NCBI RefSeq assembly: GCF_000196615.1 | Contig: NC_014306.1 | Coordinates: 1,984,001 to 2,048,000 of the forward strand | Origin: Erwinia billingiae Eb661 | GTDB taxonomy: Bacteria > Pseudomonadota > Gammaproteobacteria > Enterobacterales > Enterobacteriaceae | Reading direction: 5' to 3' | Length of the DNA stretch: 64,000 bases | Shown here: piece by piece, positions 1-64,000 of the stretch | Numbering within the stretch: the stretch's first letter is position 1 | How the letters are laid out: each line of letters opens with the position of its first letter | Program-made: the position numbers and the translations under genes | Notes under the pieces: model-generated | The model's database searches: none | What the model was told of the DNA's origin: nothing | The model's input: only the letters and a program-made list of their open reading frames with translations

Positions 1-1599
1 ACCCTGAGCTTTAACGATCAAAGCTGGACCAGTACCGTCAACAAGTGGGGTTACTGGAACGCCTCGATGCCGCCAGAGGTGCTGAAAGGCTTGTCCGACG
101 GCAATTACAGCCTGAAGCTGACCATCACCGATAAAGCCGGCAACCACACCGATACCAACGTGGATTTTGGCCTGTATGTTGATAAGACCATCAAGCCGAC
201 CCTGACGGTGGACGCCATCAGCGGCGATAACGCCATCAACGTCGCCGAAAGCATTTATGGCGTGGACATCAGCGGCACCTCAACGCATATGGCCAACCAC
301 AACAAAGTTACCCTGACGCTGGGCGCCGCGACCGTCACCGCTTTAGTCAATGCTGACGGCAGCTGGACCGGCCACTTTACCACCGAGCAATTGCTGGCAA
401 TGCAGGATGGCCTGCACAGTCTGACCCTGACCGCGGTTGATGCGAATGGCAAAACCAGCACCGTCAGCCACGATCTGACGTTAATCACCCATATGACCAG
501 CGTGCCAGAAATCCACTTCGACAAGGTCACGGATGACAATGTGATCAACCTGGCGGAGAGCCAACACGATCTGCTGTTGAGCGGCTCACTGTCTGCCGTG
601 GCGTTGGGTCAGTCGCTGATCCTGAAAGGTAGCGATGGTCACGAGCATGCCGCAACCATTGATGCTCAGGGACACTGGCAGGTGCTGATCGCCGCGGCCG
701 ACGTGGCCGGATTTATTAAAAATGGTGAGATCCACGCCTGGTATCATGACGGGGCCAATAACTATACCGATATGGCGCAAGAGCTGAATGTGGTCACCCA
801 GCTGACGCCGGTTTATTACGAGATGGATATCGGCGGTGACATGATCCTGAACTATCAGGAAGCACAGCAGGATTTGAGTTTCTATATTGAAGGCGTGACC
901 TCGCTGGACATCAACGGCAAAACCTACCAGCCGGACAGTGGCGGAATGATCACCTTACCGAGCGCCGATCTGCTGGCGCTGGCGGAAGGGCCGGTGACCG
1001 CCAGTGCCCATCGCTCGGATCAATATGGCAACAGCGACACGCAAACCCTGAGCGACTTTTTTGACGTCGCGACCCACAATTTACCGACGCTGACGCTGGA
1101 TACCGCGTTTGCGGATCACGTTATCGGTGCGGATGATGTCAATACCTGGCATCTGTTGCAGGGCAGTTCAACCCATCTTGATGCGGGCAGTACGGTGACC
1201 TTAACCCTTGGCGATCAAAGCTACAGCGCGGCGGTTAAAGCCGATGGCAAATGGGCGCTGACCATTCTTGCCGGACAGCTGGCGCCGCTGGATGACGGGG
1301 ACTATGTCATTAAGGTGACGGCACATGACAGCGCCGGCAACCAGGCCTCGGCCAGCGAAAATGTCACCGTAGCGTCCCACGAAACCGCGCTGAATATGGA
1401 TCATTTACTGGCGTTTTACGCGCCGACGGTTGCTCAGGATGATGGGGCAACGGTGAGTTCATCGCCCGTGACGGCCAGCGTGGCCACGGACACCACGGCC
1501 AGTTCCGCCAGCCATATCCCGGCCGAAAGTACGCTGGTTAACGACTCACCTTATACGCTGGCTGACCACTTATTACAGCACCCGGCAGTGATGGTGTAA
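1..1599 (+). CDS. Ig-like repeat adhesin, C-terminal part (5' end outside window)
   Basis: The frame is open from base 1, so the gene begins upstream; 532 codons are visible. The product has tandem bacterial Ig-like modules of about 100 residues with motifs such as ITDKAGNHTDTN, TAVDANGKT and VTAHDSAGNQA, typical of secreted biofilm adhesins of the BapA/SiiE type. The last 70 residues are Ser/Thr/Ala/Asp-rich and end in a short hydrophobic tail (LLQHPAVMV), the usual form of a type I secretion C-terminus. It probably acts at the cell surface or in the biofilm matrix. No secretion genes for it are in the window. Other giant repeat proteins lie at 50-64 kb, so the strain carries at least three. 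The type I secretion signal is an inference from composition. Confidence 0.85.
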   Translation, partial: TLSFNDQSWTSTVNKWGYWNASMPPEVLKGLSDGNYSLKLTITDKAGNHTDTNVDFGLYVDKTIKPTLTVDAISGDNAINVAESIYGVDISGTSTHMANHNKVTLTLGAATVTALVNADGSWTGHFTTEQLLAMQDGLHSLTLTAVDANGKTSTVSHDLTLITHMTSVPEIHFDKVTDDNVINLAESQHDLLLSGSLSAVALGQSLILKGSDGHEHAATIDAQGHWQVLIAAADVAGFIKNGEIHAWYHDGANNYTDMAQELNVVTQLTPVYYEMDIGGDMILNYQEAQQDLSFYIEGVTSLDINGKTYQPDSGGMITLPSADLLALAEGPVTASAHRSDQYGNSDTQTLSDFFDVATHNLPTLTLDTAFADHVIGADDVNTWHLLQGSSTHLDAGSTVTLTLGDQSYSAAVKADGKWALTILAGQLAPLDDGDYVIKVTAHDSAGNQASASENVTVASHETALNMDHLLAFYAPTVAQDDGATVSSSPVTASVATDTTASSASHIPAESTLVNDSPYTLADHLLQHPAVMV

Positions 1600-2128
1600 T
1601 TAGCGCGCGGCAGTGACCCTCACCGGTTTCGCTATTAGCGGAGGAGGGCACGACTGAGACCTATTGTCGTAAGCGGCAGCAGGGCGAATATTCCAACGCC
1701 TGCTGCCGGGGTTATTGTCTGGTGAAGAGTCAATTCATCAGGCAATATCCATCCTCGCCTGAAAATACATCTCATAAAACTCTCATGTTTCACTTCAGAA
1801 CGTTATAAACGCTGTTCATCTTTGCGGGTGAGGCATTTTTGTGTGTAAAATAAATCGAATTATATCATGTGATTAGCGGTGTAACTGCTTTGTAATGCGT
1901 CAGGCTGACTGGCTTCCTATTTCCTGCCGGCCAAATGATAACTTTATGAGTTGAACAGAATAACTCAGCCCGTAAACTGCCCCTAAGAAAAGTGACGTTA
2001 ATTTATTCAAACCATTCGGATGATTTTATTCTCACTATGACGTCTCATTCCCTTCATTAATTCCCGATGTGCAAAGATCCTCAAATGTCTTTGCGCATTA
2101 CACTCCACTTAACGTTTCAGGTGACGGT
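1600..2128. other. Intergenic region between adhesin and aqpZ
   Basis: This 529-base gap has no convincing gene. It holds a perfect hairpin near its left end and an AT-rich stretch from about 1740 that presumably contains the aqpZ promoter. I could not assign a promoter with confidence. Confidence 0.5.
1674..1708 (+). terminator. Hairpin downstream of adhesin
   Basis: A perfect 10-bp stem, CGGCAGCAGG pairing with CCTGCTGCCG around a 15-base loop, starts 74 bases after the adhesin stop. It is not followed by a strong T run, so termination may be weak or factor-assisted. Confidence 0.5.
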
Positions 2129-2824
2129 ATGTTTAAGAAATTATCCGCAGAGTTTATCGGTACATTTGTATTGGTGTTTGGCGGTTGTGGTAGCGCCATT
2201 TTTGCCGCCGGTTTTCCGGGATTAGGCATCGGCTTTGCCGGTGTGGCGCTGGCGTTTGGCCTGACGGTATTGGTGATGGCCTTTGCGGTCGGCCCTGTTT
2301 CTGGCGGGCACTTTAACCCGGCGGTGACGCTGGGCCTGTTCGCCGGTGGCCGTGTCGCCGCCCGCGACGTGGTGCCGTATATCCTTGCGCAGGTTCTGGG
2401 TGGGATCGCTGGCGCCGCCGTGTTGTATGTGATTGCCAGTGGCCATGCCGGTTTTGATGCCACCGCCAGCGGTTTTGCGTCTAACGGTTACGGCGAGCAT
2501 TCACCGGGTGGTTACAGCCTGATGGCGGCGATGGTGTGTGAAGGCGTGCTGACCGCAATCTTCCTGATTGTGATCCACGGTGCAACTGACAAGCGTGCGC
2601 CGGCCGGATTCGCGCCGATTGCCATCGGTCTGTCGCTGACGCTGATACACTTAATCAGCATTCCGGTCACCAACACCTCGGTCAACCCGGCGCGCAGTAC
2701 CGCAGTGGCGATATTCCAGGGCACCTGGGCAATGGACCAGCTGTGGATGTTCTGGTTAATGCCAATTATCGGCGGTGTTATCGGTGGTCTGGTTTACCGT
2801 TTTTTTCTGGCATCGAAAGACTGA
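2129..2824 (+). CDS. aqpZ: Aquaporin Z
   Basis: Inner-membrane water channel of the MIP family. The 231-residue product has the usual AqpZ length, six hydrophobic segments and both half-helix NPA motifs (HFNPAVTLG and SVNPARSTA), the second followed by the selectivity-filter Arg. The start is placed at ATG 2129 because the family begins [13 protein letters not shown] and an AGGTGA ribosome site precedes it. An in-frame extension of 20 residues upstream lacks family similarity. The gene is monocistronic with a strong terminator directly after it. It is a core gene marking chromosomal background. Confidence 0.96.
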
Positions 2825-2858
2825 ATATTCAGCCTGATTAATAAAACTGCTGTAGGGA

Positions 2859-2899
2859 ATGCCCGCCAATCGCGTTAACCGATCGGCGGGCATTTTTTT
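2859..2899 (+). terminator. Rho-independent terminator of aqpZ
   Basis: A 9-bp GC-rich stem (ATGCCCGCC with GGCGGGCAT) is followed immediately by a run of T residues, 35 bases after the aqpZ stop. Confidence 0.9.
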
Positions 2900-2967
2900 G
2901 TTGGTGTTCATGGAGCCGGATGTGATGGCGAGGGGGCCAAAACAAAGAGTGGCCGGGCGGGCAAAAG

Positions 2968-3450
2968 TTAGTATTCCGAACAAATCATATAAGGCGTCGG
3001 GGTGGTGGTGAAAATCCACACGCCCGGCCGGATCTGCTTTATTCTGACGTGATGCGTCCCGACATTCCTGCTGAAGTAAAAGTCAGAGAGGAATTTTCGC
3101 AGCACCTGCTGATCGCCGTCATTCACTTCCATTACGCCGTTGGGTTTTTCCGTAAAGGTAAACTCGCCATCCTGTTGCGTGTAAAGAAACTCCTTTTTCA
3201 GATCGATGTCAGATTTTTTGACCCCATCCTTAAAGTAAGTCCCGTTCATGGTGATATAGCCATCGCCATGGTTCAGGTTGTAGTTAATCGACAGGCTGAG
3301 CATTTCATCGCCTGAATGGGTATTGAAATTAGCGGTGCAGAAGAAGACATCGTTTGCACGGACCTGCTCTTTACCCAGCGAATAACCGGCAAAGCCAAAC
3401 AGCAGGATCACCACCGACATCAGGACGGTGCGTAGGTTAATTTTCTTCAT
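2968..3450 (-). CDS. FidL-like membrane-anchored periplasmic protein
   Basis: 160 residues: a short basic start (MKKINLRT), one hydrophobic segment at about residues 8-25, then a periplasmic domain. It resembles the FidL-like proteins encoded beside membrane-anchored winged-helix regulators in enterobacteria; their biochemical role is not defined. Its start overlaps the stop of the upstream regulator by four bases (ATGA), so the two are translationally coupled and probably work as a sensor pair. A second pair of the same kind lies at 7966-9232. The likely role is to modulate or stabilise the periplasmic part of the regulator, by analogy with ToxR/ToxS; this is inference. Confidence 0.7.
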   Translation of the reverse strand: MKKINLRTVLMSVVILLFGFAGYSLGKEQVRANDVFFCTANFNTHSGDEMLSLSINYNLNHGDGYITMNGTYFKDGVKKSDIDLKKEFLYTQQDGEFTFTEKPNGVMEVNDGDQQVLRKFLSDFYFSRNVGTHHVRIKQIRPGVWIFTTTPTPYMICSEY

Positions 3451-4298
3451 TGTTGTTGACCGTTTTCGCTATAGAAGTCGGAGGTGCAGAGCGGAGTTTT
3501 ATCGCTGCCTGACGCGGTAAGTTCTTTTGAACAACGTAATATCGACACCTCTTCAGACGGTGGGTAATTAGTGATGTACCACCATTTCTGCGTTCCGCAT
3601 TCGACATTCTTATCGGCAATGAATTTGGTGAAGAATGCGTCGTCTCTTGACGAGTAATTCCTGAACACCTGGCAGTCTTTAACGTTGCCCAACGGTGAAA
3701 AGTCCGGCGCAATATAGGCAGGGATAGTATCGTTGCCCAGATAACGCGTCGCAGCCGTGGTAATCAAAAACGCCATACAACAGGCGATGCCGAAGTAGAC
3801 ATAATGACGCTTGCGATTCTTCTTAACGGCAGCCGGTGCGGAAGGTATTGCGCTGCCGGGGGGTAAAGACGTGATTTCCCCGGCAGAATGAAGGACCGGG
3901 GCAGGCATCGCCATGTTCACCTCATCAGCCGGGCTGATGCTCTCTTCATTCTCATAAACAAACTCCACCGGGAAACCGGCCGGTATCATAAAGCCCCGCT
4001 TGGGCACCGTTCTTATCATCTCACTGGAAACACCCATCGATTCCAGCGCCTTACGCAGTATCGACATGTTCTGGTAAACCGTATTCGGTGAAACCATCAT
4101 TCCCCTTGCCTCCCAGGCAAAGGAAAGCAGATCGCTATGAGAAACAATCTCGCCTTTATGCTGCAGCAAACTTAACAGGCACAGGCTGGCAGGGATGGCT
4201 AAAGCAACCTGATTCTCACTGTCTCCGGCCTTATAAAGAGAGTGCGTGATCGGGGCATACACCACGTTACCCTCAAGCTGAATGGTTTTAATGCCCAT
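3447..4298 (-). CDS. CadC/ToxR-type membrane-anchored winged-helix regulator
   Basis: An N-terminal OmpR/CadC-type winged helix occupies about residues 1-105 (SPNTVYQNMSILRKALE, then VPKRGFMIP as the wing). A Pro/Ala-rich linker, one transmembrane helix at roughly 165-185 and a short periplasmic tail with three cysteines follow. Such one-component regulators bind DNA while anchored in the membrane and sense a periplasmic signal; the signal is unknown. ATG 4298 is preferred to a TTG five codons upstream; neither has a strong ribosome site. The gene overlaps the downstream FidL-like gene by four bases. Confidence 0.82.
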   Translation of the reverse strand: MGIKTIQLEGNVVYAPITHSLYKAGDSENQVALAIPASLCLLSLLQHKGEIVSHSDLLSFAWEARGMMVSPNTVYQNMSILRKALESMGVSSEMIRTVPKRGFMIPAGFPVEFVYENEESISPADEVNMAMPAPVLHSAGEITSLPPGSAIPSAPAAVKKNRKRHYVYFGIACCMAFLITTAATRYLGNDTIPAYIAPDFSPLGNVKDCQVFRNYSSRDDAFFTKFIADKNVECGTQKWWYITNYPPSEEVSILRCSKELTASGSDKTPLCTSDFYSENGQQQ

Positions 4299-4603
4299 AG
4301 TGTCTCGACCCAACCCGGTTGAAATTTCAGTAAAAAATCAAAGTATCACAGAATTATAAGCGCCACTAATGATGCCGGTTCACTTTTTTATCAGGCTTTT
4401 CTCATGTATCTGAAGCGGCTGAGATATCAATGGGTAAATTGCATCAGAACGGATAAGACCGCAGGGCAAAACCCTCAAACCGACTTCAAAATTTAAAAAC
4501 ATCAAAGGCTTCAAAGACTTCATAACAGCATGAGTTGATGCAGGTGCCTGGGCTACCTGATAATAATTATTACGTTCAGGACATGACTAACAAGGGGGCT
4601 CCT
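4299..4603. other. Divergent intergenic region
   Basis: About 300 bases between the minus-strand regulator and the TraR-like gene. The region is AT-rich and should carry the regulator promoter. A reading frame continues upstream of 4604 to 4538, but without a ribosome site. I see no defined repeat or operator. Confidence 0.4.
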
Positions 4604-4822
4604 GTGGCCGACTTAGCTGATGAGGCTGAAAAATGCATTACGCTGGCGCAGCGTAACGAAATTATCTCAATCCGGATAATGCTGACACAAACAGGTCAGG
4701 AAAGTTGTCAGGATTGCGGAGAGACTATTTCAGATGAACGGCGTCGAATTATCCCCAGCGCAGTGACCTGCTATACCTGCCAGGATATTCGCGAATTACG
4801 AGAGAAAACCCTCTTTAAATGA
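4604..4822 (+). CDS. TraR/DksA-type C4 zinc-finger protein
   Basis: 72 residues ending in a zinc-finger block: CQDCG, then an RRR and Pro spacer, then CYTC, matching the C4 finger of TraR/DksA and the small Orf82-type proteins of P2-like phages. Plasmid TraR binds RNA polymerase and mimics DksA/ppGpp. The start is a GTG at 4604, preceded by AAGGGGG at ideal spacing and giving the MADLADEAE-type opening of phage homologues. Longer starts at 4538 and 4583 have poor ribosome sites. It sits alone, without other phage structural genes, so it is probably a stray remnant that may still be expressed. Confidence 0.75.
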   Translation: MADLADEAEKCITLAQRNEIISIRIMLTQTGQESCQDCGETISDERRRIIPSAVTCYTCQDIRELREKTLFK

Positions 4823-4928
4823 ATTGGCTAACGCTGACGCCAACTTATTAACGGTTTCATCTACCGACCCTGTCATCAGGCGCTGGGGGATCGCAACACC
4901 TTTCACCATGGTATTGAGTAATTTCAGC

Positions 4929-5087
4929 ATGAATAAGACAACCGCACTGCTTTTTGTAGGGGTGATGATCATTAGCTATTTCATTGCCAATTGCCCAAAT
5001 CCGCTGGGTGAACCCGCAGACGATGGCTACGCCCAAAAGGCCTTCTCCGACGCCCCACCTGAGATACTCACCCTTAGTGGAGATTGA
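4929..5087 (+). CDS. Possible small membrane protein
   Basis: An open frame of 52 codons from ATG 4929: basic start (MNKTTALLF), one hydrophobic helix to about residue 20, then a polar Pro-rich tail. It follows the TraR-like gene by about 100 bases. The ribosome site is weak and I recognise no family. It could be a genuine small membrane protein or a chance frame. Confidence 0.3.
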   Translation: MNKTTALLFVGVMIISYFIANCPNPLGEPADDGYAQKAFSDAPPEILTLSGD

Positions 5088-5379
5088 GGGAGAAATAGTG
5101 GGCTTTTTTCCGGCTGCGGGGAACAGTGGATTTTTCACCCTAACTCCTTCTCTAAACGTTTAATCGCTTTTAACGGTCGCTTTTATTCTCAGACTCTTCG
5201 AATTTGGGGGGCTGCCTTTTTTGTATTGCGAATAAAGCCTTTTTATCGCCTCAATATCCCCTCTTTTGAAACGCCAATCTCATTTACCGGTATGAAGATA
5301 TAATTTATTTCTCATAGGCAGAATATTAATCTATAGAAGCAATAATTTTCGATATATATGGCCTGTCTAGGATTTTTCC

Positions 5380-6159
5380 ATGAGAATGGACCCCATCGAC
5401 GAAACCTCTGGCTAAGCGGGTTTCAAAGAATTCCGACAAACAAACCGTAAAATTTCGCATAGAAGCCTTTAGCGGAAATTACACGGCGAATAACAACTCC
5501 AAAATTTCTGAATGGGGAGGCGGAGACCAGGCGTTTTCATTATTCCCTAAGGTTGGGTGCACTAACCAAAGTGCTGGCTGGATAGTGGGGTCTACGCAAG
5601 TCGCATGGCTGTGGCGCGTACCAGAAGGGAATCAAGGTTGCTATGGTATCAGCTCGGTCGACCGGCCTGTGAGAGATGGGTTGTTACGCGGATTACACCT
5701 CAATTGACGGGTAAGAGCAGTTTCAATCTTTCAAGTTCAGGCAATTTCACCGTCTATCTGACCTGTGAGTATGAAAGCGGAACAGGGTGTGCCATAAGCA
5801 GCGACAAAACGGGGGAGCTGGTTCACGTGAAAACCTTCTTAACGTTGCCCGTCAATATTACAGACGTTCAATCAGGCACTACGGTGGTTCGCCAGGAACT
5901 GTATACCGGATTTGATACCAGCAAAAATATTTTTCACACCGATACGTTTGCCAGAGGAGTCAAAGGAAGCATTGATTTCAATGTAGACAAACGGGACGTG
6001 GGCAACATGCTAAAAAACGCGCCTGATACCTATCGCGGTAGCGGGACGGTGATATTTAACCCGAAACTTATTGATAGTTCAATAGCATTCTGCCTGTCAA
6101 ACGCCAGCGTAATTCAAAATCAACTCAATTATCAGGAGGGAGTTTACGTCCCAATATAA
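5380..6159 (+). pseudogene. Fimbrial-type tip or pilin protein, frameshifted twice
   Basis: ATG 5380 has a good AGGA ribosome site but stops at 5413. From about 5384 to 5705 the next frame over is open and protein-like (NYTANNNSKISEW, CTNQSAGW, WRVPEGNQGCYG). From about 5690 to 6159 the original frame resumes (TPQLTGKSSFNL, YLTCEYESGTGC, GSGTVIFNPKLID). The three pieces join into one roughly 255-residue protein with paired cysteines and a beta-rich character, as in minor fimbrial subunits. The usher and chaperone genes are absent. Two compensating one-base shifts mean either decay or two sequence errors. The fimbrial assignment rests on general resemblance. Confidence 0.55.
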
Positions 6160-6162
6160 AAT

Positions 6163-6516
6163 ATGATTATTTATTGGATTTATCTAGGTCTTGCAATCGC
6201 AACAGAGGTTATTGGCACGCTATCGATGAAGTGGTCAAGCGTCAATGATAACAACATTGGTTTTATTTTTATGTTAGTGATGATTGCCACATCCTACGTG
6301 TTGTTATCCTTTTCCGTAAAGAAGGTCGCCCTCGGGGTTGCCTATGCGCTATGGGAAGGGATCAGCATTGTGATTATTACGGCATTGAGCGTGCGATTAT
6401 TTGATGAATCACTGACCTTAATGAAAGTCGCCGGTCTGACCCTGTTGATTATCGGCATTGCGTTGATTAAATCAGGAACCAAGCTTAAAAAAGGAGTGAG
6501 TGATGCAACAATTTGA
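6163..6516 (+). CDS. mdtJ: Spermidine exporter subunit MdtJ (SMR family)
   Basis: 117 residues with four transmembrane helices and the essential helix-1 glutamate (E15 in [12 protein letters not shown]). The sequence follows the enterobacterial MdtJ pattern closely ([33 protein letters not shown]). With MdtI it forms an inner-membrane heteromeric proton-coupled spermidine exporter. It overlaps mdtI by 14 bases. It begins only four bases after the fimbrial pseudogene stop, so it may be transcribed from a promoter lying within or before that remnant. Confidence 0.93.
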
Positions 6517-6832
6517 ATGGATCCATGCGGGCTGGTTAATTGTTGCCGTGTTGCTTGAAGTTGTCGCTAACATTTGGCTGAAATATTCGGATGGTTTCAG
6601 AAATAGAAAATATGGCCTTTTGTCACTTGCCGCGGTGCTATGCGCATTTGCTTCACTTGCGCAAGCGGTGAAAGGGATTGAGCTTTCCGTAGCTTATGCG
6701 GTGTGGGGAGGATTTGGCATCATCGCAACCATTATCGCCGGTGGTGTATTATTTAATCAGCGGTTAAATCGAAAGGGCTGGACTGGCGTGCTGTTTATCC
6801 TCTCCGGCATGGTGCTGATCAAACTTTCGTGA
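6503..6832 (+). CDS. mdtI: Spermidine exporter subunit MdtI (SMR family)
   Basis: 109 residues, four transmembrane helices, helix-1 glutamate E19 ([14 protein letters not shown]) and the MdtI signatures [26 protein letters not shown] and QRLNRKGW. The start is ATG 6503, with AAGGAG six bases upstream, rather than the GTG one codon earlier. It overlaps the 3' end of mdtJ, giving coupled translation of the two subunits. Confidence 0.94.
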
Positions 6833-6869
6833 GAAAAAAGGATTTTTTAGACCGACAGGACATGGAAAT

Positions 6870-7439
6870 ATGCTATATAAAATCATGATTATAGACAGCA
6901 ATGAGTATTTTAAGGCTGGACTGAAAGCGATTATCAGAAATTACTTTCTAAAGACACGCCATGATGTGATGTTTATCAAAATGGAAAATGCGCATCCTCT
7001 TGCAGATATTATATTTTGGGCGCCTAATATTTCGTGGGATGAAATACCCATCGATCTGGCCTACGACAAGAGAATAATATTGATTGGCAATAAACAAAAA
7101 CATGGGTATTTCCGGGCGAAAGTCTATCGGGATGCACCTTGTTCCGTATTGCACGATATTCTTTTCAATATTATCCGGATGCGCATCTGTTCGCTTCATC
7201 GAGAATTTGTTTCTGACAAGCTTTCAATACAGCAGAATCTGGTGCTATATTATTTTTCATTAGGCGAGAAACCGTTAGATATCGCGAACTATATGAATAT
7301 AAGTGAAAAAACCGTTAGTCAGCATAAGCGCAAGGCGATGACGGTATTGAAATTGTGCAATAATACCGATCTGAACCAGTGGCTACTGGCAAGGTTAGCA
7401 TATTGTAACGAGCACCACATCGATTTCAGTAATTATTAA
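6870..7439 (+). CDS. LuxR-type regulator with degenerate receiver-like domain
   Basis: 189 residues. The N-terminal half starts like a response regulator (YKIMIIDSNEYFKAGLKAII) but lacks the second acidic residue and the phospho-acceptor Asp after beta-3. The C-terminal 65 residues form a LuxR/NarL helix-turn-helix (LGEKPLDIANYMNISEKTVSQHKRKAM). It is therefore probably a phosphorylation-independent DNA-binding regulator, in the style of fimbrial regulators. It lies 37 bases after mdtI and 10 bases before emrE, all in one direction, so it may be co-transcribed with three SMR transporter genes. Its target is unknown. Confidence 0.8.
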   Translation: MLYKIMIIDSNEYFKAGLKAIIRNYFLKTRHDVMFIKMENAHPLADIIFWAPNISWDEIPIDLAYDKRIILIGNKQKHGYFRAKVYRDAPCSVLHDILFNIIRMRICSLHREFVSDKLSIQQNLVLYYFSLGEKPLDIANYMNISEKTVSQHKRKAMTVLKLCNNTDLNQWLLARLAYCNEHHIDFSNY

Positions 7440-7449
7440 AGGACAGGTT

Positions 7450-7785
7450 ATGATTAAAACGTATATGTTTTTGGGTATTGCAATCATTGCTGAAGTCATT
7501 GCGACCAGCAGCTTAAAAAGCTCGGAAAGTTTTACCCGCTTATGGCCAACCGTGCTTTGCGTGCTGGGCTATACGGTGGCCTTTTTCTTTTTATCATTGA
7601 CATTGAAGGCCTTGCCCACCGGCATTGCTTATGCCATTTGGTCAGGGGTTGGCATCGTATTGATATCGGTCACCAGCTATCTCTTGTATGGCCAGAAACT
7701 GGACCCCGCCGGGATCGCGGGATTGACTCTCATTATTGCTGGGGTTTTAGTGGTGAATCTTTTTTCAAAATCAATCACGCATTAA
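7450..7785 (+). CDS. emrE: EmrE-type multidrug transporter (SMR family)
   Basis: 111 residues and four helices, with the proton/substrate-coupling glutamate E15 in AIIAEVIATSSLK. It shows the drug-exporter hallmark AYAIWSGVGIVLIS including the conserved Trp, and AGVLVVNLFS in helix 4. It would export cationic antiseptics and dyes in exchange for protons in the inner membrane. The AGGACAGGTT ribosome site is eight bases after the LuxR-type gene stop. It is the third SMR gene within 1.6 kb. Confidence 0.88.
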   Translation: MIKTYMFLGIAIIAEVIATSSLKSSESFTRLWPTVLCVLGYTVAFFFLSLTLKALPTGIAYAIWSGVGIVLISVTSYLLYGQKLDPAGIAGLTLIIAGVLVVNLFSKSITH

Positions 7786-7965
7786 AGAAGGAAAGCCGCA
7801 AAGTAAAAGAGGAAGCTTTTCATTTTTTTACTTAACCCAGGCTGGCAGCGGAGGAATATGAAACTGTGCTGAGTGCTTACCTAACTACCGGAATTAACTG
7901 TACTTGTTTATTGTTGTCAACTACACTTACCTGACATTTTTAATTATTTCCTTAATGGTCTAAAA

Positions 7966-8739
7966 ATGCAATACACCATCAATAATACAATAAAGTATAA
8001 TACGTATGAAGGTTCGTTAACATTAGTGTCGACCAATGACACGTTAACCTTGCCTTTGCCTGCCCGAAGATTAATTGAATTGATTTTAGAATCTGAAGGG
8101 GAAATATTAACCCGCGACTTTTTGTTCGTCGAAGTATGGGATAAATATGGCCTGAGAAGTTCCAACAGCAACCTGAATCAGTATATGAGTATCCTCAGGA
8201 GGAGCCTGGTGAGGTTGGGGTGTGATAACTTTATTGTCACGCTACCGACGGTGGGCATCAGACTGAGTGAAAATGTGCTCATTACGAAAGAAGACGTGCC
8301 AGGGATTCCGCACATTATCAACTCAGAGGATGTCAGTGAACTGGGAAAGTCGTTTTCCTTTTCAAGAAAAAAGATTCTGTCTGTGCTGTTATTGATGCTG
8401 GTCATCATCAGCGGCGGTTTAATTTACAAATACCTGTATACGGATAGTTTAGATCCTACCGCTCAGGTTGTGAAGATGGAAGGTGGATGTGAACTTACTA
8501 TGCTTAAAACCTTTAATGACAGTGAAGTTGCCAATGTGAAGAAGCAAGTGGGAATAATCATGAAGAAAAATCAACTGAGCTGTCAGACCGGTAAACGCGT
8601 CTATTTCGACAATTATGCCTCTTCATCCTTACAAACTTACGGGCGCACAATGCTGTCGTACTGCAGTATTGGTAATAATGGTTATAACATATCTTGTGAA
8701 AATGTTTATTATCTGGACTGGAGTGGTGATGAAAAGTAA
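7966..8739 (+). CDS. CadC/ToxR-type membrane-anchored winged-helix regulator (second copy)
   Basis: 257 residues: a winged helix at about 1-105 (NSNLNQYMSILRRSLVRLG, then TLPTVGIRLS), a short linker, one transmembrane helix near residues 135-153 (ILSVLLLMLVIISGGLIY), and a periplasmic domain of about 100 residues with five cysteines. Its architecture matches the minus-strand regulator at 3447-4298. It overlaps the following FidL-like gene by 11 bases. The 180 bases upstream are AT-rich and should contain the promoter. Ligand and targets are unknown; fimbrial control is plausible because such pairs often lie near fimbrial genes. Confidence 0.82.
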   Translation: MQYTINNTIKYNTYEGSLTLVSTNDTLTLPLPARRLIELILESEGEILTRDFLFVEVWDKYGLRSSNSNLNQYMSILRRSLVRLGCDNFIVTLPTVGIRLSENVLITKEDVPGIPHIINSEDVSELGKSFSFSRKKILSVLLLMLVIISGGLIYKYLYTDSLDPTAQVVKMEGGCELTMLKTFNDSEVANVKKQVGIIMKKNQLSCQTGKRVYFDNYASSSLQTYGRTMLSYCSIGNNGYNISCENVYYLDWSGDEK

Positions 8740-9232
8740 AAGAACGGTCCTTTTTATTACTGTGAGTCTTGTAGTGATTGTTGCCGTGGCGTTGACCGCT
8801 TTTATCGGGCATTGGGTCGTCTGGCGGGAGAGAATCGTTCCCTTTAAATGCACGTTCTTCACCCATTATGATTTTGGAAAAAATCAAAGTGACCTGACGT
8901 TTTCCGTCACCCAGGATATGCGGTTTTATTCGAAAGAATCCGGCTATGTGATTTTTAATGGCAAAGTTACCATCAACGGTGAAACCAAAAAGTTGAACCG
9001 GAGCCTGTTGCTGTCGGACGGCGTATTTTTACAAGGAAAAACCATCAGCTATCATATCAAAGACATGAAAAAATCAATACTGGATGATACCCCCGATAAC
9101 GTGTTTAAAATGTTGTTAGGCGAGTACACCTTTAATCCTGAGACTTTCCAGATTGACATTTTCCCTCTGGATAAAAAAAGTTACATTGTTGGTGGTCCTT
9201 ATTCGTTTACCAGTTCCTGTATCCGCTATTAA
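8729..9232 (+). CDS. FidL-like membrane-anchored periplasmic protein (second copy)
   Basis: 167 residues starting at ATG 8729, with GGAG just upstream and the start inside the 3' end of the regulator gene. One transmembrane helix (about residues 7-25) precedes a periplasmic domain with the same layout as the protein at 2968-3450: a short cysteine-containing strand near residue 40, FNGKVTINGE in the middle (the paralogue has MNGTYF) and a final cysteine near the C-terminus. It is presumably the partner of the regulator encoded just upstream. Confidence 0.7.
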   Translation: MKSKRTVLFITVSLVVIVAVALTAFIGHWVVWRERIVPFKCTFFTHYDFGKNQSDLTFSVTQDMRFYSKESGYVIFNGKVTINGETKKLNRSLLLSDGVFLQGKTISYHIKDMKKSILDDTPDNVFKMLLGEYTFNPETFQIDIFPLDKKSYIVGGPYSFTSSCIRY

Positions 9233-9308
9233 TCATTTAAGCAGGCGTTTGTTGTCCCTACAGTTTGTCTGTCGCGTTACAAATGAAGTTATGCCTATCT
9301 ATTCTCAG

Positions 9309-9345
9309 AACGGGTCATCATCTGGCGACGATGACCGACCCGTTT
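9309..9345. terminator. Bidirectional terminator
   Basis: An inverted repeat (AACGGGTC with GACCCGTT, plus an inner CATC/GATG pairing) lies between the convergent FidL-like gene and the DUF333 lipoprotein gene, with AT-rich flanks on both sides. Confidence 0.65.
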
Positions 9346-9362
9346 AAACAGAGTTTTTGAAA

Positions 9363-9599
9363 TCAGTTCTGTTTATGCTCCCTTCTGTATAAATCCCATT
9401 CATCGATATGTTCACCGTCCGCTAACGTACAATACCCTTTTTTTCCTGCGTCAGACTCGCTGGTACTTAACTTACCACTGACGTGGAGACAATAGACTGC
9501 AGCCGGATTCGCCATATTCAGCGAGGGAGAAGGTTTACCTTCCTCAGTGGTGCAGGCAGCGAGGGTCACACACCCTAACAATATAACAATAGGCTTCAC
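9363..9599 (-). CDS. DUF333-type small lipoprotein
   Basis: 78 residues from GTG 9599, preceded on the minus strand by AAAGGA. A signal sequence with lipobox LAAC gives a lipid-anchored protein. The mature part has the DUF333 layout (NPAAVYC, then GGKL-like HVSGKLST, GYCTLADGEHIDEWDLYRR), as in small enterobacterial lipoproteins sometimes annotated as putative hemolysins. The function of the family is unknown. It is transcribed away from the microcin operon. An upstream-extended start at 9662 lacks a signal-peptide form and is not favoured. Confidence 0.8.
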   Translation of the reverse strand: MKPIVILLGCVTLAACTTEEGKPSPSLNMANPAAVYCLHVSGKLSTSESDAGKKGYCTLADGEHIDEWDLYRREHKQN

Positions 9600-9919
9600 T
9601 GTTTTTCCTTTAAGTAAACTAAAATATGTCAATATTTTAGCATGTCGACAAAGATTATCCACTTTGGTTTTTTTGAAGGTGTTGTGATATTTTTAAAATT
9701 TTTTCATAAAACTGTTAAATTCATAGATTTTAAATATCAATATCATTCCGATGGTAGAATAAAAATCTAATTAAGGGTTTTTTTCCCATAAATATTGTTG
9801 CCGCCAGATTAACAAGGCAGCATGACGTTGTGATATATATTGCCGAGGCTGCAATGAGTATAGCTGCGATTTTATATAACACCTGGTTTCTACTTTAACT
9901 TTATTTATGGAGAAATATG
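9600..9919. promoter_or_regulatory. AT-rich leader of the microcin operon
   Basis: About 320 bases, strongly AT-rich, serving the lipoprotein gene on one side and the microcin operon on the other. A TATAAC at 9875-9880 could be a -10 element, but no good -35 is seen. Short frames exist (9642-9770, 42 codons; a hydrophobic frame ending near 9900 without a good start). None is convincing as a gene. Confidence 0.4.
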
Positions 9920-10114
9920 ATGCTGAACAAAACAGCAATGAGTGCTGAACACTGTAAGGAAGTGCGCGGTGGTTGGGGGAGTGGATGGGGCGGCGGCGCT
10001 ATTGGTGGGATCGGTGGCGCCGGTATTGGCGCAATTATGGGTATTCCGGGAGCTGCTGTAGGCGCACTGGTTGGCAGTGCTGCTGGTGTAGCGATTGAGA
10101 AAAGTGCTTCTTAA
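9920..10114 (+). CDS. Class II microcin-like precursor with double-glycine leader
   Basis: 64 residues. An 18-residue leader ends in CKEVRGG, with Val at -4 and Met at -12, the form cut by C39 peptidases. The predicted mature peptide is 46 residues, starts WGSGWGGG and has 26 Gly or Ala, with repeated GxxxG-type spacing and a hydrophobic core (GIGAIMGIPGAAVGALVG). It has no cysteine and ends IEKSAS. Such peptides insert in the inner membrane of target cells. ATG 9920 is chosen over ATG 9917 because GGAG is then seven bases away. The operon downstream encodes a matching C39 exporter, fusion protein and outer-membrane factor. I know no named microcin with this sequence. Confidence 0.85.
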   Translation: MLNKTAMSAEHCKEVRGGWGSGWGGGAIGGIGGAGIGAIMGIPGAAVGALVGSAAGVAIEKSAS

Positions 10115-10144
10115 TCTCGCCTGATATTTTATTCGTCATCAATA

Positions 10145-10168
10145 AGAGGTGGGGTAAACCCCACCTCT
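10145..10168 (+). terminator. Perfect hairpin between precursor and exporter genes
   Basis: AGAGGTGGGG and CCCCACCTCT form a perfect 10-bp stem with a TAAA loop, 30 bases after the precursor stop and 14 bases before the exporter start. There is no U tract, so it is more likely an attenuator or RNA-processing/stability element that yields more precursor than exporter transcript. Confidence 0.6.
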
Positions 10169-10182
10169 GATATTAAGCTATT

Positions 10183-11415
10183 ATGTCAAATCAATTTAAT
10201 CAGTGTTTTACGCGTGCTCCTATCAGTCTTAATTTTTTTTGCGGTGTCATTGCGCTTATGACAGCTATTTTTATGTTGTTATTGCTGAATGGCCGTTATG
10301 GTAAACAAGAAGATGTTAAGGGTTTGATCCGCAGCGAGTCATTTTACCGGCTAACGGCAGAAAAACCCGGAAATGTTTCTGCGATCTACGTTAATGAAGG
10401 CGACAGCGTTAATCCGGGAGATGCCATTTTTAGCGTGGCTTTACTGTGGCAAAATACCAAAGACCATAATGGTGTTGGTAATATGGCCGAGGAGACAACC
10501 AAGCGGTTGAATGAGACGTTAGTGGAATTCGAGACTGAACGAGAAAATCAGTCAGAAAATGATGACCAACTCCTCATTCAAAAAGAACGTTATTTTAACG
10601 AGTTGACACAATCCATCTCCATCGCCGAAAACGCAATCAAAAACTATCACGATAAAAAACGTCTTTATGCCACTCAGTTACGCGATTTAACGCGATTATA
10701 CAAAGACAACGCTATTACTAAGACGGAAGTGGAAAACACCAGGCAGCTGATCATTGAAAATGAGCTGGGTGTGAAAAAAAGTGAGGTTGAAAAGTCTGGA
10801 CTGTTGCAAACTAAAATAGAAAAAGAAATTCATTACGCCAGGCTTGAGCAAGAGTCCTTACAACGTAAAAATGACATCAGCCGTAAAATAAGGGAAATCG
10901 GTAGCGAGTTAAATAATATCCGCATGCGACAGGAATATATTGTCACTTCACCCATAAAAGGGATTGTCCATGACATGGGGATATTGAAAGGGGACTTCAT
11001 TGATGGACGCGCCCTGACGCCATCAGTGATCCTGAAAGAAAACAGCGCTGCAGAACCTGTTGTAGTCCTGCAACTGAGCAGTAAACAAATCGGCCTGATA
11101 AGCCCTGGCGAGAAGGTCTTCGTACGTGTTGATACTTTCCCCTATGAAAGCTATGGCGTTTTGGCCGCAAAGGTCATCAATATTTCTACCACACCGACCC
11201 GGGTCAGTGTGGATGATAAAGAATCCTGGTTCCGGGTGAAGCTGAATATTCTGGCTAATGACAAACATAATAAAATCCCGATGGAATTTCTCGCGGACGG
11301 CATGACCGTCAGTGCCTCATTACGTCAGCCAAAGCAAACGTTAATTGAGTGGTTATTCCTTCCTGTGAAACAAGCCCTCAAACGTAATCCGGATTATATC
11401 CATGCTGAAAAATAA
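10183..11415 (+). CDS. Membrane-fusion protein of microcin export (CvaA/HlyD family)
   Basis: 410 residues. One N-terminal membrane helix (about 15-38, FFCGVIALMTAIFMLLLL) precedes a lipoyl-like half (YVNEGDSVNPGDAIF), a long coiled coil at about 95-250 and the returning half with the family motif VTSPIKGIVHDMGILKGDF. A beta-barrel domain follows (GEKVFVRVDTFPYESYGVLAAKV). It links the inner-membrane ABC exporter to the outer-membrane channel. It overlaps the exporter gene by 14 bases, and its size fits CvaA-type proteins. It stands immediately downstream of the microcin-like precursor, which supports its role in peptide secretion. Confidence 0.9.
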   Translation: MSNQFNQCFTRAPISLNFFCGVIALMTAIFMLLLLNGRYGKQEDVKGLIRSESFYRLTAEKPGNVSAIYVNEGDSVNPGDAIFSVALLWQNTKDHNGVGNMAEETTKRLNETLVEFETERENQSENDDQLLIQKERYFNELTQSISIAENAIKNYHDKKRLYATQLRDLTRLYKDNAITKTEVENTRQLIIENELGVKKSEVEKSGLLQTKIEKEIHYARLEQESLQRKNDISRKIREIGSELNNIRMRQEYIVTSPIKGIVHDMGILKGDFIDGRALTPSVILKENSAAEPVVVLQLSSKQIGLISPGEKVFVRVDTFPYESYGVLAAKVINISTTPTRVSVDDKESWFRVKLNILANDKHNKIPMEFLADGMTVSASLRQPKQTLIEWLFLPVKQALKRNPDYIHAEK

Positions 11416-13504
11416 TGTACGAGATGTCCTACAGGATGAGTGCGCAGAATGCGGTCTGGCCTGTGTCAGTTATATCAGCGCAATGTTTAATAAGACGCTG
11501 CAGTTGCAGACCCTCCGTAACCAGTATGAGGTCACTCTTGAGGGGCTTTCATTTTTTCATCTGATAAAGATTTTTTCCGACCATCAGATGATTGCCACCG
11601 GCGTTCAGGTCGCCGCAGACAGCCTGCGTGAGCTGCAAACGCCGGCAATTTTACTGTGGGATAACTGCCATTTTGTGGTGCTTAAAAAAACCAGCAAAAC
11701 AAAAATCGAAGTCATGGATCCTGCCATCGGCAGCCGTTCCTTCACCTGGCGGGAAGTAGAGAAGTTTTACTCAGGCGTTGCGCTTGAAGTCATACCCGAT
11801 AACAGCTTCGTGGCCGATACGAAAGGGCAGCGCAGGGAAAATTCCGCAGACAATGGCCATTTTTTCAGCGCCAGTGCTTTCAGAAAAGGACTTAAGAGTT
11901 GGAAAAGCTATCTGATCCCGCTGGCGGTGCTGGCGGTGATCATTCAGCTGACCCATATTGCCATTCCTAAGTTTATTTCTTTAGTCTTCGATGAAGTCTT
12001 GTCAAAAAACGACGATGATTTACTGTTTCTGTTGCTGTACATCTTCGGTTTTGTCTATCTGCTGCAGGCGATTGCAAGCTATCTGAAAATCGCCCAAGCC
12101 CAGCGATTAAGAAGGATGTTAAGCCTGAATGAAGGGCACCGGATAGTCAGCGATCTTCTCAACATGGAGTTGAAGTATTTCGGTAAACGAATGGCATCGG
12201 ATATTTTACGTAAAATTAAATCCGTTGATGTTTTCCACATTATCTATACCAATGGTTGGATAGATATTTTCATACAGTCATTTTTTGCCGGTTTATTTGT
12301 GGTGCTGCTGTTTTTCATCAACACCCATCTGGCCATGCTCACCCTTGCGGTGACCTCCATAATGATCCTCGTTAGAGTGTTAATGCTGCCAGAAATGCTC
12401 TCCCGCCAATATGCTTCTCTCGATGCCGAAGTCCGCAGAGATAATGTATTGCTGGAGTCGGTAGATAATATCGATGTGATTAAGATCAATCACAATGAAC
12501 ATCACAGGATCCTGGCATGGTCCGAGCATCATTCAGAGCTGGAATACAATCGCTCCGCAATTGAAAGAACGCAGTCGCTGATTGAATTAATGGTGACGAC
12601 CCTTTCGCATGTTCAGACCTTACTGATTATCGGCCTGGGATCGTTAAGCGTACTGCAGGGTGAGACAACGGCGGGGCAGTTACTGACTTTTATCTTCTAT
12701 AAAAATTGTCTGGTTAATAATATTCAGTCAATTGTCGAAAGTCATGTCAATATCCGGGTGTGTTCCGTTGAGGTTAAACGCTTACAGGAAATACTACCGT
12801 CTGATAAAACGGCTGCGATATCGTTCAAGTCTTCGGTCAAAGAGATAACTGAACCGGTGCGAAAAGTGAGTTTCCGTGATATCAGCTTTGCCTACAGTAA
12901 TCTTGACGATAATTTCATAAAAAACGTCAATTTTGATATTCACGAAGGTGAGAAACTCGTCATCACCGGGCCCTCGGGCTGCGGTAAAACCACCTTAATG
13001 AATATGTTATCGGGCCTGCTCAAACCTACGGCAGGTGAGATTCTGATTAATGATATTTCACTGGCCAGGTTTGGACTTAATCCCTTCCAGCAACAGATCT
13101 CATTGGTGAGTCCTAATGGGAAGTTAATCAAAGGTAACGTGATGGATAATATTATTTTTGAATCCGATCGCTATGATATAACGTTACTGGAGAACTGCAT
13201 CGAACAGGCAGATTTTGCCGAGGTTATCAGAAGTTTGAAATCCGGTTTGAATACCTCGCTCGGCGCTAACGGTACCAGGCTCTCATCCGGCCAACAGCAA
13301 CGACTAATGATTGCCCGAGCCTTGTACCGAAAGCCGCAGCTCTTGCTGCTGGATGAACCCACTTCACATCTTGATGATGAATCGCGTCACAAAATCATTG
13401 CGCTTATTCGCCGCCTGCCCGTCGCCTGCGTGGTTGTCAGTCATGATGCTGCCTTAATAGACAGTATTGAACAGCGGGTGGTTCTGCGGGGAGAGGCCAG
13501 ATGA
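11402..13504 (+). CDS. C39-peptidase ABC exporter (CvaB-type)
   Basis: 700 residues in three parts. A C39 peptidase domain (about 1-135) has the oxyanion Gln11 and catalytic Cys17 in QDECAECGLAC, and a catalytic His in CHFVVL followed by DPAIG. The membrane domain has six helices (about 165-445). The nucleotide-binding domain has Walker A GPSGCGKTT near residue 521, signature LSSGQQQRL near 626, Walker B LLLLDEP and H-loop VSHD. It would cut the double-glycine leader and export the peptide in one step. It ends in ATGA overlap with the acyltransferase gene. Confidence 0.95.
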   Translation: MLKNNVRDVLQDECAECGLACVSYISAMFNKTLQLQTLRNQYEVTLEGLSFFHLIKIFSDHQMIATGVQVAADSLRELQTPAILLWDNCHFVVLKKTSKTKIEVMDPAIGSRSFTWREVEKFYSGVALEVIPDNSFVADTKGQRRENSADNGHFFSASAFRKGLKSWKSYLIPLAVLAVIIQLTHIAIPKFISLVFDEVLSKNDDDLLFLLLYIFGFVYLLQAIASYLKIAQAQRLRRMLSLNEGHRIVSDLLNMELKYFGKRMASDILRKIKSVDVFHIIYTNGWIDIFIQSFFAGLFVVLLFFINTHLAMLTLAVTSIMILVRVLMLPEMLSRQYASLDAEVRRDNVLLESVDNIDVIKINHNEHHRILAWSEHHSELEYNRSAIERTQSLIELMVTTLSHVQTLLIIGLGSLSVLQGETTAGQLLTFIFYKNCLVNNIQSIVESHVNIRVCSVEVKRLQEILPSDKTAAISFKSSVKEITEPVRKVSFRDISFAYSNLDDNFIKNVNFDIHEGEKLVITGPSGCGKTTLMNMLSGLLKPTAGEILINDISLARFGLNPFQQQISLVSPNGKLIKGNVMDNIIFESDRYDITLLENCIEQADFAEVIRSLKSGLNTSLGANGTRLSSGQQQRLMIARALYRKPQLLLLDEPTSHLDDESRHKIIALIRRLPVACVVVSHDAALIDSIEQRVVLRGEAR

Positions 13505-14502
13505 TATCGGGCATCAATGCGAGGCCAGGCCTGCTGCACAGGCGTGTTTTGCTGGCAATGGTTGCCAGGGCAATGGCGGTGGTAGCTACATGGCGATCCT
13601 TATCCACCGCATTGTTATTGATAAACATGGTTTCTGTTTTATTCAGAAGGACGCTTTCTGAATACTATTCAGTCAAGACGGCCATGCAGTTATCTGCAAA
13701 GGTTACCGGTAGGCAAGAGCCATGGTCTGGAAGGCAGCTTATTTTAACCAAGCTAATTTCCCGTTACCTCTCACTGTTCATGTTTTCACATGACTGGAAA
13801 ACGGTTTCGGCTTTGCTGGAGAAGGTTTGTCATCTGTCCGATCCGAATCTGACACAGGCGAAATTGTTGCTCTGTACGCATACCGGAGATTACTGGCTGA
13901 CAATATTAACTCTGGCCAGACAATACCAGGGCATGGATTACGATTTTCTGGTGCCGATATTTGAAGAGATTACCGAAGAAAATGCGCGAAACTATAACCT
14001 GATCGCCATACCCGGCGTACGCGTATCCTTTATCAATATCAACGCGCCAGGCGCGTTGATTAAGATCGCGCGTTATTTGCGGGAGCCGAATAAGGTGGTG
14101 GCTGTTTTCTATGATCTGCCCTGTTATGTGGCCGGGAATTTAACCGGAGCGGTCGAGCCGGTGACGTTTTTTAATAAAAAAGGCCATATGACCACGGGGA
14201 TTATAAAACTCGCCATAAAACGAGCGGTGTGTATGAAACTTGTCTCTAACCGCTATAACGAGGCTTCCCGAAAATTCACGGTGACAACCGCAGCGGTTAT
14301 CGGTAGGCAACAGCATGAAATAAACCATGAAATGGTCGGTTTTCTTGAACGCTATGTCAGGGAAACCCCATGGCAATGGCATTTCATTTCAACCCTAGAC
14401 ACCTATTACCATTTTCCACTGATCGCCCTTCACAGGAAAAACGAAAAAGAGATGCGCCATTTTACTGTGTTAAACAACAAATACCGTCGCAGCTATGACT
14501 AA
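13501..14502 (+). CDS. LpxL/HtrB-like acyltransferase in microcin operon
   Basis: 333 residues. The middle matches the lipid A acyltransferase fold: KLLLCTHTGDYWLT (H127) aligns with the catalytic H-x-G-[ND]-[WY]-[DE] block, then NKVVAVFYDLP, PVTFFNKKGHMTTG, LAIKRAVCMKLVSNR and a final RETPWQW. The position of the usual acidic partner is Trp132; Asp130 could substitute. A hydrophobic N-terminus (about 15-48) suggests membrane association. It overlaps its neighbours on both sides (ATGA with the exporter, eight bases with the outer-membrane factor), so it belongs to the operon. It may acylate the peptide, or modify lipid A for self-protection; both are inference. Confidence 0.7.
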   Translation: MISGINARPGLLHRRVLLAMVARAMAVVATWRSLSTALLLINMVSVLFRRTLSEYYSVKTAMQLSAKVTGRQEPWSGRQLILTKLISRYLSLFMFSHDWKTVSALLEKVCHLSDPNLTQAKLLLCTHTGDYWLTILTLARQYQGMDYDFLVPIFEEITEENARNYNLIAIPGVRVSFININAPGALIKIARYLREPNKVVAVFYDLPCYVAGNLTGAVEPVTFFNKKGHMTTGIIKLAIKRAVCMKLVSNRYNEASRKFTVTTAAVIGRQQHEINHEMVGFLERYVRETPWQWHFISTLDTYYHFPLIALHRKNEKEMRHFTVLNNKYRRSYD

Positions 14503-15889
14503 ATTATTCTCATTCAGGACCCTGTTTATCACCACGACATTAAGCCTGAGCGGGTGTTCTTTGGCGCCTGAATATCAGCGTCCTGACAGCGTGGCCGATC
14601 CCGTGGTTGAGCTGAAAGCCGCGCAGAGCAGCGGCCGTTACCGCTTTCAGGATCTCTACCGGGACGATCCGGCCTTGCTGGCCATTTTGGAAAATGCGCT
14701 CATCAATAACTTTGATCTTCAGCTGGCCATGGCTCGCGTTGAAAGCACCCGGGCGCAAAAGTTGAGTTCGCTGTTTGACCTGATTCCCAGCCTGAATTAC
14801 ACCGCGAGTAAAACAATCTCGATGAATTCGGTCAGTTCGCCGCTCACCAATCAGACGCTTAAACAGAGATCTGAACAATATCAGGGGCGAATGGGCGTTG
14901 ACTCCTGGGAGGTCGATCTGTGGGGCAAAAAGCGCAATAAGATCGCCTCAATGAATAGCAGTGAAGAAAGTCATCGTAGCCTGGTCGCCAATGTGCAGCT
15001 GACGTTGATGTCTGATTTAGCCACAGCCTGGTATGAAGCGCATTCAATGATTCAGGTATGGCATATCTTGCAGATTAAAAAGATCGAGATGCAGCGTATT
15101 GAAGAAAAGCTGATGCGCATTAATCAGCAGGGCAGGTTAAAGCCAATTGTTTTAACCAAGTTTCAGCGGGGTAAAGGCACTGACGAAAGCACCACGCATA
15201 ATCTTGAAGTGGAGATTCTGGCGAGAATACATCAGCTGGAATATTTATCCGGCACGGTTTCACCGGCACTGAACGCGGAGAACTGGCAAACGATTGTGAG
15301 TTACAATGACGCGCCTCAACTAATGCAGGCGATCCGCTCCGACATTATCCTCAACCGACCTGACGTCATCGCTGCCGAATGGCAAATTAAGGCGGCCAAC
15401 GGCAATATTGGCTCCGCTCGTGCTGCATTTCTACCCGGCGTCAGTCTTTTCGCTAATGCGTGGCGTACCTCCAGTTCGCTGGACGGAATAGTGGACAGCT
15501 ATCGTGATAACTGGACGCTGACACCCTCGGTGATGATACCGGTGTTCGACCTGCCCAAACATTATGCCAGCCTTAAATATGCTGAAACCCAACAAAAGAT
15601 GGCGATCATCGATTACCGCAACACCATTGCTCAGGCATTGAAGGAGATTAAAGATGCCACCGATGCCTTACGCCTGTCGCAGGGGAATCTCGCCGTAGTG
15701 CGTGAAGAGCTGAAGGCTCAGTCCGTTAACTTCGACAACAATAAACGCCGATATGAAGCAGGGTATCAGGATTTATATACGCATTATGAAGCGTTGGATA
15801 TTTTCTCTAATGTGCAAATCGAGCTTGAAAGCAAAAGACAGCTGGTCATCCTTAACAGCGTTGCCCTGCTTAAGTCTCTGGGAGGCTGA
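14495..15889 (+). CDS. TolC/NodT-family outer-membrane efflux lipoprotein
   Basis: 464 residues. A signal sequence with lipobox (LSLSGCSLAPEYQRPD) matches the NodT/OprM opening. Two OEP repeats follow, with the conserved first-repeat start (LENALINNFDLQLAMARVE), a second-repeat RSDIILNRPDVIAAEWQIKAANGNIG, and coiled-coil alpha-barrel helices. It forms the trimeric outer-membrane channel for the exporter. Having a dedicated channel is unusual for class II microcin operons, which normally use chromosomal TolC. It is the last gene of the operon and is followed by a bidirectional terminator. Confidence 0.92.
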   Translation: MTKLFSFRTLFITTTLSLSGCSLAPEYQRPDSVADPVVELKAAQSSGRYRFQDLYRDDPALLAILENALINNFDLQLAMARVESTRAQKLSSLFDLIPSLNYTASKTISMNSVSSPLTNQTLKQRSEQYQGRMGVDSWEVDLWGKKRNKIASMNSSEESHRSLVANVQLTLMSDLATAWYEAHSMIQVWHILQIKKIEMQRIEEKLMRINQQGRLKPIVLTKFQRGKGTDESTTHNLEVEILARIHQLEYLSGTVSPALNAENWQTIVSYNDAPQLMQAIRSDIILNRPDVIAAEWQIKAANGNIGSARAAFLPGVSLFANAWRTSSSLDGIVDSYRDNWTLTPSVMIPVFDLPKHYASLKYAETQQKMAIIDYRNTIAQALKEIKDATDALRLSQGNLAVVREELKAQSVNFDNNKRRYEAGYQDLYTHYEALDIFSNVQIELESKRQLVILNSVALLKSLGG

Positions 15890-15988
15890 AGCCCAAAGCA
15901 GCATTTTCACCTGCAACATTTTGCGTTTTTTTTGCGCCATGTTCACCCTTGCGCAGGCAACAGAGTCATCAAAGCCGAATGCAGCCTA

Positions 15989-16016
15989 GCCCGGCAGGTG
16001 ATTTCCCCTGCCGGGC
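15989..16016. terminator. Bidirectional terminator
   Basis: A perfect 10-bp GC-rich inverted repeat (GCCCGGCAGG with CCTGCCGGGC, eight-base loop) lies between the convergent outer-membrane-factor and alcohol dehydrogenase genes. Confidence 0.75.
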
Positions 16017-16024
16017 AACGGGGC

Positions 16025-17158
16025 TTAAGGCTTAAGAATAACCTTGGTCCATCCTTCATCCCGGTCGTCGAAGTGCTTATAACCGTCAGCCGCTTCATCA
16101 AGCGAAAGGCGATGTGAAATGATCTCGCCCGGTTTGGCTTTTCCATGATGGATCAGGCGCGCCAGCTGACGGTTATAGGCTTTGACGTTCGCCTGGCCCG
16201 TACGGATTGCCTGTCCTTTGAACCAGAAACTGCCGAAATCAAAGGGCATTTTACCCTGTTTGGCCAGCTCGGATTCCGCCCCCGGATCCTGAGGAATAAA
16301 CACGCCGACCACGCCGATCCCCCCGGTGGCTTTCGTCGAGGCAACCAGACTGTTCATGGTAGCCGAATTGTCTTCGTGGCCATGTTTATCACAGCACTGA
16401 TAGCCGACACATTCACAGCCACAATCGGTACCGCGCCCATCGGTCAGGTCGAGAATTTTTTGCACGGCCTCATCGCCCGTCGCATTGATTCCCGTGGCGC
16501 CCAATTTTTCTGCCAGCGCCAGCCGGTCTTTATGTGTATCCACCACAAATACCTGGGACGCGCCTTTGATGATCGCCGAATGCGCCGCCATCAATCCGAC
16601 CGGTCCCGCGCCATAAATGGCCACGCTTTCGCCGGGCTTCACGCCGGCAAGCTCGGTTGCGTGCCAGCCGGTGGGGAAGATGTCTGAGAGCATCACATAG
16701 TCATCTTCTTTTTCTGCCGCGTCTGGCGGTAGCACCAGGCAGTTAAAATCGGCAAAAGGCACCCGCAGCAACTCGGCCTGACCGCCTTCCCACGGGCCCA
16801 TTTCGGCAAAACCATAGGCTGCACCCGCCGTGCCGGGGTTGGTGGTGAGGCAAAAGCCGGTCAGGCCTTTTTCACAGTTTTCGCAAAAACCGCAGCCGAC
16901 GTTAAACGGCAGGCACACATAGTCGCCCACCTTGATACGCTCAACGCCTGAGCCAATTTCGACCACCTCTCCGAGGTTTTCATGACCCAGAATGCGCCCC
17001 TGTTCAAAGCTGGTTCGCCCTTCATACATATGCAGGTCTGAACCGCAAATATTGGTGGTGGTGATGCGAACGAGGACATCCGTGGGACGAACAATTTTTG
17101 CGTCCGGGACATCTTTCACCTGGACATCATAAGGACCGTTATAAATGACTGCTTTCAT
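16025..17158 (-). CDS. Zinc-dependent alcohol/formaldehyde dehydrogenase (FdhA-like)
   Basis: 377 residues from ATG 17158, with AGGAG six bases upstream. It is a medium-chain dehydrogenase with catalytic zinc ligands in NICGSDLHMYEGR and LGHENLGEV. The structural zinc set is CGFCENCEKGLTGFC. The Rossmann motif is YGAGPVGLMAAHSA, and it has the insertion DCGCECVGYQCCDKHGHEDN typical of glutathione-independent formaldehyde dehydrogenase relatives. It probably oxidises formaldehyde or small aldehydes/alcohols with NAD in the cytoplasm. A longer open frame to 17356 lacks family similarity. It appears monocistronic. Confidence 0.88.
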   Translation of the reverse strand: MKAVIYNGPYDVQVKDVPDAKIVRPTDVLVRITTTNICGSDLHMYEGRTSFEQGRILGHENLGEVVEIGSGVERIKVGDYVCLPFNVGCGFCENCEKGLTGFCLTTNPGTAGAAYGFAEMGPWEGGQAELLRVPFADFNCLVLPPDAAEKEDDYVMLSDIFPTGWHATELAGVKPGESVAIYGAGPVGLMAAHSAIIKGASQVFVVDTHKDRLALAEKLGATGINATGDEAVQKILDLTDGRGTDCGCECVGYQCCDKHGHEDNSATMNSLVASTKATGGIGVVGVFIPQDPGAESELAKQGKMPFDFGSFWFKGQAIRTGQANVKAYNRQLARLIHHGKAKPGEIISHRLSLDEAADGYKHFDDRDEGWTKVILKP

Positions 17159-17263
17159 CATCCTCTCCTGTTTGCGTCCGGCATTGACTGCAACCCGACA
17201 GATTTGGATATCAGACAAGTTTAGCGTAGTGACAGGATCGCAACGGGAGGGAGGTGGATCGGG

Positions 17264-17389
17264 ATGTTTCTTGATCGGTTGAGGGCGCTGTCTCAGTGCC
17301 AGCCGGAAGAGCAGGGGACGGTGATTAAGCTGATTGATGCGGCGATTGTGAAGCACCGGCTGGAGACGGCCGTAAGGTCGGTTGATTAG
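17264..17389 (+). pseudogene. Remnant resembling C-terminus of an XRE-type repressor
   Basis: A 41-codon frame with QCQPEEQGTVIKLIDAAIVKH resembles the helical tail that follows the helix-turn-helix in many prophage repressors (LPPEEQ...VIKLIDAL pattern). No DNA-binding part is present. It lies at the edge of the decayed mobile region, so it is treated as a fragment. Confidence 0.35.
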
Positions 17390-17410
17390 CAGAGGATCAC
17401 AACGTGATTT

Positions 17411-17975
17411 TTAGCGCGGGACTGCGGTGTCACTAGCACCTGAACCCCGCTGACCACAAGCAACTACCGAGGAGTTGATCATCCGGCTGGCTGAGGGGTG
17501 ATCGACGGATAAAAAGATCCCGGCTTGGTGAGAGGGCAGATACAGATGCCTGGCCGATTTTTTCATGATCATATGATCGGCCATCGCGCGCGACGCCCGT
17601 AGAGCTGCAACACCCGGCCACGGCTCTGTGGATCGTAACTCTCTTACCAGCCGACCACCGGCACCACAAGAAAGCGCGCGCGCCGCCAGCCACCCCTGCG
17701 CGCCTTCGTTATCTGGTAAATTACGGTGATAGAAGTCGGTGACCTGGTGTAGCAGGGCCTGGCCGTCTTCGTCCAGATCGGTGAGGATCTGACGGGCCAC
17801 AGTGGCGAAGAAGCGGGGCGCACATAGGTAGTACCGTTCAGTTGCCGCAGCCACAGGATCCCTTGTAGGAAACTCAGCCGTTCGGTATGCCGCAGCCAGT
17901 CCAGCACCGAACCGCCCGCATCGCAGCCGAAGCAGTGGTACAGGTTTTTATCCGCGCTGATGACGCGTAGGAACC
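17411..17975 (-). pseudogene. CHC2 zinc-finger DNA primase remnant
   Basis: In one minus-strand frame, SADKNLYHCFGCDAGGSVLD followed by WLRHTERLSFLQGI reproduces the second half of a CHC2 primase zinc finger and the helix after it. From about 17850 down, a different frame carries ALLHQVTDFYHRNLPDNEGA and GWLAARAL, matching the next conserved block of the same family. The first CHC2 cysteines are missing and the downstream toprim domain is absent. It is thus truncated at both ends and frameshifted. Such primases belong to phage-like and integrative elements. Confidence 0.6.
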
Positions 17976-18156
17976 ACAGCCGGAACTGCCCGCAGAGCCG
18001 GAGGTGGTGAACACGCTGAAGTGGGCCTGTAAGAAGCTCTCTGACCGTAAGCAGCGTGAGATAGCTGCGTTTATCGAACTGGTTGCCACCCCGCAGAAGC
18101 GGCCACGTAAGATCCTGCGGCGAAGCCGAAGAAGGGGAGTGCTGACTGACCGCTGA
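17971..18156 (+). pseudogene. C-terminal fragment of an unknown protein
   Basis: 61 codons without a plausible start, reading PEVVNTLKWACKKLSDRKQ then REIAAFIELVATPQKRPRK and ending at TGA 18154. The composition is protein-like. It abuts the primase remnant on the other strand. A tail of similar form (QRELLAMMEVTAKPKKRSAG) occurs at 24384-24443. The family is not recognised. Confidence 0.35.
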
Positions 18157-18160
18157 AGTA

Positions 18161-18187
18161 AAAATCCCGGCGCAAGGGCCGGGATTT
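18161..18187 (-). terminator. Terminator of the last CDI immunity gene
   Basis: A perfect 10-bp stem (AAATCCCGGC with GCCGGGATTT) is followed on the minus strand by a T run, six bases after the immunity gene stop. Confidence 0.8.
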
Positions 18188-18192
18188 ATGCT

Positions 18193-18552
18193 TTATCGCT
18201 TAGGATAATTGTAGTGTTCAGGAACCTGATAATTTTCAGGTATATCAGGCCATACTGATTTTTTTAATAAAGTATCAGTATCATCTTTAATATCCTCAAA
18301 AAAACCAGATAAACGTAATGAATAAACTCTTATATAGACCAGTGCAGCCTGAACGGCAAGTTCATCACCAGCAGATTTTGCATTTTTTAATAGCGCCGCC
18401 GAATCATTAAGCTTATGTAAATACTGATAAAAAATATCATCAACATCTGATTTCTCATCTATGAGTAATTCATCTTCGACCTCAGAAGACAAACTCGCCA
18501 TCATCTGTACATAACTATCTTTAATATCGTTGAAAAAAGTAGCCTTTTTCAT
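18193..18552 (-). CDS. CDI immunity protein, module 5 (soluble)
   Basis: 119 residues, acidic and helical, without a membrane segment (SSEVEDELLIDEKSDVDDIF). Its start overlaps the stop of the toxin fragment by four bases (ATGA), the standard cdiA/cdiI junction. It should bind and neutralise the C-terminal toxin encoded just upstream. It differs entirely from the other four immunity proteins, which are membrane proteins. The domain is not recognised. Confidence 0.75.
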   Translation of the reverse strand: MKKATFFNDIKDSYVQMMASLSSEVEDELLIDEKSDVDDIFYQYLHKLNDSAALLKNAKSAGDELAVQAALVYIRVYSLRLSGFFEDIKDDTDTLLKKSVWPDIPENYQVPEHYNYPKR

Positions 18553-19322
18553 TTTGGTAAAGTTCTCCCTTCTGCAGCGGCTTTTTTAGCTTTATCAATA
18601 TTAATACTACCATCCAGATTCAGCACTTGAACAAACTTGTTTCTTTTATCAAAGACCTCAAGATGATTTTTATGCTCACCATCCAGATAAAACTGGTCTC
18701 CCTTACGAATATTTTCACTAACATCTGATGAAGCTTTATAAACTGTTTGGCCTTGATATATTTTACTGGTTTTCTGTGAGTTGCCTTTAGCTGCCTCACC
18801 AAAGCCAGACTGTTTAAAAAATTCCCCCATATTTCCCACAGCGCCTTTATTAGGTTCATAAGGCTGTTTATTCGCCTTACCAACCACTCCGAGTGCCGCC
18901 AGCGCCTTACCACCAACGGCCGCACCCAGCCCTATCGCTTCTACTGCTTCCTTACCGTTCAGCGCGACCTTTACATAGTCCGGCATCGCCTGGTAAATCG
19001 CTCTAGCGCTGTCTTCGTTTTCTGCCAGCACAAAGCGATCAAGCTGTGCCAGGTCGTCATTGCTCAGGTCTGAGAACAGAGGCAGACGTTTCAGGCTGTT
19101 GGCAATATCAGAACCCGCAGCGGCCTCTGATAATGCGCCATTGGCACAGAATGGATTACCGGAGCAGTTTTCAGCTACCGCCTCTTCGCGGTTTTTCTTG
19201 CTGACCTCTGCGTATTTTTCGTATATATCCTGCTTGTCAGCACCGGTTTTATCCGCTTCCTCAAGCTCTTTGTGTAGATTAAACACATCTTTGGAGCTTA
19301 AGAAGTTATTCTCAACCATCAT
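18549..19322 (-). CDS. Orphan CdiA-CT toxin, module 5 (probable nuclease)
   Basis: 257 residues beginning exactly at the VENN motif (MMVENNFLSS), so it is a C-terminal toxin cassette without the CdiA delivery part. The pre-toxin region (to about 180) has a CSGNPFCANG cysteine pair, as in VENN pretoxin domains. The last 75 residues are charged and soluble, with YLDGEHKNHLEVFD (D214, H217, H220, E222), reminiscent of the Asp-His-Glu centre of colicin E3-type ribonucleases. No ribosome site precedes it, so it is probably a silent reservoir until recombined onto cdiA. Nuclease activity is inference. Confidence 0.75.
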   Translation of the reverse strand: MMVENNFLSSKDVFNLHKELEEADKTGADKQDIYEKYAEVSKKNREEAVAENCSGNPFCANGALSEAAAGSDIANSLKRLPLFSDLSNDDLAQLDRFVLAENEDSARAIYQAMPDYVKVALNGKEAVEAIGLGAAVGGKALAALGVVGKANKQPYEPNKGAVGNMGEFFKQSGFGEAAKGNSQKTSKIYQGQTVYKASSDVSENIRKGDQFYLDGEHKNHLEVFDKRNKFVQVLNLDGSINIDKAKKAAAEGRTLPK

Positions 19323-19338
19323 CCCGGCTTGCGCCGGG
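19323..19338. other. Short GC hairpin at a module junction
   Basis: CCCGGC TTGC GCCGGG lies between the module 4 immunity gene and the VENN start of module 5. There is no T run on the minus strand. It resembles the hairpins at 18161-18187 and 21916-21931. Confidence 0.5.
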
Positions 19339-19347
19339 GTTAGATCT

Positions 19348-19611
19348 TTAAGGATCTGAAGGAGGGGAGTGGTCTTTATTTGCTTTCATTTTAGCGAGTA
19401 CCCACGAACCTATACCCAGAGGTAGACCTCCTGCGACACTGATTTTAATAGCATATGTAACATCAGCAATACTAAAATCCACCTGACCAAATTGGTAATA
19501 AGCAACGATACCAACACATAATCGTATAAGTAATACCGTCAAAAATAATGATGTCATAGTGCCAGCTGTAAGAACGAATAATAGATAAATGCTAATGGTT
19601 GTAGATTTCAT
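19348..19611 (-). CDS. CDI immunity protein, module 4 (two-helix membrane)
   Basis: 87 residues with two hydrophobic segments (about 8-38 and 52-70) and a basic end (GIGSWVLAKMKANK). It matches the layout of the immunity proteins at 20284, 21941 and 24499. It overlaps its toxin gene by ATGA. An inner-membrane location fits protection against a membrane-active toxin. Confidence 0.72.
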   Translation of the reverse strand: MKSTTISIYLLFVLTAGTMTSLFLTVLLIRLCVGIVAYYQFGQVDFSIADVTYAIKISVAGGLPLGIGSWVLAKMKANKDHSPPSDP

Positions 19612-20204
19612 TTCTTACTCCCATTTTTATCTAATTTATCTTGGAGTGTGCTACCGGTGACTTCAGAACTGATTGCACCAAAGCCTGTGCAGATAATTTC
19701 AGCAACAGATCCTGAGACAATCGGCTGTACTTTATCAACAATGACTTTACCCGTTCCCGCACCTACCGCCGTACCAAAACTGGCACCAACCACAGATGGA
19801 GGCACATCATTCCCCTGCAACTTAGCCCTCACATAGGCTCCGCCAATACTTGCTGCTTCAGTAAACCAGAACCCTTTACCCTGGGTTAGTCCGCTGATAC
19901 CTGTAGCGATAAGTGCATCCGTGGCACTGAAAGGGCCACCACTATTCAATTGATTAAAAATATTTACCAAACCACCAATTGCGCTAGCAGCAATAACACT
20001 TCTCGCTGTTGCTGTAGCGGGCAGAAGAACGGGTGCCACAACTGTGGTCATGCCTGCCCCCCACGCCGTTAATAAGCCGGTTGCCGCATTCTGTCCGGCA
20101 GGTAATTCACCCTTTACCAGCTTGTCAGAAGCATACTTAATTTTCTCTGATGTTGCCGGATTTAGCACTTTGCCAGTTTCATCAGTGAAATTAGTATTAT
20201 TCAC
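19608..20204 (-). CDS. Orphan CdiA-CT toxin, module 4 (Gly/Ala-rich membrane type)
   Basis: 198 residues from a GTG at 20204; the frame is open to about 20236 and begins just beyond where VENN would be (ALGSLVNNTNF). The body is Gly/Ala-rich and hydrophobic (GLLTAWGAGMTTVVAPVLLP, ATDALIATGISGLTQGKGFW) and closely parallels module 2. The C-terminus is variable (SSEVTGSTLQDKLDKNGSKK). No delivery domain or good ribosome site is present, so it is a stored cassette. The toxin is probably membrane-acting, judged from the paired membrane immunity protein. Confidence 0.72.
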   Translation of the reverse strand: MNNTNFTDETGKVLNPATSEKIKYASDKLVKGELPAGQNAATGLLTAWGAGMTTVVAPVLLPATATARSVIAASAIGGLVNIFNQLNSGGPFSATDALIATGISGLTQGKGFWFTEAASIGGAYVRAKLQGNDVPPSVVGASFGTAVGAGTGKVIVDKVQPIVSGSVAEIICTGFGAISSEVTGSTLQDKLDKNGSKK

Positions 20205-20220
20205 CAGCGATCCTAAGGCT

Positions 20221-20259
20221 GAAAATTATTCTGGAAGCCGGTGCTGAAGCCTTCCAGAA
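20221..20259 (-). terminator. Terminator downstream of module 3 immunity gene
   Basis: A 9-bp perfect stem (TTCTGGAAG with CTTCCAGAA) is followed on the minus strand by TAATTTTC. Confidence 0.6.
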
Positions 20260-20283
20260 CACTCAGCCAGTTATTCTCAACAA

Positions 20284-20535
20284 CTATTTATCTTTCTTAT
20301 AGTACTGATAATAAATCCACCAACAACCTATCGCCCCAATTACTCCTCCACCGATACTTCCTTTAAAAATCTTCACATAATCGATAGAAGATAAATCCAA
20401 AGGTAGCCCATGAGAAAAAAAGAAAAACAGCCTTATTAAAATCTGAATAGTTATCGCTGAAATAAATACCCCTCCAGGCAGAGATATCATTAAATAAATA
20501 AAAATAAAAAACCATTTTAAGGACGAAACTTTCAT
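20284..20535 (-). CDS. CDI immunity protein, module 3 (two-helix membrane)
   Basis: 83 residues, two strongly hydrophobic segments (about 6-40 and 58-73) and a lysine-rich end (WWIYYQYYKKDK). It overlaps the module 3 toxin gene by ATGA. It is of the same length and topology as the other membrane immunity proteins of this locus but divergent in sequence, as expected for specific toxin partners. Confidence 0.72.
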   Translation of the reverse strand: MKVSSLKWFFIFIYLMISLPGGVFISAITIQILIRLFFFFSHGLPLDLSSIDYVKIFKGSIGGGVIGAIGCWWIYYQYYKKDK

Positions 20536-21734
20536 TTCTTACCCTCCATTTCTTTCCCTGTCTGATCATTACCATATTCTGTTGTTACAGAACCGGCAAT
20601 GTTCCCTGCAACACCAGGTAACGAGTTTATCGGTAAAGGTTTAGATATCCCAATTCCAACATCAGTCCAAATCCAGTCTTTCCATGGCTTCATTGGATTT
20701 AAAACCTTATCAAGTGGCAACTCAACCAGTTTACCGACACCGTAGCCAAGACCTGAAACTGCTCCACTAATAGCTCCACCTTTAAGTGGATCATCTCCTT
20801 TCAGATAACTGGATGTGGCTCCGCTGGTCGCATTTACGCCCATTGTGCCCCAGAGCCCGGTTCCGGCCGTAAATGCCCCTGTCCAGTAACCCAGAATCAC
20901 ATCATTTGGATTCACTTCACCATTTACCAGTAAACCCACTCCTGCGTTCGCTCCAGCACCAATCAGGCTGGTCGTTGCTGCGGCTCCCGGCAACAATGGC
21001 CAGGCGATAACGCTGCCCACCGCTGCCATCGCTGTTTCACAGGATATCGGTGTCCCGCCGCTACAGGCCTCTTTAATGGCCGCCTGGGTTCCCGATTCAT
21101 AATTCGCGGTGGTTCCGGGTTTCTGCTTATTTGCCGCTGCCAGAATACTTCCTAACGCATTATTCTCCACCGTCGTCTTGCCCGACTGGGCCGCAGATAC
21201 AGCATCCGCACTGCTGTCTCCGATCAACCCGCCTGAAAGGCCTGCGGCCAGCGTAGCCAGCGCGCTTACCTTCTGCCTTTCCGATTCCGTCAGCTCGCTG
21301 GCCGGCTTGCCATAATAGGCCTGCGAGATCATCCCCGTAGCTTCTCCGATCGCTGCACCTGCCGCTCCCACTGCTGCATTCTCGCCCTTTGCCAGCGCCA
21401 GCGCCGCATTGATTGCCGCGTGCGCCATTAGGTTAGCAGCCTGATTGTCTTCTCCAACTGTGTTTTTAACCACAGTTGCCAGATAAGGCGCTGAAGCCCC
21501 GGCCAGTGCTTTAGTTATGTCTCCGCCCGCCAGCCCCTTTACCGCCGCTGTTGCCGCCTGGATAGCCTGCTGAGCTTTACCGCCGGTGCCGAACCCGCTT
21601 TCGGTAAACGCCTTTTTATAGAAGTTCTGGTACGCCTGGCCGCTGATATCGTCTGCCGTTGGCTCTTTGCCCGGATTGGCTTTGCGCCAGTCTGACTCTG
21701 CCGTGTTCAGCTGCTCCGGCGAGACGTCCTTCAT
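20532..21734 (-). CDS. Orphan CdiA-CT fragment with toxin, module 3
   Basis: 400 residues from the first ATG; CdiA similarity starts earlier, at an in-frame stop near 21881. It contains the segment DWRKANPGKEPTADDISGQA found in the main CdiA, the pretoxin region, an intact VENN (TTVENNALGS), and a Gly-rich C-terminal toxin (GAGANAGVGLLVNGEVNPND, SYLKGDDPLKGGAISG). It has no secretion domain. It parallels the main CdiA C-terminus more closely than module 2 does. It is probably a remnant of displaced CdiA ends kept with its immunity gene. Confidence 0.75.
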   Translation of the reverse strand: MKDVSPEQLNTAESDWRKANPGKEPTADDISGQAYQNFYKKAFTESGFGTGGKAQQAIQAATAAVKGLAGGDITKALAGASAPYLATVVKNTVGEDNQAANLMAHAAINAALALAKGENAAVGAAGAAIGEATGMISQAYYGKPASELTESERQKVSALATLAAGLSGGLIGDSSADAVSAAQSGKTTVENNALGSILAAANKQKPGTTANYESGTQAAIKEACSGGTPISCETAMAAVGSVIAWPLLPGAAATTSLIGAGANAGVGLLVNGEVNPNDVILGYWTGAFTAGTGLWGTMGVNATSGATSSYLKGDDPLKGGAISGAVSGLGYGVGKLVELPLDKVLNPMKPWKDWIWTDVGIGISKPLPINSLPGVAGNIAGSVTTEYGNDQTGKEMEGKK

Positions 21735-21915
21735 CTTGTCTTTCGCTGCTTTTGTGGCTTCAATCTGCCCCTGCGTCCTGGCAATATCACCTACCTGATT
21801 GCCAATCTGGCCAATCAGCTGCGCCTCTTTAAGCCGGTTCTGCTCTTTCTCTTTATCAAATATCGGATTGCCAATTTTACCTATCAGCTGAGGACTGATT
21901 GACGGGTAAGCTAAC

Positions 21916-21931
21916 CCCGGTCTGTGCCGGG
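21916..21931. other. Short GC hairpin at a module junction
   Basis: CCCGG TCTGTG CCGGG lies between the module 2 immunity gene and the module 3 fragment. It has no T run and is of the same form as the junction hairpins at 18161 and 19323. Confidence 0.45.
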
Positions 21932-21940
21932 ATTGGCTCT

Positions 21941-22201
21941 TTATTGCTTTGAGGATGGCTCTTCTTTTTGTTTCATCCTGGATAAAATCCAGATACCTAC
22001 TCCAGTGGGGATTCCCACCAAGATACCTCTTTTAATTGAAAAAAGAACATCCTCATGCCAGCCAAAAATGAAATTTCCATTTTTAAAATAAACCAAAATT
22101 GCAGCACATAAGCAGCCTGACAAAAAAGCAAGAATCATGGTAACGATAAAAATTATTATTAAAATAAAAAGGGATTTTAAGCCGTAAGTATTAGTTGTCA
22201 T
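21941..22201 (-). CDS. CDI immunity protein, module 2 (two-helix membrane)
   Basis: 86 residues with two hydrophobic segments (about 10-38 and 58-73) and a basic tail after GVGIWILSRMKQKEE. It is a clear relative of the immunity proteins of modules 1 and 4 (shared GxGxWxL/K ending). ATGA overlap with its toxin gene. Confidence 0.75.
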   Translation of the reverse strand: MTTNTYGLKSLFILIIIFIVTMILAFLSGCLCAAILVYFKNGNFIFGWHEDVLFSIKRGILVGIPTGVGIWILSRMKQKEEPSSKQ

Positions 22202-24369
22202 TTATTGTTTCCCGCATTCTTTAGCTTATCTTCAACTTTACTTCCCGTAGCTTCGCTAATTACAGAACCGCCAATAGTTCCAGCAATACCAGCTGTTTTA
22301 TCTGAGACAATTGGGAAATATTTATTACCAACTTCTACAGCTTTACCTCCACCAGCACCAATTACAGTACCAATAACTGCACCAGCAACAACCGGAAGTG
22401 TATCTTTCCCCTGCAATTTAGCGCCAGCATAAGCCCCGGTGATACTGGCCGCTTCAGTAAACCAGAATCCTTTACCCTGCGTTAATGCACTGACACCAGT
22501 AGCAATAAGTGCATCCGTTGCGCTGAAAGGGTCGCCACTGTTCAACTGGTTAAACACGTTTGCTGAACCGCCTATTGCTCCCGCAGCAATGACACTTCCC
22601 GCCGTTGCGGTAGCTGGTAGCAGAACAGGAGCCACAACGGTTGTCATCCCCGCGCCCCAGGCAGTTAACAGTCCGGTGGCCGGATTCTGGTTTGCTGGTA
22701 AATCACCTTTGGCGTTCTTACTCAGCGCCGCATCGATTTCTTCCGTTGTTGCGCCAGCCTCGATCATTGAGGATCCCAGCGATGCCGCTGCTTGACCGTA
22801 GCTGCCCAGTCCGCCAAGATTGTTTTTATTGGACGAGTTCTTCCCGGCTTGCGCTCCGGCCACCGCATCTGCCGTGCTGTCACCGACAATCCCGCCTGCC
22901 AGGCCCGCCGCCAGCGTGGCCAGTGCGCTGATGTTTTGCTTCTGGTCCTCGCTTAACTGTTCACGCGGTACACCCGGATACAGCTGCTGCGCGATAAACT
23001 CACCGGTGGTTGCCCCTGCGGCTCCGGCCAGTGCGCTGTTGCCGTTTATCTGCGCCACCACCGCACCCAGTACCGCATGAGCCATCAGATTGGCTTGTGT
23101 GTTCACCACATCCTTACCGTCAGGGCCTTTTGTGGTGGTCAGGTTATGAATTTGCTCAGCGAGGTAAGGCGCCGCCGCGCCGCTGACGGCCTGAGCGATA
23201 TTCCCGCCCGCCAGGCCCTGTATCGCAGCGGTGGCCGCCTGGATACCCTGCTGGATGGCGCTGCCTGTTCCCCATTGCTGTTGGGCCGTTTTATAGCCGG
23301 AGGTTTCCGTCAGGGCTTTATTCCAGGCTGCACGTTCTTCCTTCGTGGCATTCTCACCCGGTTCTTTAACGCCTTTCGCAGCCAGCTCTGCCTTACCGGC
23401 TTTTGTGGCTTCTATCTGCCCCTGCGTCCTGGCAATATCACCTACCTGATTGCCAATCTGGCCAATCAGCTGCGCTTCCTTCAGCCGGTTCTGCTCTTTC
23501 TCTTTATCGAAGATTTGTCCCAGGCCCGGATTGGCGTTCTCCACGTCGCGGCTCAAGGCGGCCACGTCCTGTTTCTGCGCGTGCTGGTCGCGAATCACAA
23601 TCGTGCCATCCGATACCGCTGCTTTGGTGGTGCTGTCCGCGCTGCCCGAACCGTTAACCCCGGTCAGCAGGCCGTTGGCCATGTTCCCGGCAAACTGGTT
23701 GCCGATGCTGCCGCCGGTGCTGATGCCCACGCTCTGGTGCTGAACCTTATATTCAGCCTCGTTTTTTATGTCGCTCCAGCCCAGCGTGCCGGTATCCAGC
23801 CTGTTTTTATCCGCATCCGCCGTCGAACCAATAACCGCACCGTTCAGCTGCGTATGTTCACCCACCGTGATATCGAAGCCGCCTTTACCCGCCAGCAATC
23901 CGGTCTGCTCCTGCACCGACTGATAGTCGCTGTGCATCTTATCCTTGCTCATGTTGATGCTGGCCGAGCCGGACATCGAGCCAAAGTTAAAGCTGGCACC
24001 CGCGCTGGTATTTTTCTGCTGCGCGTCGTAGGTCGCGCTGTCCTGTTCACTGGTCAGCGTCAGGTTGCGACCGACATCCGCTTTAATGGATTCGCCGCTG
24101 ACCTGCGCGCCGGTGAGGGTGGTATCGCGTCCGCTGACCAGCGTCACGCGATTACCGGCCGTAACCTGCGTTTCATTGTGGACAAGGCTGTCGCTGTTCT
24201 CATGCCCGCTGCCTTTGTTGATGCTCGCAGAGACGTTGATGCCCCAGCCGCCAGAACCCGCACCGATGCCCACGCCCACCGAGCCGCCGCTGGACGAGTT
24301 GGTGCCGCGTGAGCGTTCGGTGTCCTGGCTGGAGGTCAGGTTGATGTCGCGGCTGGCGTTCAGCAGCAC
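22198..24369 (-). CDS. Large orphan CdiA fragment with toxin, module 2
   Basis: 723 residues beginning inside a filamentous-hemagglutinin repeat (LLNASRDINLTSSQDTERSR) and running through the conserved CdiA region, pretoxin and C-terminal toxin. It lacks signal peptide, TPS domain and most of the filament. Residues 1 to about 325 nearly duplicate the main CdiA; after IEATKAGK it diverges, with a different pretoxin part and SNKNNLGG in place of VENN. The toxin part is nearly the same as module 4 over GLLTAWGAGMTTVVAPVLLP but differs at the end. It begins abruptly at a recombination junction (24381/24382). Confidence 0.8.
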   Translation of the reverse strand: MLLNASRDINLTSSQDTERSRGTNSSSGGSVGVGIGAGSGGWGINVSASINKGSGHENSDSLVHNETQVTAGNRVTLVSGRDTTLTGAQVSGESIKADVGRNLTLTSEQDSATYDAQQKNTSAGASFNFGSMSGSASINMSKDKMHSDYQSVQEQTGLLAGKGGFDITVGEHTQLNGAVIGSTADADKNRLDTGTLGWSDIKNEAEYKVQHQSVGISTGGSIGNQFAGNMANGLLTGVNGSGSADSTTKAAVSDGTIVIRDQHAQKQDVAALSRDVENANPGLGQIFDKEKEQNRLKEAQLIGQIGNQVGDIARTQGQIEATKAGKAELAAKGVKEPGENATKEERAAWNKALTETSGYKTAQQQWGTGSAIQQGIQAATAAIQGLAGGNIAQAVSGAAAPYLAEQIHNLTTTKGPDGKDVVNTQANLMAHAVLGAVVAQINGNSALAGAAGATTGEFIAQQLYPGVPREQLSEDQKQNISALATLAAGLAGGIVGDSTADAVAGAQAGKNSSNKNNLGGLGSYGQAAASLGSSMIEAGATTEEIDAALSKNAKGDLPANQNPATGLLTAWGAGMTTVVAPVLLPATATAGSVIAAGAIGGSANVFNQLNSGDPFSATDALIATGVSALTQGKGFWFTEAASITGAYAGAKLQGKDTLPVVAGAVIGTVIGAGGGKAVEVGNKYFPIVSDKTAGIAGTIGGSVISEATGSKVEDKLKNAGNNK

Positions 24370-24381
24370 GTCATTGCCCGC
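23400..24381. repeat. ~1-kb direct repeat, copy in orphan module 2
   Basis: Nearly identical to 26153-27136 within cdiA, both read on the minus strand. Identity ends sharply at 24381 (27136 in cdiA), where unrelated DNA starts. On the other side the copies diverge at the IEATKA codons. It is a likely substrate for homologous exchange between the orphan cassette and cdiA. Confidence 0.85.
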
Positions 24382-24383
24382 CC

Positions 24384-24443
24384 AACGCGAGCTGTTGGCG
24401 ATGATGGAAGTGACGGCAAAGCCGAAGAAGCGCAGCGCTGGCT
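24384..24443 (+). pseudogene. Short plus-strand C-terminal gene remnant
   Basis: Immediately after the repeat junction the plus strand reads QRELLAMMEVTAKPKKRSAG then stop. It is unlike CdiA and is probably the tail of a lost gene. It resembles the fragment ending at 18156. Confidence 0.3.
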
Positions 24444-24460
24444 GACGCCAGACGACAGAT

Positions 24461-24489
24461 AAACAAATCCCAGCCGCTGAGGGCTGGGA
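24461..24489 (-). terminator. Terminator of cdiA-cdiI
   Basis: An 8-bp stem (TCCCAGCC with GGCTGGGA) is followed on the minus strand by TTTGTTT, ten bases after the immunity gene stop. It ends the functional cdiBCAI transcript and separates it from the orphan modules. Confidence 0.75.
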
Positions 24490-24498
24490 ACTTATCTT

Positions 24499-24759
24499 TT
24501 ATTCAGGTGAAGCATTCCGCTGTTTTCTTCCCTTAAACCAGATTTTTACCCAGATCCCGACACCCAGAATAAGTCCGCCGACATATCCAGACTTAAAAAA
24601 AGATAAAAAAACATCACTCCAACTGAATGGAAAAAAACCTTTTTCAAAATAGGTAATAGAGGATCCAAGTAGCACTGATATAATATCGAAAAATAAAAAT
24701 AGCATCAGACACATGAATATTAATTTGATTAATAAGAAAAAGTTACTTTTTATTGTCAT
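24499..24759 (-). CDS. cdiI: CDI immunity protein, module 1 (cognate, two-helix membrane)
   Basis: 86 residues from ATG 24759, which has AAGGA at good spacing; a longer start at 24774 is possible. Two hydrophobic segments (about 8-35 and 52-72) and a basic ending (GVGIWVKIWFKGRKQR). It overlaps the last 17 bases of cdiA. It should protect the producer from the toxin at the CdiA C-terminus, acting in the inner membrane. Confidence 0.82.
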   Translation of the reverse strand: MTIKSNFFLLIKLIFMCLMLFLFFDIISVLLGSSITYFEKGFFPFSWSDVFLSFFKSGYVGGLILGVGIWVKIWFKGRKQRNASPE

Positions 24760-27700
24760 TTTTTTCCTTCCCATCCAAATTATCTTTTACAAAGTTTCCT
24801 GTTTTTTCACTGAGATAGCTACCACCAATCGCACCTGTTAAATCAGAAACAGTTTCTTCCGCAACTTTTGAAGTGACACCTTTTATGATAGTGCCGCCTA
24901 TACCTCCAGCGATAGTACCCGCTCCGGCACCTGCCATAGAGTTAGTCGGATCTTCCCCTTTAATCCCACTGCCTATAGCTGCACCGCCCATATTGATCCC
25001 AGCTGATACACCTATACCTTTTCCTGTTGTCGCGGCGGCTGTTACTCCTGCCATAATCATATCCACATAACTGAATGAGTCATTACCGCTAAGCTGAACC
25101 CCGGCATTCACACCTGTTCCTACCACCGCATTCAGCGCCATTCCTTCCCTGATGGTATTACCCAACACGCTGCTTCCAAATATCAGGGCAGAGTCACCAA
25201 TACTGGCGTTCGATTTATGGTAGCCCCAGGTATTCATTATCGACTGAGCTTTGCTCATCGCTTCAGAGTCTGGATTCCGTTTTATATAATTCTGGTCCGA
25301 TAGCAGGCCTTTTACCAGCTCCTGTGACACCGCCGTGCCATATGCCTGTTCCATTTCTGAGGCATATACCCGCAGATAACCGGCCAGCTCAGCCCGCTCT
25401 GTGCTGTTCATTTGTGCAGGGTCTTTAGTGAATTTGGAGACCAGCGCATCACTGCGTTTATCGGCATTTTCCAGCTGGATCAGTTCATTAGCGGCGGCTA
25501 AAGACCTGTCGCCCTGTTTGATTTTCTCCACAACTTTCTCTAGTTTTTCGGAAGAGGTTGCACCAAGTAGATTATTGGCCACGGTGGTCTGTCCGGCCTG
25601 TGCTGCAACAACAACATCTGCCGTGCCGTTGCCGGCTAACCCCCCGGCCAGACCTGCCGCCAGGGTGGCCAGTGCGCTCACCGTCTGCTTCTCGCTCTCA
25701 CTCAGTTCGCTGACCGGTTTCCCGTAGGCGTTCAGGGCAATCATTCCGGCCATTTCTGCCGTGGCCGCACCCGCTGCACCGACCAGGGGGTTGTTACCCT
25801 GCGCCGCTGCCAGAGCTGCATTGACCGCCGCATGGGCCAGCACCTTACCGCTGTCATCCAGTCCGCTGCTGCCGATAACCCCGGCGATATACGGCGCGGA
25901 ACCGCCCGCAATAGCCTTCGCAAGGTCTCCGCCCGCCAGCCCCTGTACCGCCGCTGTTGCCGCCTGGATAGCCTGCTGAACTTTACCGCCGGTGCCGAAC
26001 CCGCTTTCGCTAAACGCCTTATTATAGAAGTTCTGATACGCCTGGCCGCTGATGTCGTCCGCCGTTGGCGTTTTGCCTGGATTAGCTTTGCTCCAGTCCT
26101 CCTTCGCCGCCTGAAGCTGTTCCGGCGTCACATCCTTCATTTTATCAGTCGCCGCTTTTGTGGCTTCAATCTGTCCCTGCGTGCGGGCAATATCACCCAC
26201 CTGATTGCCAATCTGGCCAATCAGCTGCGCTTCCTTCAGACGGTTCTGCTCTTTCTCTTTATCGAAGATTTGTCCCAGGCCCGGATTGGCGTTCTCCACG
26301 TCGCGGCTCAGGTCGGCCACGTCCTGTTTCTGCGCGTGCTGGTCGCGAATAACAATCGTGCCATCCGATACCGCTGCTTTGGTGGTGCTGTCCGCGCTGC
26401 CCGAGTTGTTAATCCCGATCAGCAGGCCGTTGGCCATGTTCCCGGCAAACTGGTTGCCGATGCTGCCGCCGGTGCTGATGCCCACGCTCTGGTGCTGAAC
26501 CTTATATTCAGCCTCGTTTTTTATGTCGCTCCAGCCCAGCGTGCCGGTATCCAGCCTGTTAAGGGATGCATCCGCCGTCGAACCAATAACCGCGCCGTTC
26601 AGCTGCGTATGTTCACCCACCGTGATATCGAAGCCGCCTTTGCCCGCCAGCAGCCCGGTCTGCTCCTGCACCGACTGATAGTCGCTGTTCATCTTATCCT
26701 TGCTCATGTTGATGCTGGCCGAGCCGGTCATCGAGCCAAAGTTAAAGCTGGCACCCGCGCTGGTATTTTTCTGCTGTGCGTCGTAGGTCGCGCTGTCCTG
26801 TTCACTGGTCAGCGTCAGGTTGCGACCGACATCCGCTTTAATGGATTCGCCGCTCACCTGTGCGCCGGTGAGGGTGGTATCGCGTCCGCTGACCAGCGTC
26901 ACGCGATTACCGGCCGTAACCTGCGTTTCATTGTGGACAAGGCTGTCGCTGTTCTCGTGCCCGCTGCCTTTGTTGATGCTCGCAGAGACGTTGATGCCCC
27001 AGCCGCCAGAACCCGCACCGATGCCCACGCCCACCGAGCCGCCGCTGGACGAGTTGGTGCCGCGTGAGCGTTCAGTGTCCTGGCTGGAGGTCAGGTTGAT
27101 GTCGCGGCTGGCGTTCAGCAGCACGTCATTGCCCGCTTGCAGCTGGCTGCCCTGCACGTTGATGTCGCCACTGCTGGCGATGACGTTAAGGTTATTACCG
27201 GCGGTGAGGGTGCTGCCCTGATGCGTTTTCTGCGTCAGGTTAGTTTCAGACTTCGACTGCTGGCTGCCGTAGGAAAGGCTGATGCCAATGGCGTTGTCCT
27301 GACTTGCAGCGCCTGGCTGCGTTGCCTGCGCGGCCTGTACCCCAAACAATGCTGCCTGCACGCCTTTCAGCGCCTGCAGCCGTCCGCTGCTTTCCTCACG
27401 CGAATCTCTTGCGGTGGTGACCGCGGTATTCAGCGCGCTGCCCGCCACGCCTGAGAGTGCCAGCGTCAGACCACTCTGTTTGGTTTCATAGGTATCGCGC
27501 TGGCTCAGCCCCTGTTCGGCGGCGCTGACCGTGACATTTTTTCCGGTAAGCGTCAGATCTTTACCGGCGACGGCATCAGAGCCGTGAACCAGCAGATCGT
27601 TGCCCGCCTGCATTGTCAGGTTGCGCTGCACGCTGCCCACGGTACTGCCACGCACGCTGTTGGTGTGCGTTGTAGTGGTGGATTTTTGCGAGCTGCTGCC

Positions 27701-30700
27701 GTAACTCACACCAATGCCGCCGGTGCCGGACAGGCCCGATTTGGTCTCCTGAATCATGCGCGATTCGTCGCGCTGTTCAGCGGCGGTGGTCACGGTCAGA
27801 TTATTGCCCGCCGCCAGCCGCACATCCTGCGTGCCCACCACGTCGCTGCCTTTCACCAGCAGGTCGTGACCGGCCAGCATCTGTACGCTATCGCCAGACA
27901 GCGAGCTGCCGACCGCCGTGCGCGCATCGATGGTGGTGTGCGTCTCGCGGGTAGTTTTGGAGGCGATGCCGCTGGTGCCGCTGGCTTTGGTGTGCTCATC
28001 CATCTGCGTGCGGGATTCACCGCTGACGATGCTCAGATCGTTACCTGCGCTTAATGCCAGCTTACCGCCGGCATTGATGCTGGTCGCCGTGGCCAGCAGA
28101 TTATTGCCTGCGGCCAGATCCACGTTGCCTTTACCGACAATTTCCGTGCCCAGCTGCGTGGATGACGACTGATGGAGCCAGTTGTCGCTGTCAAAATTGA
28201 GATTGTCGCGGCTGCCGGTGGTGACGGCGTTCAGGTTCAGATCGCGTCCGGCGATAATCGCCGTATTGCCATTCTCGCTGCTGTTCACCACCTGCGCGGC
28301 AGTCAGATTGATGTCGCGTCCGGCCTGCAATGCCAGCGTGCCGTCGCCTTGGTCCACGTAAATACCGGCGATACGATCGAGGCTGGTGCGGGCAAAGTTA
28401 CCGTCGGCGCTTTCAGCGGTGCGTGTGCCCGTGACGACGTTTATATCACGCCCGGCCAACGCTGCCAGTGCAGAGCTGCCTTTCAGTACGCCGCCGAAAT
28501 TATTGATATCAGTACGTGCCTGCAGAGCGGTGCTGTCGCCCTGAATCAGCCCGCCAAGGTTATTAATATTTTCGGCCACCACCTGCGTATTGGCGCGCGC
28601 ATTGATGCGACCGCTATTGTTCAGATCGTCGCTCAGGTTCAGGCTGACGTTTTTCCCGGCCAGCAGCGCGCCGCTGCCGTCTAGGTCGCCCGACTGCACT
28701 TTGGCAAACAACTGCGGCACCAGTACCTTTTGCTGGCTGCCGTCGGGCAGGGTGACGCTCTGCGTCACCAGCCACACCATGTCGCCGGTGATCAGGCTCA
28801 TCTGCTCAGCCGTTAACGCCATGCCCGGCACCAGATTCAGCTGTTTACCGTAGGCGATGCCCGCATCCATCAGCGCTTTGTACTGCGTCTGATCGCTGTC
28901 ATAACCGTCCAGATAGCGCTGACCGGTCAATGAAATCACCTGCTGGCGGATAAGATTCTGCTCGTAATACGCATCGCCCAGCCGCTTGTGCACGTTGTCA
29001 GGATTGGTGACGAACGCCTGCAACATGTAATCCGAGCCGAGCCATTTTTGCGCATTGGTAAAACGGGGATCGGTTTCGACCAGGTAATCACTGCCAGCCG
29101 GATGGGTTTTATACAGGCTGTTATCCGGCAGGCGGGTGTTAGGACCTTGAGTGCGGATCACGCTGCCCGCCGCATCGCCTTTCGCGGCGGTATTCACCGG
29201 CACTTCAAAGGTTTTACCCGGCGGCAGCAATATCGCGTTGCCGGGATTAAATGCCGCGCCTGCGCTGAGGTCGCCCAGCGAAATATCACCCACGCTACCG
29301 CCCGTCCGGTTGTCAATCACCAGACCGCTGCCGCTAATTTGTTGATGCTCCTCTAAGGTGCTGGGTTTTAAGGTAATGCTCTGGATAACGGTGGGCGGGA
29401 TGTAATCCGCCGTGCTCTTGCCCTGACTGTCGCCGCCTTTATTATGGATGCGCCAGTAATGGAACGCCTTGCCAACGTCACTGATGTGCCGCTCACCGGC
29501 CACCTCCACGTTGTCGAGCGTGGCCGCGTTAATCACCAGATTATTACCGGCGATGATCTGGCTCTTGTCGTTCAGTACGTTGCCCGCGTTAATCGTCAGA
29601 TTTCCGCCCGCAATGATGCGCGCCGGATCGCTGGTTTTGATGCGCGTTTCTTCAACGGTGCGTTCATATTCGTAACGATACCAGTTGTCGTTTTTGTCAT
29701 TTTGTCGCCCCGGATAATCGGGCGTGAGCACAAAATCGACCTCATCATGCGCGAAACTGACCTCATCGCGACCATAGCGATTGGCATTGCCCGAGACCTG
29801 ATACTCCTCAATATCTTCACGCGACACTTCGACGATCTCGGTTTCAAAATTGTCGTTAATGTTGTTCAGGCTGCCGACGTTAAGCAGCATGTCGCCCGCA
29901 GATTCGAGGGTTGCGCTGTGGTTGTTAACGGTTCCGGCCTGTCCGGTAGCGTGGCCATTGGCATCAATCGCGGCACCCACGCTCATCACGCCTTCGCTGT
30001 AAATCAGCGCGTGATCGCGATTGTTCAGCGTGCCGACGCCAAGATCTAAACGCTGACGGGCCGCGATGGTTGCTGCAGTACCATTCTCAGCGAGATTATT
30101 GAGCGTGCCTGCCTGGATGCTGAGAAAATCGCCATAGATGCGTCCGGTGCCGATATTACTGACGGTTCGGCCGTTCAGCCGCGTGGAATAACCATCAATC
30201 AGGCCGTAGTTGGTCAGGGTGTTGCTGACATCAAGAAGTGTGCTGTCGCCGCTGAGTTCAGCATCCTGCAGGTTAGTCAGATTGATGGCGGTGACGTGCA
30301 GCGTTTCACCGGCCTGAATCAGCTTTTCATTGCGGATATCACCGTGACTTGTGAACGTCAGATTGCCGTTGGCCTGCACATTACCCTGATTGGTGAAGCT
30401 GTTCACCAGCGTCACCGCCATATTACCCGCGGCCTGCAATGCGCCGCGCAGGTTGGTCAGCGTGCTGGCAACCAGAGTAAAATCGCCTTTGCTGGCGAGC
30501 ATGCCGTCGGTGTTATCGAGTGCGGCGGTGTTCAACGCCAGATTGCTGCCGGAAATCACCTGGCCTTCATGGTTATTGACTTCGCCACTGCGCAGCGTGA
30601 AATCGTCCTGGGCGCTAATCAGACCGCTGGCGTTGTTGAAACGACTGCCTTGCGTATTCCAGTCAAGAATCCCGCCAGCCTGAACGGTGCCATGCTGATT

Positions 30701-33700
30701 ATTCACTGACTGAGTTTGTGCGGTGATGCCGCCGAGCCCGGTGATTTGCCCGAACGGGTTCAGCACCTGCCCGGACGCAAGGCTGATGGCACCGGAGGCC
30801 AGTAGCGCGCCGTGCTGATTATCCAGCTCGCCGGTCGCCAGATGCATATTGCCCTGGCTGATTATCCCGCCGGTTGCGCCGCTATTGGTGTTGCTCAGCC
30901 GCTGGCCGTGCGTGTCGATACGCAGCGCAGCGCCGCTCTGCATCCGACCGCCGTTGTCGTTTTGCAGTTGTTGCGTGCTGAGCGATAAATCGCCGATCGC
31001 GCCGATTTGTCCCAGACGGTTATCGAGATTCGCAGTGGCAAGCGTTGCCGTGCCGCTGCTCATTACCAGCCCGTTGCTGTTCAGCAGCTCGCCGCTCTGC
31101 AGCGCCAGCGACTGACCGGCCACCAGATTGCCCTGCTGATTATCAATGCCAGCCGCCGTAATGCTGAGCGCGTTCTGCGCTGCCAGCAGGCCGTGATGGT
31201 TAGTGATATCGCCGTTAAACAGGCTTAAATCCTGGGCATTGATCACGCCGTTGCGGTTATCCAGCAGGCCGGAACGAAGCGTCAGTGAACCCAGCGCGAT
31301 GATGCCGCCGTCAGTGCCGCTGTCGCGGTTAATGAAGGCATCGCCCTGGGTATCAATGCGCGCATCGCCAAGGCTTTGCAGCAGTCCGGTGGTGTTATCA
31401 AATGTACCGCTGGTGATGCTGAGCTGTTCAGCGGCGGCAATCGTGCCACGCTGATTGTGCACCGCGCCGCTGCCGAGCTGCAACGTAGTGGTGGTGGCGG
31501 TAAGCAGGCCGTCACTGTTGTTCAGACCGTTGCTGGTGACTGAGAGTGTCTGACCGGCATTAATTTTTCCGCTGCTGTTATTCAGCACCTGGCTGGCCAG
31601 TTGCGTGTTGCCCGCCACGGCGCTGATGGCTCCCGCTGTGTTATCAAGCGTTCCGGCGTTGACGGTCAGGTTCTGACTGGCCGCCAGCGTGCCGTTGTGG
31701 TTATCCAGTTTTTGTGCAATGCGGGTATTCAGCGAACCGGTACCGGCGGCAATAACCTGGCCGTTATGATTGTTCAATGAACCCGCGTTCAGGTTCACAT
31801 CACCGTTACCGGCGAGTTTGCCGTCGCTGTTGTCCAGCGCCGACGTCACGTTGATATTCATTGCGCCATTGCCGCTCTGCACCATCTCACCCTGACGGTG
31901 CGAAAGGGTGCTGGCATCTATACGGATTTGCGCAGCGGCGGTGGTTGCGCCGTCAAAATTGAGCGCATCACCACGCAGCGCTAATCCACCGTTGCTGATC
32001 AGGCTGCCCTGACTGCCGTTCAGCGTGGAGGCCTGGATGTTCAGTTGTCCATCACCGGCGTGCTGAATTTTGCCGAATCCGTTATCCAGCACGTCGGTGT
32101 TCAGCGTCATGTTGTAGCCGTTGCTGGCAAGGGTGCCGCTATGGTTGTCGATGCCTGCGGCGTGCGACAGCAGCAGGTCGGCGTCACCCAGTTGGCTAAT
32201 AATTCCCTGGCGATTGGATAGCGCGGGAGCAGTGAGGTTAAGCCTGTCCGCCTGAATTTTGCCGCCGTCATTATTAATGCGCGTATTGCTGCTGGCGCGA
32301 AGGTTGTTTTTTGCTTCAAGCGTGGCGCTGCGCGTGGTGACATCGCCGCGACTGGCATTCAGGTTGATATCGCTGGCATAGGTCTGGCTGCCGCTGAGAT
32401 CGACCGCGCTGCCTTGAGCGCTGAGATTACCCGCCGCGAGGTTACGCCCATTGCTGGTGAGCTGCCCGCGCGTGGTCAGACTCAAATCGCCTTGTGTACC
32501 GAGTGCGCCGTCGGCCTTCATCCCTGCGGCCAGCACGCCGCTGCTGGCATTAATGAGTGAACCGGCCTGAATGCGGTTATTGCCTGCGGACGCCAGTACG
32601 CCCTGATTACTGACCTCGGAAACGGCCTGAATCTGGCTGTCACGCTGCGCGTAAACCGTGCCGCTGTTGCGAATATCGGCGTTACTGGTCAGCGCAATAT
32701 CCTGTGCGCCGTTAATGCTGCCGCTGTTTTCAATGCGACCGTCGCTGCTGAGGGTAAAGTTGCCCGCCGTGGCGCCCAGCGAACCGGCGTTGCGCACGCC
32801 AACACCCTGTTCAGTGCCAATCAGACGGATTTTACTGGCGTACATGCCGCCCAGCGCCGCCACGTCCAGCGCTATCCGCGGGCGACTTGACGCAGCGGTC
32901 TGGCCAGCCGTCAGCATTTCATGCGCCGCATCGACCTGATTGAGACCGGTCGTTACCTTTAGATCGTTGGCCCAGACGCCCGCGTTCACCTTCACGGTGC
33001 GGGCAATGATGTCGGTGTAATCCTGGCCGCGTGAATCCAGACCTTTGCCGTTAATGGCGACTTCGCCGCCGCTGACCTGATAGCCGGTCAGGTTGCCGTT
33101 GCTCAGCTGCGTCTGGCCGGTGGTCAAGGTGGCGCGGTTGGCGTTGATAAAGCCGCAGCCATCGCAGGTGATACCGGACGGGTTGGCAATCACCACCTGC
33201 GCTTTTCTGCCGGCGACTTCCACGTAGCCGTTGAGCTGGCTGGGGTTGCGTGAATTCACCTCGTTGAGGATCACGCTGGCTTCACCGCGCGCCAGCCACG
33301 GGTTACCGGTGACCATGCCGCCAAGCTGGGTAGGGGTGTTGCCGTGAGAGTTGTTGAGGATGACACCTTTCTGATCGACATCGAACTGGCTGTAGTTATT
33401 GCGTGATACGCCGCCCGCGCCTGGCGTCTGGATGTTGACCTGCGGCGTGCCGTTGGCCGTAGCGATAACGGTGGGTTGCTGGTTACCCGGAGCCTGGCCG
33501 TTGGCCACGATCTGCGCCTGAGCGGGCAGCACGGTGACGCAGCCCAGAGCGCTCAGCAGGGCGAAGCGCATCGCGGAGAGCGTACAAGTCTGGCTGGCTT
33601 TCTGTTGTATCCGACGCGCGCGCGCCTGTTTGCCTTGCCCGCTGCGGGCGATATCGGCCACAACCATCAGCATGCCGCGCGCTTTGTTGAAAATGATGCG

Positions 33701-33718
33701 ATAGAGAAGTTTGTTCAT
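24743..33718 (-). CDS. cdiA: CdiA contact-dependent inhibition filament/toxin
   Basis: 2991 residues. An extended signal peptide (MNKLLYRIIFNKARGMLMVV, cleavage after LPAQAQ) is followed by a two-partner-secretion domain with NPSGITCDGCGFINANRATL. A long FHA-1 beta-helix (about 300-1350) leads to a charged central receptor-binding type region (about 1380-1700, with FETEIVEVSREDIEEYQ). FHA-2 hemagglutinin repeats follow (about 1750-2450), then pretoxin and a Gly-rich C-terminal toxin (about 2720-2991). The toxin boundary reads VANN, not VENN. The toxin resembles those of modules 2-4 and, with a membrane immunity protein, probably attacks the target inner membrane. The gene is intact and follows its transporter. 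Confidence 0.93.
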   Translation of the reverse strand: MNKLLYRIIFNKARGMLMVVADIARSGQGKQARARRIQQKASQTCTLSAMRFALLSALGCVTVLPAQAQIVANGQAPGNQQPTVIATANGTPQVNIQTPGAGGVSRNNYSQFDVDQKGVILNNSHGNTPTQLGGMVTGNPWLARGEASVILNEVNSRNPSQLNGYVEVAGRKAQVVIANPSGITCDGCGFINANRATLTTGQTQLSNGNLTGYQVSGGEVAINGKGLDSRGQDYTDIIARTVKVNAGVWANDLKVTTGLNQVDAAHEMLTAGQTAASSRPRIALDVAALGGMYASKIRLIGTEQGVGVRNAGSLGATAGNFTLSSDGRIENSGSINGAQDIALTSNADIRNSGTVYAQRDSQIQAVSEVSNQGVLASAGNNRIQAGSLINASSGVLAAGMKADGALGTQGDLSLTTRGQLTSNGRNLAAGNLSAQGSAVDLSGSQTYASDINLNASRGDVTTRSATLEAKNNLRASSNTRINNDGGKIQADRLNLTAPALSNRQGIISQLGDADLLLSHAAGIDNHSGTLASNGYNMTLNTDVLDNGFGKIQHAGDGQLNIQASTLNGSQGSLISNGGLALRGDALNFDGATTAAAQIRIDASTLSHRQGEMVQSGNGAMNINVTSALDNSDGKLAGNGDVNLNAGSLNNHNGQVIAAGTGSLNTRIAQKLDNHNGTLAASQNLTVNAGTLDNTAGAISAVAGNTQLASQVLNNSSGKINAGQTLSVTSNGLNNSDGLLTATTTTLQLGSGAVHNQRGTIAAAEQLSITSGTFDNTTGLLQSLGDARIDTQGDAFINRDSGTDGGIIALGSLTLRSGLLDNRNGVINAQDLSLFNGDITNHHGLLAAQNALSITAAGIDNQQGNLVAGQSLALQSGELLNSNGLVMSSGTATLATANLDNRLGQIGAIGDLSLSTQQLQNDNGGRMQSGAALRIDTHGQRLSNTNSGATGGIISQGNMHLATGELDNQHGALLASGAISLASGQVLNPFGQITGLGGITAQTQSVNNQHGTVQAGGILDWNTQGSRFNNASGLISAQDDFTLRSGEVNNHEGQVISGSNLALNTAALDNTDGMLASKGDFTLVASTLTNLRGALQAAGNMAVTLVNSFTNQGNVQANGNLTFTSHGDIRNEKLIQAGETLHVTAINLTNLQDAELSGDSTLLDVSNTLTNYGLIDGYSTRLNGRTVSNIGTGRIYGDFLSIQAGTLNNLAENGTAATIAARQRLDLGVGTLNNRDHALIYSEGVMSVGAAIDANGHATGQAGTVNNHSATLESAGDMLLNVGSLNNINDNFETEIVEVSREDIEEYQVSGNANRYGRDEVSFAHDEVDFVLTPDYPGRQNDKNDNWYRYEYERTVEETRIKTSDPARIIAGGNLTINAGNVLNDKSQIIAGNNLVINAATLDNVEVAGERHISDVGKAFHYWRIHNKGGDSQGKSTADYIPPTVIQSITLKPSTLEEHQQISGSGLVIDNRTGGSVGDISLGDLSAGAAFNPGNAILLPPGKTFEVPVNTAAKGDAAGSVIRTQGPNTRLPDNSLYKTHPAGSDYLVETDPRFTNAQKWLGSDYMLQAFVTNPDNVHKRLGDAYYEQNLIRQQVISLTGQRYLDGYDSDQTQYKALMDAGIAYGKQLNLVPGMALTAEQMSLITGDMVWLVTQSVTLPDGSQQKVLVPQLFAKVQSGDLDGSGALLAGKNVSLNLSDDLNNSGRINARANTQVVAENINNLGGLIQGDSTALQARTDINNFGGVLKGSSALAALAGRDINVVTGTRTAESADGNFARTSLDRIAGIYVDQGDGTLALQAGRDINLTAAQVVNSSENGNTAIIAGRDLNLNAVTTGSRDNLNFDSDNWLHQSSSTQLGTEIVGKGNVDLAAGNNLLATATSINAGGKLALSAGNDLSIVSGESRTQMDEHTKASGTSGIASKTTRETHTTIDARTAVGSSLSGDSVQMLAGHDLLVKGSDVVGTQDVRLAAGNNLTVTTAAEQRDESRMIQETKSGLSGTGGIGVSYGSSSQKSTTTTHTNSVRGSTVGSVQRNLTMQAGNDLLVHGSDAVAGKDLTLTGKNVTVSAAEQGLSQRDTYETKQSGLTLALSGVAGSALNTAVTTARDSREESSGRLQALKGVQAALFGVQAAQATQPGAASQDNAIGISLSYGSQQSKSETNLTQKTHQGSTLTAGNNLNVIASSGDINVQGSQLQAGNDVLLNASRDINLTSSQDTERSRGTNSSSGGSVGVGIGAGSGGWGINVSASINKGSGHENSDSLVHNETQVTAGNRVTLVSGRDTTLTGAQVSGESIKADVGRNLTLTSEQDSATYDAQQKNTSAGASFNFGSMTGSASINMSKDKMNSDYQSVQEQTGLLAGKGGFDITVGEHTQLNGAVIGSTADASLNRLDTGTLGWSDIKNEAEYKVQHQSVGISTGGSIGNQFAGNMANGLLIGINNSGSADSTTKAAVSDGTIVIRDQHAQKQDVADLSRDVENANPGLGQIFDKEKEQNRLKEAQLIGQIGNQVGDIARTQGQIEATKAATDKMKDVTPEQLQAAKEDWSKANPGKTPTADDISGQAYQNFYNKAFSESGFGTGGKVQQAIQAATAAVQGLAGGDLAKAIAGGSAPYIAGVIGSSGLDDSGKVLAHAAVNAALAAAQGNNPLVGAAGAATAEMAGMIALNAYGKPVSELSESEKQTVSALATLAAGLAGGLAGNGTADVVVAAQAGQTTVANNLLGATSSEKLEKVVEKIKQGDRSLAAANELIQLENADKRSDALVSKFTKDPAQMNSTERAELAGYLRVYASEMEQAYGTAVSQELVKGLLSDQNYIKRNPDSEAMSKAQSIMNTWGYHKSNASIGDSALIFGSSVLGNTIREGMALNAVVGTGVNAGVQLSGNDSFSYVDMIMAGVTAAATTGKGIGVSAGINMGGAAIGSGIKGEDPTNSMAGAGAGTIAGGIGGTIIKGVTSKVAEETVSDLTGAIGGSYLSEKTGNFVKDNLDGKEKNDNKK
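26153..27136. repeat. ~1-kb direct repeat, copy in cdiA
   Basis: Partner of 23400-24381. It encodes the DTERSRGTNSSSGGSVGVGI to GDIARTQGQIEATKA portion of CdiA. Only scattered base differences are visible between the copies. Confidence 0.85.
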
Positions 33719-33727
33719 CTGATGTCC

Positions 33728-34257
33728 TTATCCGATTTCTGGAAGCGCCACGCTGAGTGGATTTGCCTGCTGCCATTGCCTGGCGGCGGCATGTTTAATG
33801 CTCTTTCCATGAAAAAAACGCACCCGCCGACCGCGTTGCTCGCCCTGATGATCTAATGCCCGGCAGCACTGCTCTGGCAGAATCACCTCGCGGGTGAGCT
33901 TCTGCAGCGCGCGCACCTCACCAAATGGGGCAATGAAATCGGTGATCCACAGGCGATTGCCGCTGGTCCAGTCTTGTTCTTTCATCATCACTGAAGCGTT
34001 CGTGAGATAGCGCCGTTCAGCGTCTTCATCCATCCGCGCCCAGCCGAGGAAGAACACCGGTTTACCGTTTTTCACCGCGATGGCGTACTGCTGCTGTTTA
34101 ATCAGTGGTAGCAGCAACGTTGGCAGGGTATGGAGCGGCGCATCGCGATGGCGTTCTGAGTGCATCCACAGCCAGACCGCCATGCCCAGCACTTCGGCTC
34201 GCGGGTGTCATCAGGCGTGACCCACGGCGCAATCAACCTGTAGCCATTGATTTCCAT
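33728..34257 (-). pseudogene. HlyC-type toxin-activating acyltransferase, frameshifted
   Basis: The start ATG (34257) overlaps the cdiB stop (TGATG) and opens with [17 protein letters not shown], which fits an acyltransferase N-terminus. That frame does not continue into the family body. The body is in the next frame from about 34212 (RAEVLGMAVWLWMHSERHRD, FFLGWARMDEDAERRYL, GNRLWITDFIAPFGEV, VRFFHGKSI) and ends at 33728. It includes the catalytic-type His in WMHS and matches HlyC-family lysine acyltransferases sometimes encoded between cdiB and cdiA. A one-base indel near 34196-34212 breaks it. A GTG within the second frame could still give a 154-residue protein. Confidence 0.75.
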
Positions 34258-35942
34258 CAGTAACTCCAGTTGAGGTTGAAGCCCAGCGTCAGGCCGCTGG
34301 TTTGATAGCCTGCGGGTTTAGAGAGTGGAATTCCGGCAAACAGGTCATAGCTGGTGCGCAGCGCGTAGCCGCGCAGTCCTACCGCGCCACCGGCCAGATG
34401 CTTGCCGATCAGATAATCCTGCCCGCTGTTACGTCCGCTGACTTCGCCATAATCCAGCGCCAGATAGAGTTCCTGCGACGGCAGCGGTGTGGCCCAGCCA
34501 ATGTCGTTACGGAGATACCAGCCTTCATCGGCGTTCAGCGTGCGCTGGCCGTCAAAACCGCGCACCGACCAGCGGTTGCCAATGGCAAACTGGTCCTGCG
34601 GCGTCAGCGGCGTGTTGCTCATCTGGCGCAGATACTGGGTGTTAAAACTGAAGCGCTGGTTGAGGAGTGAGAACGGCACGGCCAGCTGCGCATTCAGCTG
34701 GACAATTTTCGACAGGGCGGTGGCTTCCCCCCAATACTCTTCCGGCGCGGGCTGTGCGCCAAACCAGCGGGTGCCGCGCTGATAGCTGACGCCCGCATCC
34801 AGCGTCGCGCTACCGAGATAGTGGCGATGTTGCAGACCGAGTTTCCACGCCGAGGTCTGGCGGCGTTGCACTTCAATCTCGGTGTCGTTGATGAAGTTGC
34901 GGGTCTCTCGCGTGAGGACGTCGTAGCTTAGCGTCGTTTTCTGGCTGCCGTTGCGGTGCAACACGCGGCTGATATTGGCGTTCAGACTTTTACTCTTGCC
35001 GCTGTATTGATAGTCGGTGAACGCCCCGGCCACCGTCTGGTTGTAGCGGTAATCACTGGTGGTGATGCCCGCCAGCCAGTAGCCAAACGGCACCGAATAG
35101 CTGCCAGTGAAGTTCTTCGTGCCTTTATCATTGCCGAACTGCAAATCATGGCTCGCCGAAACGTAGAGCATATCGCTCAGCGAAAGGGGGTTATCGACAT
35201 ACAGCGTGAGTCCGCCCTGGTAACGCCCGGTAGACGTCGATCCGGAATCATCGAGCGATGCGCCCAGCCGCCACATTTTGCTCTGGTTCCACTGCACGGT
35301 CATCACGCTTTCGCCAGGCGCACTGCCGGGGATCAGCGCCATATCGGCCTGAACGGTAGGCAGGCGTTGCAGGTTTTCCAGTCCCTGCTCGGTATCACGC
35401 AGGTCGTAGAGTTGGCCTTCACGCGAGGGCAGTGCGGTGGCTAGCGTGACATAGCGATCGCTGGGATCGGTGCGTGTAATGTGGCTGATTTTTCCGGCCA
35501 GCAGCTGGAGCGTCAGCGTGCCACGCGACAAATCCTGCGGCGTTGCCAGCACGCGGCTGGTGACGTAACCGCTGTCGATCATGCGATTCTGCAGTACGCT
35601 CATCAGCAGGTTAATCCCCTTTACGCCCAGACAATGCCCCTGGCCCTGATTGGCCAGACGTTGCAATGGAAGCCAGCCCGGAAAGTCATTCAGGCCGTTC
35701 AGCGTGATCTGCTGAATCTCAAAACAGGGATTTTCTTGCGGGAAGCTGACGCGCGATGAACTGCTTGCGGGCGCAGGCAGACGGATGTCAGGCGTCGGCG
35801 GCTGAAGCTGGGCTTCAATCGCTTTCTGGCGCTGTTGTTGAATAATGTCCTGTTCGCCAGCGGTTGCTATCTGCGGGAATAGGGTGCCGATTGCCAGCGC
35901 AAATACGCCAGCGGCAAGCGGTATGCCTGCTTTCTCTTCCAT
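34257..35942 (-). CDS. cdiB: CdiB two-partner-secretion outer-membrane transporter
   Basis: 561 residues: signal peptide (cleavage near IATAGEQ), a Gln/Pro-rich N-terminal stretch, a POTRA pair ([30 protein letters not shown]), and a C-terminal 16-strand barrel ([52 protein letters not shown] with the VRGF/Y motif) ending [11 protein letters not shown] with terminal aromatic. It exports CdiA across the outer membrane. It is the first gene of the CDI operon, translationally coupled to the acyltransferase gene. Confidence 0.94.
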
Positions 35943-36371
35943 GAGTGTGTTCCGTAATTATGGTCGTTCCTGACTAATGTTTATACTTTACCTGTATATT
36001 TTGTGATTTCAATATTCACTGTGAAATTTTTATATATTTAAAATATAAGAAATTTCCTACAAGATTCTGAGGTTTTTTCTTAAGGAATTAGATCAATCAG
36101 AATAGAAATAATATGAATTGGGAATTGTTTGTTACTGATGTGTGACTTTATCTACACCTGATTTCTGTTTCATAGCCTGTACACCATGAGGGGCTCTCAA
36201 TATAAATAGCGGAGGTAATAAGGCCTGCCCTTTAATAATTAATTCAGCTTGGAATTAATAAGATCTGCTTTTGTTCCTGAGCTGCCACAGTCCAATGAAG
36301 TGAGAAGTACTCACTTGCATACTCAATGTTGACTACGCTTCTGCGAAACCATTTCAGACTCTATGAAATGA
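35943..36371 (-). promoter_or_regulatory. Upstream region of the CDI operon
   Basis: About 430 AT-rich bases between the ychF terminator and cdiB with no convincing gene. It must hold the cdi promoter; several TATA-like stretches occur (near 35985-36050), and I cannot choose one. The AT-richness suggests H-NS silencing, which is inference. Confidence 0.45.
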
Positions 36372-36397
36372 AAAATCCACGCAATTGCGTGGATTTT
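36372..36397 (-). terminator. Terminator of ychF
   Basis: A perfect 11-bp stem (AAAATCCACGC with GCGTGGATTTT, loop AATT) lies 58 bases after the ychF stop, with T-rich sequence on the minus-strand exit side. Confidence 0.8.
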
Positions 36398-36454
36398 ATA
36401 ATTTTTGCGATTCTTATGAGATTCAATCAAATCTCATGAGACCACAATAACGAT

Positions 36455-37546
36455 TTAGACGTTGAACAGGAAGTTCATCACGTCGCCATCTTTAACGATG
36501 TACTCTTTACCTTCTGAGCGCATCTTGCCGGCTTCTTTCGCGCCTTGCTCACCCTTGCAGGCGATAAAGTCATCGAAGGCGATAGTCTGGGCGCGGATAA
36601 AGCCTTTCTCGAAGTCGGTGTGGATCTTACCGGCGGCCTGTGGTGCGGTGGCACCGACCGGGATGGTCCAGGCACGCACTTCCTTCACGCCCGCGGTGAA
36701 GTAGGTCTGCAGGTTCAGCAGCGAGTAACCGGCGCGGATCACGCGGTTCAGACCTGGCTCTTCAATACCCAGCTCGGCCATAAACTCTTCGCGATCGGCA
36801 TCTTCCAGCTCGGCAATATCAGACTCAACGGCGGCACACACGGGCACCACCACGGAACCTTCTGCTTCGGCAATCGCACGCACGATGTCGAGGTACGGGT
36901 TATTTTCAAAACCGTCTTCGTTCACGTTGGCGATATACATGGTTGGCTTCAGGGTCAGGAAGCTCAGGTAGCGGATGGCGGCTTTATCTTCGTCGCTCAG
37001 ATCCAGCGCGCGCAGCATGCCGGCTTTTTCCAGATGCGGCAGACATTTTTCCAGTGCGGCCTGTTCAGCTTTGGCGTCTTTATCGCCGCCCTTGGCTTTC
37101 TTCTGCACGCGCTGCAGAGCACGTTCGCAGGTATCAAGGTCGGAAAGCGCCAGCTCGGTATTGATGGTTTCAATATCGTCAGCCGGATCCACTTTGTTGT
37201 TCACGTGGATAATGTTGTCGTTTTCAAAGCAGCGCACCACGTGGCCGATCGCTTCGGTTTCGCGGATGTTGGTCAGGAACTGGTTACCCAGGCCTTCGCC
37301 TTTCGACGCGCCTTTTACCAGGCCAGCGATATCCACGAATTCCATGGTGGTTGGCAGGATGCGCTGTGGCTTAACGATGGCCGCCAGCTGATCCAGACGG
37401 GAGTCAGGCATTGGCACCACGCCGGTATTCGGCTCAATGGTACAGAACGGGAAGTTAGCTGCTTCGATGCCCGCTTTGGTTAACGCATTGAACAGGGTGG
37501 ATTTCCCGACGTTTGGCAGGCCCACAATACCGCATTTGAATCCCAT
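36455..37546 (-). CDS. ychF: Redox-responsive ATPase YchF (Obg family)
   Basis: 363 residues, the family length. G1 is [15 protein letters not shown]3 is [17 protein letters not shown], the Obg-type hydrophobic switch. An altered G4 region (NVNED) explains ATP rather than GTP preference in this family. A coiled coil (about 130-180) and a C-terminal TGS domain ([26 protein letters not shown]) follow. It associates with ribosomes and lowers catalase activity in E. coli. It is a core gene, monocistronic here. Confidence 0.96.
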
Positions 37547-37899
37547 GTTTGAATCACCTTAATTGCTTGATAACCAATGAGCCAGACAACTCACCGGTGT
37601 TATTAGTTGGTTACTGCTAAAAGTTAGCGCGCATTATACACGGAATTATGCGGCAAATGACGTTGATTTATGTCCAGCGGTTCAGGTTTAGGGTTGAGAT
37701 CTGCCTCACAATTCCCGATACTGACCTAACTTTACAGCTGACGGAGAACGCCGCAGATGCATCGCTTGCTGCTTACGCCACCTTAAGACTTCCCTTGCCA
37801 GCAACGCCTGTTGCGCCACTCGTCTTTCTGACGAGCCTCTTTGCGCCCGTTGTTCCGCGGTGCAGGATTTCACCTGAATAATGATAACTGGAAATTTTA
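37547..37899. promoter_or_regulatory. Divergent intergenic region ychF / SulP gene
   Basis: 353 bases between divergent genes. It should contain both promoters. An open frame on the plus strand (37648-37881) has no ribosome site or family likeness. No clear operator or RNA gene is seen. Confidence 0.4.
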
Positions 37900-39381
37900 A
37901 TGTTTAATCTGAGCAAGCTCAGGGCGAGTGACGTCAAAAACGACGTGCTGGCCGGTGCCGTGGTGTCTGTTGCGCTGATCCCGGAAGCGACGGCATTTTC
38001 TCTGCTGGCCGGGCTGTCGCCGACCATCGGTCTGCATACCGCCTTCATTCTCGGGCTGGTCACCGCCTTCTTCGGCGGCAAGCCGGGGATGATCTCCGGC
38101 GCGGCCGGGTCGATCATCGTGGTGCTGATCAGCCTGATTACCCAACACGGCTACGAGTACGTGCTGCTGGCGACTATTCTGGCCGGGCTGATCCAGCTGG
38201 CGATTGGCGTGCTGCGACTCGGTAAGTTTATCCGTCTGGTGCCGCAACCGGCGATATATGGCTTCGTTAACGGCCTGGCGATTGTGATTATGCTGGCCCA
38301 GTTCCCAATGATTAAAGGGCAGGGGCCGGTGATGTATGCGCTGGTGGCGCTGGCGATGCTGATCGTCTGGCTGTTCCCAAAACTGACCAAAGCCATTCCC
38401 GGTTCGCTGGCGGCGCTGATTGCCATCAGTGCGATTGCCATTGGTTTTGGCCTGGATACCAAGCGCGTTGGCGACCTGGCGAATATCTCCGGATCACTGC
38501 CATCCTTCCATCTGCCGACCGCGCCATTAACCTGGGACACCCTGAAGATCGTGCTGCCGTATGCGGTGGTGATTGCGCTGGTGGGGCTGATTGAGTCGCT
38601 GCTGACGCTGGCGGTGCTGGATGAGATGGGCAGTAAAAAGGGCGCGGGCAACCAGGAGTGCGTGGCGCAGGGCATCGGCAACACCATCTGCGGCTTTTTC
38701 GGCAGCTTCGCGGGCTGTGCGATGATCGGTCAGTCAATTATCAACTTCACCTCCGGCGGGCGCGGACGCATCTCCAACCTGGTCGGTGCGGTCCTGCTGA
38801 TCCTGTTTGTTATTAGCCTGTCCGACTATATCGCGCTGCTGCCAGTGGCGGCACTGGCCGGAATTATGTTCGTGGTGTGTATTAACACCTTCGAATGGAG
38901 TTCCATCAAGCGGCTGAAGCGCATGCCAAAAGCCGATGCGGTGATCATGATCGCGGTAACGCTGGTGACCATTTTCACCGACCTGGCAATGGCGGTGATC
39001 TGCGGGGTGATTATCTCGGCGCTGGTCTTCGCCTGGCAGCATGCGCGCATCACCATTATCGCGCAGTCGGAAAAAGAGGGTGAGAAAACCTACCGTCTGG
39101 AAGGGCCGCTGTTCTTTGGCTCCACCGCCAGTTTCCAGGAATTGTTTAATCCGCAACAGGATGCCGACAGTGTGGTGATCGATTTCGCCCGCACCCGGGT
39201 GATGGACTCCAGCGGGGTGGAAGCGATCGACAAGCTGACTGCTCGCTATCTTGAGGCCGGCAAGAGCCTGCGTCTGCGCCACCTGAGCGAAGATTGCATC
39301 AGCCTGTTGCGCCAGGCCGGGCCATTCTGCAGCCATGAACTGGACGATCCGGATTATAAAGTCGCCAGTAATGATGCCTGA
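37900..39381 (+). CDS. SulP-family anion transporter with STAS domain
   Basis: 493 residues. The membrane domain (about 14-390, 12-14 segments) has the SulP signature near the start (AGAVVSVALIPEATAFSLLAG) and PQPAIYGFVNGLAIVI. The NQECVAQGIGNTICGFFGSF block is characteristic of the YbaR/SulP type. A C-terminal STAS domain (about 395-485) has VVIDFARTRVMDSSGVEAID. It transports an inorganic or organic anion (sulfate, bicarbonate or dicarboxylate; not determinable). It is shorter than DauA, which often sits near ychF in relatives, so it is not named so. A hairpin follows the stop. Confidence 0.9.
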   Translation: MFNLSKLRASDVKNDVLAGAVVSVALIPEATAFSLLAGLSPTIGLHTAFILGLVTAFFGGKPGMISGAAGSIIVVLISLITQHGYEYVLLATILAGLIQLAIGVLRLGKFIRLVPQPAIYGFVNGLAIVIMLAQFPMIKGQGPVMYALVALAMLIVWLFPKLTKAIPGSLAALIAISAIAIGFGLDTKRVGDLANISGSLPSFHLPTAPLTWDTLKIVLPYAVVIALVGLIESLLTLAVLDEMGSKKGAGNQECVAQGIGNTICGFFGSFAGCAMIGQSIINFTSGGRGRISNLVGAVLLILFVISLSDYIALLPVAALAGIMFVVCINTFEWSSIKRLKRMPKADAVIMIAVTLVTIFTDLAMAVICGVIISALVFAWQHARITIIAQSEKEGEKTYRLEGPLFFGSTASFQELFNPQQDADSVVIDFARTRVMDSSGVEAIDKLTARYLEAGKSLRLRHLSEDCISLLRQAGPFCSHELDDPDYKVASNDA

Positions 39382-39391
39382 GTTATAAAGG

Positions 39392-39413
39392 GATTGCCGG
39401 GCCACCGGCAATC
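39392..39413 (+). terminator. Hairpin after SulP gene
   Basis: GATTGCCGG and CCGGCAATC form a perfect 9-bp stem with a GCCA loop, ten bases after the stop. Only a weak T tract follows. Confidence 0.6.
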
Positions 39414-39576
39414 TTAAAGATTCCAATACGGTCAAAAAAATCCTGACCATCAGGAAAGGTGCGTTAATGCAGCGGCAATTATCGTAAACCCAGGATATTC
39501 CAAGACCTGTCTTGTAAAGGAATAAGCAGGTGGCGTTTAAACTATCGGAAATTTCTGGCCTTTATGAGAATAATGT

Positions 39577-40839
39577 ATGCCGCCGCGACTCCCACCCTCA
39601 GGGCGCAAGCCTGCCACGCCTTCTGCTGCTATGGTGCAAAAGTGCCAGCTGCTGGCGGCCAATTTTCGTCAGGCGATGGCCGGTCAGGATTATCCGCTGG
39701 CCCGTCAGTGCTGCGAGAAAGTGCTGATGATGATGCCGGGCAATATGACGGTGCTCAGCGACCTTGCCCTGACGCTGATGCGCGAAGGGAACTACCGCAA
39801 AGCCTATAAAACCTATCAGCGAATTGAAGCCTCTCCGCAGCGTGCGCAGGCATCTGAAACCTGGCTTGATGGCCTGGCAGAAGTGTGCGGCTGGCTGGGT
39901 AAAAAAGAGGAGTTGCAGCACTATGGCCATCGATCGCTGCAGGCCGCCGACGAGACGTTTCGTCACGGTCAGCGCTGGCCGCTGCAGCCGGTCAAACCGT
40001 TTAACCCACAGGCCCGCGAGAAGAATATTATCGCCTTCAGCCTGTATGGTGCCCAGCCGCGCTATTGCGAAACGCTGGTAAAGAACATCGCGGCAGCGGC
40101 CGACCTCTATCCGCACTGGACCTGCCGTGTGTATCTGGACGACAGCGTGCCTGAGCATGTCTGGCAGCGTCTGCGTGACGCCGGTGCTCAGCTGCGCGAC
40201 ATGTCCGGCGATAAGGATATCTTCCCGACGCTGTGGCGCTTTCTGGTAATGGATGACCCGGACGTGGAGCGGTATATCGTGCGCGATGCCGACTCACTGG
40301 TCTCCGAACGCGAAGCGGCAGCGGTCGAGGCGTGGCTGGCGTCGCCTTACCATTTCCACCATATGCGCGACTATTTCACCCATACCGAACTGCTGCTGGC
40401 CGGGATGTGGGGCGGCGTCAGCGGCGTGTTCCCGCCCGTTGAGCCGCTGATCCATCAGTTTATGGCGAGCTATCAGGGCACCGAGCGTTTTACCGATCAA
40501 CAGTTCCTCAAAGCGGTGCTGTGGCCGACGGCGCGGGAAAGCATCCTTAACCACGACGATCTGTTTGGCTTCCACCACGCGCAGCCGTGGCCGGCGCATG
40601 CGCCGATCCGTTGGAATACCGATGCGTTTCACGTGGGCAGTAATGCGGGCTATTCGCGGGCGGGTGGGGCAAGCACGCTGGCGGATGGGGCGCAGCAAAC
40701 GGTGGTCCTGATTGTCGGGGCCGGGCGCTATGAATATCAGGCGACGGTGAATCAAGGTGAGTGGTCAATCGCCTTGCCGTTTTTTCTGGTGCAGGATTAC
40801 CAACAGGGCAGGCTGCGTATTGAAACCCTGAGCCGTTAA
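39577..40839 (+). CDS. TPR-containing glycosyltransferase-like protein
   Basis: 420 residues. TPR-like helices occupy about 20-110 (RQAMAGQDYPLARQCCEKVL, REGNYRKAYKTYQRI). A glycosyltransferase-like alpha/beta domain follows (about 145-380): NIIAFSLYGAQPRYCETLVK, CRVYLDDSVPEHV, and RYIVRDADSLVSERE with a D-x-D motif. It may transfer sugar to a surface molecule or adhesin; substrate unknown. The first 18 residues are low in family character. A GTG at 39530 with a good AAAGGA site opens MAFKLSEISGLYEN in another frame, so the true N-terminus may lie there, with a frameshift near 39574. Confidence 0.72.
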   Translation: MPPRLPPSGRKPATPSAAMVQKCQLLAANFRQAMAGQDYPLARQCCEKVLMMMPGNMTVLSDLALTLMREGNYRKAYKTYQRIEASPQRAQASETWLDGLAEVCGWLGKKEELQHYGHRSLQAADETFRHGQRWPLQPVKPFNPQAREKNIIAFSLYGAQPRYCETLVKNIAAAADLYPHWTCRVYLDDSVPEHVWQRLRDAGAQLRDMSGDKDIFPTLWRFLVMDDPDVERYIVRDADSLVSEREAAAVEAWLASPYHFHHMRDYFTHTELLLAGMWGGVSGVFPPVEPLIHQFMASYQGTERFTDQQFLKAVLWPTARESILNHDDLFGFHHAQPWPAHAPIRWNTDAFHVGSNAGYSRAGGASTLADGAQQTVVLIVGAGRYEYQATVNQGEWSIALPFFLVQDYQQGRLRIETLSR

Positions 40840-41179
40840 GTGAGGCTGAAGAGTAACGTTCACAGGTTTATTCTTTCATTGCGACACTGAATATCAGCCC
40901 AGTTCGCTGACTTAATACAAATTATCAGGTCAAATTCAGTGCCAGTGTTTATCGTAATAATGTATTTGCAATAGCTGTCTCACAACGAACAACTTAATTT
41001 TCGGCGAAAATTTATTAAAAACCCCCTAATATTTAAGGTTTTTATTAATGTCAGAAAGTTTTTCCCTGCCGTTAACATAAGTAATATCCTACAGTTAAAT
41101 CTGTATTAAACAGCTATGGTAGCGACCCTCTTCACCCCCCCTTTAGGGTGATTTCGGCAATCCAGGAAATTAAACGCAC
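40840..41179 (+). promoter_or_regulatory. Upstream region of first EvgA-like gene
   Basis: 340 AT-rich bases. It contains TACAG TTAAAT CTGTA at 41089-41104, an inverted repeat whose left part extends to TCCTACAG. This resembles a half-site of the reported E. coli EvgA operator and is a candidate for autoregulation. No gene is seen. Confidence 0.4.
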
Positions 41180-41797
41180 ATGAAGAAAGTGATCATTGTT
41201 GACGATCATCCCGTTATCCGCTTTGCGGTAAAAATGCTGCTGGAAAAAAGTGGACTGGAAGTCGTCGCCGAAACGGATAATGGCGTCGATGCGCTGACCA
41301 AAGCCCGGGAGCTGGAACCCGATCTGGTGTTACTGGATATTGGGCTGCCGAAAATTGATGGTTTCCAGGTCATAGAGCGCCTGCGGGCGCTGGATATGCC
41401 GTTGAAAATCCTCGTGCTTACCTCGCAGGCGAGCGCGCATTTTGCCCTGCGCTGCCAGCAGACCGGTGCCGATGGCTTTGTCACCAAAACCGACGATCTG
41501 AGCGAGCTGGTTGACGCCATTAAGCTGGTGATGCGCGGCATCAGCTATTTCCCGCAGTACAACCGTTTTATCGCCCCCACCACGCAGTCCGAGCAGCTGG
41601 AACAGCTGTCCGATCGCGAGCTGAGCGTGCTGATGATGCTGGCGAAGGGGATGGGCAATAAGCAGATTGCCGATCAGCTGGTGCTGAGCGAAAAAACCAT
41701 CAGCACCTATAAACACCGTTTAAAGATCAAGCTCAATGCCGCTACGCTGATTGAGCTGATCGATTTTGCCCGCAACAATAATCTGATTAATGACTAA
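41180..41797 (+). CDS. EvgA-like response regulator (NarL/LuxR type)
   Basis: 205 residues. The receiver domain has acidic pair D8/D9 (VDDHPVIR), phospho-acceptor D53 (LLDIGLPKIDG), switch Thr/Ser (LTSQ) and Lys (FVTKTDD). The LuxR helix-turn-helix covers about 140-200 (LSDRELSVLMMLAKGMGNKQ, LSEKTISTYKHRLKIKL). It overlaps the kinase gene by eight bases and so receives phosphate through that phosphorelay. In E. coli EvgA controls acid and drug resistance; here targets may include the adjacent adhesins. Confidence 0.9.
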   Translation: MKKVIIVDDHPVIRFAVKMLLEKSGLEVVAETDNGVDALTKARELEPDLVLLDIGLPKIDGFQVIERLRALDMPLKILVLTSQASAHFALRCQQTGADGFVTKTDDLSELVDAIKLVMRGISYFPQYNRFIAPTTQSEQLEQLSDRELSVLMMLAKGMGNKQIADQLVLSEKTISTYKHRLKIKLNAATLIELIDFARNNNLIND

Positions 41798-44700
41798 CGC
41801 TATGGCGCGCTTGTTGAAAGGGTGGGTGATGGCACTCACCCTGTTGTTGCTGATCCCCGCCCATGCTGCTGAATACCATTTACTGATGCGCGCCTTTACG
41901 CCGTCATTACAGCGGCTGGACGTCACGCCGGAACAGCGCGCCTACCTGCAGCAAAAGAAACAGCTGGTGGTCGGCATCCTTAATGAGGATGCGCCACCCT
42001 TTGGTATGATCAACAATCGCCACGAGTTTGAAGGGCTGAGCGCAGATTATATCGGGCGCATTGGCTGGCAGCTTAATCTGCCGGTGGTTATTCGATCCTA
42101 TCCGACCATTACCGCGCAGTGGCAGGCGCTGGCGCAGGGTGAAATTGACCTGATCCCGTCGGTTCCTCAGTTCAGGAAAGACAGTGATTTTCAACTCTCC
42201 CGACCTTACGCCAGTGAAAAGCCGGTGCTGGGGGTCAATACCGATGATAAGCAGCCTTTGCCGGAAGACCTCAACGAGATCACCGTGGCGATGGCGAAAG
42301 ATTACCTGCCGCTGGCGATGGTGAAGGATGCCTATCCCGCCGCGCATTTTCGCCTGTATGACAATTATCAGGATGCCCTCAGTGCGGTGGCCTTTGGCCA
42401 GGCGCAGGCCTATCTGGGCAACAGCTACTCCCTGAGCCGCAACTTCCTCAATAACGTCAAGCTTGAGCGCTTCAGCAATCTGCCGGAACGCGATGTCGGC
42501 TTCGCCTTCAGCCTGAATAACCCGATGCTGATTACCCTGGCGAACCGGGCGATTGCCGCCCTGCCGCAGGAGGATGTTGAGCAGCTGCATCGCCTGTGGC
42601 AACCGGATCTGATCGGCATTACCCAGACCGCTGCGCCGCTGGTTTTTAGTGAAGAAGAAAAGCACTGGATGAAAAGTCATCCGGTGGTGAACGTTCTGCT
42701 GTACAGCGAGGACAATGCCGCGCCGATCTCCTTTGTCGACAGCAGCGGGGCGCTGCATGGCATGGTCGGCGATCTGTTCTCGGCGATTGCGCTGAAAACC
42801 GGGCTGGATTTCCATTTCGAGACGGTCGACAGCACGCGTGAGCTGGTGGAAGGGGTGATGAGCGCGAAGGCCGATATGCTGGCCTCGCTGACGCCAAGCG
42901 AGAAGCGCAACCAGCAGCTGTTGTTTACCCGCCCCTATATGCGCAGTGCGTTTGCGCTGGCGGTGCGTAAAAAAGATAACAGCATCCATTCTTTGCCCGA
43001 TCTGCGCGGCAAGCGTCTGGCGCTGGTCAGGGATACCGGCATTGAAGGGATGGTGCGTTCGCGCTATCCCGAAATTCAACTGGTGATGGTCGAGAACGAG
43101 GCGCAGCTGTTATCCAGCGTCGCCAACGGCAAGGCGGATGCCTCGGCCAGTATCCTGATGATGGCCGATTACCATATCAAAACGCAGTATGCCAACCGGT
43201 TAAAAATCGTCGCCACGGTGGGGGACAATCCCGCGTGGATCTCGTTTGGCGTGGGCCGTACCGATCCCCAACTGCGTTCTCTGCTGGATAAAGTGTTGCT
43301 GAGCATACCGCCGTCCGAAATGGAGAGCCTGGCCAACCGCTGGCGGCCAAGTGATTTTGTGGTAGTGGATAACTTCTGGTCGCGCTATCGCGAAGTGCTG
43401 ATTGCCAGCGGCATCTTTACCCTGCTGATCATTGCGCTGATCACCGGCTGGGCGCTCTATCTGCGTCAGCAAATTAAGCGCAAGGCCGAACTGCGCCGCC
43501 AGCTCAACAACCAGCTCTCCCAACTGCGTGAAGTGGTTAACAGCATGCCGTTCCCGGTCTCGCTGCGTGATAACAGCGCGCGTTTAATCTACTGCAACCA
43601 GCGCTATCTGGAAGAGACCGGCATCGATTATGACGCCTCGCTCGGCACCACCATGGAGCAGTCACCGGGTTTACGCACGCCGGAACAGGCCAGCTTCTAT
43701 CACCAGCAGATGCTGGAGGTGATCGCAACCGACCGGTCGATTGTTGAGGATCGCCGCTACGACCTGTATGACAATCCGGACTCTTCGATTGGCCTGACGG
43801 TCTATCAGTGGATCCAGCCGTGGCACGACAGCGACGGCAAGGTGATGGGGGTGATTGGCGGCTGGATGGACATTACCGAGCGTGAAGCGCTGTTTGCGGA
43901 ACTGCGTGATGCCAAAGAGCGTGCCGAAGATTCGAACCGCGCCAAATCGGTGTTCCTCTCCACCATGAGCCATGAGATCCGCACGCCGATGAATGCGATT
44001 ATCGGCATGCTGGATATGGCGCTGAAGAAAGGGCGTCAAAAGGAGATCGATTTACAGGCGCTGGAAGTGGCCTATGAGTCGGCGGACAGTCTGGTCGGAC
44101 TGATTGGCGATATCCTCGATATCAGCCGCATTGAAGGTGGCCATCTGGAATTCAACCCGGAGACGGTTAACCTCGGCAAACTGATCGACAATATGCTGAA
44201 GGTTTATCAGGGGCTGGCGATCGACAAAAATATCACCCTGAGCAAGCATTATCCCGACGAGCCGATTGTCGATGTGCTGGCCGACCCGCTGCGTATCAAG
44301 CAGGTGTTGGCCAATCTGTTAAGCAACGCGATTAAATTTACCGACCAGGGCGGCGTGACCCTGACGCTGTCGCAGACGCGCGTGCCGGGCAGCAGCAGCG
44401 TGCAGTACTGCATTGAGGTGCAGGACAGCGGCATTGGCATCGCCGCCGCCAGCCAGGCGGCACTGTTCCAGCCCTTCAGTCAGGCGGAAAACCGCCGCGC
44501 CGGCACCGGACTGGGGCTGTATATCAGCCGCACCATCTGTGAAAACATGCAGGGGTCGCTGACGCTGAGCAGCGAGAAGGGCGTTGGGACGCGGGTACGC
44601 GCCATGCTGGCCTTGCAGCAGGTGGTGCAGGAACAGCAGACGCCACAAGCGGAAGACGGCCCTGAAGATGGGCTGCCAACGCTGAATGTGCTGGTGGTGG

Positions 44701-45407
44701 ACGATAATGCCGCCAACCGCATCCTGCTGGCGAAACAGCTGGCGTGGCTTGGGCAGCATGCCCATCTGGCCAGCGACGGCTACGAGGCGCTCAAGCTGTG
44801 GCAAAACAATCACTTCGACGTGATCATCACCGACTGCAATATGCCCGGCATCAATGGCTACCAGCTCACGCAGATCATCCGCGAGTCAGAAGAGGAGCAG
44901 CAGCGGGAACCCGGCTGGATTATCGGCTTTACCGCCAATGCCATGCAGGAGATTACCGAACGCTGCCTGGAAGCCGGCATGAACAGCTGTCTGTTTAAAC
45001 CCTGCTCGATCAACAGCCTTTCTGCGGCGCTGAGCAGCATCAGCATCAGCGTCAGTCCGCCCGCACCAGACAGCCAGGAAATGCGTAACGATGAGGTCGA
45101 CCGTCAGATAGAAGCCACCATGCGTTCGCTGATGATTACCACCCTGCGCGAGGATCTCAATCGTCTGGCAACGCTGAAGGTTGCCGAACATCCTGTGGAG
45201 GTGGCCGATCTGGCCCACCGCATTGCAGGCAGCGTCAGGATTGCCGGCCGCAACGATCTGGCGGAGGCCTGTATCCGGTTGGAATTAAATTGTCGTGAGC
45301 AGGATGAAAAGGCAGACGTACTGACCGAACAGTGCAGTACGTTGATCGCCGTGCTGACCCGCTATCTGACGCAGCTTGAGGCTGGGTCAGCGCTTAATGG
45401 CAGATAG
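41790..45407 (+). CDS. EvgS-like unorthodox hybrid sensor kinase
   Basis: 1205 residues: signal peptide, two periplasmic solute-binding (PBPb) domains (about 45-270 and 290-515), one transmembrane helix (about 537-558), PAS domain (about 590-715), HisKA with H728 (STMSHEIRTPMNAIIGMLD), HATPase with ADPLRIKQVLANLLSNAIKF and TGLGLYISR, receiver with D1015 (VIITDCNMPGINGYQ) and C-terminal HPt with H1143 (LAHRIAGSVR). It is a full His-Asp-His relay to the Asp of the upstream regulator. It senses a periplasmic signal. It is convergent with the second system, only 13 bases apart. Confidence 0.93.
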   Translation: MTNAMARLLKGWVMALTLLLLIPAHAAEYHLLMRAFTPSLQRLDVTPEQRAYLQQKKQLVVGILNEDAPPFGMINNRHEFEGLSADYIGRIGWQLNLPVVIRSYPTITAQWQALAQGEIDLIPSVPQFRKDSDFQLSRPYASEKPVLGVNTDDKQPLPEDLNEITVAMAKDYLPLAMVKDAYPAAHFRLYDNYQDALSAVAFGQAQAYLGNSYSLSRNFLNNVKLERFSNLPERDVGFAFSLNNPMLITLANRAIAALPQEDVEQLHRLWQPDLIGITQTAAPLVFSEEEKHWMKSHPVVNVLLYSEDNAAPISFVDSSGALHGMVGDLFSAIALKTGLDFHFETVDSTRELVEGVMSAKADMLASLTPSEKRNQQLLFTRPYMRSAFALAVRKKDNSIHSLPDLRGKRLALVRDTGIEGMVRSRYPEIQLVMVENEAQLLSSVANGKADASASILMMADYHIKTQYANRLKIVATVGDNPAWISFGVGRTDPQLRSLLDKVLLSIPPSEMESLANRWRPSDFVVVDNFWSRYREVLIASGIFTLLIIALITGWALYLRQQIKRKAELRRQLNNQLSQLREVVNSMPFPVSLRDNSARLIYCNQRYLEETGIDYDASLGTTMEQSPGLRTPEQASFYHQQMLEVIATDRSIVEDRRYDLYDNPDSSIGLTVYQWIQPWHDSDGKVMGVIGGWMDITEREALFAELRDAKERAEDSNRAKSVFLSTMSHEIRTPMNAIIGMLDMALKKGRQKEIDLQALEVAYESADSLVGLIGDILDISRIEGGHLEFNPETVNLGKLIDNMLKVYQGLAIDKNITLSKHYPDEPIVDVLADPLRIKQVLANLLSNAIKFTDQGGVTLTLSQTRVPGSSSVQYCIEVQDSGIGIAAASQAALFQPFSQAENRRAGTGLGLYISRTICENMQGSLTLSSEKGVGTRVRAMLALQQVVQEQQTPQAEDGPEDGLPTLNVLVVDDNAANRILLAKQLAWLGQHAHLASDGYEALKLWQNNHFDVIITDCNMPGINGYQLTQIIRESEEEQQREPGWIIGFTANAMQEITERCLEAGMNSCLFKPCSINSLSAALSSISISVSPPAPDSQEMRNDEVDRQIEATMRSLMITTLREDLNRLATLKVAEHPVEVADLAHRIAGSVRIAGRNDLAEACIRLELNCREQDEKADVLTEQCSTLIAVLTRYLTQLEAGSALNGR

Positions 45408-45420
45408 TCGGGAAGGGGGC

Positions 45421-46038
45421 TCAGAAGCCGTTACGGCGGGCGAAGTCGATCACATCACGCACTTTCTGGGTCTGTAATTTATTCATAATGCTGCGCTTGT
45501 AAGTGCTGATGGTTTTACTGCTTAACAGCAGCTCGCCGGCGATAATTTTATTCGATTTCCCGGCACCCAGTTCGCGCAGTATTTGCAGCTCGCGATTGGT
45601 AAAAGAGAGCATCAGCTGAAAATCCCGGTCTTTATTAATCACTCTTTGCTGCATCGCATGGGTAAAGACATGCCTGCCGCTGGCTAATCTGTCCAGCATA
45701 TAATCCAGCATCTCCAGATCGTCCGTTTTACTCAGATAACCCTGTATCTCCAGCCGGTGACCGCGAATTAAATGATACACGCTGTCGGATCCTGCCAGCA
45801 CAAAGATTCTGATTTTCTTATTAAGGCGTTTTAAACGACACAGTTTTTCAAAATACTCTTCAGGTAAATGCAGTGGGTCAAGAATAACAATGCCGGGATG
45901 TCCCGTTTCGACCTGATAAATAAATTCACTGGCGTCTGAGGTACTGCACGTTACTGCGTAATCCCTGTGCGCCATCAAATGCTTTAATCCCTCCAAAATA
46001 ATCGGATGATTATCATAGATGACAACGTTGGTGGACAT
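45421..46038 (-). CDS. EvgA/BglJ-like response regulator of second system
   Basis: 205 residues. The receiver domain has an altered acidic pocket (YDNHP: D9 then Asn) and the acceptor D54 in VILDPLHLPEEYF; the switch Lys is in YLSKTDD. The LuxR helix-turn-helix reads FTNRELQILRELGAGKSNKI and LSSKTISTYKRSIMNKLQTQ. It follows its presumed kinase gene by 83 bases and has its own upstream box (46102-46119), suggesting a separate promoter and autoregulation. It may work only partly through phosphorylation. It is the best local candidate to bind the shared box, by inference. Confidence 0.85.
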   Translation of the reverse strand: MSTNVVIYDNHPIILEGLKHLMAHRDYAVTCSTSDASEFIYQVETGHPGIVILDPLHLPEEYFEKLCRLKRLNKKIRIFVLAGSDSVYHLIRGHRLEIQGYLSKTDDLEMLDYMLDRLASGRHVFTHAMQQRVINKDRDFQLMLSFTNRELQILRELGAGKSNKIIAGELLLSSKTISTYKRSIMNKLQTQKVRDVIDFARRNGF

Positions 46039-46101
46039 GTTATTCCTTTAAATTAAGTCAGAGGCGAAGAAAGAATGATCCCATAATCCGCTTGAGCAGA
46101 A

Positions 46102-46119
46102 TCCAGGCCGGGTCTCTTT
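46102..46119 (-). promoter_or_regulatory. Shared activator box A, upstream of response regulator 2
   Basis: On the minus strand AAAGAGACCCGGCCTGGA, then 22 bases, then GATCAT (46080-46075) as possible -10. It matches boxes B, C and D in sequence and spacing. The -35 position is poor. Confidence 0.6.
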
Positions 46120-46121
46120 CA

Positions 46122-49028
46122 TCACGCGGGAAGACAATGTTTTGCTTCGGTATAGTGCGCAATCAGATGCTGTAACGCATTCGACGAAAGGGGTTTGGTC
46201 AGGCACTGATTCATGCCGGCGTTAAGACAATCCTGGGTGACCTCGGCACCACTCATGGCCGTCAGACCCAGAATCGGCAGCGGCGACGCTCCACGCTGCT
46301 GTTCCAGCGCACGGATGCGGCGGGTCATCTCAAAACCGTCCATTTCTGGCATGGTGCAGTCGGTGATAATCAGGGCAAAGTCTGCCTTGTTTTGCCAGCA
46401 GTACAGCCCCTCCAGCCCATGTGCGGCGGTGGTCACCTGATGTCCCATCGCCTTGAGCTGCTGGCGCAGGATCTGCAGCGCCGGCGGGTAGTCATCCACC
46501 ACCAGAATATTCAGCCCGGCCATCGGCGGGACCTCCTCATCCTGTGGCGGCGCCGGCCGGACCAGCAGGTGCAGGCTGACGGTGGTGCCGCTGTCGGCTT
46601 CGCTTTCAATAATCAGCTCGCCGCCGGCCTGTTCCAGCATGGTCTGACAGGCCAGCAGGCTTAAGCCGGTGCCCTGCAGGCTGAGAACGCCTTCGTTATT
46701 GCCTGCGTCAATCAGCGGGTCAAAATTATCCGGCAGCCCGTCTCCCTCGTCACACACCTCAATCACCAGCGGCAGGTTACCGCTGGCATCCTTATCGCCC
46801 TGATAAAGGGCGACTTCAATCTCTCCCTGTGCGGTGTGGCGCACCGCGTTGCGCAGCAGGCTGGAGAGCACGCGGATAATCAGCAGCGAATCCGTTTCGC
46901 AATGCGCTTCTTTCAGGTCGTTCACCACCGAGATGCGCAGCGATTTTTCTTCCGCCTGCTGGCGGTACAGGGCCACGGTGCTGTGCACCAGCGACGGCAG
47001 ATTCACCATGCGCGCTATACCCGGAGTGTCCTGGGTTTCCGCCTGGAAAATATCGAACACATCGCCGGTCAGCGACATCAGCTCGCAGGCGGATTCATAG
47101 GCGGTTTGCAGATTACTGTTGTGCATGCCGCTGAGGGTTTGCTGACGCAGTTCCAGCTCCAGTAGGCCAATTACTGCATTGATCGGCGTGCGCACTTCGT
47201 GGCTCATGCTTTTCATAAAGGCATTGTGCGCCTGCAGCATGCGCTGATTTTCATCCCGCGCCTGCTGCAGCTGTTCAATCAGCATCTGGTTGCGGCGCAG
47301 ATGGGCCAGCATATTGCGCAACGCCTGCCGCAGGCGGCCAATCCATAACCCGCTCAGCACCAGCACCAGCAGCAGGCCGATAAGCGGAAGCGCCACCGAC
47401 CAGAACGGGGTCGACCAGAAATGCTGCTCTTCGATGGGGGTGGGCAGGGTACGCCAGCTATAGGCCAGCTTAAGCAGGGTTTCCGGCGAGGTGGCGCGCA
47501 GCGCTTTGTTGATAATGCTAATGGCGCAAGGATTATCCCCGCGCGCGGCAAAGCCGACGTTTAGCGGCCTGGCGGGCAGCGCCAGCGCCTGGTAAAGCTG
47601 ATGCTCATCGTTGTGCTTGAGGTAATACTGCGCGCTGAACTGCGAGGAGATTGCGGCATGCACCTCGCCCACTTCCAGCAGCTTTACCGCCATATCCGAG
47701 GTGTCGGTCTGCACCAGTTGCAGGGTAGGGAACCAGGTTTCCAGCCAGGGGATCAGCGGGTTGTGACGCTCAATCGCGATTTTCTCACCATTCAGATCGT
47801 GCAGCGAGACCGGACGCGGGCTGGCACGGTTCATCAACAGCACCGCCGGGCTGATCAGCCAGGGCGCGCTGGAGGTTAGGGTGGACTGCGCCGATTCACT
47901 CTCCCCCGGCACGGTCAGCTCGCTGGCAACCAGTGCGTTGGGATAGCGCACCAGCAGCTCGGCCATCTGCCGATCGCTGTCGGCGATCTGCCAGGAGAAA
48001 GTCAGGCCATAGCGCTGGCTAATCCATTTGAGGACGTCGACGGCGAGGCCGGCAGGCTGGCCTTTCGCATCGACAAACGTCAGCGGGCTGCGGCGGCTGT
48101 CCAGCAGCACGGTGAAGGGATCGTGGCGTTTTAGCCAGCGACTCTCGAGAGTGTTGAGGTGTAGCTCGGTACGATCGATCACGTGATCGTTACCCAGCCC
48201 CCAGTTATGTGCAATGCGCAGGCGGCTGACCAGCGGCAGGTTTTGCAGCACCGCATCGATGGCCCGCAATAAATGCGGCGATTCAGTGCTGACGCCAAAA
48301 CTGAGGTTCAGGTCACCCTGCGTGGGATGCGGATGCAGCCAGATATGCTCAACCTGGCGGTCGCGCGTTAAATAGTGGGCGGTGGCGCGATTCATCCAGC
48401 GGGCTTCCTCGTTGCCCAGCGCCACGGCGTTTACCGCATGGTAATAATCCTGATGTCCGCCCTCGCCAGTCTCCAGCGGGTTACGTCCGCTCAGCCGTGC
48501 CGAGTCGTCCAGCAGGTCGCGCAGCAGCGTGTCCGGCGCGTCGACGGCGTTCTGTTGGTCGGAATTGGGTTGCTGACGGCTGACCAGCACCGGGCGGTCC
48601 AGCAGCCAGGGCAGGGAGGCGCGCACCGGCTGATTCGCCGACATGCCCCGATTCCAGATCGCCAGCAGGGTGATTTCGCCGCGGCTTAACGCCGCCAGCG
48701 CGCTTTTGCTGTCCTGATAATGCACCAGCGTGAAATGAACGTTGAGTGACGACTCCAGCAGTGACAGATAATCGGCATCGATGCCTGCCAGCTGGCCGCG
48801 CTCGATCCCGACGCTGACCGGTGGCTGTGAAATGCCCCACACGCCGACGCGGATTTCCGCATGGGTTTGCAGCCAGGCGCGAACGTCCGGGGTGAAGTTA
48901 ACCACCGGCGGCATGACCTCAACGCGGGGCGTCAGGGTCAGCGAGGCAGGGCTTGCCTGGGCGAATGGCTGCCCATACCCCAGCGTTATCACGCACAGCA
49001 AAAAACTCAGCAGGAATCGATTCATCAT
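46122..49028 (-). CDS. EvgS-like hybrid sensor kinase without HPt domain
   Basis: 968 residues: signal peptide, two solute-binding-type periplasmic domains (about 48-275 and 290-515), a transmembrane helix (about 547-567), then directly HisKA with H610 (KSMSHEVRTPINAVIGLLE), HATPase (VLSSLLRNAVRHT; GDGLPDNF; GTGLSLLACQ) and a receiver with D890 (LIITDCTMPEMDGFEM). It ends about 15 residues after the receiver. Unlike the neighbouring EvgS-like kinase it has no PAS and no HPt. Phosphate must therefore reach a regulator through another HPt protein, perhaps the first kinase. It starts 51 bases after the Ala/His-rich gene and may be co-transcribed with it. Confidence 0.9.
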   Translation of the reverse strand: MMNRFLLSFLLCVITLGYGQPFAQASPASLTLTPRVEVMPPVVNFTPDVRAWLQTHAEIRVGVWGISQPPVSVGIERGQLAGIDADYLSLLESSLNVHFTLVHYQDSKSALAALSRGEITLLAIWNRGMSANQPVRASLPWLLDRPVLVSRQQPNSDQQNAVDAPDTLLRDLLDDSARLSGRNPLETGEGGHQDYYHAVNAVALGNEEARWMNRATAHYLTRDRQVEHIWLHPHPTQGDLNLSFGVSTESPHLLRAIDAVLQNLPLVSRLRIAHNWGLGNDHVIDRTELHLNTLESRWLKRHDPFTVLLDSRRSPLTFVDAKGQPAGLAVDVLKWISQRYGLTFSWQIADSDRQMAELLVRYPNALVASELTVPGESESAQSTLTSSAPWLISPAVLLMNRASPRPVSLHDLNGEKIAIERHNPLIPWLETWFPTLQLVQTDTSDMAVKLLEVGEVHAAISSQFSAQYYLKHNDEHQLYQALALPARPLNVGFAARGDNPCAISIINKALRATSPETLLKLAYSWRTLPTPIEEQHFWSTPFWSVALPLIGLLLVLVLSGLWIGRLRQALRNMLAHLRRNQMLIEQLQQARDENQRMLQAHNAFMKSMSHEVRTPINAVIGLLELELRQQTLSGMHNSNLQTAYESACELMSLTGDVFDIFQAETQDTPGIARMVNLPSLVHSTVALYRQQAEEKSLRISVVNDLKEAHCETDSLLIIRVLSSLLRNAVRHTAQGEIEVALYQGDKDASGNLPLVIEVCDEGDGLPDNFDPLIDAGNNEGVLSLQGTGLSLLACQTMLEQAGGELIIESEADSGTTVSLHLLVRPAPPQDEEVPPMAGLNILVVDDYPPALQILRQQLKAMGHQVTTAAHGLEGLYCWQNKADFALIITDCTMPEMDGFEMTRRIRALEQQRGASPLPILGLTAMSGAEVTQDCLNAGMNQCLTKPLSSNALQHLIAHYTEAKHCLPA

Positions 49029-49079
49029 TATCAGCAGGTTATCGGGTTATCACCCGGCACCGTTGGCACCGGGAGGCAT

Positions 49080-50054
49080 TCAGAACAGGTGATGGAGGTC
49101 AGTCTGTTCGAGTTCGACGGGCGTATATTCCGGCATCACCTGCATTACGCCTTCATCCATGGTCGGTTGATGGGTATTCCAGCTGCCCGGTGCTTCACCG
49201 CCCAGCAGATCGGTCAGCTCCAGCGCTTTTGGGCTGTCATTACTGAGGCTGGCGTCGTGACTGAACAGCAGCTCTTCGGCCGGAATAAGCAGTTCGCTGG
49301 CGGTCGGTGCCGATGCCGCAGAAAGCATGCCTGGCCCTGGTGCGGATGCTGCCGCTGCTGCTGGCGCTGCTGCCGGCGCGTCAGCCACCACCGGCTGGCC
49401 TGCCAGCGGCAGACTGTCGGCGGCAATCAGCGCAGACAGATGCGAATCATGCTGCGAGATGCCCTGATAGATTTCCGGGCTGCTGCTGGCATGGGCCGCT
49501 TCGGCATGGGCCTGAATGCTGTCAATCTGGTGCGCCTGTACCGCCGCGTGGGCGTCAGGATGCGCGACATGGGCTGGCGTGCTGGCCACGTCGGCGTGGG
49601 TCGCGGGCGCAGTATGGGCCGCGGCCTTCTGATGGGCGTTATGCTCCTGCTCAGTAACCAGCGGGGTGCTATTTGCGCCTTTGGCATTCGCTGCGTTGTT
49701 TTGCGTCACGGCGCTCAGCTGCGCCAGGTTTTGCTGATGCTCCGGCATTTCCTGGTGCATTTCTTCCTCGTGAACGTCAGTCGGGGAGACCGTCTGTGGG
49801 CGGTCCGCGATCGCCGGCTCTGACGGCAGTAAGGGATGTTCGTTGACCAAAAACACCAGCTCGTGGCTGACGTCGGTGCCGGTGACAATCGGGCGTGCAG
49901 GCGCCAGGCTGTTGGCGGCACGGGCGTGACGGTTTTGATCATCCTCGCCGACATCGTCCCAGTCACCATAGGCGCTGAGGTCGGTGGCGGAGGTCAATAA
50001 CGTGGCCTCCGTCTGTGGTGGGGATGAATGGGTGGAGTCATAAATCTGCTGCAT
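49080..50054 (-). CDS. Ala/His-rich low-complexity protein of unknown function
   Basis: 324 residues from ATG 50054 (AGGAC upstream). No signal peptide or membrane helix. The composition is rich in Ala, His, Gln and Asp with repeats such as HAAVQAHQID, HAEAAHASSS and APAAAPAAAAASAP. The C-terminal part reads ALELTDLLGGEAPG and VELEQTDLHHLF, similar in flavour to type I secretion tails. It lies between the 1196-residue adhesin and the second kinase on the same strand and has its own copy of the shared box. It may be a secreted matrix protein or an adhesin-export accessory; I do not recognise a family. Confidence 0.65.
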   Translation of the reverse strand: MQQIYDSTHSSPPQTEATLLTSATDLSAYGDWDDVGEDDQNRHARAANSLAPARPIVTGTDVSHELVFLVNEHPLLPSEPAIADRPQTVSPTDVHEEEMHQEMPEHQQNLAQLSAVTQNNAANAKGANSTPLVTEQEHNAHQKAAAHTAPATHADVASTPAHVAHPDAHAAVQAHQIDSIQAHAEAAHASSSPEIYQGISQHDSHLSALIAADSLPLAGQPVVADAPAAAPAAAAASAPGPGMLSAASAPTASELLIPAEELLFSHDASLSNDSPKALELTDLLGGEAPGSWNTHQPTMDEGVMQVMPEYTPVELEQTDLHHLF

Positions 50055-50138
50055 CAGAGGCTGTCCTGTATAGAAAAGCAAGAAAATGGAACGAGCTAAG
50101 AAATTTCTTTGATTGTGCCTGAGTTAAAAAAGCGAAAG

Positions 50139-50156
50139 TCCAGGCCGGGTCTTGGT
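50139..50156 (-). promoter_or_regulatory. Shared activator box B, upstream of Ala/His-rich gene
   Basis: Minus strand ACCAAGACCCGGCCTGGA, then 22 bases after CCTGG, then CACAAT (50117-50112). It is the closest to consensus among the four boxes and lies just after the terminator of the preceding gene. Confidence 0.65.
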
Positions 50157-50183
50157 TTGTGCTGGCTGGCCACAATTGGCAGG

Positions 50184-50211
50184 CAAAAAAAAAGCCCGCC
50201 AGGCGGCGGGC
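50184..50211 (-). terminator. Terminator of the 1196-residue adhesin gene
   Basis: GCCCGCC and GGCGGGC form a 7-bp GC stem with an AGGC loop, followed on the minus strand by nine T residues. It separates this transcript from the Ala/His-rich gene. Confidence 0.88.
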
Positions 50212-50243
50212 AAAGGGCCATCCATGGCCCATACACAAAGGGA

Positions 50244-53200
50244 TTATTGTACGTGGGTCTGGATGCCCTGCTGGATCAGCACTTCAACATCATGATCCAC
50301 ATTCTGGTAAACGTTAAAGGTGGTGCCATCATGGCTGACCTGACCCTGCGCGTTCCACTGCTCCGGCGACTTGTCACCGTTGACGGATTCCAGGTTCACG
50401 GTATCGCCCGCATCGCCCTTGATCATCAACTGCTTGTTACCGTCCTGCTGGAACAGATCGTCGCTACCCAGCGCCAGTACGTCGTTGATGTTGACGTTCA
50501 GTACGTTGTTGCCGTGACCTTCCAGCGACAGGCTGTGGATCTCTTCGCCCTGATGCTGCTGCGCCACGTTCGACAGGTCGATGACTGCACCGGTGTCGAT
50601 CATTTTCAGCTCGTTACCGCTCAGCTGGAAATGATTTGCGCCGTCGTCGTGCTGCACGGTGGTCGCCGATGCGCCTTCCGTCTGCGCGGTCGTGGGTTGC
50701 GCATCGTGCTGCGCAGTGGCGTTGCTGTCATCGTGATGCGTGCTCAGGCTGCTGATGCTGTCATCTTGCTGCACGCTGGTGTCATCATGGCTTTCCACAC
50801 CGAAGCTGCTGACAGACACTGCACCGGTCGGCGCCGAATCGCGGATGGTGAAGTTATCCAGCGTGATCCAGTTGCCCGGAGCAAGTTCGGTATTGTCGGT
50901 ATACATCGCAAGGCGCACCACGCCAGATGTTGTTGCCGTCCACGTATAACTATTTGTACCGGCGTATACCTGGCCGGGAGCACCCAATGATGCGCCATTA
51001 ATGCTCACACCCACTGACATATATTCCCTGGTGGTACCCGATGTCGCCCAGGTGACGCCGGCATAGGACAGGTTATAGGTATGTCCTGCCTGCACGGTAA
51101 ATTCACGGTAAAGGATCTCCCCGGTAGCCATGGCTCCACTCGGTCTCACAGTGATACTGCTACCGTTGAAACTGGTATCTGCAGCATGGGCCGCTGAAAC
51201 TGTCCAGCCCTGTCCGGTGGTATCGTTAAAATCGTTAACGGTGGAGGCCACTTTAAAACCAAGATTAGCGGTGTGCGCACTGGTATTACCTAATGCATCC
51301 TGCGCGGTAGCGTTGTAGTTATAGGTACCGTCAGCCAATTTTCCGGTCGGTTTCCAGCTCCAGTTACCGCTTGCGTTCGCCTTCTGGCTACCCAGCAGGG
51401 TAGTGCCGTCATAAATAAACACCACGGCATTGGCTTCGGTAACGCCGCTCAGCGTCGGATTGTTATCATCCAGATGCAGCGTGGTGGTTGGCGCCGTGGT
51501 ATCCAGCGCAACCGGGATCGGCGCAGAATGGGCGCTCTCGTTGCCAGCCAGATCCGTTGCGGTCGCCGTGATCGGGTGTGTGCTGTCACCGCTAATGACA
51601 CCCGGTACGGTCCAGTTCCCGCTGGCGTCAACCACCGCCGAGCCAATCACGGTGTCGCCGTCATACAGCTTCACCACATCCTTCGGTGTGCCACCGCTGC
51701 CTGACATATCCAGGTGGCCATTGTTGGTGGTGCCACCGGCAGTCAGATCCAGACCGTTGCCGTCCGCAAGGGTAGGGGCAGGAGCCGCCGGCGCGACGGT
51801 GTCCAGATCAACGTTAATCGGTGCAGATTTAGCGCTTTCATTGCCCGCCGGGTCAGTAATGGTGGCGCTGATTGGGTGTGTGGTATCGCCGGTAATGCCG
51901 CCAGGCACGGTCCAGTTGCCGCTGTCATCAACCACCGCCGAACCGATCAGCTTGTCGCCGTCATACAGTTTCACCACGTCACCCGGGGTTGCGTCCTTAC
52001 CGGACATGTCCAGACTGCCGTTATTGGTCAGGCCGCCTGCCGTCAGATCCAGTCCATTACCATCGGCCAGCGTTGGCGTTGGAACAGCCGGCGGGGTGGT
52101 ATCCAGGTCAACCTTGATTGGCGAGGATTTAGCACTTTCGTTGCCCGCCGGGTCGGTGGCCGTCGCGCTCAGGTCGTGTGGGCCGTCGCCAGAGATTGCA
52201 CCCGGTACGGTCCAGTTGCCGCTGTCGTCTACGATTGCAGAGCCGATCAGGGTGTCACCGTCATACAGTTTCACCACGTCGCCAGGATTTGCGCCGCTGC
52301 CGGACATGTCCATATCGCCGTTGTTGGTCAGGCCGCCAGCCGTCAGATCCAGGCCGTTACCGTCTTCCAGTGTCGGGGTTGGTGCGTCAGGTGCAGTGGT
52401 ATCCAGGTCAACGGCAATCGGTGCAGATCTTGCGCTCTCATTGCCCGCCGGATCGGTGATGCTGGCGCTCAGGTCATGTTTGCCATCGCCGCTAATCGCA
52501 CCTGGAATCGTCCAGTTGCCGCTGTCATCAACCACGGCAGAACCGATCAGCTTATCGCCGTCGTACAGTTTAACCACGTCGCCTGGGGTCGCGCCGTTGC
52601 CGGACATATCCATATCACCGTTATTGGTCAGACCGCCGTGGGTCAGATCCAGGCCGTTGCCATCAGCCAGCGTCGGCGTTGGGGCATCTGGTGCGGTGGT
52701 ATCCAGGTCAACCGGGATCGCCGGGGAGCGTGGGCTTTCGTTGCCCGCCGGATCGGTAATCCCGATGGTCAGGTCATGCTCGCCGTCGCCGACGATGGTG
52801 CCTGGAACGGTCCAGTTACCGTCAGCATCAACCACGGTTGAGCCAATCAGCTTGTCGCCGTCGTACATTTTGACCACGTCACCTGGGGTCGCGTCTTTGC
52901 CGGACATTTCAACGTCACCGTTGTTGGTCAAGCCGCCGTGGATCAGGTCCTGGTCTTTACCGTCGGTGACGCTGATGATGTCGGCAGCAGCAGGGGGGGT
53001 CAGGTCAACATCGAAGCTGACGGGGGCAGACTGTGGGCTCTCAACGCCGGCAGAGTTGGTCTCGCTGAAGCTGATATCGTGCGCACCTTCCGGCAGTGGG
53101 GTGGTCGGCTGGAATGCCCAGCTGCCGTCGGTCGCCACCACGGTGCTGCCAATCAGGGTACCGTTGTCATAGACGTTGATGATGCTGTTGGGCGTACCCT

Positions 53201-53834
53201 TGCCATCAAATACCGGACGGGAATCATCGGTCACGCCGTGCTGGGTAATTTTACCCTGCACGCTGCCGACGTTATCCGTCGCTGACGTCACGCCAGGGAC
53301 TTTAGGGTCTGCAACGTGATGGTCATGACCGCCACGGTTGTGCGCGGCAACGGCGATGCCGGTCAGCGCGGCCAGTGCAGCCAGTGCGCCAAGGGCGATC
53401 ATGCCGTTGCTCAGGCCGCCTGCCGCCGCCAGACCTTCCAGACCTGCGGTGCTGTCGCTGCCGAGGATCAGGGTTGATGCGCCGCTGTCGTCCAGCAGCA
53501 GGAAGGCGTCACGATCCGAACCATCCTGATTGACGTAGGTGTGATAGGTGCCGTCAGCGGCCATGCCGGACAGTTCGCCCTGATGATCGTAGAAACCGTC
53601 AATGATGATTTCCGGGGTATCGTCGCCGTCCTGGGTGAAGACCTGCAGGTCTTTGCCAACGCGCTTAACCACGATGTGATCCGGTGCGGTATGATTTTCA
53701 CCACTGGACAGCAGGTATTTACCGCCGTCGATGGCTTTGACATGGACCGGTTGGCCTTTCGCTGCCTGTGGCAGAGAAGCCGTTTTAACAACAGTTTTGC
53801 CGTCAACAACCAGCAGGTTCAGTGGTGTAGTCAT
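50244..53834 (-). CDS. Secreted Ig-repeat protein with BapA-type prefix and lectin-like module
   Basis: 1196 residues. The Bap/SiiE-type prefix domain (about 1-140; KAIDGGKYLLSSGEN, VKRVGKDLQVF) is followed by a hydrophobic stretch (about 150-175). About seven Ig-like repeats (to about 850) have LADGNGLDLTAGGLTNNG and PGDVVKLYDGDKLIGSAVVD units. A lectin/carbohydrate-binding-like jelly-roll module spans about 865-997 (GEILYREFTVQAGHTYNLSY, WITLDNFTIRD). Asp/His/Gln-rich linkers and a type I secretion-type C-terminus follow (DVLALGSDDLF, LMIKGDAGDTVNL, IQQGIQTHVQ). It is divergent from the giant adhesin gene and shares its N-terminal domain. Likely a biofilm or host/plant-surface adhesin. Confidence 0.87.
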   Translation of the reverse strand: MTTPLNLLVVDGKTVVKTASLPQAAKGQPVHVKAIDGGKYLLSSGENHTAPDHIVVKRVGKDLQVFTQDGDDTPEIIIDGFYDHQGELSGMAADGTYHTYVNQDGSDRDAFLLLDDSGASTLILGSDSTAGLEGLAAAGGLSNGMIALGALAALAALTGIAVAAHNRGGHDHHVADPKVPGVTSATDNVGSVQGKITQHGVTDDSRPVFDGKGTPNSIINVYDNGTLIGSTVVATDGSWAFQPTTPLPEGAHDISFSETNSAGVESPQSAPVSFDVDLTPPAAADIISVTDGKDQDLIHGGLTNNGDVEMSGKDATPGDVVKMYDGDKLIGSTVVDADGNWTVPGTIVGDGEHDLTIGITDPAGNESPRSPAIPVDLDTTAPDAPTPTLADGNGLDLTHGGLTNNGDMDMSGNGATPGDVVKLYDGDKLIGSAVVDDSGNWTIPGAISGDGKHDLSASITDPAGNESARSAPIAVDLDTTAPDAPTPTLEDGNGLDLTAGGLTNNGDMDMSGSGANPGDVVKLYDGDTLIGSAIVDDSGNWTVPGAISGDGPHDLSATATDPAGNESAKSSPIKVDLDTTPPAVPTPTLADGNGLDLTAGGLTNNGSLDMSGKDATPGDVVKLYDGDKLIGSAVVDDSGNWTVPGGITGDTTHPISATITDPAGNESAKSAPINVDLDTVAPAAPAPTLADGNGLDLTAGGTTNNGHLDMSGSGGTPKDVVKLYDGDTVIGSAVVDASGNWTVPGVISGDSTHPITATATDLAGNESAHSAPIPVALDTTAPTTTLHLDDNNPTLSGVTEANAVVFIYDGTTLLGSQKANASGNWSWKPTGKLADGTYNYNATAQDALGNTSAHTANLGFKVASTVNDFNDTTGQGWTVSAAHAADTSFNGSSITVRPSGAMATGEILYREFTVQAGHTYNLSYAGVTWATSGTTREYMSVGVSINGASLGAPGQVYAGTNSYTWTATTSGVVRLAMYTDNTELAPGNWITLDNFTIRDSAPTGAVSVSSFGVESHDDTSVQQDDSISSLSTHHDDSNATAQHDAQPTTAQTEGASATTVQHDDGANHFQLSGNELKMIDTGAVIDLSNVAQQHQGEEIHSLSLEGHGNNVLNVNINDVLALGSDDLFQQDGNKQLMIKGDAGDTVNLESVNGDKSPEQWNAQGQVSHDGTTFNVYQNVDHDVEVLIQQGIQTHVQ

Positions 53835-53929
53835 GATGCATTTTTCCTGGAGATAGAGATAAATGGGTTGAATTAAGAGGGGTCTCCCTCAGAAGTTTCC
53901 TGATAATGCGGCAAATCGTTTAAAGAAGA

Positions 53930-53947
53930 ACCAGGCCGCGTCTTGGA
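53930..53947 (-). promoter_or_regulatory. Shared activator box C, upstream of 1196-residue adhesin
   Basis: Minus strand TCCAAGACGCGGCCTGGT, 22 bases after CCTGG, then CATTAT (53908-53903) as -10. Confidence 0.62.
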
Positions 53948-54067
53948 TGAGTTCGGTTTATTCTTGCCTGAGGCTCAGACATCTCCTGATATATTTTTCC
54001 GCACTGACAATTTTAATAATTAACAAGTGCTCTTCACCCTGACGATATATTCAACCCCTATTTGTTA

Positions 54068-54085
54068 ACCAAGACCCTGGCTGTA
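54068..54085 (+). promoter_or_regulatory. Shared activator box D, upstream of giant adhesin
   Basis: Plus strand ACCAAGACCCTGGCTGTA matches box B at 15 of 18 positions. The bases aligned to CCTGG are GCTGT, and 22 bases later comes TAAAAA (54107-54112), the same spacing as the other boxes. Confidence 0.58.
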
Positions 54086-54203
54086 TTTCCCTTTCCGCCG
54101 GTCGGGTAAAAAGGCGTTAACTGGTCATAGATCGTTACGTTGTGTCCAGCGTCTTTCTCATCATCAGGTGAGAAATAGGGATAAATAATACGGAAAGGTT
54201 CTT

Positions 54204-57200
54204 ATGAGTCTTGAAAACACCAATATTGCGGTGGTAAGTAAAAATACCATTGTCAAAGCTGAAGTATTGCGCGCCGCGAAAACAGGCAGTGCGGTAAAAA
54301 TAAAAGCCGTCGAAGGCGCTAAATATATCCTTGCTGAAGGTGAGAACGGCGTCGCGCCAGAAAATATCACCGTGCAGCGCGTGGGCAAAGATCTGCACGT
54401 GATGCTGGAAGGGACTGACGCAAACTCACCTCAGTTGGTTATTGAAGACTATTTCGACAAACCGGGCGAGCTGGTCGGTAAAGGTGAAGACGGCCAGTGG
54501 CATCAGTTTATTTCCACCGACGGCGACAGCCAGCACGATGCGGCTTTGCTGGTCGACGGCGAAAGTTCCCCGCTGGCGCTGGGTGCCAACACCGTTTCCG
54601 GCCTTGACGGTCTGGTGGTGGCGGAGGGCGCGATTGCCCCGGCGCTGCTGGCGCTGGGCGCGCTGGCAGCTCTTGCTGCGGCATTTGGCCTCGGCTATTT
54701 AATTGCCCATCACAACAACGATCATAATGGCACCAGCGATACGGGTGCAGGTGGCCCGATTGACGACAGCGGCGTCGTGATGCCGACCGTCAGTACGATT
54801 ACCGACAATACCGGCCTGGTGACAGGCCCGCTGACCAACGGTCAGAGCACAGACGAAACCCTGCCGGTATTTACCGGTACCGGTACGCCGGGCAACACCA
54901 TTGAACTGCGTGATAACGGCGTGGTGATTGGTAGCGGCGTGGTTGGGCCGGATGGTAACTGGTCCGTACAGCCAGAGGCGCCGCTGGCCGAAGGTCCGCA
55001 CGAGTTCGATTTGGTGGCAAAAGATGCGGCAGGCAACGAAAGCCAGCCAACAACCCCGGTCACCATTATTGTCGATCTCTCCCCGCCAGAACCGGCGACC
55101 GAGCTGCTGCTGAACGATAACGTCGGCACGGAAACCGGTGCGATCACCGCCAACAGCATCACCGATGACACCACGCCAACCTACAGCGGTAAGGCTGAAC
55201 CCGGCACGCTGGTGTTTATCACCGATAACGGCCAGACCATCGGCAGCGCGCCGGTGGATGCGGCGGGGAACTGGAGCTTTACCCCACGCGAACCGATGAG
55301 CGCGGGCGAACACAGCTTCTCCACCATTGTGCAGGACGCAGCGGGCAACCAGAGTCAGCCAACGCCGCCGTTAACCTTTGTTATCGATCCGAACGGCCTG
55401 AGCGCCACCATCGATTATGTGATTGATGACACCAACGCCACGCCAGAGAACCTGACCAGCGGCAGCCTGACTAAAGATAATACGCCGACCCTGTTCGGCC
55501 ACGGCACCGTGCGTTCTGTGGTGTATATCTATGAAGAAGGAAATACCACGCCAATTGGTAGCGCCCGCGTGCTGGGTAACGGCACCTGGACCTTCCCGAC
55601 CGGCGTCTTGCCAGATGGTCCGCATACCTTTATCGCGATCCCGCGCGATGCCAGCGGTACGCCAGGCAATCAGAGCGCCGAGTTTGACCTGAATATCGAT
55701 ACCACGGCACCGACCCGTCCGGGCCTGAACAATGACGGTATTGAAAGCGTCTGGGATGACGTCGGCCTGATCCAGGGCCCGATCGCTAACGGCGGTTCTA
55801 CCGATGACACCACGCCAACGCTGAAGGGCAGCCATCTGACGCCGGGCGATACCGTCTATGTCTATGATGGTGCCAACCTGATTGGTACCGAAATCGTCAA
55901 TGAAAACGGCGGCTGGTCACATACGCCATCGCCGGCACTGAACCCTGGCGATCATAACTTCTCTATTGTGGTCGGCGACCCGGCAGGCAACCTGTCTGAG
56001 CACTCAGACCCGTGGCTGGTGCATATCGATACCACGCCGCCATCGGTGCCGGTGATTACCGAAGTGATTGACGATGTTGGCGCCGCCACCGGCGCCATCA
56101 CCCCGGGCGGCACCACCGACGATGCATGGCCAACCGTGCACGGTACCGCCGATGCCAATACCCTGGTGATGATTTACGATCGCCTGAATAACGGTTCACG
56201 CGTATTGTTAGGCAGCACCACGGCCGATGCCCTGGGTAACTGGGAATTCACCCCGGAAATGCAACTGAGCAACGGCCATCACAGCCTGTCTGTGGTTGGG
56301 CTGGATGACGTGCGCAACACCAGCGTAGAATCGCCACTGTTTGATTTCGATCTGGTGACCGGCGGTATTCCTTCTGCCCCAGCCATCACCAGCGCGTTTG
56401 ATGATATTGGTGCGGTGACCGGTACGCTGCAAAGCGGCGATTCCACCGACGATACTCTGCCAACCCTGAACGGTACGGCGCCCGCTAACAGCCTGGTGAC
56501 CTTGTTCGTTGATCAAAAAGCGGTTGCTTCCTTTACCGCAGGCGCTGATGGTCACTGGAGCTGGACGCTAGGCACCGCGCTGTCTAAAGGCCCGCATAAC
56601 TTTACCGCCACGGCGACCGATGCCAACGGTAAAGTGAGCCAGCCAACGGCTGAGTTCGCGCTGAACATTGACACCACTGCGCCAGAGGCGGCTGATAATC
56701 TGCACCTGTCTGACAATATTGGCCCGGTACAGGGTGAGATTGTCGACGGCAGCACCACCGATGACAGCACGCCAACCTTCAGCGGCAGCGCTGAACCTGG
56801 CGCGACGGTGATCATCCGTGATAACGGCAAGGTCATTGGTTCAGAAACCGTGCAGCCAGACGGCAGCTGGTCATTTACCCCGAAAGATCCGCTGGCCGAT
56901 GGCCACCACGAATTCTCTACCATCGTGCAGGATCCGGTCGGTAATCAGAGCGGCGAAAGCGCACCGATTGGTTTCGATGTTGATACCAGCAATGTGTTTA
57001 TCTCCATCGACTACGCGATTGATGATGCCGGTTCCATTACGCAGAATCTGAGCAGCGGCGATGCGACCGACGATGCCACGCCAACGCTGGTCGGTAAAGC
57101 GAAGGCGAATGCCATCGTGACGGTTTACGACGGCACCACGCTGCTGGGCAGCGCGCAGGCCAATGCCGAAGGTAAATGGAGCTTCCCAAGCCCAACGCTG

Positions 57201-60200
57201 ACGGAAGGTCTGCACCACATCACCGCCACCGCGACGGATGCCATGGGCACCTCAGCGACCTCTTCTCAGTTTGACCTGAATATCGATTTGACCGCGCCCG
57301 AAGTGGGCAGCGGTATTGGCGATATCTGGGATAACGTCGGTCCGGTACAGGGTCTGGTACCGTCCAACGGTGCCACCGATGACACCACGCCAACCCTGCG
57401 CGGCAGCGGTCAGGAGCCGGGTGACACCATCACCGTGCGCGATGGCGGCGACGTGCTGGGCACCACCGTGGTGAAGGACGATGGTACCTGGGACTTTACG
57501 CCGGAATCCCCTCTGGCGGATGGCACCCATGATTTCACCATTATCGTCACCGATCCGGTCGGCAATGTTTCTGCACCTTCCGATCCGTACATTATTGATA
57601 TTGATACCGATGTGCCGGTTAAGCCGGTTATCGTCACGGTTATTGATGACCAGGGGTCGTTAACCGGTCCGATCGCCGCAGGCGGCATCACCGACGACTC
57701 ACGCCCAACCATTACCGGTACGGCGTCGGCCGGCACCGTGGTCAGCGTGTATGACAATAATCAGCTGATTGGCACCGTCACCGCAGGTACCGACGGTAGC
57801 TGGTCACTGACGCCAGAATTCCCACTGCCTTACGGCCCGCACGAACTGCATGCGGTCGCAAGCGATGCCGTGGGCAACGTCAGCCTGCCTTCCGATCCGT
57901 TCGACTTCGACCTGATCACCGGCGGAATCCCATCCGCGCCATCCATCATCGGTGCAGTGGATGATGTCGGTAGCGTTACCGGCATGCTGAGCAGCAACGG
58001 CGTCACCGACGATGTGCGCCCTGAGCTGGTGGGTAACGCCCCGGCAAACAGCCAGGTGACGATCACCGTCGATGGTGAAGTGAAAGGTGTGGTCACCGCC
58101 GATGCCCAGGGCCAGTGGCACTGGACGCCAGACGCCGATCTGAGCGAAGGCCCACATAAATTCTCCGTGGTAGCCACTGACGCAGCGGGTAACGTCAGCG
58201 CGCCGTCGGGTGACTTCAACCTGGAGATCGACCTGACCGCACCGGATGCAGCCCAGGCCGAACTGACCGACGACGTCGGCGCAGTGACCGGGGTGATTGC
58301 CGATGGCAGCATCACCGATGACAGCACGCCAACCTTTACCGGCACCGCAGAACCGGGCAGCACGGTGATTATTCGCGACGGCGACCAGGTGATTGGCAGC
58401 GAAAAAGCCGATGCGAATGGCGACTGGTCGTTTACGCCGAAGGACCCACTGGCAGAGGGCCCGCATGAATTCAGCACCGTGGTGCAGGATCCAGCCGGTA
58501 ACCTCAGCGCCCCAAGCGACCCGATTCACTTTGTGGTGGATACGTCTGCCGTGGTGGTCAGCATTGACTACGCCGTGGATGATGCGGGCAGCGTGACCGG
58601 CAACCTGGCAACCGGTGCCGTTACCGATGACACCACGCCAACCCTGTTCGGTAAGGCCACGCCGAATGGGCTGGTGATGATTTCTGACAACGGTGTAGTG
58701 ATTGGCTCTGCGACAGCTGACGCCTTCGGTGACTGGCATTACCTGCCCGACCCGGTGCTGGCTGAAGGCCCGCACAGCTTCTCGGCTTCCGTGACCAACG
58801 GCGCAGGCAACACCGCGACCACCGCACCGTTTAAGCTCGATGTTGACCTGACTGCGCCGGTGATCCCGGGCAACGACGGCATTGGCGACGTGCGCGATGA
58901 CGTGGGCAGCATCACCGGCAGCGTGCCGGATGGCGGCGTCACCGACGACAGCACCCCGACCCTGGTGGGTAGCGGCCTGCAACCGGGTGATACTGTCACT
59001 ATTCGTGATGGTGGCCAGCCAATTGGTACGGCCATCGTGGGCGAAGACGGCTCGTGGCACCACACCCCGAACCCACCGCTGGATGAAGGCACGCACGATT
59101 TCGACATTATCGTTACCGACCCGGCAGGCAACGAGTCAGCACCGTCTGACCCGTGGACCATCATTGTTGATGTGACTCCACCTGCCGTACCTGTGATTAG
59201 CACCATCATTGACGATCAGGGCGACCTGACCGGTGACGTGGCGCGCGGCGGTGTCACCGATGACACCCAGCCGGAAATTCACGGTACGGCGGATGCCAAC
59301 ACCCTGGTCAATGTCTACGACAACGGCGTGCTGATTGGCAGCGCCCAGGCGGACGCCAACGGCGACTGGTTAATGACGCCATTGGTGCCGCTGACCGGTA
59401 CTGACCACGCGCTGACCGCCAAAGCGGTTGATGCCGCAGGTAACATCAGCCAGCCTTCCGACAAGTATGACTTCTCGCTGGCTGAAGGTGGGGACGTTAT
59501 TGCCCAACCTCCGGTTATTACCGGCGGATTCGATGACGTGGCACCACAGACCGGCGACCTGACAAGCGGCGACGCCACCAATGACCAGCGTCCGACCCTG
59601 AAAGGCACCGGCCATCCGGGTGACGTGATTGAACTGTTTGACGGCACCACCTCGCTGGGCACCACCCAGGTGCAGGAGGACGGCAGCTGGAGCATGGATC
59701 CAAATCAGGATCTGAGCGAAGGCCCACACAGCCTGACCGCAGTGGCCACCAATGCCGTGGGCAACCACAGTGCCCCAAGCAACGGTTTCGATCTGGATAT
59801 CGACCTGACGGCACCGGCACAACCGGCTATCAGCACCCTCATTGACGATCAGGGCGACCTGGTGGGCGATGTGGCGCGCGGCGGTTTGACCGATGATACC
59901 CAGCCGGAAATTCACGGTACGGCGGATGCCAACACCCTGGTTAACGTCTACGACAACGGCGTGCTGATCGGTAGCGCACGGGCCGATGTGAATGGCGACT
60001 GGTCAATGACGCCACAGCAGCCGCTTACCGGGCCTGACCATGCGCTGACGGCGGAAGCGGTCGATGCGGCAGGTAACGTCAGCTCGCCTTCGGACGAGTA
60101 TGACTTCTCGCTGGCGGAAGGCGGTGATGTGATTGCGCAACCTCCGGCGATCACCGGCGGCTTTGACGACGTCGAACCAAAAACTGGCGATCTGGCCAGC

Positions 60201-63200
60201 GGCGACGCCACCAATGACCAGCGTCCGACGCTGAAAGGGACCGGCCACGCGGGTGACGTGATTGAACTGTTCGACGGCACAACATCACTGGGCACCACCC
60301 AGGTTCAGCCGGACGGAACCTGGAGCATGGATCCAAACCAGGATCTGAGCGAAGGTCCGCACAGCCTGACGGCCGTGGCGACGAACGCAGCGGGTAACCA
60401 CAGTGCGCCAAGCAACGGTTTCGATTTGAACGTTGACCTGACCGCGCCGGTGATCCCGGGCAATGACGGCATTGGCGACGTGCGCGATGACGTCGGCAGC
60501 ATCACCGGCAGCGTGCCGGACGGCGGCGTGACGGACGATGATAAACCGACGTTGATTGGTAGCGGCCTGGAGCCGGGCGATACCGTTACCGTGCGCGACG
60601 GCGGTCTGCCAATTGGTACCGCGATTGTTGGCGATGACGGTTCCTGGACCTTCACGCCTGAAGATCCCCTGGATGAGGGTACGCACGACTTCGACATCGT
60701 GGTTACCGATCCGGCGGGCAATGAGTCGACGCCATCCGATCCGTGGACCGTGGAAATCGATCTGACCCCGCCGGGCCAGCCGACCATCACCACCATCGTT
60801 GACGATCAGGGCGACCTGACCGGTGACGTGGCGCGCGGCGGCATCACCGATGACACCCAGCCGGAAATTCACGGTACGGCGGATGCCAACACCCTGGTCA
60901 ATGTCTACGATAACGACGTGCTGATTGGTAGCGCGCAGGCAGACGCCAACGGTGACTGGTCGATGACGCCACAGGCGCCGCTGAGCGGGGCTGACCATGT
61001 ACTGACTGCCAAAGCGGTGGATAAAGCCGGTAACGTCAGCATTCCGTCTGATGACTACAACTTTAACCTGATTGACGGCGGCGCAGCGCAGGCCCCAATC
61101 ATCACCGGCGGCTTCGATGATGTTGCACCGAAAACCGGCGATCTGGTCAGCGGCGATGATACTAACGATCAGCGTCCGCTGTTGAAAGGAACCGGTCATG
61201 CGGGCGATGTAGTCGAACTGTTCGAAGGCAGCGAATCGCTGGGCACCACCGTTGTGGCCGATGACGGCAGCTGGAGCATGGAGCCAAACCGCGATCTGAC
61301 CGAGGGTTCACACAGTCTGACGGCGGTAGCGACTAACGCAGCGGGCAACCACAGTGGCCCGAGCAACGCGTTTGACCTGAATGTTGATCTGACTGCACCA
61401 ACCATTCCGGGCAACCAGGGTATCGGCGACGTCATTGACAACGAAGGCATTATCACCGGCAGCATACCGAACGGCGGCAGCACCGATGACACCACGCCAA
61501 CGCTGGTCGGCTCTGGTCTGCAGCCTGGCGATACGGTCACCGTGCGCGACGGCGGTGAACCGATTGGTACAGCCATTGTTAAAGAGGACGGTTCCTGGAG
61601 CCTGATTCCGGACCCGGCGCTGGATGAAGGTACCCATGACTTCACCATCGTGGTGACCGACCCGGCGGGTAATACTTCCGAACCTTCCGATCCGTGGATT
61701 GTGGAAGTGGATCTGACCGCACCGCTTCAGCCAGCCATCACCGCAGTGATTGACGATCAGGGCGACCTGACCGGTGATATTGCCCGTGGCGGCATCACCG
61801 ACGACAATCTGCCGGAAATTCACGGTACCGCCGAGGCGAATACTCTGATCAATGTCTACGACAACGGCGTACTGATCGGCAGCGCGCAGGTCGGTTCTGA
61901 CGGCAGCTGGCGCCTGATCCCGGATGTAGCCCTGAGCGGTCCTGACCATCTGTTGACGGCGAAAGCAGTTGATGCAGCAGGTAACGTCAGCGTCCCTTCC
62001 GACGAATTTGGCTTCAGCCTGATTGACGGCGGCGCAGCGCAGACGCCGGTGATTACCGCTGGCTTTGACGATACCGAACCAAAAACCGGTGACCTGGCAA
62101 GCGGCGACGCGACTAACGACCAGCGTCCAACGTTGCGGGGTACCGGCCATGCGGGTGACACCATTGAACTGTTTGATGGCACCACTTCCGTGGGAACCAC
62201 CCAGGTCCAGGACGACGGCACATGGAGCATGGATCCGAACGTCGATCTGAGCGAGGGCGCACACCGCCTGACGGCCGTGGCGACCAATGCAGCCGGTAAT
62301 CACAGTGATGCCAGCAACGCATTCGATCTCGACGTTGACCTGACGGCACCGACCCATCCGGGCGCAGACGATGACGGTATCCGTACCATCATTGACGACG
62401 TCGGTCCTAAAGTGGGTGACGTGGCCGATGGCGGCGTGACTGACGATCAGCGGCCAACGCTGCTGGGGGATTTCCAGGACGAAGGCAGCACCATTTACGT
62501 CTACGACAACGGTAGCCTGCTGGGAACCGCCATCGTTGGAATGAACGGCGACTGGTCCTATACGCCGAATGTTGACCTGGCGGAAGGTCCGCACACCTTC
62601 ACCATTAAAGTGGAAGACCGTGCGGGCTGGATGTCGGATATGTCAGATCCGTATGCCATCACCATCGATATTACGCCGCCGGAAAAACCGACCATCACCG
62701 AGGTGATTGACGATCAGGGCGCCCATACCGGTGCGCTGAATCCTGGCGAAATTACCGATGATGCGCAGCCGCAGATCAACGGTACGGCGGAAGCGAACAG
62801 CAAAGTATTCATCTACGATGGCGCCACGCTGATTGGTTCTGCACAGGTTGATGCCACGGGTCACTGGACGCACACGCCATTCCCACCGCTGCAGGCAGGC
62901 GCACACAACATCAGCGTGGTGGCGCAGGATGCCGCCGGACTGGTCAGCGTGCCGTCAGATCCGTTTGACTTCAGCGTACTGACCGGCGGTGTGCCAAGTG
63001 CGGTAGCCATTACGACCGTCTGGGACGATGCCGGCACCACTACCGGTAACGTGCAGAGCAACGGCTTTACCGATGACACCACACCAACCGTTAAAGGGAC
63101 CGCGCCAGCCAATACGCTGGTTACCGTGACCTTCAGTGGACCGGGTGGCGCCACGGTGGTTGCCTCAGCAACGTCCGATGCATCAGGTAGCTGGAGCGTA

Positions 63201-64000
63201 ACGCCACCAGCATTAGGCCAGGGCCGCTACAGCATCATCGCCGAAGCGCTGGACCCGGCACTGAACCCGATTCAGTCCGGTGCGTGGATCGTGAATATCG
63301 ATACCACTGCACCACTGGCACCGGTGATTACCGCGGTGACAGATGATGTGACCGGGGGGATTGTCGGCAATCTGCCAAACGGCAGCGTCACCAATGACAA
63401 CCGCCCAACCCTGAGTGGCACGGCAGAAGCGGGCAGCGTAGTGCGCATTTATGACGGCGCCACCCTGGTGGGCAGCATCACCGCCACCGGCGGCAACTGG
63501 AGCGTGACGACCTCGGTGCTGGGATCCGGTCCGCACAGCCTGACGGCCACGGCAACCGATGCAGCGGGCAACATCTCGCCTGCAACGGCGGCACGGACCT
63601 TCACGGTCGATACCACGCCACCGGTTGTTACCGTCACTGCGGTTAACGATGACGTCAGCGGCGGAATTGTTGGCAACTTGCCAAACGGCAGCGTGACTAA
63701 CGATTCTAAACCGACGCTCAGCGGAACGGCAGAAGTGGGTAGCGTGGTGCGCATCTATGACGGTGCAACCCTGCTGGGCAGCTTCACCACCACGGCAGCC
63801 ACCTGGACCTATGAAACCCCGGTTCTGGCCACCGGACCGCACAGCCTGACGGCGACGGCGACCGATCCAGCAGGTAACGTGTCGGCGGCAACGGCGGCGC
63901 GCACCCTCACGGTAGATACCACCGCACCGAACGTGCCGGTGATCGGCGCGGTAACCGATGATGTGGCGGGCGGTATTGTGGGCAACGTGCCAAACGGCAG
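54204..64000 (+). CDS. Giant Bap/SiiE-like Ig-repeat adhesin (3' end outside window)
   Basis: Open from ATG 54204 (AAGG ribosome site) to the window end: at least 3265 residues. The prefix domain (about 1-140; VEGAKYILAEGENG, VQRVGKDLHVM) is paralogous to that of the divergent gene. A hydrophobic Ala/Leu helix (about 145-172) and HHNNDHNG linker are followed by about 29 visible Ig-like repeats of 100-106 residues. Each has a [STV]T[DN]D..P.[LIF].G strand, YDNG/RDGG turn, GNW.[FM].P and AGN segments, as in calcium-stabilised type I-secreted adhesins. Between 59.2 and 62.3 kb repeats are themselves arranged in about 950-bp superunits. The secretion genes and C-terminus must lie downstream. Confidence 0.93.
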   Translation, partial: MSLENTNIAVVSKNTIVKAEVLRAAKTGSAVKIKAVEGAKYILAEGENGVAPENITVQRVGKDLHVMLEGTDANSPQLVIEDYFDKPGELVGKGEDGQWHQFISTDGDSQHDAALLVDGESSPLALGANTVSGLDGLVVAEGAIAPALLALGALAALAAAFGLGYLIAHHNNDHNGTSDTGAGGPIDDSGVVMPTVSTITDNTGLVTGPLTNGQSTDETLPVFTGTGTPGNTIELRDNGVVIGSGVVGPDGNWSVQPEAPLAEGPHEFDLVAKDAAGNESQPTTPVTIIVDLSPPEPATELLLNDNVGTETGAITANSITDDTTPTYSGKAEPGTLVFITDNGQTIGSAPVDAAGNWSFTPREPMSAGEHSFSTIVQDAAGNQSQPTPPLTFVIDPNGLSATIDYVIDDTNATPENLTSGSLTKDNTPTLFGHGTVRSVVYIYEEGNTTPIGSARVLGNGTWTFPTGVLPDGPHTFIAIPRDASGTPGNQSAEFDLNIDTTAPTRPGLNNDGIESVWDDVGLIQGPIANGGSTDDTTPTLKGSHLTPGDTVYVYDGANLIGTEIVNENGGWSHTPSPALNPGDHNFSIVVGDPAGNLSEHSDPWLVHIDTTPPSVPVITEVIDDVGAATGAITPGGTTDDAWPTVHGTADANTLVMIYDRLNNGSRVLLGSTTADALGNWEFTPEMQLSNGHHSLSVVGLDDVRNTSVESPLFDFDLVTGGIPSAPAITSAFDDIGAVTGTLQSGDSTDDTLPTLNGTAPANSLVTLFVDQKAVASFTAGADGHWSWTLGTALSKGPHNFTATATDANGKVSQPTAEFALNIDTTAPEAADNLHLSDNIGPVQGEIVDGSTTDDSTPTFSGSAEPGATVIIRDNGKVIGSETVQPDGSWSFTPKDPLADGHHEFSTIVQDPVGNQSGESAPIGFDVDTSNVFISIDYAIDDAGSITQNLSSGDATDDATPTLVGKAKANAIVTVYDGTTLLGSAQANAEGKWSFPSPTLTEGLHHITATATDAMGTSATSSQFDLNIDLTAPEVGSGIGDIWDNVGPVQGLVPSNGATDDTTPTLRGSGQEPGDTITVRDGGDVLGTTVVKDDGTWDFTPESPLADGTHDFTIIVTDPVGNVSAPSDPYIIDIDTDVPVKPVIVTVIDDQGSLTGPIAAGGITDDSRPTITGTASAGTVVSVYDNNQLIGTVTAGTDGSWSLTPEFPLPYGPHELHAVASDAVGNVSLPSDPFDFDLITGGIPSAPSIIGAVDDVGSVTGMLSSNGVTDDVRPELVGNAPANSQVTITVDGEVKGVVTADAQGQWHWTPDADLSEGPHKFSVVATDAAGNVSAPSGDFNLEIDLTAPDAAQAELTDDVGAVTGVIADGSITDDSTPTFTGTAEPGSTVIIRDGDQVIGSEKADANGDWSFTPKDPLAEGPHEFSTVVQDPAGNLSAPSDPIHFVVDTSAVVVSIDYAVDDAGSVTGNLATGAVTDDTTPTLFGKATPNGLVMISDNGVVIGSATADAFGDWHYLPDPVLAEGPHSFSASVTNGAGNTATTAPFKLDVDLTAPVIPGNDGIGDVRDDVGSITGSVPDGGVTDDSTPTLVGSGLQPGDTVTIRDGGQPIGTAIVGEDGSWHHTPNPPLDEGTHDFDIIVTDPAGNESAPSDPWTIIVDVTPPAVPVISTIIDDQGDLTGDVARGGVTDDTQPEIHGTADANTLVNVYDNGVLIGSAQADANGDWLMTPLVPLTGTDHALTAKAVDAAGNISQPSDKYDFSLAEGGDVIAQPPVITGGFDDVAPQTGDLTSGDATNDQRPTLKGTGHPGDVIELFDGTTSLGTTQVQEDGSWSMDPNQDLSEGPHSLTAVATNAVGNHSAPSNGFDLDIDLTAPAQPAISTLIDDQGDLVGDVARGGLTDDTQPEIHGTADANTLVNVYDNGVLIGSARADVNGDWSMTPQQPLTGPDHALTAEAVDAAGNVSSPSDEYDFSLAEGGDVIAQPPAITGGFDDVEPKTGDLASGDATNDQRPTLKGTGHAGDVIELFDGTTSLGTTQVQPDGTWSMDPNQDLSEGPHSLTAVATNAAGNHSAPSNGFDLNVDLTAPVIPGNDGIGDVRDDVGSITGSVPDGGVTDDDKPTLIGSGLEPGDTVTVRDGGLPIGTAIVGDDGSWTFTPEDPLDEGTHDFDIVVTDPAGNESTPSDPWTVEIDLTPPGQPTITTIVDDQGDLTGDVARGGITDDTQPEIHGTADANTLVNVYDNDVLIGSAQADANGDWSMTPQAPLSGADHVLTAKAVDKAGNVSIPSDDYNFNLIDGGAAQAPIITGGFDDVAPKTGDLVSGDDTNDQRPLLKGTGHAGDVVELFEGSESLGTTVVADDGSWSMEPNRDLTEGSHSLTAVATNAAGNHSGPSNAFDLNVDLTAPTIPGNQGIGDVIDNEGIITGSIPNGGSTDDTTPTLVGSGLQPGDTVTVRDGGEPIGTAIVKEDGSWSLIPDPALDEGTHDFTIVVTDPAGNTSEPSDPWIVEVDLTAPLQPAITAVIDDQGDLTGDIARGGITDDNLPEIHGTAEANTLINVYDNGVLIGSAQVGSDGSWRLIPDVALSGPDHLLTAKAVDAAGNVSVPSDEFGFSLIDGGAAQTPVITAGFDDTEPKTGDLASGDATNDQRPTLRGTGHAGDTIELFDGTTSVGTTQVQDDGTWSMDPNVDLSEGAHRLTAVATNAAGNHSDASNAFDLDVDLTAPTHPGADDDGIRTIIDDVGPKVGDVADGGVTDDQRPTLLGDFQDEGSTIYVYDNGSLLGTAIVGMNGDWSYTPNVDLAEGPHTFTIKVEDRAGWMSDMSDPYAITIDITPPEKPTITEVIDDQGAHTGALNPGEITDDAQPQINGTAEANSKVFIYDGATLIGSAQVDATGHWTHTPFPPLQAGAHNISVVAQDAAGLVSVPSDPFDFSVLTGGVPSAVAITTVWDDAGTTTGNVQSNGFTDDTTPTVKGTAPANTLVTVTFSGPGGATVVASATSDASGSWSVTPPALGQGRYSIIAEALDPALNPIQSGAWIVNIDTTAPLAPVITAVTDDVTGGIVGNLPNGSVTNDNRPTLSGTAEAGSVVRIYDGATLVGSITATGGNWSVTTSVLGSGPHSLTATATDAAGNISPATAARTFTVDTTPPVVTVTAVNDDVSGGIVGNLPNGSVTNDSKPTLSGTAEVGSVVRIYDGATLLGSFTTTAATWTYETPVLATGPHSLTATATDPAGNVSAATAARTLTVDTTAPNVPVIGAVTDDVAGGIVGNVPNG
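59150..62345 (+). repeat. Higher-order repeat array inside giant adhesin
   Basis: Nearly identical DNA recurs at about 59260, 59890, 60848 and 61797 (TQPEIHGTADANTLVNVYDN-type units). The intervening units (about 59577, 60210, 61165, 62110: NDQRPTLKGTGH type) recur with the same period. Spacing is about 633 then 958 and 949 bases, showing recent duplication of two- and three-domain blocks. Confidence 0.8.

Follow-up and report, generated by a model that had tools for sequence, protein, structure and literature searches.

Class II microcins such as MccV (colicin V), MccH47 and those of Serratia use TolC, and they share with the locus analysed here a double-glycine peptide, a C39-ABC exporter and an HlyD-type adaptor. 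The locus departs from them in that no small immunity gene is recognised next to it, in an LPLAT-fold acyltransferase-like gene added to the operon, in a cysteine at position -7 of the leader and, for the Erwinia operons, in a NodT-type channel of their own. The HlyC-activated RTX toxins also pair an acyltransferase gene with a type I exporter; what is exported there is a large toxin whose signal is C-terminal, and HlyC is of another family, which our enzyme does not match in Pfam. Lipidated RiPPs, among them the lipolanthines and selidamides, use other acyltransferase families, and by Pfam none of the genes of our operon encodes an enzyme of the lanthipeptide or YcaO type. A further comparison is the Aat/CexE system, in which AatD is a relative of Lnt. 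Aat/CexE (dispersin) is reported to combine type I with Lol-like machinery and to acylate an N-terminal glycine (PMC7943197). It likewise has an acyltransferase dedicated to an export system and a lipidated exported substrate (PMC7943197), whereas the system described here combines a C39 exporter with an LPLAT-fold enzyme. Two other reports describe the nostolysamides as ribosomal peptides bearing a fatty acyl group (PMC13060382), and a toxin-activating lysine-acyltransferase-like gene, of a different enzyme family from ours, near Serratia class II microcins, with the remark that microcin immunity genes can be overlooked on account of their small size (PMC13101503).

The operon lies in a 64,000-nucleotide stretch of Erwinia billingiae Eb661 (the whole of it being the window), taken from a replicon of 5,100,167 bases within a genome of 5,372,268 bases. 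In the window's ORF list it comprises five genes on one strand, at 9917-15889. The precursor peptide gene (9917-10114, + strand, 65 aa; ORF list and homologues) begins with ATGATG at 9917, with an RBS-like GGAG immediately 5'; the first-pass annotation had placed the start at 9920, which is possible, 9917 being equally so. After a gap of 68 nt come the genes for the HlyD-type adaptor (10183-11415, +, 410 aa), the peptidase C39-ABC exporter (11402-13504, +, 700 aa), the LPLAT-fold acyltransferase-like protein (13501-14502, +, 333 aa) and a NodT/OEP-family outer-membrane channel (14495-15889, +, 464 aa), which overlap successively by 14, 4 and 8 nt. These coordinates bear out the earlier description of five tightly spaced or overlapping genes, with the acyltransferase gene overlapping both its neighbours. 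The operon has a G+C content of 46.4%, against 54.3% for the whole window. Between the peptide and adaptor genes is a perfect hairpin (10145..10166, +; GAGGTGGGG-TAAA-CCCCACCTC) with no T run on the + strand, and folding gives strong stems of other sequence between the same two genes at loci L002, L003, L013 and L018; perhaps, and this is a guess, the hairpin fixes the ratio of peptide to exporter expression. Scanning the + strand 5' of the peptide gene returned no promoter-like site. The region as a whole has 8 promoter-like sites against 11.3 in shuffles, and 12 terminator-like sites against 7.2 (sd 2.8). No clean empty site is shown in the four relatives opened, because the alcohol dehydrogenase neighbour is the sole part of window positions 1-24000 that matches in them. 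The five-gene operon is intact, and it goes beyond a chance arrangement, since the peptide, the gene order and the leader are kept in three other Erwinia genomes.

The precursor carries the leader MMLNKTAMSAEHCKEVRGG, with Cys at -7 and RGG at its end, followed by a predicted core of 46 aa that is neutral and rich in Gly and Ala. It is thus, like a class II microcin precursor, smaller than 10 kDa with a double-glycine leader. In Pfam it reaches no family cut-off (best matches Gly-zipper_YMGG, 0.0021, and Bacteriocin_IIc, 0.21), and structure prediction is uninformative (pLDDT 53.8); its closest homologue in the protein database, 80% identical, is in an E. billingiae record. The residue at -7 of such leaders is usually hydrophobic and is read by the C39 domain. 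We compared seven precursor sequences from six distinct loci, and all seven have Cys at this position, against none of eight control leaders from Erwinia (Ile in six, Met in one, Val in one), which are the double-glycine peptides found at 6 of 20 control exporter loci scanned (Fisher p 1.6e-4, for related sequences, a small sample and a heuristic ORF filter). Cys(-7) is the sole side-chain nucleophile at a fixed position across the seven precursors. Their predicted cores are hydrophobic, of 27-54 residues and with a charge of 0 to +2, and share no common acceptor residue; that of the E. coli plasmid precursor lacks Lys.

The export proteins agree with the earlier reading of a double-glycine peptide with a C39 exporter and a fusion protein. 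The exporter matches Peptidase_C39 (3.5e-29), ABC_membrane (1.4e-16) and ABC_tran (5.9e-33); Q11, C17, H90 and D106, which we take to be the C39 catalytic residues, are all present, and the ABC part retains intact Walker A (GPSGCGKT), signature (LSSGQQQR) and Walker B (LLLLDEP) motifs. Its score against the NHLP bacteriocin export model TIGR03796 is 362.6 bits, below the curated NCBIfam cut-off of 853.3. The adaptor (HlyD_3, 1.2e-9) has a single hydrophobic segment, at its N-terminus, and its pairing with a C39-ABC exporter is that of class II microcins. The assignment to that class, made in the first-pass annotation, stands for peptide, exporter and adaptor; an immunity gene, which would be a defining feature, is recognised neither in the window nor in relatives, though one so small can be missed. 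The channel is a NodT-type lipoprotein (OEP, 6.9e-24; lipoprotein box LSGC near the N-terminus).

The fourth protein had been called a lipid A-type acyltransferase, which holds for its fold and Pfam family and breaks down at the canonical catalytic motif. Lip_A_acyltrans (PF03279) is matched at 3e-5 with 23.8 bits, against a cut-off of 22.3, over the C-terminal residues 220-296 only; scanning up to an E of 1 adds only DUF4211 (0.19), with no HlyC-type domain and no nitrilase-type domain, so that the protein is not Lnt-like as in Aat/CexE. The structure is modelled as an LpxM/PatA fold, that is, with the LPLAT fold. In the PDB, the sequence alone finds no match and the profile finds PatA at an E of about 0.55. 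The protein has the predicted fold, the Pfam family and conserved H and D in common with LpxL, LpxM and PatA, but differs from them by its peptide-exporter neighbour, by its position on a separate branch of the tree (support moderate, 88/92; long branches flagged) and by its motif. Instead of HX4(D/E) it has HTGDYW at residues 127-132 (H-x-G-[D/E]-Y-W in the family), with Trp at +5 in all 16 aligned members and an acid at +3, D in 15 and E in one. His127, Gly129, Tyr131, Trp132 and Asp205 are invariant in this alignment, whose most distant members are 14-17% identical overall to the window protein; a further homologue beyond the 16 (P0024) has Leu in place of the motif Trp. E127 of LpxM is catalytic, according to the title of PDB entry 5KNK, and since the canonical acid is Trp in every aligned member, catalysis is not assured. 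The source genome contains three other members of the family (E under 1e-94) that keep HX4(D/E), as HFLTLE, HFMSLE and HGWAVD, and with these normal-motif members present we reject lipid A housekeeping as the only role of the enzyme.

Searches of genomes with the LPLAT yielded three more Erwinia operons, and three plasmid loci were opened. A contig scan gave two loci, both with all five genes in the order of the window, and a genus search gave a third sister operon (genome G271, locus L013) with the gene order kept. All three occupy another chromosomal site than the window operon, with a conserved gene for a protein of about 251 aa on their 5' side, and thrS-like genes, named by eye, lie 3' of the operon at L003 and L013. 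The LPLAT gene is present in four of 37 Erwinia genomes (all candidates scored), the same four whose exporters are 59-100% identical to that of the window. The other 46 Erwinia exporter places are at most 31% identical to it, and 20 of these, taken together with their flanks, contain no match to the LPLAT profile (A3) at an E of up to 10.

Matching the Salmonella LPLAT against 72,556 plasmid records gave 10, one from Salmonella (the query's own) and nine from E. coli. The Salmonella plasmid operon encodes two double-glycine peptides, adaptor, exporter and LPLAT, and the two E. coli plasmid loci opened encode peptide, adaptor, exporter and LPLAT; in all seven operon loci opened, the LPLAT gene is directly 3' of the exporter gene. 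The dedicated outer-membrane channel that had been claimed is thus found in the four Erwinia operons, but no channel gene lies inside the three plasmid operons. A TolC-like frame (22% identical to the window channel over 122 residues, E 2e-5), preceded by an HlyD-like frame, does occur on the Salmonella plasmid about 3 kb 5' of the peptide genes, with intervening ORFs that by eye resemble reverse transcriptases and transposases.

In the protein database, the LPLAT query has 16 matches and the profile at least 23 (8000 candidates scored), and homologue records include Enterobacter ludwigii, Proteus mirabilis and Yersinia enterocolitica. Beyond the genus, profile searches scored the first candidates of each genome and so give lower bounds: at least 2 of 246 genomes in the family (our own and one weak match), 3 of 394 in the order (two weak), 4 of 369 in the class (three weak) and 10 of 398 in the phylum (nine weak), and, with the plasmid-type profile A4, at least 6 of 394 in the order (own and five weak). 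As the first candidates scored in each sampled species genome beyond the genus gave weak matches only, we reject a wide taxonomic spread. Among the weak matches, L016 groups with an LpxM-type enzyme in the tree, L040 is beside genes that look by eye like those for aryl polyenes, L015 is beside ketosynthase and MacAB-like genes, and L041, once opened, revealed nothing clear. Viral contigs contain no relative, and viral carriage is likewise rejected.

We favour, with a probability of roughly 0.4, a reading in which the LPLAT protein fatty-acylates the exported peptide; the likely product released by the cell would then be microcin-like and carry a lipid. In such a process, the precursor would dock on the C39 domain through its leader, as its GG motif and the intact C39 residues suggest. 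The LPLAT protein, which is probably translated from the same mRNA, would sit at the cytoplasmic side of the inner membrane and acylate the peptide, with acyl-ACP or acyl-CoA as donor, before export or in the course of it. The exporter would cleave after GG and, going by its family, send the peptide through adaptor and channel; once released, the peptide may insert into the membranes of competitors, to judge only by its glycine-zipper make-up. Of the two roles suggested in the first-pass annotation, we prefer acylation of the peptide to modification of the envelope, mainly because of the linkage to the exporter, the near-neutral peptides and a second architecture that includes its own acyl-chain genes. 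Several observations weigh against it: the Trp in place of the canonical catalytic acid, predicted cores that have no conserved acceptor side chain, the truncated LPLAT homologue in E. coli chromosomes discussed below, and the separate lineage of the LPLATs of the second architecture. In six of six Erwinia pairs, moreover, conservation among the four larger proteins is lowest for the LPLAT; this might suit an immunity protein, but most of the excess divergence is in the N-terminal 109 residues. The open-access literature, from which subscription papers are mostly missing, contained among the matches listed no description of a five-gene operon of this kind, in keeping with the earlier remark that no named system has this gene order; an LPLAT-fold enzyme acylating a peptide was not found there either, and we know of none. 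Modification of the peptide is also favoured by the precedent that the Aat system offers (PMC7943197).

The main rival, conceivable if rather unlikely, is that the LPLAT is the immunity factor and adds an acyl group to one of the producer's own lipids (lipid A or an inner-membrane phospholipid), making the envelope resistant to the peptide. The ORF lists of the operon and its relatives offer no other recognised candidate, bearing in mind that small ORFs can be missed, and the family is that of the acyltransferases of lipid A and phosphatidylinositol mannosides. The fast divergence of the LPLAT would fit as well, but it is mostly N-terminal: identity to the window protein among 13 Erwinia-type members is 17-37% over the N-terminal 109 residues and 42-63% over the core (for dN/dS between Erwinia operons, synonymous sites are saturated for most genes). 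A further argument comes from E. coli, where 28 of 5426 complete genomes have an LPLAT match, seven full-length on plasmids and 21 partial on chromosomes. The chromosomal fragment retains 72% of the gene in an open frame, and its dN/dS against the plasmid copy is 0.18 over 216 codons. Yet some 80 residues are gone from its N-terminus, and in both chromosomes opened it is in an island adjoining tRNA-Sec, among pseudogenes and with no exporter or peptide genes annotated around it; the low dN/dS may predate the truncation. The peptides are, moreover, near-neutral rather than strongly cationic, and the three canonical family members of the source genome also speak against this role.

We find it improbable that the LPLAT is no longer an acyltransferase and serves, with its fold retained, as a docking or assembly factor of the exporter. 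The change from HX4(D/E) to HTGDYW, with Trp at +5 in all 16 aligned members and the canonical form kept by the genome's three other members, could be read in this way. The five invariant residues and the acid at +3 persist, however, at an overall identity as low as 14-17%, and such invariance is the behaviour of an active site.

More improbable still is that the exported peptide, lipidated or not, has no antibacterial role and is a surface-active or signalling molecule. No immunity gene is recognised, the peptide stays below every bacteriocin family cut-off in Pfam, and glycine-zipper peptides need not kill; on the other hand, other Erwinia C39-exporter loci hold glycine-rich double-glycine peptides whose leaders resemble those of class II microcins, and a patchy distribution, partly on plasmids, suits genes for competition. 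Least probable is S-acylation of the leader at Cys(-7) by the enzyme, which would tether the precursor to the inner membrane beside the exporter, the lipid then being lost with the leader to leave a plain secreted peptide: this cysteine is the only fixed nucleophile, found in every precursor and no control, but it may merely serve as the hydrophobic residue read by the C39 domain, and we know of no precedent for leader-cysteine S-acylation of this kind.

Were the enzyme to lipidate the peptide, this would be new chemistry for microcins and a peptide substrate for the LPLAT fold, and four or five genes would suffice as a genetically simple route to lipidated antibacterial peptides in Enterobacterales. 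If instead it conferred immunity, an enzymatic, lipid-based self-protection would replace the usual small immunity protein. The host seems to be an Erwinia associated with plants, so the peptide could have a part in competition on them. In a broader and more tentative version of peptide acylation, LPLATs of the lipid A family may have been turned into peptide lipidators of microcin export, defining an unrecognised class of lipidated double-glycine microcins with two types. The type in the window would be stand-alone, with a relocated acid (HX2D/E) and the cell's own acyl donors, and the other Enterobacterales type would carry its own small fatty-acid synthase.

This second C39-LPLAT architecture came to light through weak profile matches, as a row of genes in G070, G035, G144, G176 and, from the same genus, G119; a sixth genome, G040, was matched, and five were opened. 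The row comprises peptide, DsbA-like protein, LPLAT, C39 exporter, MacA-like and MacB-like proteins, outer-membrane channel, ketosynthase, MaoC-like protein and ACP. Dedicated acyl-chain genes next to a C39 exporter and an LPLAT would be understandable if what is exported is an acylated peptide. These FAS-type LPLATs, with the motif HMVSD, are a lineage apart from the window family in the tree (98/98). All five loci encode a double-glycine peptide with two to five Cys, a FabF-like ketosynthase and a MaoC-like (dehydratase) protein. The DsbA-like protein is found in four (it was not recognised in G035), as is the ACP, the stretch fetched for G144 stopping short of its position. In G035 the exporter frame is in two pieces, and in G070 an SDR-like gene comes after the row.

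Besides the operon of the window, an architecture joining a C39 exporter to an LPLAT-fold protein is carried by five genomes reached via weak LPLAT profile matches (loci L014/L042 in G070, L091 in G035, L092 in G144, L093 in G119 and L094 in G176). All five loci-bearing genomes encode in this cluster a cysteine-containing double-glycine peptide, MacA/MacB-like proteins with a channel, a ketosynthase and a MaoC protein. A DsbA-like gene is present in 4/5 (not recognised in G035), as is an ACP gene (the fetched G144 stretch stops before its position). This second cluster looks like a system for a lipidated, disulfide-containing peptide, equipped with its own acyl-chain genes. In G371 (L015 and L043), an LPLAT with an HSGDF motif adjoins a ketosynthase gene, a 61-aa ORF and MacAB-like genes, and the ABC exporter beside it has no C39 domain.

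On the Salmonella plasmid (L001), a TolC-like frame (800-2413), preceded by an HlyD-like frame, lies about 3 kb upstream of both peptide genes; together, these frames may represent another type I exporter. Partial matches to the plasmid LPLAT occur in 21 of 5426 E. coli genomes. In both E. coli chromosomes opened, the homologue is N-terminally truncated (L038, 9006-9677; L039, 6003-6674) and sits in a degraded island adjoining tRNA-Sec.

A strong stem separates the peptide and adaptor genes of the window (10145-10166), and four related operons (L002, L003, L013, L018) have strong stems likewise placed, their sequences being unrelated. Upstream of the operon, a membrane regulator with a DNA-binding domain and a FidL-like protein (7966-9232, from Pfam) could regulate it; a second such pair was recognised by eye at 2968-4313. 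Also by eye, neighbouring competition genes form a large two-partner-secretion/CdiA-like locus (17400-35950) with a 2991-aa ORF and a transporter-like ORF (34257-35942), alongside which lie partial copies. The stretch 41180-49028, again judged by eye, codes for LuxR-type regulators together with two hybrid sensor kinases, both large and resembling BvgS.
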